The notes beneath the pieces were generated by a model that was not told the DNA's origin, ran no database searches, and saw only the letters and a list, made by a program, of their open reading frames with translations. This document shows, piece by piece, positions 1-24,726 of a stretch of DNA of 24,726 bases. The position numbers were made by a program, and so were the translations under genes. This stretch comes from a virus. Numbering within the stretch: the first letter of the stretch is position 1; the number at the start of each line of letters is the position of its first letter. Location of the stretch: positions 1 to 24,726 of IMG/VR virus record IMGVR_UViG_3300041407_000158. One strand, written 5' to 3'.

Positions 1-9
1 ATGAGGCTC

Positions 10-42
10 GCTCTCCAAGAGCAACCGGCCGCAAGCGGCCGG
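10..42. repeat. GC-rich inverted repeat downstream of the first DUF1566 gene
   Basis: A perfect 8-bp inverted repeat (CCGGCCGC, 25-32, and GCGGCCGG, 35-42) with a 2-nt spacer starts 14 bp beyond the stop codon of the minus-strand DUF1566 gene. A second, smaller hairpin (GCTCT-CCA-AGAGC, 10-22) lies next to it. There is no clean T-run on the minus strand after the stem, so it is a poor intrinsic terminator. A short GC-rich hairpin just beyond a variable repeat is a known feature of diversity-generating retroelements, which makes this placement notable, but a plain transcript-end hairpin is equally possible. Confidence 0.55.
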
Positions 43-56
43 ATTAAATAAGCGAA

Positions 57-677
57 TTAATCAATCAATTGACTGCGGACGGGGCGGACACGGAGCTCGC
101 TGGTCTTGCCGTCGTTGAGCTGATGGCCATCATCGAAGTGCATGGTGAATGCGTAGTTGGCGGAGCGCTGCGAACTCGACCAGTACCAGGTGTCTTTGAA
201 GGCTTCCGCGCCGCCGGCCTGGAAGGACGTGAGCACCGCCTGGGTTGGCGATTCATCGCTGTAAAGCAGACCTACCGGCTCGCTGTTTGGGTTGTCACCG
301 TCGCGGCGACCTGCCCAGTTCGTTTCGGTGGTCGGCTTGAAGTGGCGATACTGCAGCTCCTGCACGTCGCGCGCCGGGATCGCCCAGTCGTTGAAGCCCC
401 CGATATCCAGAGTCAGCACCTGTTGTGCCAACTCACTGCCAGCGGCCGCCATCGCTTCGGTGTTGGCGCGGCTGTTGGTGAAGCTGTCAGCACCTTCGAT
501 CTTCTCGCCGTACTCGCCCCAAGCACCGCTCAGTTCGTGCGCGGCGCCGGCAGTGATGTTCAGGTAGCGCTTGCCGGTGTCCGGGTCACGGGTGATGCCG
601 CTGAAGAACCCGCCGCCGAACGGCTGGCCGATTTCCGGGATAGTCACTGCTGGTGCTGCTTTAGCTACTGCGGACAT
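57..677 (-). CDS. DUF1566-domain (C-type-lectin-like) protein, copy A
   Basis: A 206-residue protein. I chose the ATG at 677 because AGAGGAAAG precedes it; a longer in-frame start at 704 is not an ATG and lacks this site. The C-terminal third carries the DUF1566/Lcl signature: WYWSSSQRSANYAF, an acidic/Gly patch, and a terminal ELRVRPVR. Such domains adopt a C-type-lectin-like fold and are often surface-binding or host-interaction proteins; some are diversified by retroelements. No signal peptide or membrane segment is visible. The last 101 bp before the C-terminal tail (73-173) are 90 percent identical to the equivalent part of the neighbouring gene at 754-1365, while the rest is unrelated. 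It is the last gene of the minus-strand block inside the window. A phage adhesin or moron product is the best guess; the ligand is unknown. Confidence 0.8.
   Translation of the reverse strand: MSAVAKAAPAVTIPEIGQPFGGGFFSGITRDPDTGKRYLNITAGAAHELSGAWGEYGEKIEGADSFTNSRANTEAMAAAGSELAQQVLTLDIGGFNDWAIPARDVQELQYRHFKPTTETNWAGRRDGDNPNSEPVGLLYSDESPTQAVLTSFQAGGAEAFKDTWYWSSSQRSANYAFTMHFDDGHQLNDGKTSELRVRPVRSQLID
73..173 (-). repeat. Variable-repeat-like 3' segment, copy A
   Basis: This 101-bp stretch of the DUF1566 gene aligns without gaps to 767-867. There are 11 mismatches, in nine codons, all at first or second codon positions; every third position in the 33 codons is identical. In copy A the variable codons read, in order, TAC, ACC, CAC, GAT, CAT, CTC, AAC, GAC, ACC, all explicable as mutated AAC or AAT. 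The 30 bp at the 3' end (73-102 on the plus strand), a GC-rich block, are identical in both copies and could correspond to an initiation-of-mutagenic-homing region. An 11-bp tag (41-51) is also shared with 751-761. Confidence 0.7.
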
Positions 678-702
678 GGTCTTTCCTCTTTTCGAAGGCA
701 AC

Positions 703-722
703 AAAAAAGGCGCTGCTGCGCC
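703..722 (-). terminator. Intrinsic terminator after DUF1566 copy B
   Basis: On the minus strand a 5-bp GC stem (GGCGC, loop AGCA, GCGCC) is followed directly by six T residues. It lies about 30 bp beyond the stop codon at 754 and just upstream of the ribosome binding site of copy A, so it would reduce transcription from copy B into copy A. It might also be the cruciform partner of the copy B variable repeat. Confidence 0.65.
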
Positions 723-753
723 CGGTGCCGATCAAGAACGAATGATTGAAGGA

Positions 754-1365
754 TTAAATAAAGAATCTGCGGACGGGGCGGACACGGAGCTCGCTGCCCT
801 TGCCGTAGTAGTCCTGATTGCCATCACCGAAGTCCATGTTGAATGCGTCGTTGGCGGAGCGCTGCGAAGATGACCAGTAGTAGGTGTCCTTCGCGAACAG
901 TTCCGGCACGTTTACCCAGCAGTGGTACAGCTCGCCGCAGGCTGGCAGGTAAAAGTCGTGATGACCGCCTGCCTGGTGTTCGGCACAGGCATCGGCTGCC
1001 GGATACTTCCTCTCGTCATCGTTGCCGATCAGTACCTGCGTGTTGGTGTAGCCGTCGGTCTTGCTGAGGCCTTTCACCTCAACTCCACGGCCGCCCCACT
1101 CAAGACTGCCAACATCCTTGGCTGCGATGATCAGGTAGTGCGCCGGGACATCGCCGCGAGCGGCTACCAGTCCACCGTTGTAGCCGCCTTGGCCGGGCCA
1201 CTCAGCGCCAAGCGCAGGAACCGAATAAGCGGTGATCGGTTGAACGTTGGCCGCCGGCGGAAGGGTCTGAGCAAGCATGCCTGCCATCAGCAGCTGAACC
1301 ATGCGCTCAGAAGTGCCTTTGATCTTGAAGCCATCGGCCTCGATTGAAATTGTGTTGGCTTTCAT
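754..1365 (-). CDS. DUF1566-domain (C-type-lectin-like) protein, copy B
   Basis: A 203-residue protein starting at an ATG with GAGGA seven bases upstream. The N-terminal half (about residues 1-60) is unrelated to copy A. The central and C-terminal part has the DUF1566 layout, including DFYLPACGEL, then YYWSSSQRSANDAF and the final ELRVRPVR. Known DUF1566 domains are lectin-like folds used for binding. Only the last ~45 residues match copy A, and there at nucleotide level, so the two genes share a homogenised or retro-copied 3' cassette rather than being a simple duplication. No signal peptide is seen. Function is unknown; a host-surface binding or virion decoration role is inference. Confidence 0.8.
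   Translation of the reverse strand: MKANTISIEADGFKIKGTSERMVQLLMAGMLAQTLPPAANVQPITAYSVPALGAEWPGQGGYNGGLVAARGDVPAHYLIIAAKDVGSLEWGGRGVEVKGLSKTDGYTNTQVLIGNDDERKYPAADACAEHQAGGHHDFYLPACGELYHCWVNVPELFAKDTYYWSSSQRSANDAFNMDFGDGNQDYYGKGSELRVRPVRRFFI
767..867 (-). repeat. Variable-repeat-like 3' segment, copy B
   Basis: Partner of 73-173. Variable codons, in coding order, are GAC, AAC, GAC, GGT, AAT, GAC, TAC, TAC, GGC. Immediately 5' of the matched block the two genes differ in synonymous ways (TCG AGT against TCA TCT), whereas inside the block no synonymous change occurs. This sharp edge argues for recent copying of the segment, followed by changes confined to AAY-type codons. Confidence 0.7.
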
Positions 1366-1399
1366 GGGTAATCCTCGGGAATGTTGTCACGCTCAGTTG

Positions 1400-1648
1400 T
1401 CACGAAATACGAATATGTTCGGCAAGTTGTTCGTCAGTCATTCGGTCGGCAGCGTGGATCAAGCGAGTGAGCAGGTCCTGCTCTTCCTCGATGCCGGCCC
1501 GCTGCATCGACCGCTTCAGCGCGGCGTCGGTGTTGTGAAACAGGTCAGTCGTGATGCGCCGGGACAGCAACCTTTCGAGCCGCTGCTCCTCGGTCATCTT
1601 GTTGCGCTTCCGCTCTTCCTGTTTGCGCTCCAGCGCGGTCATGGCCAT
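1400..1648 (-). CDS. Small charged hypothetical protein
   Basis: An 82-residue protein rich in Arg, Lys and Glu, predicted by eye to be mostly helical (ERKQEERKRNKMTEEQRLER near the N-terminus). I start it at the ATG at 1648, with AAAGAGG six bases upstream; an ATG two codons later (1642) is also possible, and a TTG lies at 1654. It sits between the DUF1566 pair and two hypothetical genes in the same orientation. I do not recognise the family. The amphipathic helices and the DQxx-type acidic segment could indicate a scaffold or nucleic-acid-associated protein, but nothing in the sequence decides this. Confidence 0.6.
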   Translation of the reverse strand: MAMTALERKQEERKRNKMTEEQRLERLLSRRITTDLFHNTDAALKRSMQRAGIEEEQDLLTRLIHAADRMTDEQLAEHIRIS

Positions 1649-1733
1649 GGCCAACCTCTTTAATTCCGTGGGCCGGTAGATCCAGCCATGTCTGTCGTCG
1701 GCGCTGGCGTACCTGGTTGCTGAGGCGTCTCAC
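1545..1733 (-). CDS. Possible overlapping small ORF (doubtful)
   Basis: A 62-codon frame whose GTG start overlaps the stop of the upstream gene as GTGA, the junction type used repeatedly in this window. Its first ~27 residues (containing RQTWLDLPAHGIKE) look protein-like and fill the otherwise empty gap 1649-1729. The second half lies out of frame over the gene at 1400-1648 and has the Ala/Arg/Gly bias of a shadow frame. It may be a real short gene, a relic with a shifted 3' end, or chance. Confidence 0.25.
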   Translation of the reverse strand: MRRLSNQVRQRRRQTWLDLPAHGIKEVGHGHDRAGAQTGRAEAQQDDRGAAARKVAVPAHHD

Positions 1734-2044
1734 GATGGCTCAGCGAACTTGAAGTTGTTCTCGCTGGCGATCAGTCGAAGGCGCTTGGCGAGGATGCCCG
1801 TCTCTCGGGCGATTTCGACCACTGACTTTCCGGCATCGGCCAAGGCCTTAACCTTTGGCGCGTCCTTGGTTCGTGCAGCCTTCAGTTTCAGGCTGTGCGG
1901 CGTGGTGCCGAACATCGGTGCCTTGGCGCCGACACCCCGAGGGATCTCCTGCACCGTCTTGCCGGCGCCGAAGAACTGATCCAGCTGCTGGTTGAGATTC
2001 GAGATGATCGACTCCCGCGGGTCTGGCATTGGTACACCGATCAT
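1730..2044 (-). CDS. Hypothetical protein with HTH-like C-terminal half
   Basis: A 104-residue protein. Its ATG overlaps the stop codon of the upstream gene (ATGA), so translation is probably coupled. Residues about 65-100 (KALADAGKSVVEIARETGIL then KRLRLIA) look like a helix-turn-helix of the resolvase/Trp-repressor kind: a short helix, a turn around AGKS, and a putative recognition helix. The N-terminal half contains PDPRESIISNLNQQLDQFF, probably helical. A DNA-binding role is inference; I do not recognise a named family. Confidence 0.65.
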   Translation of the reverse strand: MIGVPMPDPRESIISNLNQQLDQFFGAGKTVQEIPRGVGAKAPMFGTTPHSLKLKAARTKDAPKVKALADAGKSVVEIARETGILAKRLRLIASENNFKFAEPS

Positions 2045-2322
2045 TTACGTTCACCCGACAGCGAGAGCTTGATTCCGTCAGCCCGAGCTTCCAGCACCTG
2101 GGCATAGTTGACGGCCTCTTTCCACGTCCAGCGAAAGCCTTTGGTCAGGCCGGTGGAGCGCTCGACGATGTGATAGGCGTTGCCCTTGGTTTGAACCTGG
2201 TAGCGAATCTCTTGCACGGGCTGCTCCTTGCCAATCAAGGCGTAGAACGCGGCGGTGGCGATGCTTGCGCGGGCACGCAGGGCGGCAACCCCATCGACTC
2301 GCTGTTGAAGTAGTTGGTGCAT
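2041..2322 (-). CDS. Hypothetical phage protein
   Basis: A 93-residue protein with an ATG preceded by CGAGGA at a good distance. The middle (KGNAYHIVERSTGLTKGFRW followed by TWKEAVNYAQVLEARAD) resembles small phage proteins of unknown role. It heads the two-gene overlapping pair with 1730-2044. Upstream lies a long hairpin (2352-2407) and then a bidirectional terminator, so the gene either has its own promoter, which I could not identify, or is reached by readthrough. Confidence 0.65.
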   Translation of the reverse strand: MHQLLQQRVDGVAALRARASIATAAFYALIGKEQPVQEIRYQVQTKGNAYHIVERSTGLTKGFRWTWKEAVNYAQVLEARADGIKLSLSGERK

Positions 2323-2351
2323 GGCGATTCCTCGATGGGGTTGCGTGTATT

Positions 2352-2407
2352 CGTCAGCACTCGGGCCACCTGCTGGTTGCCGTTGGGCGCAGGGGAGAGT
2401 GCTGACG
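2352..2407. repeat. Nested long hairpin in the leader of 2041-2322
   Basis: A perfect 11-bp inverted repeat (CGTCAGCACTC, 2352-2362, and GAGTGCTGACG, 2397-2407) encloses a second stem (CCTGC, 2369-2373, and GCAGG, 2389-2393). It lies 30 nt upstream of the ATG at 2322 on the minus strand. It has the same outer-stem, internal-loop, inner-stem layout as the four 40-42 nt elements further right but no shared primary sequence. It could be a 5' untranslated regulatory structure or a protein-binding dyad. Confidence 0.55.
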
Positions 2408-2422
2408 GATAAAGGCAGGCGT

Positions 2423-2450
2423 AAAAAAGCCCGATCGGAACCGGGCTTTT
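2423..2450 (-). terminator. Bidirectional intrinsic terminator
   Basis: Stem GCCCG (2429-2433) with CGGGC (2442-2446), extended by A-T pairs. The minus strand carries TTTTTT after the stem and the plus strand TTTT, so it can stop transcripts in either direction. It closes the minus-strand LuxR/TerB block. Confidence 0.75.
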
Positions 2451-2493
2451 GTTTGCATCACGGGTACCACCCTACGTGAGCCTCCCAGGCCCG

Positions 2494-2669
2494 CTACTGG
2501 CGACGGCCCAGGGTTGAATCTTCAGCGGTGATTTCTAACTTGGGGTGGCCTACCGATTGCTCGGCCAGTGCGCGGTGACACTGCCGGCCCAGATGCCGCT
2601 GCCTGTATGAGTGTTGGGCGCAGCCTTCAGGCTTACTACGCCACGCAGGTGGATCGTTTACTGGTGCAT
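2494..2669 (-). pseudogene. Probable frameshifted small gene
   Basis: A strong ribosome binding site (CGGAGGA) lies nine bases before the ATG at 2669, but that frame stops after three codons (ATG CAC CAG TAA). One base over, an open frame of about 57 residues runs to a stop at 2494, with protein-like content (DPPAWRSKPEGC, SYRQRHLGRQCHRALAEQ, GHPKLEITAED) and no usable start of its own. The other hairpin elements of this block are each followed by ribosome binding site and gene, and this one is too if the frame is joined. A single-base indel near the start, real or from sequencing, would explain it. The protein family is not recognised. Confidence 0.4.
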
Positions 2670-2737
2670 GGGTGCAAATCCTCCGTACTGGGTTAGTTGA
2701 TGAGTGCAGGTGGCCGGTATAAGCCGGGGATTCGTCC

Positions 2738-2777
2738 GCATCCCGCTGCCCACTCAGTGAGTGGGCAGAAGTGATGC
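2738..2777 (-). repeat. Intercistronic hairpin element 1
   Basis: A 40-nt element that directly abuts the TAG stop (2778-2780) of the membrane protein gene. As minus-strand RNA: outer stem GCATC with GATGC, internal loop ACTT opposite CGG, and a long inner stem CTGCCCACT with AGTGGGCAG. The same plan recurs at 3442-3482, 3665-3706 and 4109-4149 with compensated base changes. Confidence 0.7.
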
Positions 2778-2984
2778 CTACTGAACGGCTCGCAGTTCGC
2801 TTCGAAGTACCCAGTTGCCGGAGACTTTCACCATGCAGCCAACGAAGGCGGCATATTTGGTTTCTCTGTCGGTCTGGTAGCCGTAGTAGGAGCAGGCGCC
2901 TCGATTGGCGAGGCTGTTGATGATCAGCCCCAGGGCGAAGATCGCCCCGGAGATAATCAGAACCTGCCGCACCCGCTTGCTCAC
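2778..2984 (-). CDS. Small membrane protein
   Basis: A 68-residue protein with a GTG start that overlaps the stop of the TerB-like gene (GTGA), so it is probably translated by coupling. Residues about 6-26 (VRQVLIISGAIFALGLIINS) form one membrane segment; the remainder has three Cys residues (near 31, 50) and is polar, so it may face the periplasm. No signal-peptidase site is obvious. The tight junction suggests it works with, or is co-regulated with, the TerB-like protein. The function is not known. Confidence 0.65.
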   Translation of the reverse strand: MSKRVRQVLIISGAIFALGLIINSLANRGACSYYGYQTDRETKYAAFVGCMVKVSGNWVLRSELRAVQ

Positions 2985-3418
2985 GCCTCAATACCGAAGT
3001 CTTTGAGGCGCAGGCCCAGCTCGTTACCAATCTCGGCAAGAACCTTGAGCTCTTCGGGACTGATGTTGCCGTCGCCTTCTGCAACGGTGAGCATGTTCAC
3101 GAACACCTCTTCCGCATCGGCCGGGCTGTTCTTGATGTCGCGGATCTCGCGCAGGATGTTCATGCGGCCAAGCCTGAAGCCCGCCTGCAGTTGCTCAGTG
3201 AACAGGTTCACCGTGCTGGTGATCTCCGCCCCGAAGTGCTCCAACGCCTTGTTGGCCCGGATCTGGATATCGATTTGGGCGGCTTCGTTCTTGCTGATCT
3301 CGCCGTCCGAAGCGGCAACCAGCAGGCAACCGCCGACTATGGCTTGCATCAGGTCGCGATTTTCCAGCTTCTTTACTGCGCGCTTGGCGCCGAACAGCTT
3401 CTTACCAATACCGAACAT
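2981..3418 (-). CDS. TerB-like (tellurite-resistance-family) protein
   Basis: A 145-residue protein starting at ATG 3418 with AGAGGA upstream (an in-frame upstream start at 3466 would run into the hairpin element). The body matches the all-helical TerB fold: VGGCLLVAASDGEISKNE near residue 28 and VAEGDGNISPEELKVLAEIG near residue 108, two similar acidic Asp-Gly-x-Ile-Ser loops that in TerB bind divalent metal. TerB proteins belong to membrane-associated stress and phage-defence-linked modules; phage-borne single copies without the other ter genes are common and their role is unclear. A lysogenic-conversion role is inference. Confidence 0.75.
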   Translation of the reverse strand: MFGIGKKLFGAKRAVKKLENRDLMQAIVGGCLLVAASDGEISKNEAAQIDIQIRANKALEHFGAEITSTVNLFTEQLQAGFRLGRMNILREIRDIKNSPADAEEVFVNMLTVAEGDGNISPEELKVLAEIGNELGLRLKDFGIEA

Positions 3419-3441
3419 GGTGATTCCTCTGGGTTTGGGTT

Positions 3442-3482
3442 GCATCCCGCTGCACCCTGTCGCCAAGGTGCAGCAGTGATGC
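3442..3482 (-). repeat. Intercistronic hairpin element 2
   Basis: A 41-nt element that abuts the TGA stop (3483-3485) of the 53-residue gene and ends 23 nt before the ATG of the TerB-like gene. Outer stem GCATC with GATGC; internal loop ACTG opposite CGG; inner stem CTGCACC with GGTGCAG. Confidence 0.7.
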
Positions 3483-3644
3483 TCATTCAGCCTGAAGCGC
3501 TTCGATTGCCTGCCGGTAGTCGGCAGCGTTGGTACGGTTGTTTGCGGCGTCTTCGAACTGGCCTTCGGCCTCCTGGATCGCTGCGTTGTTCTCGCAGTTG
3601 GAGGCGTGAATTTCGAGCTGGGCGATTGCTGCTGAGTGCTTCAT
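3483..3644 (-). CDS. 53-residue hypothetical protein
   Basis: A short gene of 53 codons (starts MKHSAAIAQLEIHASN, ends AIEALQAE) with ACAGG nine bases upstream of its ATG. Ala-, Glu- and Gln-rich, probably two helices with a polar turn around NNRTNAADY. It lies between two copies of the hairpin element, each flush with a stop codon, which supports it as a real cistron of this block. I do not recognise the family. It may be a small structural or interaction partner of the neighbouring TerB-like protein. Confidence 0.6.
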   Translation of the reverse strand: MKHSAAIAQLEIHASNCENNAAIQEAEGQFEDAANNRTNAADYRQAIEALQAE

Positions 3645-3664
3645 GGTTGATTACCTGTCGGTTG

Positions 3665-3706
3665 TCATCCCAAAGCACCCTCACAAAAAAGGTGCTTCAG
3701 CGATGC
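3665..3706 (-). repeat. Intercistronic hairpin element 3
   Basis: A 42-nt element that abuts the TGA stop (3707-3709) of the LuxR-type gene and ends 20 nt before the next ATG. Outer stem GCATC with GATGA (four pairs); internal loop GCTG opposite TGG; inner stem AAGCACC with GGTGCTT. Relative to elements 2 and 4 the CT/AG pairs at the stem base are replaced by AA/TT, a compensated change. Confidence 0.7.
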
Positions 3707-4090
3707 TCAACCAAACAACTCGCCCAACTCAGCGCGACGTGCCAGCCGAAGCTCACCAACGCGCCGTTCACCGACTCTGCGGTTCTGACGCAGCGGTTGG
3801 TCATCGACCATTGCGTGCATGACCAATACCGCCGCGAGCACCACGCAGACCGGCGAAATGATCTGCCGCTTCATCGCTTCGGCGACCATTGCTGCCTGGC
3901 GGTGAACGCCGAGCTTGTACATCGCGCTTGAAAGCCGCTTGACCACAGTGCCTGGCGTGATTCCGAAGCTCTTAGCGATCTCCTTGGCCGTAAGACCCTG
4001 GGCAACCGAGAGTAGGAACTGAAGCTCTCGAGGTGCCAGTCCGCGGCCGAGCTCACCCTTCCATGCGCCGTTTACGATTGTTGTTTCCAT
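3707..4090 (-). CDS. LuxR-type HTH regulator with a C-terminal membrane segment
   Basis: A 127-residue protein; ATG with GGGAG eight bases upstream. Residues about 17-72 form a GerE/LuxR DNA-binding domain: LAPRELQFLLSVAQGLTAKE then IAKSFGITPGTVVKRLSSAM and YKLGVHRQAAMV, including the conserved leading Glu, the Gly-Leu-Thr-x-Lys-Glu-Ile turn and the recognition helix. No receiver or autoinducer domain precedes it. Residues about 77-92 (SPVCVVLAAVLVMHAMV) look like one membrane segment, followed by a basic tail (RRVGERRVGELRLARRAELG). It is the first gene of the minus-strand block, directly after the leader, so it may regulate that block or host genes. Membrane tethering is inference. Confidence 0.75.
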   Translation of the reverse strand: METTIVNGAWKGELGRGLAPRELQFLLSVAQGLTAKEIAKSFGITPGTVVKRLSSAMYKLGVHRQAAMVAEAMKRQIISPVCVVLAAVLVMHAMVDDQPLRQNRRVGERRVGELRLARRAELGELFG

Positions 4091-4108
4091 CGTCTTGACT
4101 CCCGGTTG

Positions 4109-4149
4109 TTTTCCCGATGCACCCGGAAAGCCAGGTGCAGCAGTGAAAA
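4109..4149 (-). repeat. Intercistronic-type hairpin element 4 (in the leader)
   Basis: A 41-nt element ending 18 nt before the ATG of the LuxR-type gene. Outer stem TTTTC with GAAAA, replacing GCATC/GATGC of the other copies while keeping pairing; internal loop ACTG opposite CGG; inner stem TGCACC with GGTGCA. No gene stop lies next to this copy. Confidence 0.7.
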
Positions 4150-4186
4150 ATTCCGTTGAAGTGTTCTCACCGACCGCGACTCTGTC

Positions 4187-4299
4187 CGCCGGATAACTAT
4201 TTTTGGTGCTTTACGCTGCACACCCGGGTCAGTTGCCAACCCTCTGAACCGTTGAGGCCGGTTCATCGCTGCCTTGTCCTGGCCGGTAGTTATCCGGCG
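4187..4299. promoter_or_regulatory. 13-bp inverted repeat in the leader
   Basis: CGCCGGATAACTA at 4187-4199 is the exact reverse complement of 4287-4299, with 87 bp between. The right arm begins about where transcription from the promoter at 4308-4336 would start, so the first bases of the leader RNA could pair with a site about 100 nt downstream. Alternatively the arms are two operator sites for a DNA-looping regulator, perhaps the LuxR-type protein encoded next. Confidence 0.5.
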
Positions 4300-4307
4300 A
4301 TGGACAA

Positions 4308-4336
4308 ACAATACGTTTGCGAATTAAAACGGTCAA
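4308..4336 (-). promoter_or_regulatory. Sigma70-like promoter of the minus-strand block
   Basis: On the minus strand TTGACC (4331-4336), a 17-bp spacer, and TATTGT (4308-4313). It lies between the terminator of the repressor gene and the LuxR-type gene, so the accessory block has a promoter separate from that of the repressor. Confidence 0.65.
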
Positions 4337-4375
4337 CACTTTTTAATGCGAAAGCGAATAGATTTTTGCGGGGAT

Positions 4376-4404
4376 GAAAAAAATCCCCGCTTGTCGGCGG
4401 GGAT
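4376..4404 (-). terminator. Intrinsic terminator of the repressor gene
   Basis: On the minus strand ATCCCCGC, loop CGACAA, GCGGGGAT, then a run of seven T. It lies about 40 bp beyond the repressor stop. An overlapping alternative stem (4368-4390) could form on either strand. Confidence 0.85.
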
Positions 4405-4444
4405 ATCGAATTGGAGGATGGGACCAGAGGGTGGCGCTAGGCCT

Positions 4445-5086
4445 CTACAAAAACGTGCTCGGGTACTTTACGTCGATCACGCGCCCAATGATTTCTACCG
4501 AATCATCCATTACGAGCATTTGGTAATCCGGATTCAGCGGCTTCAAGTACTCGACTCCAGCATCACGTACGTACTGCTTCAAGGTCTTCTCGCCATCGGC
4601 TCGAAGCCTTGCGATATAGAACTTACCACTGATTAGATCGAACCCTTCGGGCTTGATCAACACTCGCATACCTGGCGTAAAACCATTCCCCTGAACAGGG
4701 GTCATGGAATCTCCTTGGACCTCAAGCCAATAACCGTTCGGCCCAGCATTTACGTCAGATGCGATCCTTTCGTACGGCTGTCCATTATCGCAAGACTCCG
4801 TCCACACACCAGCAGCGACCCAGCTAATCAAAGGATACTCCTTGGCTTCCTTGTAGGGTTGCGCAACAGATAGCACATTCCCGTGAGCAGGACCAAACAG
4901 CAACCATTCAGGTGTGACGCTAAGCGCGCGTGCGAGCTTTTCAAGTGTGGCCTTTCTTGGCGTACTGCTATCACCGTTCAAAATTCGATGAATCGTTGGC
5001 TGGGGCACGCCCGAACGGCGTCCTAGCTCATTCTCCGATAGATCCTTTTCCAGCATTTTTGTGCGCAGCCGCACTGCGATCGTCAT
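4445..5086 (-). CDS. S24-family phage repressor (CI/LexA-like)
   Basis: A 213-residue two-domain repressor that keeps the lysogenic state by binding the operators next to its gene. The HTH spans about residues 16-38 (LSENELGRRSGVPQPTIHRI). The autocleavage bond is most likely Ala92-Gly93 (SWVAAGVW), with catalytic Ser127 (GDSM) and Lys170 (EKTLKQY), the S24 dyad, so RecA-stimulated self-cleavage after DNA damage is expected. I start at ATG 5086, where homology begins; the frame stays open upstream over the operator, which must be an artefact. The ribosome binding site is weak, as is usual for transcripts starting at or near a repressor ATG. It is divergent from the Cro-like gene. Confidence 0.92.
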   Translation of the reverse strand: MTIAVRLRTKMLEKDLSENELGRRSGVPQPTIHRILNGDSSTPRKATLEKLARALSVTPEWLLFGPAHGNVLSVAQPYKEAKEYPLISWVAAGVWTESCDNGQPYERIASDVNAGPNGYWLEVQGDSMTPVQGNGFTPGMRVLIKPEGFDLISGKFYIARLRADGEKTLKQYVRDAGVEYLKPLNPDYQMLVMDDSVEIIGRVIDVKYPSTFL

Positions 5087-5123
5087 TTGTTCGACCCGGC
5101 GTATTAAAGGAGGTCGAAGTGTA

Positions 5124-5152
5124 TTGCCTGTTGTAATTCGGTTGCGTATTAT
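5124..5152 (+). promoter_or_regulatory. Rightward early promoter
   Basis: TTGCCT (5124-5129), 17-bp spacer, TATTAT (5147-5152). Transcription would begin near 5159 and read the Cro-like gene and then the early operon. The minus 10 box sits at the centre of the dyads described for the operator. Confidence 0.7.
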
Positions 5153-5166
5153 CGCAGATATTACAA
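5131..5166. promoter_or_regulatory. Nested operator dyads of the lysis-lysogeny switch
   Basis: TTGTAAT (5131-5137) and ATTACAA (5160-5166) form an inverted repeat around an inner palindrome TGCG-N6-CGCA (5143-5156) whose six central bases are exactly the minus 10 box. Repressor or Cro binding here would block the rightward promoter. The leftward (repressor) promoter has only a poor candidate minus 10 (TAATAC, minus strand, just above the repressor start). Confidence 0.6.
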
Positions 5167-5185
5167 ATCGCATTGGTAGGCCCTT

Positions 5186-5377
5186 ATGACCATTACAGAA
5201 ATGCTGGCCGAGTTGGCACAGCACGGCTGGAGCCAGGCTCGAATCGCCGAACAGTGCGAAACGACTCAGCCGACCATTTTCAGAATCACGAAAGGCGGGA
5301 GTGCCCGTTACGAGGTGGGTACGGCGATCGTGGCCCTTCACAAACGGGTTTTGAAAGCCAAGCGTACTGCCGCGTAA
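5186..5377 (+). CDS. Cro-like HTH protein
   Basis: A 63-residue protein that is mostly a helix-turn-helix: MLAELAQHGWSQARIAEQCE then TTQPTIFRITKG, with the second helix around IFRITKGG as recognition helix. Size, position directly downstream of the early promoter and divergence from the S24 repressor are those of a Cro-type protein, which lowers repressor synthesis on entry into lytic growth. GGTAGG precedes the ATG by six bases. A basic tail (HKRVLKAKRTAA) may add DNA contacts. Confidence 0.8.
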   Translation: MTITEMLAELAQHGWSQARIAEQCETTQPTIFRITKGGSARYEVGTAIVALHKRVLKAKRTAA

Positions 5378-5491
5378 TTCGATTCCCAGCCGTTCATCCG
5401 CTTGATGATGGGCCAATTATCAACGCTGACGAAGCAAACCGAAAGTGAATTGCTTTAGCTGTGGATTCATCCAGTACAAAAAACGAAGACG

Positions 5492-5518
5492 AAAAAAAGC
5501 CGGTGGCTAGACCGGCTT
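5492..5518 (-). terminator. Stem-loop terminator between the Cro-like and Rha genes
   Basis: Stem AAGCCGGT (5497-5504) with ACCGGCTT (5511-5518), loop of six. The minus strand has seven T after the stem, a proper terminator for leftward transcripts; the plus strand has only TCTT, so it would slow or partly stop rightward transcripts, like lambda tR1. The rest of the gap 5378-5491 shows no gene. Confidence 0.65.
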
Positions 5519-5547
5519 CTTAAACAGCAACAACATGAGGGGCCATT

Positions 5548-6249
5548 ATGAACACGATCATCGCTCCAAGCAATACGGTCACCATGTCGAGCCGGGAGAT
5601 AGCCGGACTCACTGGGAAGCAGCATCAGCATGTCATGCGCGACACCAAGCGCATGCTCGGGGACCTTGGTTTCGATGCGTCCACTTTTGGACGCATCTAC
5701 CATGACGGCCTGAACCGTCAGCAAACTGAATACGTACTCGGGCAGGACTTGGTCGTCACCTTGCTCGCCGGCTACAGCGCACCGCTTCGCTTCCGTGTCG
5801 TGACACGTTTGCACGAACTTGAAAACGTGTCACGACAGGCCGTCACGATTCCCCAAACCCTGCCTGAAGCCCTACGTCTTGCGGCCGACCTTGCTGATAA
5901 GAACGGTGAGCTTCAGCGCGTCATATCTGAACAGGCCCCGAAGGTCGCCGCAATCAAACGGCTCGCTGCTGCGGGTGGCGCGATTTGTGTCACTGATTCG
6001 GCCAAGCAACTTGGCATCCCTCCATCGCAACTGTTTGCTTGGCTTGAGCAGCATCGCTGGATCTATCGGCGAAAGGGATGCAAGCGATGGGTTGCCTATC
6101 AGCCACGCATCACCTCCGGCCACATGACTCACAAGGTCACCGCCTTGAAGCCTGATCCCGAAACCGGCATCGAGCGCGCTGCATTCGACCCAATGGTCAC
6201 TCCGAAAGGCCTTACACGTCTCGCTGAACTACTGCAGGAGGCCGCGTAA
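5548..6249 (+). CDS. Rha-type phage regulator with KilAC domain
   Basis: A 233-residue protein. Residues about 10-95 match the Rha (pRha) domain: MSSREIAGLTGKQHQHVMRD, the central YHDGLNRQQTEYVL and LVVTLLAGYSAPLRFRVVTR. Residues about 110-230 match a KilAC-type antirepressor C-terminus, with LAADLADKNGELQRVISEQA, a winged-helix-like ITDSAKQLG type segment (ICVTDSAKQLGIPPSQLFAW) and WIYRRKGCKRWVAYQPR. Such proteins modulate the lysis-lysogeny decision or host-specific growth. GAGGGG precedes the ATG. It overlaps the next start by one base (TAATG), the first of a chain of overlaps. Confidence 0.88.
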   Translation: MNTIIAPSNTVTMSSREIAGLTGKQHQHVMRDTKRMLGDLGFDASTFGRIYHDGLNRQQTEYVLGQDLVVTLLAGYSAPLRFRVVTRLHELENVSRQAVTIPQTLPEALRLAADLADKNGELQRVISEQAPKVAAIKRLAAAGGAICVTDSAKQLGIPPSQLFAWLEQHRWIYRRKGCKRWVAYQPRITSGHMTHKVTALKPDPETGIERAAFDPMVTPKGLTRLAELLQEAA

Positions 6250-6998
6250 TGGCCGGCGACTGGATCAAGTTTGAACTCACCACCCTGGACAAGCCCGAGG
6301 TTTGCCAGATCGCCGACTTGGCAGATATCGACCCTGACGCAGTTGTCGGCAAGTTGATGCGTGTGTGGGGATGGTTCGACCAACAAACCGAAAACGGTAA
6401 CGCTCCGAGCGTTAGTAAAAAGTTACTGGATCGTCTCGTTGGCGTTGTCGGTTTCTGCGAGCACATGAAGTCGGTCGCCTGGATGATCGAACTCGATGGT
6501 GTGATCAGCCTTCCTCATTTCGACCGTCACAATGGGAAGACCGCTAAAAACAGGCTTCTCACGGCAAAGCGCGTGGCGAACCACAAGGCGAGTAACGGTA
6601 AAAGTAACGCTGTCAGCGTTAGCGGTGCGTTACCTAAAGAAGATGTAGAGAAGAATAAAGAACCTCTCTCTGCGGTAGAGCCTGTTGATCCTCGCATGCC
6701 CATCGAAATGACCCTCGACTGGGCGCCGGATCACACACTGCTGAAAACCTACGCCTTGCACCGCGGGTTGTCGCTTGATCTGTTCACCGAAGCAGTCCGC
6801 GTCGCATTCACCGGTCACTACGAGCCTCAGCGCCAGGTCAACACCCAAGCTGAATGGGTGGGCATGCTCGTCAAGTGGGTCAACAACGACAAGGTCCGGG
6901 CGGCTGCTTCGAATGTGAAGCAGTTCAAGCCGAAAGCAGCGCCGGCCTCCGACTTCGATGACGACGACACCGAATGGCAGAACGGGGTGAAGCCATGA
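6249..6998 (+). CDS. Phage replication initiator, O-like with DnaT domain
   Basis: A 249-residue protein. The N-terminal half (WIKFELTTLDKPEV, LMRVWGWFDQQTENG, HFDRHNGKTAKNRLLTAKR) resembles winged-helix phage replication proteins; residues about 150-220 (LDWAPDHTLLKTYALHRGL, then AEWVGMLVKWVNNDK) are a DnaT-like single-strand-binding domain. It would bind the origin and recruit the loader encoded next. The linker between domains (about residues 105-145) is coded by DNA containing repeated TAACG iterons, as in lambda O where the origin lies inside the gene. The C-terminus is acidic (DFDDDDTEW). Confidence 0.82.
   Translation: MAGDWIKFELTTLDKPEVCQIADLADIDPDAVVGKLMRVWGWFDQQTENGNAPSVSKKLLDRLVGVVGFCEHMKSVAWMIELDGVISLPHFDRHNGKTAKNRLLTAKRVANHKASNGKSNAVSVSGALPKEDVEKNKEPLSAVEPVDPRMPIEMTLDWAPDHTLLKTYALHRGLSLDLFTEAVRVAFTGHYEPQRQVNTQAEWVGMLVKWVNNDKVRAAASNVKQFKPKAAPASDFDDDDTEWQNGVKP
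6396..6634. other. Candidate replication origin with iterons inside the O-like gene
   Basis: Two identical-type palindromes, TAACGCT-N3-AGCGTTA, at 6398-6414 and 6605-6621 (spacers CCG and GTC), plus further GTAACG half-sites at 6592-6597 and, inverted, GCGTTACC at 6627-6634. Clustered repeats within the initiator gene are how lambdoid origins are built. The second cluster falls in the inter-domain linker, where protein sequence is least constrained. Confidence 0.55.
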
Positions 6999-7678
6999 AG
7001 AACGTCTCCGTGATTTCCCAGGGACTCTGGAATAAGGCCCAGGCCGGCGAGTTCATCGCCGTGAGCGATACAGCACCGGTCGCGAATGAAACCAGCAGCA
7101 CGCTGGTGTCAGCCATCAACGACCTGTTCAAGGAGCTGCGATCGATCCGTTCAGCGTGGCGCCAAGCCTGGCCAGACAAAGAAACCTACCAGGCATCGAA
7201 ACGCCAATGGTTCAAGGCGTTCATCGAGGAAGGCGTCTGCACTCAAGGCCAAATCAATTTTGGCATGACCCAGGTTCGCAAGCAGCCCGGTGACTTCATC
7301 CCAAGCCCTGGTCAATTTATTGAGTGGTGCAAACCAACCCCAGAAATGCTGGGCCTGCCGCCACTTGCGGCCGCGCACCGCGAGGCGTGCCGTAACGCTC
7401 ATCCCGGGATGGCAGGGCAGGGCAAGTGGTCGCACGACGCGGTCTGGCATGCCGCCAAAGAGTGTGGCTTCGAAAGCCTGAACAGGCTCGATTCAACGCT
7501 CAGCCTCAAGCTGTTCGAGCGAAATTACACCATCACCATTCGCCGCTTGCTGGCTGGTCAGCCGCTCCAAGCGATGCCAAAGGCTCTGCCCGCTCGAGCT
7601 GAAGCGAAGGTGACGCCTGAAGTTGGACAGGACGCCTTGGCACAACTGCGTGCCAAGTTGGGAGGTGCCCGTGGCTGA
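6995..7678 (+). CDS. Replication protein P-like helicase loader
   Basis: A 227-residue protein starting at the ATG of an ATGA overlap with the O-like gene, with GGGGTGA upstream (an in-frame ATG at 6974 has no such site). It matches the lambda P family: INDLFKELRSIRSAWRQAWP, KRQWFKAFIEEGV, PGDFIPSPGQFIEWCKP and HDAVWHAAKECGFESLN. P proteins bring the host DnaB helicase to the initiator at the origin. The C-terminal tail is Ala/Pro rich. Length is close to that of lambda P (233). Confidence 0.82.
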   Translation: MKNVSVISQGLWNKAQAGEFIAVSDTAPVANETSSTLVSAINDLFKELRSIRSAWRQAWPDKETYQASKRQWFKAFIEEGVCTQGQINFGMTQVRKQPGDFIPSPGQFIEWCKPTPEMLGLPPLAAAHREACRNAHPGMAGQGKWSHDAVWHAAKECGFESLNRLDSTLSLKLFERNYTITIRRLLAGQPLQAMPKALPARAEAKVTPEVGQDALAQLRAKLGGARG

Positions 7679-7874
7679 TTCCCGTCTCGCTCCGACCAAT
7701 CCCGCCGAGTACCGCTTCGCCGTGCACTGCTGCGGCTACAAATTGGATCTCACTGACAAGCCAGATCGGGCCGTTGGGCTGTTCGAGCATCGCGCCATTG
7801 CTCAGCACTTCGGTCGCCTGATGTGGCCCAACACCTTCGAAATTATCGACATCATCACCGGGGAGAAGGTATGA
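7671..7874 (+). CDS. Hypothetical early protein (67 residues)
   Basis: GTG start with a perfect GGAGG five bases upstream, overlapping the P-like gene by eight bases. The sequence (PAEYRFAVHCCGYKLDLTDK, FEHRAIAQHFGRLMWPNTFE, IIDIITGEKV) is compact and contains a Cys pair, and looks like a small alpha/beta protein. No family is recognised. Position within the early operon suggests a role during replication or host takeover. Confidence 0.65.
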   Translation: MADSRLAPTNPAEYRFAVHCCGYKLDLTDKPDRAVGLFEHRAIAQHFGRLMWPNTFEIIDIITGEKV

Positions 7875-8002
7875 GCGCCTACCTGAACGACATCCTGATT
7901 CATCTGTTCATCGTTTTCATGCTGATCGCCGCCGGTGGCGTCTTGTGGGGTATCCGCCGCCTTGAGCGCCGTGCGCGCCTCGCACGGGGTAATCACGAAT
8001 GA
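7871..8002 (+). CDS. 43-residue membrane protein
   Basis: A short gene in a double ATGA overlap: its start shares four bases with the previous stop, and its stop shares four with the VRR-NUC start. Residues about 6-28 (NDILIHLFIVFMLIAAGGVL) form one membrane segment, followed by a strongly basic tail (RRLERRARLARG) that should stay in the cytoplasm. The function is unknown; such small membrane proteins can act in superinfection exclusion or regulation of membrane complexes. Confidence 0.65.
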   Translation: MSAYLNDILIHLFIVFMLIAAGGVLWGIRRLERRARLARGNHE

Positions 8003-8427
8003 AGCCCGCCGCCATGAAGCTGTTCAAGCAGAATCCGGTGCGCGCCAAGGCAATCGACCGCGAAGGCCAGGAACAGGCCGCGCTGATGACCGAAATCGAG
8101 CTGCGTTACCCGCAAGTGTTCGAGCTGATCTACCACGTTCCGAATGGCGGTCACCGTCACAAGCTGGTGGCCATGAAGTTAAAGCAGCAGGGCGTGAAGG
8201 CGGGCATTCCTGATCTGGTCCTGCCAATGGCTCGCGGCGGGTTCTTCGGGTTGTACATCGAGTTCAAAGCCACTGTTGATCCAGCGGCGGTCTCTGCAAG
8301 CCAGGCAGCCTGTATCCGTCGCCTCAATGAGCAGGGCTATCTCGCAGTGGTATGTCGCGGGCACTTCGACGCGATGGAGCAGATCCGGGCTTACCTGCGA
8401 CTTGCTCCAACCGTGGTGGCCGCGTGA
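7999..8427 (+). CDS. VRR-NUC domain nuclease
   Basis: A 142-residue protein with a compact VRR-NUC (PD-(D/E)xK superfamily) core: YHVPNGG, KLKQQGVKAGIPDLVLPMAR, GLYIEFK and the end AVVCRGHFDAMEQIRAYL. Catalytic Asp lies in GIPD and Glu/Lys in IEFK. Stand-alone phage VRR-NUC proteins are thought to resolve branched DNA or act in recombination; the precise substrate here is not known. It is bound to the integrase gene by a GTGA overlap, so the two are made from one message. Confidence 0.88.
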   Translation: MKPAAMKLFKQNPVRAKAIDREGQEQAALMTEIELRYPQVFELIYHVPNGGHRHKLVAMKLKQQGVKAGIPDLVLPMARGGFFGLYIEFKATVDPAAVSASQAACIRRLNEQGYLAVVCRGHFDAMEQIRAYLRLAPTVVAA

Positions 8428-9704
8428 GCAGCGCCGCCGTAAAAATCACCGACACAGAGATCAGGCGCCAGGCCGCCGGCGGTGTCCGGGATCTGCGGGA
8501 CATTGAGAATCGCGGGCTATACCTGCGATTCAATAAGGACCGCGCCCGGGCGTCGTGGTACCTGGTGAAGAAAGGGGAGTGGAACCGTATCGGGGCCTTT
8601 CCTGATCTCAATGCCAAACAGGTCGTCGCGGCGCTGCCAGCGATTCGACTGCGCCTGGAGTCCGGTGATGGTTCGAACCTGTCGAAGTGGGTAACCGCCC
8701 GCGAACTGCTCGACTGGTTCGCCGATCGCATGTCGCGCGATCGCAACCTGTCGAGCAAGCGCAAGAAGACCGGCGCTTCGCTGATCAAGTGCCACCTGAT
8801 CCCATGCCTGGGTAATCTGCCGCTCGCCGGTATCGACAAGGCCACCCTCGACAGCCAGTTCATGTGGCCGTTGCAGGAGAAAATCGGCATCGACTACGTG
8901 CGCTCGGCGTTCCAGCTGCTGGCCCTGGCATTCCGTCAGGCGTTCAAGCTTGGCCACATCTCGGCTAACCCGATGGCCGCCATCAAGTTCAACGACTTCT
9001 CGAAGGCCAAGGTCGGGATCAAGCCGTCGCGCCTTCGTGGTGTTCAGCTGCAGGGTCTGCTCGAGCAACTGGCCGAAGTCACCATGGCGGCGCCGCTGGA
9101 TGCCATGTTGGCCTTGATGATGCTCTGCCATGGCACACGGATCGGCGAAACACGTCAGGCGCGCTGGTCGCACATCAGTCTGGCCGAGCGTGAGTGGTTC
9201 ATTCCGGCCGAGCACACCAAGACCGGTGTCGAGCATCACCTGCCGCTGACCGAGCAAGCGTGCGAACTGCTGATCCGGTACCGCGAAGGCCAATACGCCA
9301 GAGGATACGACGGTCAGTTCCTGTTCCCAACACGCAATGGAAAGGCCTTGAGTGAAGGCCAGGCCAGTGCCGTGTTCACCCGGCTGGGGCAGGGCGAGTG
9401 GACCAGCCATGACTTGCGCAAGGTGGCCCGCACTGGGTGGGCAGACATCGGCATTGACCACCTGATCGGTGAGCTGCTGATTAACCATGCGATGGGCCAC
9501 AACGTGAAGGTTTACATCCAGTCGGACGTGATGAGCCGCAAGCGTGATGCCTTGGAGCAGTGGCACGCGCATCTAGACCAGAAGGGTTTCAACCTCATTC
9601 ACGGCTTGACCGGCTTTAGAACCGGAGATTCTGGTAATGCGCCGGAAGCCACAGAAGATAAGGCCTGCAAGGCTATTCAAGAAACAACCATAGGCGAGGT
9701 TTAA
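8424..9704 (+). CDS. int: Tyrosine-recombinase phage integrase
   Basis: A 426-residue site-specific recombinase. I take the GTG at 8424 (GTGA overlap); the ATG at 8352 would lie 76 bases inside the nuclease gene. The N-terminal ~85 residues are a DUF4102-like arm-binding domain (RGLYLRFNKDRARASWYLVK), then a core-binding domain. Catalytic residues are Arg239 (HGTRIGE), Lys266 (HTKTG), His329 and Arg332 (SHDLRKVAR), His355 (INHAMGH) and Tyr364 (VKVYIQSD), as in P4-type integrases. Unusually it lies in mid-genome, co-oriented with the replication genes and with no recognisable attachment site beside it. Confidence 0.93.
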   Translation: MSSAAVKITDTEIRRQAAGGVRDLRDIENRGLYLRFNKDRARASWYLVKKGEWNRIGAFPDLNAKQVVAALPAIRLRLESGDGSNLSKWVTARELLDWFADRMSRDRNLSSKRKKTGASLIKCHLIPCLGNLPLAGIDKATLDSQFMWPLQEKIGIDYVRSAFQLLALAFRQAFKLGHISANPMAAIKFNDFSKAKVGIKPSRLRGVQLQGLLEQLAEVTMAAPLDAMLALMMLCHGTRIGETRQARWSHISLAEREWFIPAEHTKTGVEHHLPLTEQACELLIRYREGQYARGYDGQFLFPTRNGKALSEGQASAVFTRLGQGEWTSHDLRKVARTGWADIGIDHLIGELLINHAMGHNVKVYIQSDVMSRKRDALEQWHAHLDQKGFNLIHGLTGFRTGDSGNAPEATEDKACKAIQETTIGEV

Positions 9705-9706
9705 AA

Positions 9707-10027
9707 ATGATGAAAAAGCAGCGTGGCCCCGCCCTTGTGCGCAGTTTAATACCGATGACGGAGTGCCCCTCATGCCATGGCGCCGGCCTGATCCAAGGCG
9801 TATTCCATCAACTTGAATGCATCGGCTGTCACTCGTCCGGGTTCGTCCATGCCGAGACGCTGGAGCCGCTGTTGATCGAACACCTGGTGATTCAGCTCGG
9901 GCTGAAGGTTCGCAACTTGACCGCAAAACTGAAGATGCTCGACTGCTCCGTGCCCAGCGCCGAAGCCAGGCACTACCAGCAAGACAATACGCGCGGCGCC
10001 GGCCGCACGACTTTCCGGGGGGATTGA
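9707..10027 (+). CDS. Zinc-ribbon protein of the early operon
   Basis: A 106-residue protein with GAGG seven bases upstream of ATG. It has a clear zinc-ribbon: Cys20-x2-Cys23 (CPSCHGAGL) and Cys38-x2-Cys41 (CIGCHSSGF), similar to the CxxCxGxG repeats of DnaJ. The C-terminal half is helical (LIEHLVIQLGLKVRNLTAKL). Nucleic-acid or protein binding is likely. In lambdoid phages zinc-finger proteins occur among the nin genes and late antiterminators, so a regulatory role just before the late region is possible. I do not recognise the exact family. Confidence 0.65.
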   Translation: MMKKQRGPALVRSLIPMTECPSCHGAGLIQGVFHQLECIGCHSSGFVHAETLEPLLIEHLVIQLGLKVRNLTAKLKMLDCSVPSAEARHYQQDNTRGAGRTTFRGD

Positions 10028-10030
10028 TTC

Positions 10031-10729
10031 ATGAGCATTTATACGAGCGTACTGGGTGGTGTCGTGTCGGCCCTTGCTGCCGAGGCAATCGACAACACCA
10101 GCAAGCAGGCCTGGCAGAAGCTGTACAGCCCGCATGAAGAAGATCAGCGCGACCTATCGTCGCTGTTCGGGTCCGGTGCAGGCGGTAGCATTGACCGGAC
10201 TCAGGCTGATTGCTGGCTGGCTGCCCGCCTGCACCATGGTCTCGAGAAGAAACACATGAACGCCCTGGTAGCGAAGTTCAGCACGCACAAGGCCAAGAAG
10301 GTGCAGGCCATTACCGAGCTGCGTCTGCTGGTGTCGACGCCTGCGCCGGCTCTCTTCCTCTACAAGGCAGTGACCGCCTGGGCTATACCAAAGCTTAAAG
10401 GCATTGATCCGACAGTCAGCAAGAGCGTGACCGTAACCATTCCGGTTGATGCACCTGATTGGCGCCGTGACGCGCTGGTTGCCGCCTCAGTAGCTGCCGG
10501 TCGGGCCAACAACAAGAAGGCCGAGTCTCGGTCAGCCGACATGATCGTCCTGCCCAAGAGCTTCTATGACATGAACACCTGGGATGTTGATGCGCGCCCC
10601 GAGTCAACTCGCCGCGAGTGGCGTCGCAACATCAATACCGCGCTCGATACGCTGGTCGATGAGGCCTTGTGTATTGCAGGCGAGATCCTCGATATCGAGG
10701 GGCTGATTATTTCTGAAGCAGCAGCATGA
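10031..10729 (+). CDS. Conserved phage protein, possible late-gene regulator
   Basis: A 232-residue protein; GGGGGGA seven bases before ATG. Segments include DRTQADCWLAARLHHGLEKK, STHKAKKVQAITELRLLVST, YKAVTAWAIPKLKG and a C-terminal TRREWRRNINTALDTLVDEA. It is basic in the middle and helical, and no catalytic motif is visible. It is the last gene before a promoter-like sequence and two terminators ahead of the holin, exactly where lambda places the antiterminator Q; that position is the main reason for suspecting a late regulator. The sequence itself gives no proof. Confidence 0.5.
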   Translation: MSIYTSVLGGVVSALAAEAIDNTSKQAWQKLYSPHEEDQRDLSSLFGSGAGGSIDRTQADCWLAARLHHGLEKKHMNALVAKFSTHKAKKVQAITELRLLVSTPAPALFLYKAVTAWAIPKLKGIDPTVSKSVTVTIPVDAPDWRRDALVAASVAAGRANNKKAESRSADMIVLPKSFYDMNTWDVDARPESTRREWRRNINTALDTLVDEALCIAGEILDIEGLIISEAAA

Positions 10730-10736
10730 TGGCCTG

Positions 10737-10765
10737 TTGACAGTCGTCCATCGTTCCATCACTAT
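10737..10765 (+). promoter_or_regulatory. Late-promoter candidate
   Basis: A perfect TTGACA (10737-10742) eight bases after the stop of the putative late regulator, with a poor minus 10 (CACTAT, 10760-10765) at 17 bp spacing. With the two terminators that follow it resembles the lambda pR'-tR' arrangement, in which an antiterminator loads near the promoter. Confidence 0.4.
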
Positions 10766-10805
10766 TCCTCCCATCCTGTCATTCCTGCGCGTGTAAGGAG
10801 TGACG

Positions 10806-10835
10806 AAAAAGCCCGACCCTCGAGTTGGGCTTTTT
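10806..10835. terminator. Intrinsic terminator 1 before the lysis genes
   Basis: AAAAAGCCC and GGGCTTTTT around a 12-nt centre that can pair further; T-runs on both strands, so bidirectional. It would end early transcripts, or block late ones unless antiterminated. Confidence 0.8.
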
Positions 10836-10853
10836 GCTTTCTATAGTTCTCAG

Positions 10854-10879
10854 AGCCTCGGCATTTGCCGGGGCTTTTT
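10854..10879 (+). terminator. Intrinsic terminator 2 before the lysis genes
   Basis: AGCC-T-CGGC, loop ATTT, GCCG-G-GGCT, then five T. A second rightward terminator only about 20 bp after the first, making a strong double block upstream of the holin. The remaining gap 10880-10967 holds no gene. Confidence 0.8.
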
Positions 10880-10967
10880 CGTTTTCGGCTCCACCACACC
10901 CATTGCTCCGAGCTGGGAGTGCTGCTGGGGCCGGATTTAACTCGCTCCCCGCAAGGGAGGACGCTGG

Positions 10968-11297
10968 ATGCCACATATGCCAGATAAACCAGACACCTGG
11001 CTGATCGTCATGGCCTGGCTAAGTCAGCATGCCCCGATGTTCTACGCAGCAACGCTGTCGTGTTGGATTGCTTTCTTGCGGGTCATCTACGGCGGCGGTG
11101 ACCGGCGACAAGCCCTGTTGGAGTCCTGCCTTTGTGGTGCGATCACAGCCGGGGCATTCCCACTGCTCGAATACTTCAATCTGCCTTCAAGCCTTGCCGC
11201 AGCCATGGGCGCCATCATCGGCACCCTGGGTGTGAAGAAGGTTGCCTCGTTGGCTGAGCGATTCACTGACTTCAAATTGCCAAAGCGGCAGGAGTAA
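10968..11297 (+). CDS. Lambda S-family holin
   Basis: A 109-residue inner-membrane protein with GGAGG seven bases upstream. Three membrane segments are visible: about 12-33, 52-66 and 75-92, with a polar loop (YGGGDRRQALLE) and a basic tail (ERFTDFKLPKRQE), as in lambda S (107). It forms the lesions that time lysis. Two starts, Met1 and Met4 (MPHMPDK), sit where lambda S has its holin/antiholin starts (MKMPEK), so a dual start is possible. No endolysin follows, so that enzyme must be encoded outside the window. Confidence 0.85.
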   Translation: MPHMPDKPDTWLIVMAWLSQHAPMFYAATLSCWIAFLRVIYGGGDRRQALLESCLCGAITAGAFPLLEYFNLPSSLAAAMGAIIGTLGVKKVASLAERFTDFKLPKRQE

Positions 11298-11300
11298 CCC

Positions 11301-11495
11301 ATGCAACTGATCGACAACTGGAAGCAAGCAATGAGCATGACCAGCGTTCAGGCTGGCGGTGCAATCGCTGCGCTTGGTGTGGCTGAGCAGCTGATGCCAT
11401 CGCTTCAGGCGGTATTGCCACCGATCGCCTATGGCGTGCTTGGTCTGCTGGTGATGATTGCCCGGGTGATCTTGCAGCCGAAGCTGAGCAAGTAA
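11301..11495 (+). CDS. Small two-segment membrane protein next to the holin
   Basis: A 64-residue protein with AGGAG six bases before ATG, only three bases after the holin stop. Residues about 17-30 (VQAGGAIAALGVAEQL) and 42-59 (AYGVLGLLVMIARVILQ) are hydrophobic, ending in a basic tail (QPKLSK). Similar short proteins sit beside holins in many Pseudomonas phages and carry the DUF7940-type label. It could be an accessory holin, pinholin or antiholin; this is inference from place and topology. Confidence 0.7.
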   Translation: MQLIDNWKQAMSMTSVQAGGAIAALGVAEQLMPSLQAVLPPIAYGVLGLLVMIARVILQPKLSK

Positions 11496-11527
11496 CCAAG
11501 CCTGCGTCACGCACTAGGATCGAAGCC

Positions 11528-11659
11528 ATGAAGCCACCACCACCGCCACCAATGCGCAAGCCTACCGCCTCAAGTGATACGGGCCTTGGGCCAATGCTGA
11601 TTGTCCTGGTGTTCGTGGCTGGGTTGGCAGTCGGCAGCAAGATGGTTGGAGGTTGGTAA
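11528..11659 (+). CDS. 43-residue proline-rich membrane protein
   Basis: AGGAT lies nine bases before the ATG. The protein begins MKPPPPPPMRKPTASS, six consecutive prolines followed by basic residues, and then one membrane segment (about 22-37, MLIVLVFVAGLAVGSK). There is no lipobox Cys, so it is not an Rz1-type spanin. It sits between the holin pair and the HNH gene. Not recognised; a lysis-accessory role is possible from context only. Confidence 0.55.
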   Translation: MKPPPPPPMRKPTASSDTGLGPMLIVLVFVAGLAVGSKMVGGW

Positions 11660-11662
11660 GGT

Positions 11663-12058
11663 ATGCCCCTGAGGCCGAAGAAACCATGCAATGCCCAAGG
11701 TTGCAATGTGCTGACCCGCAACCCGCGCTACTGCGATGATCATGTAGACATCGGCAAGAGCGCCGAGGCCAAGCGCCGCGAACGGCAGCGTGAGACCAGC
11801 GCCCAGCGCGGCTACAACTACAAGTGGCAGCAGGCAAGCAAAGGTTTCTTGGTTAAGCACCCGCTCTGTGCTGAGCACGATCGATCCGGCGAAGTCGTAG
11901 CAGCGACTGAGGTTGACCACATCATCCCTCACAAAGGCGACATGGTTCTTTTCTGGAATCGCAGCAACTGGCAGTCGCTCTGCCATTCATGCCACAGCAG
12001 GAAGACGGCGTCTGAGGACGGTGGCTGGGGCAATCCAGCGAGGAATCGTGCGAATTGA
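11663..12058 (+). CDS. HNH endonuclease adjacent to terminase
   Basis: A 131-residue protein with the HNH core VDHIIPHKGD, FWNRSNWQSLCHSCHSRKT: catalytic His in VDHI, the Asn in NRSN, and the Cys107-x2-Cys110 zinc pair. A further Cys pair sits near the N-terminus (Cys9, Cys14). HNH proteins encoded just before TerS in HK97-type cos phages are needed with terminase for genome cleavage and packaging, which fits the position here. A role as a homing enzyme is less likely. Confidence 0.88.
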   Translation: MPLRPKKPCNAQGCNVLTRNPRYCDDHVDIGKSAEAKRRERQRETSAQRGYNYKWQQASKGFLVKHPLCAEHDRSGEVVAATEVDHIIPHKGDMVLFWNRSNWQSLCHSCHSRKTASEDGGWGNPARNRAN

Positions 12059-12193
12059 CCGAATTCAGCTCCGAAATGAGGTCGATTCTCAATACGGGAG
12101 GGGGAGGGTCAAAAGTCCGGGGTTTTCGATAGCTAGACCGTCCCCTTGGCCTTCCTCGTACGGCCGCGAAATTAAAAATTCAGGAGTTGCGCG
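12059..12193. other. Gap between HNH and TerS, candidate cos region
   Basis: 135 bp without a gene, unusual in this densely packed operon. It carries a purine-rich run near 12095-12110 (GGGAGGGGGAGGG), TCAAAAGTCCGGGG, a CTAGACCG motif and an AT-rich stretch before the TerS ribosome binding site. In HNH-TerS-TerL phages the cohesive-end site commonly lies in this gap. The exact nick positions cannot be read from sequence alone. Confidence 0.4.
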
Positions 12194-12679
12194 ATGGGAG
12201 GTACCGCCACGGTCGCCGGCCGTGGTCGCAAACCCAAGCCGACGGCGCAGAAGAAACTCGCTGGAAACCCCGGAAAGCGGGCGCTGAATCATGATGAGCC
12301 CCAGTTCACAACCGTCACAAACATCGATCCGCCGGAGTGGCTCAGCGAGCGCGCTGCCACCATGTGGAAGATGCTTATCCCGGAATTACTCCGGGAAAAA
12401 GTTGTTGCGCTGACCGATCTGCACAACGTCGAGGCGTTCTGTACCGCCTATGACAAGTGGCGAATGTCCGAAGAAGCCGTTCAGAAATTCGGGATCGTCG
12501 TCGAGTCTGCCCAGGGTAGCCCGATGAAAAATCCTGCGCTCACAGCGGCAAATGAATCCATGCGTCAGCTGGTCACCTTCGGCTCGCTTCTCGGCCTCGA
12601 TCCGGCCAGTCGTACTCGGATCATCGGCGGTAACAAACAATCCTCCACCAACGAATTCGCAAAACTATTGAGTTCCTGA
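12194..12679 (+). CDS. terS: Terminase small subunit (P27 family)
   Basis: A 161-residue protein; AGGAG seven bases upstream of ATG. The basic N-terminus ([20 protein letters not shown]) is the hallmark of the P27/Terminase_4 family, followed by [20 protein letters not shown], the helical core [20 protein letters not shown] and a C-terminal [11 protein letters not shown]. It recognises the packaging site and guides TerL. It overlaps the TerL start by one base (TGATG), so translation is coupled. Confidence 0.92.
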
Positions 12680-14406
12680 TGGCCAATTCCCTGCACCCAA
12701 ACGTCGACAAGGCGATGGCTTGGGGAAGGTCTCTTTTGCGTGGGAAGGTTCCAGCGTGCCGCTACATCCACCAGGCCGTGCAGCGTCATTTTGATGACGT
12801 GACAGCCAGCCGCAAGCGCGGTTTCCGTTTCAAGTTCGACCCAGCCAAGGCTGAGAAGAAGCTAAAACTGATCCAACTCCTGCCGCATACCAAGGGTGAG
12901 TGGGCATTCAAGCGGCAGCTGATCACTCTGGAGGCGTGGCAACTTTTCGGCCTGGCTGTAACGTTCGGCTGGGTCAAGAAGAAGGGCGGCCATCGCCGGT
13001 TCCGTGAAAGCTATTGGGAAGTGCCCCGCAAGAACGGCAAGTCCGTAGTCGCAGGCGGCGTTGGCATCAGCATGTTCGTTGCCGACGGCGAGTACGGTGC
13101 CGAGGTGTACGCAGGCGCTACCACTGAGAAGCAGGCATGGGAAGTATTCCGCCCGGCCAAGCTGATGGTGAGCAAGTCGCCCATGCTGGTGCAGGCGGCC
13201 GGCATTGAGGTGAACGCCTCGAACATGAACATCCCGTCCGACTTCAGCCGCTTCGAGCCGCTGATCGGCAACCCCGGCGATGGTGCTTCGCCCAGTTGCG
13301 CCATCGTCGACGAATTCCACGAACACCCAACATCAGCTCAGTACGACACCATGCTCACCGGTATGGGTGCGCGTCGGCAGCCACTGATGTTCATCATCAC
13401 CACGGCCGGCGCTGATATTGAAGGTCCTTGCTACGACAAGCGCCGCCAGGTGATCGAAATGCTCGAGGGCACCGTGCCCGACGACGAGCTATTCGGATGG
13501 ATATGGACGCTGGACGAGGGTGACGACTGGACCGATCCGAAGATGCTGGCCAAGGCCAACCCGAACCACGGGGTCTCGGTGTTCCAGGAGTATCTAGAAA
13601 GCCAACAAGCCCGGGCTATACGCTCTGCGCGGTTCACCAACACCTTCAAGACAAAGCACTTGAACCTATGGGTGAGCGCCAAGTCCGGCTTCTTCAATAT
13701 GGAAAGCTGGAAGGCGTGCGAAGACACCACGCTGACGCTGGAGCAGTTCGAGGGACAGGAGTGGAACGCTGGTTTCGACTTGGCGAGAAAACTCGACATG
13801 AACTCCAGATCCAGGCTTTTTTGGCGTGTGATCGATGAAAAGGTCCACTACTACAGCATCGCTCCGAAGTTTTGGGTTCCCTATGACACCGCCTTCAATG
13901 CCGATAACAAGCGGATGTCGGAGCGGTTCCAGGCGTGGATTCACTCCAAGCATCTGGATGTGACTGATGGTGCTGAGGTCGACTATCGCGAGATCCTCGA
14001 GGACACCAAAGAGGCGAACCGTCACGCGCCGATTCGTGAGTGTCCGATTGATCCGCACGGGGCAACAGGTCTTAGCCATGATCTTGATGATCAGGGTTTT
14101 GAGCCGGTCACCATCACGCAGAACTACACGAACATGTCCGATCCAATGAAGGAGCTGGAAGCTGCGATAGAGGCTGGCCGGTTCCATCACGACGGCAACC
14201 CGATCATGACCTGGTGCATCGGCAATGTGATCGGCAAAAACCTGCCTGGTAACGATGACGTGGTGCGCCCGATCAAGCAGGGCGATGACAACAAGATCGA
14301 CGGCGCCGTCGCTTTGATCATGGCGATTGGCCGCGTTCTGGCGAACCTACACCCCGACGACACCCTCTCTGATCACATCTCCAAGCACGGAATTCGAACC
14401 CTATGA
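12679..14406 (+). CDS. terL: Terminase large subunit
   Basis: A 575-residue packaging motor and nuclease. ATPase motifs: Walker A PRKNGKS (residues 116-122), Walker B CAIVDE (207-212) with catalytic Glu212, and coupling motif TTAG (241-244). The nuclease half has GFDLARKLD with Asp367 and a late [11 protein letters not shown] with Asp541, metal-ligand candidates of the RNase H-like fold. The length fits the HK97-type TerL group (Terminase_1). It pumps DNA into the prohead through the portal encoded two genes on. Confidence 0.95.
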
Positions 14407-14594
14407 CCGACGAAATCAAGCCGACAAAGTTGGAGGCGCTGAAAGAGGCCGCTCCCGATCTCGTCGGCGTCCTTGGTTTGGCTTTGCTGACGCGCGGTCT
14501 TTGGGTGTGGGTGGGTGAGTCACTCGCGCTGACCGTTTGTGGCGCTCTGTTGATCACCTTGTCCGTGGTCTCAATTGTGCGAGGTGATCGTTGA
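14403..14594 (+). CDS. Small membrane protein between TerL and portal
   Basis: A 63-residue protein with ATGA overlap to TerL and TGATG overlap to portal. After a polar N-terminus ([20 protein letters not shown]) come two hydrophobic stretches, about 20-35 ([18 protein letters not shown]) and 40-58 ([19 protein letters not shown]), ending in basic RGDR. It is a probable two-pass inner-membrane protein. A small gene in this slot is frequent in Pseudomonas phages; its role is unknown. Confidence 0.65.
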
Positions 14595-15805
14595 TGCTCC
14601 GCGCACTCCTTGGAAGGAAAGGTGGTACTCAGATCATTGATACGCCGGAAAAGCTCGCCCAGGCATTGGGCGCAGGATATGAAAGCAATGCTGGCCAACG
14701 TGTGACCACCACGAGCGCCATGCAGCAATTGGTTGTATTCAACTGCGTACGGGTGCTGGCCGAGTCAATGGGGATGTTGCCTTGCCGCCTTTTGAAGCAG
14801 ACAGGCCGGGTCCGATTGCCAGCTACGGCGCATAGGCTCTACCCGCTGATCACGATGGCACCGAACAGCTACATGACTGCCCAGGAGTTCTGGGAGATGT
14901 TGGTGGCGTGCCTGTGTCTTCGTGGCAACTTTTACGCTTACAAGGTGATGGCGCTGGGCAATGTGGTAGAGCTGCTACCGCTCAGCCCGGACATCGTTAC
15001 CCCCAAGCTAAAGGATGACTGGACGGTTGAGTACACAGTCAACTTCAAGTCGGGAACCCAGGTCCTCACTCAGGACGAAATCTGGCATGTCCGGCTGTTC
15101 ACGCTGGATGGGCTGAACGGGTTGAACCCAATTGCTTATGCGCGTCAGGCGCTCGGCTTGGGCCAGGCTATGGACGCTCATGCGGCCAAGCTTTTTACCA
15201 ATGGAGCCGTTACCAGTGGTGTTCTGAGGACTGAGCAGAAACTCACCGATGAGGCTTTCGGACGGCTCAAAACGGAGTTTCAGGGCGAGCATATGGGCGT
15301 GGCTAACGCCTACAAACCTATGATCCTGGAGATGGGGCTGGACTGGAAACCAATCAGCCTCAACGCCCAAGACACCCAGTTTATCGAATCCAAAAAACTG
15401 ACGGAAGCGCAGATCTGCGGATTGTTCCGGGTCCCACCGCACCTGGTGGCCAGCATGGAAAAAATGACGCTCAACAACATTGAGCACATGGGCATGAGCT
15501 TCGTGAACTACTCGCTGGTCCCGATCATGACCCGCATCGAACACCGCATTCAGGTCGGCCTGCTCAGTGAGAAAGACCGGCTGACTCATTACGCCAAGTT
15601 CAACGCGGGCGCCCTCATGCGTGGCGACCTGAAGGGGCGATATGAGTCCTACGGCAAGGGCATTCAGTGGGGCATTTTGAGCCCAAACGACTGCCGCGAA
15701 CTGGAAGACGAGAACCCCCGCGAGGGCGGCGACATCTACCTCACCCCCATGAACATGACCACTAAACCAGAGGCTGCCGACGATGCAGACAAAACAGCGC
15801 CTTGA
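14594..15805 (+). CDS. HK97-family portal protein
   Basis: A 403-residue portal, the dodecameric channel for DNA entry at one capsid vertex. I choose ATG 14594 (TGATG overlap); a TTG three bases earlier is in frame. Family marks include VFNCVRVLAESMGMLPCRLL, FWEMLVACLCLRGNFYAYKV, DEIWHVRLFTLDGLNGLNPI and the C-terminal RIEHRIQVGLLSEKDR and GAILSPNDCRELE-type segment (GILSPNDCRELEDENPREGG). Length and order (TerL, portal, protease, capsid) match HK97. Confidence 0.94.
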   Translation: MLRALLGRKGGTQIIDTPEKLAQALGAGYESNAGQRVTTTSAMQQLVVFNCVRVLAESMGMLPCRLLKQTGRVRLPATAHRLYPLITMAPNSYMTAQEFWEMLVACLCLRGNFYAYKVMALGNVVELLPLSPDIVTPKLKDDWTVEYTVNFKSGTQVLTQDEIWHVRLFTLDGLNGLNPIAYARQALGLGQAMDAHAAKLFTNGAVTSGVLRTEQKLTDEAFGRLKTEFQGEHMGVANAYKPMILEMGLDWKPISLNAQDTQFIESKKLTEAQICGLFRVPPHLVASMEKMTLNNIEHMGMSFVNYSLVPIMTRIEHRIQVGLLSEKDRLTHYAKFNAGALMRGDLKGRYESYGKGIQWGILSPNDCRELEDENPREGGDIYLTPMNMTTKPEAADDADKTAP

Positions 15806-16442
15806 CGTGCCGCTGACCATTAAGTCGGTCAGCGACAGCGGCGAGTTCGAAGGCTACGGTTCCGTGTTCGGCGTCGTGGACAGTTATAGCGATGTGGTTG
15901 TCCGAGGCGCATTCACGGCAAGCCTCGCCAGGTGGAAGGAAAAAGGACGTCTGCCGGCGATGCTCTGGCAGCACAACATGAGCGAGCCGATCGGCATTTA
16001 CACCGAGATGCGCGAGGACGACGTCGGCCTGTACGTCAAAGGTCGACTTCTGGTTGATGCGGATCCACTGGCCAAGCGCGCGCACGGGCACATGAAAGCA
16101 GGAAGTCTTACCGGGCTATCCATCGGCTACATGCTCGAAGATGGCGGCTACGACTATGACAAGGAAAAGGGCATCTGGCTGCTGAAGGCTATCGACCTAT
16201 GGGAAGTATCCCCGGTCACCTTCCCAGCCAACGATGAGGCCCGGATTACTGATGTGAAATCTCTGCTGGCCCGCGGCGAAACACCGCCGCCCAGCAAAGT
16301 GGAGCGAGCCCTTCGAGAGGTTGGGTTTTCTGGCTCTCAGGCCAAGGCCTTCATGGCCAAAGGCTACGGCGCAGTTTCACCGCGAGAGGCGGGTGCCGAC
16401 GACGCACTGCAATCCCTTAAATCACTTATGAACCGAATGTAA
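15783..16442 (+). CDS. HK97-type prohead protease (peptidase U35)
   Basis: A 219-residue serine protease that trims the capsid scaffold domain during maturation. The fold is seen in GEFEGYGSVFGVVDSYSDVV and the catalytic pair in His64 (LWQHNMSEPIG) and Ser113 (LTGLSIGYML). The C-terminal tail (about 160-219) is variable and may target it to the prohead. The gene overlaps the portal frame by 23 bases, more than any other junction here; no strong ribosome binding site is visible, so coupling to portal translation is likely. Confidence 0.93.
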   Translation: MQTKQRLDVPLTIKSVSDSGEFEGYGSVFGVVDSYSDVVVRGAFTASLARWKEKGRLPAMLWQHNMSEPIGIYTEMREDDVGLYVKGRLLVDADPLAKRAHGHMKAGSLTGLSIGYMLEDGGYDYDKEKGIWLLKAIDLWEVSPVTFPANDEARITDVKSLLARGETPPPSKVERALREVGFSGSQAKAFMAKGYGAVSPREAGADDALQSLKSLMNRM

Positions 16443-16452
16443 GGAGCCTCTC

Positions 16453-17655
16453 ATGGCTGTTGAATTGAAAGATGTGGAACAAGTCGCTGAAGCCCTGGGC
16501 AAGAAGTTCGACGAGTTCAAGGAAAAGAACGATAAACGCATTGATGGCCTGGAAGCCGAAAAGGGCAAGCTGTCCGGCCAGGTCGATACGCTCAACGAAA
16601 AGCTGGGCGAATTGGATGCGCTGAAAAGCGAGCTGGAAAAAGAACTGCTGGCGCTGAAGCGTCCGGACGGTACCGGCACCAAAGCAGCCAGCGAGCACAA
16701 GACCGCGTTTCTGCAGTTTGTGCGCAAGGGTGTCGATACTGGCCTGGGCGACCTGCAAGCGAAGGCTCTGCAGATTGGCACCGAGGCAGACGGTGGTTAT
16801 GCGGTACCTGAAGAAATGGACCGCAATATCATCCAACTGCTCCGCGATACCTCGCCGATGCGCCAGGTTTGCAACCAGATCACCGTCGGGTCGCCAGACT
16901 ACAAGCGTCTGGTCGGTTTGGGTGGCGCTGGGTCTGGCTGGGTTGGTGAAACTGATCCGCGGCCGGCGACGGGCACGCCTACCCTCGGGCAGATATCTGC
17001 CTTCATGGGCGAGATTTACTCCAACCCCCAGGCCACTCAAACCAGTCTGGACGACATCTTCTTTAACGCCGAAACGTGGCTCAACGAAGAGGTCGCGCGC
17101 GAGTTTTCCGAGAAAGAAGGCAACGCGTTCCTCCTGGGTAACGGCACCAACAAGCCGAAAGGTCTGTTGGCGTATCCATTGCTGACCACGTCCGACGAAG
17201 TCCGCGCGTTCGGCTCCCTGCAAAATCTTATTTCGGGCTCGGCCGGCGCCTTCAATGGCGACAAGCTGATCGATCTGATTCACGCGTTGAAGGCCGGCTA
17301 TCGGGCTAACGGCAAGTTCATGATGGGCAACCTGACCGTCGCCTATGTGCGCAAGCTGAAAGACAGCGAAGGCAACTACCTGTGGCGTCCTGGCTTGGAA
17401 GCCGGGGCTCCTTCGAGCCTGCTGGGCTATGGCATCGTCGAAAACGAAGACATGCCAGATGTCGCTGCCGATGCCAATGCCATCGCTTTTGGCGACTTCA
17501 AGCGCGCCTACACCATTGTGGATCGCATCGGTACCCGTGTGCTGCGCGACCCGTACACCAACAAGCCCTACGTTGGCTTCTACACCACCAAGCGCGTCGG
17601 CGGCATGCTGGTCGACTCTCAGGCCGTGAAGGTGCTCACCCTCAGCGCTGCGTAA
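16453..17655 (+). CDS. HK97-fold major capsid protein
   Basis: A 400-residue capsid subunit with AAGGAG at an ideal distance. Residues 1 to about 95 are a charged coiled-coil delta/scaffold domain (FDEFKEKNDKRIDGLEAEKG), removed by the protease. The mature part has the family marks GGYAVPEEMDRNIIQLLRD, FFNAETWLNEEVAREFSEKE, FLLGNGTNKPKGLL and YVGFYTTKRVGGMLVD. The cleavage point is probably around residues 95-115 (inference). A stable hairpin follows the gene at 17663-17678. Confidence 0.95.
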   Translation: MAVELKDVEQVAEALGKKFDEFKEKNDKRIDGLEAEKGKLSGQVDTLNEKLGELDALKSELEKELLALKRPDGTGTKAASEHKTAFLQFVRKGVDTGLGDLQAKALQIGTEADGGYAVPEEMDRNIIQLLRDTSPMRQVCNQITVGSPDYKRLVGLGGAGSGWVGETDPRPATGTPTLGQISAFMGEIYSNPQATQTSLDDIFFNAETWLNEEVAREFSEKEGNAFLLGNGTNKPKGLLAYPLLTTSDEVRAFGSLQNLISGSAGAFNGDKLIDLIHALKAGYRANGKFMMGNLTVAYVRKLKDSEGNYLWRPGLEAGAPSSLLGYGIVENEDMPDVAADANAIAFGDFKRAYTIVDRIGTRVLRDPYTNKPYVGFYTTKRVGGMLVDSQAVKVLTLSAA

Positions 17656-17662
17656 CTGGATT

Positions 17663-17678
17663 GGCGCCTTCGGGCGCC
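17663..17678 (+). repeat. UUCG-tetraloop hairpin after the capsid gene
   Basis: GGCGCC-TTCG-GGCGCC, a very stable hairpin with the special C(UUCG)G loop, eight bases after the capsid stop. No T-run follows, so it should not terminate; protection of the capsid mRNA from 3' exonucleases is a reasonable inference. Confidence 0.7.
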
Positions 17679-17697
17679 CGCCCTCTCGGAGGTTGTT

Positions 17698-17898
17698 ATG
17701 CCGAAGATATTGGTAAATAAGCCTTTCCCGTTCGCAGTCGATGGCAATCATGTCATTCAGATTGAGACGGGGGAGCAAGAGGTTTCTGACCGTTGTGCGA
17801 TTGTCGCAGTGGATCACCTGAAGTTCGCAAGCTTTGCTGGTGGCGAAAAGCCCAAGGCTGAAATGAAGCCAAAATCTGAGAAGCGGAGTCAAGAATGA
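17698..17898 (+). CDS. Small head-region protein
   Basis: A 66-residue protein with CGGAGG six bases upstream of ATG. The N-terminal part (KILVNKPFPFAVDGNHVIQI) looks like a small beta fold; the C-terminal end is a Lys/Glu-rich tail (GEKPKAEMKPKSEKRSQE). Such short proteins with a beta N-terminus and charged tail are frequent directly after the capsid gene of HK97-like Pseudomonas phages and may be minor capsid or decoration components. It overlaps the connector gene by four bases (ATGA). Confidence 0.65.
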   Translation: MPKILVNKPFPFAVDGNHVIQIETGEQEVSDRCAIVAVDHLKFASFAGGEKPKAEMKPKSEKRSQE

Positions 17899-18212
17899 TC
17901 GAGCTCGCGATCGTCAAATCGCATCTGCGTGTTGATCATGATGACGAAGACGATCTGATTCAGGGTTATGCCGATGCTGCGCTCAGCGCATTCGAGACTT
18001 GGACCAATCGAAAGCTGATCGACCCACCTGAAGCGTTGCCAGATCCGGTCGGCAATGCACTGATCATGAGCAAGGCCATCAAGCAGGGGGCCTTGCTGCT
18101 AATTGGTCATTGGTACAACAGTCGTGAAGCCGTGGTGATCGGTACCATCACCGCAGAGCTGCCAATGGCAACCAATGCGCTCTGGCTGCCTCACCGCTGG
18201 GTGAATCTGTGA
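17895..18212 (+). CDS. Head-tail connector (gp6-like)
   Basis: A 105-residue protein matching the HK97 gp6 / Phage_gp6 group: KSHLRVDHDDEDDLIQGYAD, AALSAFETWTNRKL and IKQGALLLIGHWYNSREAVV. It forms the ring beneath the portal that starts the neck. ATGA overlap with the previous gene and GTGA overlap with the next. Confidence 0.88.
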   Translation: MIELAIVKSHLRVDHDDEDDLIQGYADAALSAFETWTNRKLIDPPEALPDPVGNALIMSKAIKQGALLLIGHWYNSREAVVIGTITAELPMATNALWLPHRWVNL

Positions 18213-18529
18213 GAGCCGGCCCGCTGAAACACCGCTGCGCGCTGATGCAGTCGCAGAAGGTAAAGCGCCCGGGTGGTGGTTTCGATGAGTCTTGGGTTGA
18301 GCTCGGTAAGCTCTGGGCGGAAATCGCCATCCCCACGGGTCGAGTTGCTCCAGTGGCTGACCGCCTGGAAGCGACGGTCACCGCCGAAATAAAAATCCGC
18401 TACCGGTCCGACGTAGTCGCAGGTCTGCGTATCTCCCATATCAAGGGTACTTACTTGGTCGAGGCAGCATTGCCTGACCGAGATCCCGCCATGCTCAGGC
18501 TGTTGTGCTCGAGCGTTACCAACCCCTAG
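18209..18529 (+). CDS. Head-tail adaptor / head closure protein
   Basis: A 106-residue protein with GTG start in a GTGA overlap. It fits the Phage_H_T_join (SPP1 gp16-like) family: MRAGPLKHRCALMQ, the GGGFDESWVELGKLWAEI segment and the beta-rich TVTAEIKIRYRSDV with GLRISHIKGTYLVEAA. It plugs or extends the neck after packaging. Confidence 0.85.
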   Translation: MRAGPLKHRCALMQSQKVKRPGGGFDESWVELGKLWAEIAIPTGRVAPVADRLEATVTAEIKIRYRSDVVAGLRISHIKGTYLVEAALPDRDPAMLRLLCSSVTNP

Positions 18530-18540
18530 AGGTTATCCAC

Positions 18541-18738
18541 ATGAAAGTACGTGCCCTGGCCAGTATCTCTGGCGGCTCAGGCGATCGCGCCGTGGGCGAT
18601 GAATTTGTTGTCGGTGCGGCACTGGCCCAGGAATTGATCGAGCGTCGCCTGGTGGAGGCGGTTGCCGCCGAGCCCGAGGCCGCAGAGGACGCTACCTCCG
18701 CCAAAACAGCGAAGGCCAAGGCTGCCGCCAAGGAGTAA
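18541..18738 (+). CDS. Small neck-region protein with Ala/Lys tail
   Basis: A 65-residue protein starting at ATG 18541 behind AGAGG. The first ~40 residues (ASISGGSGDRAVGDEFVVGA, LAQELIERRLVEAV) look like a compact fold; the rest is an Ala/Lys/Glu-rich low-complexity tail (TSAKTAKAKAAAKE). Similar small proteins (DUF7302-type) occur between adaptor and gp10-like genes. The precise role is not known. Confidence 0.65.
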   Translation: MKVRALASISGGSGDRAVGDEFVVGAALAQELIERRLVEAVAAEPEAAEDATSAKTAKAKAAAKE

Positions 18739-18742
18739 AGCC

Positions 18743-19318
18743 ATGGCTGCTCGCAGATCTCGCGTGTCGGGCGACTTCAAGCTGAGGAAGACGCTGCGCA
18801 ACATCCACACGCAACTGGATAACGAGCTCAAGCCGGCAATGCAGGAAGCTGCCGACAAGCTGCTCGACACGATGAAGCAGCTGGTACCGCGCGACTCGGG
18901 CCAGGCAGCGGAAGCCTTGGAAGCCTTTGTCAGCAAGTCCGGGCTTGATGCTCAGATTGGCTTGCGAGGCAAGAAGGACAATCAGCGATTCTTCTACCTG
19001 CGATTTCTGGAGTACGGCACCAAGGGTTATAGCGGCACTGTGTACCGCCGCGCTGATGCCGCCGCGATAGGTGGCGAGCACACCACTAATCGCGATCGAT
19101 CAAAGCTCAGCGGCAAGAATCGTTTAGGTCGGCGCGAGACGAAGAACAAAAGCGATGGCACGCACTTCTTCGGCAAGTACCCGGATATTCCGGCCCGCCC
19201 GGCTCACCCCTGGCTCCGTCCGGCCTACGACGTGAACAAGGAGTTTGTCTTGGCCAGTATCAGGCATGCAGTCAGCAACACGCTGAAGCGAGCCGTGGAG
19301 GAGTTGGGCAATGGCTGA
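18743..19318 (+). CDS. HK97 gp10-like tail completion protein
   Basis: A 191-residue protein; I use ATG 18743 behind AAGGAG, not the open frame upstream. Marks of the HK97-gp10 family: LLDTMKQLVPRDSGQAAEAL, FFYLRFLEYGTKGYSG, and the end PARPAHPWLRPAYDVNKEFV. It caps the tail tube at the neck. It has an inserted basic segment (about 115-150) compared with the shortest family members. It overlaps the next gene by eight bases. Confidence 0.88.
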   Translation: MAARRSRVSGDFKLRKTLRNIHTQLDNELKPAMQEAADKLLDTMKQLVPRDSGQAAEALEAFVSKSGLDAQIGLRGKKDNQRFFYLRFLEYGTKGYSGTVYRRADAAAIGGEHTTNRDRSKLSGKNRLGRRETKNKSDGTHFFGKYPDIPARPAHPWLRPAYDVNKEFVLASIRHAVSNTLKRAVEELGNG

Positions 19319-19694
19319 TCCATCCTTTGCGTTGCAGGTGGCGCTGTTCGACAGGCTTGAGGCTGAGGTGTCGTGCCCTATCTACGACAGCGTGCCAATG
19401 GATGCACCGCTCCCGTATGTCTCCCTGGACTATGAGATTTCCAGCAACGACGACCCGCTGGCCAGCCGGCGTGATATCCGGCTGTTCTACCTGTCGGTCT
19501 GGTCTGAATTCAAAGGCCAGGAGGAAGTGAAGCGCCTCATGGCCGAGATCGATGCGGCGACTCACGAACGACCGTTACCGCTCACCACGGGGCGCGTCGT
19601 CTCGATCCGCGTCGACCGCAAGCAAACAAACCGGGAACCGGACGGCGTTACCTACCAGGGCAGCGTCACGCTCCGAATCATCACCCAACACTAA
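19311..19694 (+). CDS. DUF3168 tail terminator-type protein
   Basis: A 127-residue protein with the DUF3168 pattern: LFDRLEAEVSCPIYDSVPM, LPYVSLDYEISSND, FYLSVWSEFKGQEEVKRLMA and the end YQGSVTLRIITQH. DUF3168 proteins are tail completion or terminator components related to lambda gpU. Position between gp10-like and tail-tube genes agrees. Confidence 0.88.
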   Translation: MADPSFALQVALFDRLEAEVSCPIYDSVPMDAPLPYVSLDYEISSNDDPLASRRDIRLFYLSVWSEFKGQEEVKRLMAEIDAATHERPLPLTTGRVVSIRVDRKQTNREPDGVTYQGSVTLRIITQH

Positions 19695-19750
19695 ACCGCT
19701 GAACCAACGCCGCCACGCGGCTCTATCACCTGTCCTCAGGAGGACTATCT

Positions 19751-20224
19751 ATGTCTGTTAATACCGGCGCTGGCACGCGGATCTCTATTGGTCCACGCCT
19801 GTCTGCGAAGCTTCCCGCCCTTGAGGCGACTGCAATCACGCTGCTCGCTGGCCTGACCTACGTCGCTGTCGGTGAGGTGGAAAGCATCGGCGACTACGGC
19901 GATACGACCAACGATGTGACCTTCGCAGCGCTGGCCGACTCTCGAAATCGTCACCTGAAAGGTCTGTCCGATGCCGGATCGACCGAAGTTGTCATTGGTT
20001 TTGATGCGGGCGATGCAGGTCAGCTCGCCATGGTTGAGGCGTACCGAGATCGCTCGCAGTACGACTACCCGATCAAGGTCGAGTACGTCGATGGTCTGGT
20101 CGACTATTTTGCCGCCAAGGTCATGAGCAACAAGAAAACCGGCATCAGCGTCGAGGGTGTGCTCAAGCGCACCGTGACCCTTGGCATCAACTCCGAAATC
20201 TACGAAGTGCCTGACGCTCCGTAA
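19751..20224 (+). CDS. Major tail tube protein
   Basis: A 157-residue protein; AGGAGG seven bases before ATG. It has the long-tail tube pattern: ITLLAGLTYVAVGEVESIGD, GSTEVVIGFDAGDAGQLAMV, FAAKVMSNKKTGISVEGVLK. The protein stacks in hexameric rings to form the flexible siphovirus tail. A GC hairpin without T-run lies after the stop (20245-20262), matching what is seen after the capsid gene. Confidence 0.88.
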   Translation: MSVNTGAGTRISIGPRLSAKLPALEATAITLLAGLTYVAVGEVESIGDYGDTTNDVTFAALADSRNRHLKGLSDAGSTEVVIGFDAGDAGQLAMVEAYRDRSQYDYPIKVEYVDGLVDYFAAKVMSNKKTGISVEGVLKRTVTLGINSEIYEVPDAP

Positions 20225-20244
20225 TTCGGCTGCCCCCCATCTGG

Positions 20245-20262
20245 CGCCGCAGTTCAGCGGCG
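20245..20262 (+). repeat. GC hairpin after the tail tube gene
   Basis: CGCCGC, loop AGTTCA, GCGGCG, about 20 bases after the tail tube stop and without a T-run. It is comparable in place and type to the capsid hairpin at 17663-17678, so an mRNA-stabilising role is likely. Confidence 0.6.
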
Positions 20263-20298
20263 TCAGTCCCACACCCTATTTCGATAAAGAGAACACCC

Positions 20299-20649
20299 AT
20301 GTCCAGGACCAACCACGGCACCGTTGAAGTCACCGTCGGCGATGAAACCTTCACCCTGAAGCCGACCTTAAAAGCCATGAAAGCGATCGAAGCACGCCAT
20401 GGCGGGATTCTGCCGGCCATGCAGTCTGTCGGTTCCGCGAACCTGTCCACGATCTGCTTCATTATCGCGGTGGGCGCGGGCGTTAACTTGGCCAAGAAGG
20501 GTGCCATCGATCCAATCGAAGAGGCTGTATTCGAAGCTGGCCTGAACGATGTTGGCGCTCAGGTCATCCCTTACCTCAACGGTTTCTTGAATCCGGCCGG
20601 CAAGAGCGAAGCCGAACTGGAAGCGCAGGATAAGTCGGGAAACGAGTAA
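20299..20649 (+). CDS. Tail assembly chaperone, short form (G)
   Basis: A 116-residue chaperone (GTA-gp10-like) that binds the tape measure during tail assembly. Marks: VTVGDETFTLKPTLKAMKAI, EARHGGILPAM and FIIAVGAGVNL. The stop lies just after a GGGAAAC slippery site (20637-20643), from which a fraction of ribosomes shift into the T frame. The preceding 74-bp gap contains the tube-gene hairpin. Confidence 0.88.
   Translation: MSRTNHGTVEVTVGDETFTLKPTLKAMKAIEARHGGILPAMQSVGSANLSTICFIIAVGAGVNLAKKGAIDPIEEAVFEAGLNDVGAQVIPYLNGFLNPAGKSEAELEAQDKSGNE
20637..20643 (+). promoter_or_regulatory. Minus-one slippery heptamer
   Basis: G_GGA_AAC in the G reading frame (codons GGA at 20638 and AAC at 20641), fitting the X_XXY_YYZ rule, six codons or fewer from the G stop. 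A minus-one slip opens the T frame, which then has no stop until 20903. Confidence 0.85.
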
Positions 20650-20903
20650 AGCGGGATCCCGATCTCAGCGTAGTCGATGAGCTATTCAATATAGCGACCG
20701 GCTGGCTAGGATGGTCGCCAAGCGAGGCATGGAACGCCTGCGTGGTTGAAATCGTCATGGCGTGGGATTCGAAACGCCAGTTCCTGATAGATACCAATCC
20801 ATTCGGCGGGAGCGGCGACAAGGACAAGCCATCGAAAACGGCCGTGGCCAAGGAGGCTCGAATGGGGTTCCGGGTGGCGGCGATGGGCAGGAAGAAAGAC
20901 TAA
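20643..20903 (+). CDS. Tail assembly chaperone, frameshifted extension (T of GT)
   Basis: This frame is read only after the minus-one slip at 20643, giving a GT fusion of 201 residues (115 from G plus 86). It has no start of its own. Family marks are VVDELFNIATGWLGWSPSEA, WNACVVEIVMAWDSKR and the terminal ARMGFRVAAMGRKKD. In lambda the ratio of G to GT is essential for loading tail tube subunits onto the tape measure; the same is expected here. Confidence 0.87.
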   Translation, partial: RVKRDPDLSVVDELFNIATGWLGWSPSEAWNACVVEIVMAWDSKRQFLIDTNPFGGSGDKDKPSKTAVAKEARMGFRVAAMGRKKD

Positions 20904-20919
20904 ACACCGATTTACCAGG

Positions 20920-20941
20920 ACCGCCTTGTGCGGTTTTTTTT
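20920..20941 (+). terminator. Intrinsic terminator between GT and tape measure
   Basis: ACCGC, loop CTTGT, GCGGT, then an unbroken run of eight T. The stem is short (5 bp) but the T-run is strong. It would reduce or, without antitermination, stop transcription before the tape-measure gene. Confidence 0.65.
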
Positions 20942-20957
20942 CGCCTGGAGAAAAGCA

Positions 20958-23900
20958 ATGGCTGACGCCGACGTACAAGGCATGTTGATTCGCATCGAGG
21001 CGACCACGGCGCAGCTTCGTCAGGAGATCGCGCGCGGTGAAGCCGCTGTCGCGCAGTCAGCCGGGAAAATGGATGCCAGCCTGGGTCGCATCGACACTGC
21101 ATTTGATCGCGCAGGATCGAGCGCCGAGAGCGCGGCTGGTCTGATTAAAAATGCTTTGGGCGCAGCGATTGGCGCAGCCTCCATCGGCACAATAATCAAA
21201 ACCGCCGACTCGTATTCGCAGATGTCCGACCGTATCGGCATGGCTACCAAGAGCTTCGGCGAATACAGCACTGTTCAAGAGCGTTTGCTGGCGACTGCAA
21301 ACCGCACCTACCGTCCGCTTGAAGAGGCTCAAGAACTCTACATCCGTACGTCTGATAGCCTTCGCTCGATGGGCCTCAGTGCAAACCAATCCATGGACGT
21401 CATGGATAGCTTCAGCTATTTGCTGGTGACGAACTCGACATCGGCGGACAAGGCTAGCTCTGCCATTGATGCTTATTCCAAATCGCTGCAAACCGGCAAG
21501 ATCGATGCCGATTCCTGGCAGGCCATGCTTGCTGCAATGCCTACCATTGTCGACACACTGTCGAAGGCAACCGGCAAATCAGCCGAAGAAATCCGCAACT
21601 TAGGTGCTCAGGGGAAACTGAGCCTCGACACGCTGACTGAGGGGTTACAAAAAAGCGCCGAAGCCAACGGCCTGCTCGCTGACAGCATGGGTGTCGCGGT
21701 GCGTGACGCTTTAGTCGCGCTGAATAATGCCTTCACCGTGTACGTGGGGCAGCTCAACGAGTCCACCGACGGAACCGGCATACTTGCGTCCGGCATATCG
21801 GTTCTGGCCGATAATTTCGGCACCATTGCTGAGGTTGCCGGAGTTGCTGCGGTGGGTGCGCTTGCGGCCTACGCTCGAGGGCTTGCGGGCTCTGTGGCAG
21901 GGTCTGTACTCGCCACGAAAGCAGCTATTGAAGACGCTGTTGCGCGGCGCGCCCAAGCTACCTCGCTGCTGCTTGCGGTCCAGGCTGACCAGCAGAAAGC
22001 TCAAACCGCTGTGTTCCTGGCCCAGAAAGAGGCTGTTGCTGCAAAAGGCACGGCAATGCAGACGCAATTGTCGCTGCAGCTTGCCGAGGCCCGGATGGTC
22101 GAAGCCCGCGCAACGGCCGCAGTGGGGGCTGCGCAGACCGCTATCGTTGGTACCGGCCGTACAATTATGGGGCTGTTGGGTGGTCCTGCCGGCATCGCCA
22201 TGCTTGCCATTGGCGCGGCCACTGCATTTCTCACTCTCCGCGATAACACCGGCGATCTTGAAAAAAAGCTGGGCGACCTTTCAGATCCGATCGACAAACT
22301 CACCAAGAAATTCAACGAGCTTGACCGGGCCACCCAATCTGTAACGCTGCGCGAGTTGCGCAGTACGATCGCCGATGCCCAAGAGGATCTGTCGACCGCC
22401 GCCAACTCGATATCGTTCGAGTTCCAAAGCAGTCTGACCAACGCCGGGCTGGCTGGCGCCTCGGGCTTTATGGCGGGCATTGCTCCATTGCCTGCCGAAT
22501 TTCAGGCCGCCATCGACATCGTAAAAAAGGCATCGGCTGACCAAGCGAGCGGAATGGTTGTTGACTGGAAAGCCGTTGCTGACCAGGTGCGGCAGGTTCC
22601 AGGTGTCACTGTAGAGGTAGCTGACGCGCTGGAGAAAAGTGGCGGTGCAGCGGCAACATCAAATGCTGAGCTTGCCAAGCTAAAGGACACCGTTTCCCAG
22701 CTAACAGGCGAAACCGACGAGCTCACGAGGGCCGAGCGCGAGAATGCTGCAGCAAAGGCGGAAGCCGCTGGTATTGGGCAAAAGTACCTCGAGCAACTAC
22801 AAAAACAACTAGGGGCCGCGCAGGACAAAACCTCGCTAGAGGCTGCCAACAGATTCATCTCCGAAAATACCGACCTCACTGAAGGCATGGTCACTGCCAT
22901 TCGCTCTGCTGCCGCGGCAAAAGACGCGCAGAAGGCCTCGGACGATGCAGCCACCAAGGCAACCAAAAGTGGCACCAGTGCTGTAAAGGAAGCTGCAACG
23001 GAGGCAAAAAGCCAGGCCAAGTCGCTCGCTGATTTAAAAAACCAAGCCGATATCGCCATCGCCTCGGCCACCGGTTTGGCTGCTGCCTACCTGGCTGGCA
23101 CGGACAAGTCCCGTGAATTCAGCCTCCAGCAAAAGGTTGAAGAGGCGCTGCTGAAAACCGGGGCAGCTGCTCGTGCCGAAGTTATCGCCAAGCTCACTGC
23201 CGAGAAGGACGCCCAGGACAGGCTGAACATTAGCAAGTCGGCGTATGACCTTGGCAAAGAAACAGCTGATCTGATTGCCCAGGCCAAAGCCACCCTGATG
23301 GGTGCTGATGCGCTGGCGGCGTACAACGCCCAAAAGTCGCTGACCGTTGCCCTTGCTGGCAAGAACATCGAAGTTGGCAGTAAGGAATATGAGCAGCTGC
23401 TGGCGGCGAATAAAGCCCAACAGGAAGCGGTGAAGATTGCCCAGCAGGCGGCCAATTCTGTCGGGATCATGGATCGCCTGTATCCCGAGGCCAAGCTGCT
23501 CAAGGATTACACCGAGGATCAGAAAGCCCTGAATGCCGCCATGGCGCTCTATCCTGAAAACGCCGCCAACTACCAGTCTGCATTGGTAAAGCTTGGTAGC
23601 GAATATGAAGTAAACCGCAGCAAGGCCACGCTGTGGGGGCAGATGACCGAGGGCGCAATCGATCGTATCGACGAAGCCTTTGCAACTGCTTGGGGCAATA
23701 TCGGCGAAGGCGCGAACAGCCTGTGGGATAACCTGAAGAAAGGCTTCAAGCAGACGCTGGGCGAGATCGCCCACATGCTCACCACCAAGCCACTGCTGGC
23801 GTCGATTAGTAATTGGTTGACCGGCGCAGATAATGGTCAGGGCTTGTCGTCGGTGTGGGGCAAGTTGCTGGGTGGCGCGACCGGCCAGCAAGGCGGAAGC

Positions 23901-24726
23901 GGCGGCATGGCAGGTATGGGCAGCAACCTGGTCTCGATGGGTAAGAGCATTTACCAGGCATACAGCGCGATCACTGGTGTCGGCTCGTCGGTTGCATCGG
24001 GCTACGCCTCAGGCGGTATCAGTGGTGCGCTCTCGGGTGGTGCCAGTTACTACGGCAACATGCTCTCCAGCATCAGCGGCACGCTGTCCAATGGTTTCAC
24101 CAGTCTCGCCTCGACAATCACTGGCACGGCAGCCGTTCAGACGGCAGCCACCATCGGTGCGCAAGGTGCATCCAGCGCGCTTCTATCAGGCGCGGTATCG
24201 CAAGGCGCGACGGCTATCGGCTCGCAGTTCACCACAGGGGTCGCCACGACCACGGCGGCAACTTACGCTGCCGCGGAGGCCGGCGCAGCTGCTACGGCGG
24301 CTTCGCTGGGCGGCCAGATCAGTGCGGCCGTAAGCAGCGCTGCCGCCATGTGGCCGCTTGCGGTCATCATGGGCATGTACCAATCCGGCAAGTTGTACGA
24401 CGCCGGGGTTCGTCCGGATGCTGGTGAAATCATGGACAGCGGCGGCAAGACCGTCCTGGGCAAGGTCGCCATGGCACCAGGCGCGGCGATGTCGGGCTTC
24501 TTCGAAGCGCAAGACAAGGCGCTGAGCAAGGTAGTGGGCGGCAAATGGGCAGCCATTCTCAGCGGTTCAACCCTGCACCAGGCCGTCACCAAGTACGTGG
24601 GCGAAAAGCTGTTCGGCGGTGCCTGGCAGACCAAGAATTCGGGTATCTCCCTGGGCGTAGAGGATGGCCAGCTTGAGGCTCAGCAGTTCATCGACCAGAA
24701 GAAAAAAGGCGGACTGTTCTCAAGCA
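20958..24726 (+). CDS. Tail tape-measure protein (3' end outside window)
   Basis: At least 1256 residues, still open at the window edge; GGAG seven bases before ATG. It sets tail length. N-terminal tape-measure domain about 70-260 (YSQMSDRIGMATKSFGEYST, TNSTSADKASSAIDAYSKSL, WQAMLAAMPTIVDTLSKATG). Hydrophobic stretches near 293-315 and 403-425 (IMGLLGGPAGIAMLAIGAAT) could insert into the host membrane at infection. Long Ala/Lys/Glu coiled coil about 430-880. A lambda H-like segment near 900-955 (WDNLKKGFKQTLGEIAHMLT), then a Gly/Ser/Ala-rich region. Confidence 0.93.
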   Translation, partial: MADADVQGMLIRIEATTAQLRQEIARGEAAVAQSAGKMDASLGRIDTAFDRAGSSAESAAGLIKNALGAAIGAASIGTIIKTADSYSQMSDRIGMATKSFGEYSTVQERLLATANRTYRPLEEAQELYIRTSDSLRSMGLSANQSMDVMDSFSYLLVTNSTSADKASSAIDAYSKSLQTGKIDADSWQAMLAAMPTIVDTLSKATGKSAEEIRNLGAQGKLSLDTLTEGLQKSAEANGLLADSMGVAVRDALVALNNAFTVYVGQLNESTDGTGILASGISVLADNFGTIAEVAGVAAVGALAAYARGLAGSVAGSVLATKAAIEDAVARRAQATSLLLAVQADQQKAQTAVFLAQKEAVAAKGTAMQTQLSLQLAEARMVEARATAAVGAAQTAIVGTGRTIMGLLGGPAGIAMLAIGAATAFLTLRDNTGDLEKKLGDLSDPIDKLTKKFNELDRATQSVTLRELRSTIADAQEDLSTAANSISFEFQSSLTNAGLAGASGFMAGIAPLPAEFQAAIDIVKKASADQASGMVVDWKAVADQVRQVPGVTVEVADALEKSGGAAATSNAELAKLKDTVSQLTGETDELTRAERENAAAKAEAAGIGQKYLEQLQKQLGAAQDKTSLEAANRFISENTDLTEGMVTAIRSAAAAKDAQKASDDAATKATKSGTSAVKEAATEAKSQAKSLADLKNQADIAIASATGLAAAYLAGTDKSREFSLQQKVEEALLKTGAAARAEVIAKLTAEKDAQDRLNISKSAYDLGKETADLIAQAKATLMGADALAAYNAQKSLTVALAGKNIEVGSKEYEQLLAANKAQQEAVKIAQQAANSVGIMDRLYPEAKLLKDYTEDQKALNAAMALYPENAANYQSALVKLGSEYEVNRSKATLWGQMTEGAIDRIDEAFATAWGNIGEGANSLWDNLKKGFKQTLGEIAHMLTTKPLLASISNWLTGADNGQGLSSVWGKLLGGATGQQGGSGGMAGMGSNLVSMGKSIYQAYSAITGVGSSVASGYASGGISGALSGGASYYGNMLSSISGTLSNGFTSLASTITGTAAVQTAATIGAQGASSALLSGAVSQGATAIGSQFTTGVATTTAATYAAAEAGAAATAASLGGQISAAVSSAAAMWPLAVIMGMYQSGKLYDAGVRPDAGEIMDSGGKTVLGKVAMAPGAAMSGFFEAQDKALSKVVGGKWAAILSGSTLHQAVTKYVGEKLFGGAWQTKNSGISLGVEDGQLEAQQFIDQKKKGGLFSS

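Follow-up and report, generated by a model that had tools for sequence, protein, structure and literature searches.

Two adjacent DUF1566 genes at the edge of a phage fragment are very probably targets of a diversity-generating retroelement known from related Pseudomonas loci

Two adjacent genes at one end of the unfinished 24,726-bp virus fragment IMGVR_UViG_3300041407_000158, the whole of which is the window analysed here, finish in almost the same 101 bp, which raises the question of what process has shaped these gene ends. As the first-pass annotation of the window had described, the blocks at 73-173 and 767-867 form a gapless alignment with differences at 11 sites in nine codons, all of them at codon position 1 or 2. 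The third positions of all 33 codons are likewise the same within the block, and synonymous or other differences resume directly outside it on both sides. We conclude, from comparison with related sequences, that the window very probably holds the two target genes of a phage-borne diversity-generating retroelement (DGR) that was cut off at the contig edge (Table 1). In a DGR, an RNA with a template repeat (TR) is copied by the DGR reverse transcriptase (RT) together with Avd, with misincorporation opposite template adenines. Here the mutagenised cDNA would replace the 3' end of the target genes, the variable repeat (VR), by mutagenic retrohoming and leave the template unchanged. The product would be two small DUF1566 proteins (often three in relatives) with randomised C-terminal ligand-contact positions, which would correspond mostly to AAC or AAT template codons, the structural residues staying fixed.

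Table 1. Features of the window that bear on the proposed DGR.
Feature	Position	Strand	Evidence or remark
RBS region and AT of the expected avd ATG	1..18	-	alignment with L003, L004 and L084, where the avd ATG comes next
Hairpin/cruciform CCGGCCG-CTTG-CGGCCGG	25..42	-	located 30 nt past VR1; candidate element for recognition in retrohoming
Target gene a (206-aa DUF1566/Lcl_C protein with a 3'-terminal VR)	57..677	-	Pfam Lcl_C E 2.9e-8
VR1 (VRa position)	73..173	-	10 differences from the orthologous TR, all at TR adenines, plus silent allele T84
Inverted repeat GGCGC-AGCA-GCGCC, then T run	708..723	-	~44 nt after VR2; terminator-like or candidate retrohoming element
Target gene b (203-aa DUF1566/Lcl_C protein with a 3'-terminal VR)	754..1365	-	Pfam Lcl_C E 5.4e-7
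VR2 (VRb position)	767..867	-	10 differences from the orthologous TR, all at TR adenines, plus silent allele T84
CI-type repressor (HTH and S24 peptidase)	4445..5416	-	Pfam HTH_3 and Peptidase_S24; VR genes downstream, same strand
Terminase, portal, capsid and tape-measure genes	12679..24725	+	Pfam TerL, portal, capsid; ORF list

The first base of the record lies 56 nt beyond the end of gene a, and the window breaks off within the expected avd start codon, after its first two bases (AT). Because the window ends at the expected start of Avd, this phage would have its TR and RT just off the contig. No third copy of the 101-bp block was present in the assembly, which holds only the two copies named above, and an Rfam scan of the window returned no match, as expected if the TR and its associated RT-15 RNA are off the contig.

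The start of gene a is probably the ATG at 677, in keeping with its homologues, and not 704. The Lcl_C matches of both gene a and gene b fell slightly under the curated cut-off (gathering score); DUF1566/Lcl_C was assigned by Pfam in 80 of 101 homologues, and orthologues of gene a were present in all related loci. Gene b also gave a profile match to PDB chain 8q4e (HbP1; E 2.8e-5), and its predicted fold matched DUF1566 phage proteins in BFVD. A fold search of the PDB with two AlphaFold models found no match to a C-type-lectin fold, probably because the variable region was modelled with low confidence. More distant DUF1566 homologues (30-44% identity) occur in PA5oct, MIJ3, Callisto, D3 (orf68), PMG1 and PMBT3; the Pseudomonas phages with such homologues include ~287-kb jumbo phages, and PMG1, which lacks an RT, has just one VR-like end.

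Searches with gene a yielded 114 related loci (80 viral and 34 genome loci) in phages, prophages and genomes, which are partly non-independent because the isolates behind some viral contigs are represented in the genome set as well. Their hosts, where named, were nearly all Pseudomonas, and the phage records recovered included Cruim01, Aurca01, Medea1 and SC_8_H2H8_2017. A template and an RT had been predicted to the left of position 1 on the minus strand, and this is where they were found, with Avd between, in 94 of the 105 loci with at least 2.2 kb of downstream sequence; these 94 loci carry the full cassette of two DUF1566 genes, Avd, TR and full RT. In most loci the TR lies ~700 bp downstream of VRa, after a gene of ~118 aa and before the RT gene. 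The ~118-aa gene is Avd, the Cruim01 protein matching Pfam bAvd (1.1e-14, above cut-off) and phrog_3206, 'Avd protein of DGR' (1.5e-31), with a weak, below-cut-off match to NCBIfam DivGenRetAVD; homologues were present in most related loci, and the window has the avd leader only. The RTs of the relatives matched RVT_1 and phrog_1423, and the DGR motif IGNLSSQ was found in all 100 full-length sequences, with YVDD in 99 of them. In each of the five complete loci scanned, the Rfam RT-15 RNA (RF03018) was found and ended where the TR begins; for the window, its place would be beyond the contig edge. The RT also matched DRT families in PADLOC, which reflected general RT similarity and was not counted as evidence for a defence RT. 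A third DUF1566 target with its own VR was seen 2-8 kb upstream in ~25 viral loci (including L008, L010, L019, L024, L033, L040, L044 and L051, and Cruim01 at 43591-43691), most of these VRs being without a strong hairpin behind them.

The first-pass annotation had proposed that the same locus in related phages be compared for A-specific variation. In 225 TR-VR pairs, 3,191 of 3,270 mismatches (97.6%) fell at TR adenines, with changes to G, T and C numbering 1462:1173:556; L049, L079, L116, L118, L120 and L121, whose TRs were badly aligned or divergent, were left out of these aggregate statistics. The TR itself was nearly invariant across loci. It had been objected that several adenines are unchanged in both copies, and this stood for CAG, AAG and GAG, which are almost never changed in the whole family, but not for ATG, which varies elsewhere in the family. 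Thus, A5, A17, A53, A67, A68, A77 and A100 were changed in 0-10% of VRs, A24 and A31 in 23%, and most other adenines in 40-85%. The residues at the rarely changed adenines (Gln, Lys and Glu) are conserved, so that selection for the fold explains their constancy. The variable AAY codons encoded up to 15 residue types and no stop codon at all.

A further comparison was between two loci (L060 and L099) that are identical in their TRs and in the 300 bp before each VR and ~3% different over the remainder of the 2.9-kb region. Their VRs showed 14 and 10 differences, without exception at TR adenines, and other pairs of loci with 97-99% identical flanks behaved in the same way. Since near-identical loci differ only at VR adenines, the DGR is, judged by these comparisons, active in the family, and the same differences suggest that the VRs would be transferred by retrohoming.

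The two VRs of the window were compared with the orthologous consensus TR in the version with the T84 allele, which a third of TRs carry. Together they showed 13 distinct altered sites, and all 13 were TR adenines (hypergeometric P ~2.5e-8, with A at 31 of the 101 TR positions; this value assumes uniform placement and ignores selection). Neither VR had accumulated any non-adenine change relative to the TR. Sites 65 and 74 had been missed in the comparison of one VR with the other because both copies carry the same A>G. The earlier statement that every variable codon pair can derive from AAC or AAT was too narrow, as the TR codons include GAT and GAC too.

A candidate recognition element was also found behind VR1. 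Its exact stem, CCGGCCG/CGGCCGG, was kept in 87 of the 114 VRa loci, a stem of at least 7 bp was present in 98 of them, and the element was absent after the TR in the related loci. Retrohoming in Bordetella phage BPP-1 requires a GC-rich hairpin of 7-10 bp with a 4-nt loop, for which the consensus is GRNA (PMC3240598). The loop after VRa, CTTG in most loci, departs from this consensus, which was drawn from a small set of phage DGRs and does not define a DGR. The inverted repeat after VR2 has a stem of just 5 bp and was conserved in 97 of 112 VRb loci.

We weighed two explanations that dispense with a retroelement. The first-pass annotation had named as its main alternative recent gene conversion between the gene ends, combined with ordinary selection at ligand residues, and the two adjacent paralogues with a near-identical block and nonsynonymous differences only are in keeping with such a history. 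For the family, however, this alternative is refuted by adenine-restricted change against a third copy: the relatives hold a non-coding, nearly invariant repeat that predicts every altered site as an adenine, Avd and the RT adjoin it, and between strains with the same 300 bp upstream the only differences are at 10-14 adenine sites. We therefore regard gene conversion as very improbable. The repeat might instead be merely a conserved core motif of DUF1566, held alike by protein constraint, and the motif SQRSA...ELRVRPVRR is indeed conserved across the family. Protein constraint does not, however, preserve third codon positions, all of which are identical in the block, whereas the flanks and gene bodies differ at synonymous sites; this explanation was rejected, and we give it practically no weight.

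With the blocks read as DGR targets, it has to be asked whether the element of this phage is intact. Eleven of the 105 relatives had no intact RT, and in the locus with the highest protein identity to the window (L003, 90%) an HNH-type gene stands where the end of avd, the TR and most of the RT would be, the avd leader being intact despite this loss. The VRs of RT-less loci mostly retained the adenine-only pattern. These three observations favour a sub-case of the DGR reading that differs on present function, in which VR1 and VR2 are relics of a DGR since lost or only served in trans. Against it, 94 of the 105 relatives are complete, and the window VRs are free of accumulated non-adenine change. 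In addition, the last 72 bases of the minus strand, which contain the hairpin and the avd leader, agree with the leader found in RT-bearing relatives as far as the AT of the start codon and are unlike the leaders of most RT-less loci (among them L012, L053, L085, L086 and L105), from which these features are missing. We thus consider the relic sub-case unlikely, and it is likely that this phage has an intact element just off the contig. The HNH-type gene of L003 (L003:5289-5908) is endonuclease-like.

The RT-less relatives offered further observations. Aurca01 (L085) and Medea1 (L086) are both without Avd, TR and an intact RT and share a common scar with 3 differences in 624 bp. Their gene-b bodies differ at 4 of 498 positions, and of the 101 sites in their VRb copies 15 differ, each of them a TR adenine; this divergence points to diversification in trans after the loss of the RT, or to module exchange. 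The genome of Pseudomonas sp. Irchel 3E20 combines a pair of DUF1566 genes that has no RT with a complete DGR at a separate locus (L105 and L106).

The Pseudomonas loci resemble the BPP-1 DGR (mtd-avd-TR-brt) in their order of target(s), Avd, TR and RT, in the adenine-specific change from TR to VR, in the position of the VR at the target 3' end and in the GC-rich 7-bp hairpin with a 4-nt loop ~30 nt after VRa, by the hairpin rules of PMC3240598. Unlike BPP-1, in which one tail-fibre protein (Mtd) is the target, they carry two or three DUF1566 targets, which lie in a leftward early operon and not in the tail module, and the hairpin loop is CTTG rather than GRNA. The DUF1566 target domain and several VRs per TR are shared with bacterial and metagenomic DGRs (PMC4159848, PMC6642488). 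Both of these features and the abundance of DGRs in Pseudomonas, which is among the genera with the most frequent finds (PMC6642488), have thus already been published. Among open-licence PMC papers, we found none on the DGR of this lineage of lambdoid Pseudomonas phages or on its place in the early operon. Less usual are the location of two or three targets of a temperate phage in its early operon and the occurrence in nature of derivatives that have no RT but whose VRs still show differences almost exclusively at adenines. Pseudomonas phage Cruim01 (PP179333) has the complete cassette of two DUF1566 genes, Avd, RT-15 RNA, TR and RT, together with a remote third VR; its record is annotated with a 'retron-type RNA-directed DNA polymerase' and a 'hypothetical protein' and bears no DGR label.

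The genomic surroundings bear on what the targets might do. Wherever the markers were present, the DGR was codirectional with the genes for SSB, exonuclease, ERF recombinase and CI repressor (up to ~10 kb upstream, same strand), and Rha and the window-type integrase lay on the opposite strand in the related loci. Queries for terminase, capsid, tape-measure and tail-fibre proteins found no match in the ~10-kb flanks of the related loci, in which distant tail proteins may be missed because the queries came from Cruim01 and the window only. In the complete records of Cruim01 and SC_8_H2H8_2017, the annotated tail genes are >12 kb and >19 kb from the DGR and on the other strand; the structural genes of the window are likewise on the strand opposite the VR genes and >11 kb distant. 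The integrase gene of the window (8352-9704, plus strand) lies between the replication genes and the terminase, not beside the repressor operon, and SC_8_H2H8_2017 has its integrase in the same gene order.

DGR targets are generally expected to have a binding role. The DUF1566 target proteins had no evident signal or membrane segment, and in the two targets of the window no segment was strongly hydrophobic (maximum 19-residue Kyte-Doolittle means of 0.77 and 1.04). The early-operon position suggests that the targets act in the infected cell or lysogen and not in the tail, and they are probably early-expressed non-virion binding proteins. Where a role has been assigned to a viral DGR target, the protein is mostly a tail protein that serves attachment (PMC8144416). 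The targets described here, which belong to a widespread lineage of Pseudomonas phages, are grouped with repressor and recombination genes and lie on the other strand from the tail genes. As a tentative joint reading, to which we give somewhat less than an even chance, the DGR of these lambdoid Pseudomonas phages would diversify small non-virion proteins of the early operon that act inside the lysogen or infected cell, for example in superinfection exclusion or counter-defence, and RT-less phages may be diversified in trans by co-resident relatives. The natural RT-less relatives provide a test case for such trans-acting diversification, for which the Irchel 3E20 genome is a natural setting, and the cultured members of the lineage (Cruim01, Aurca01 and Medea1) make the diversification of phage proteins other than receptor-binding ones directly testable.
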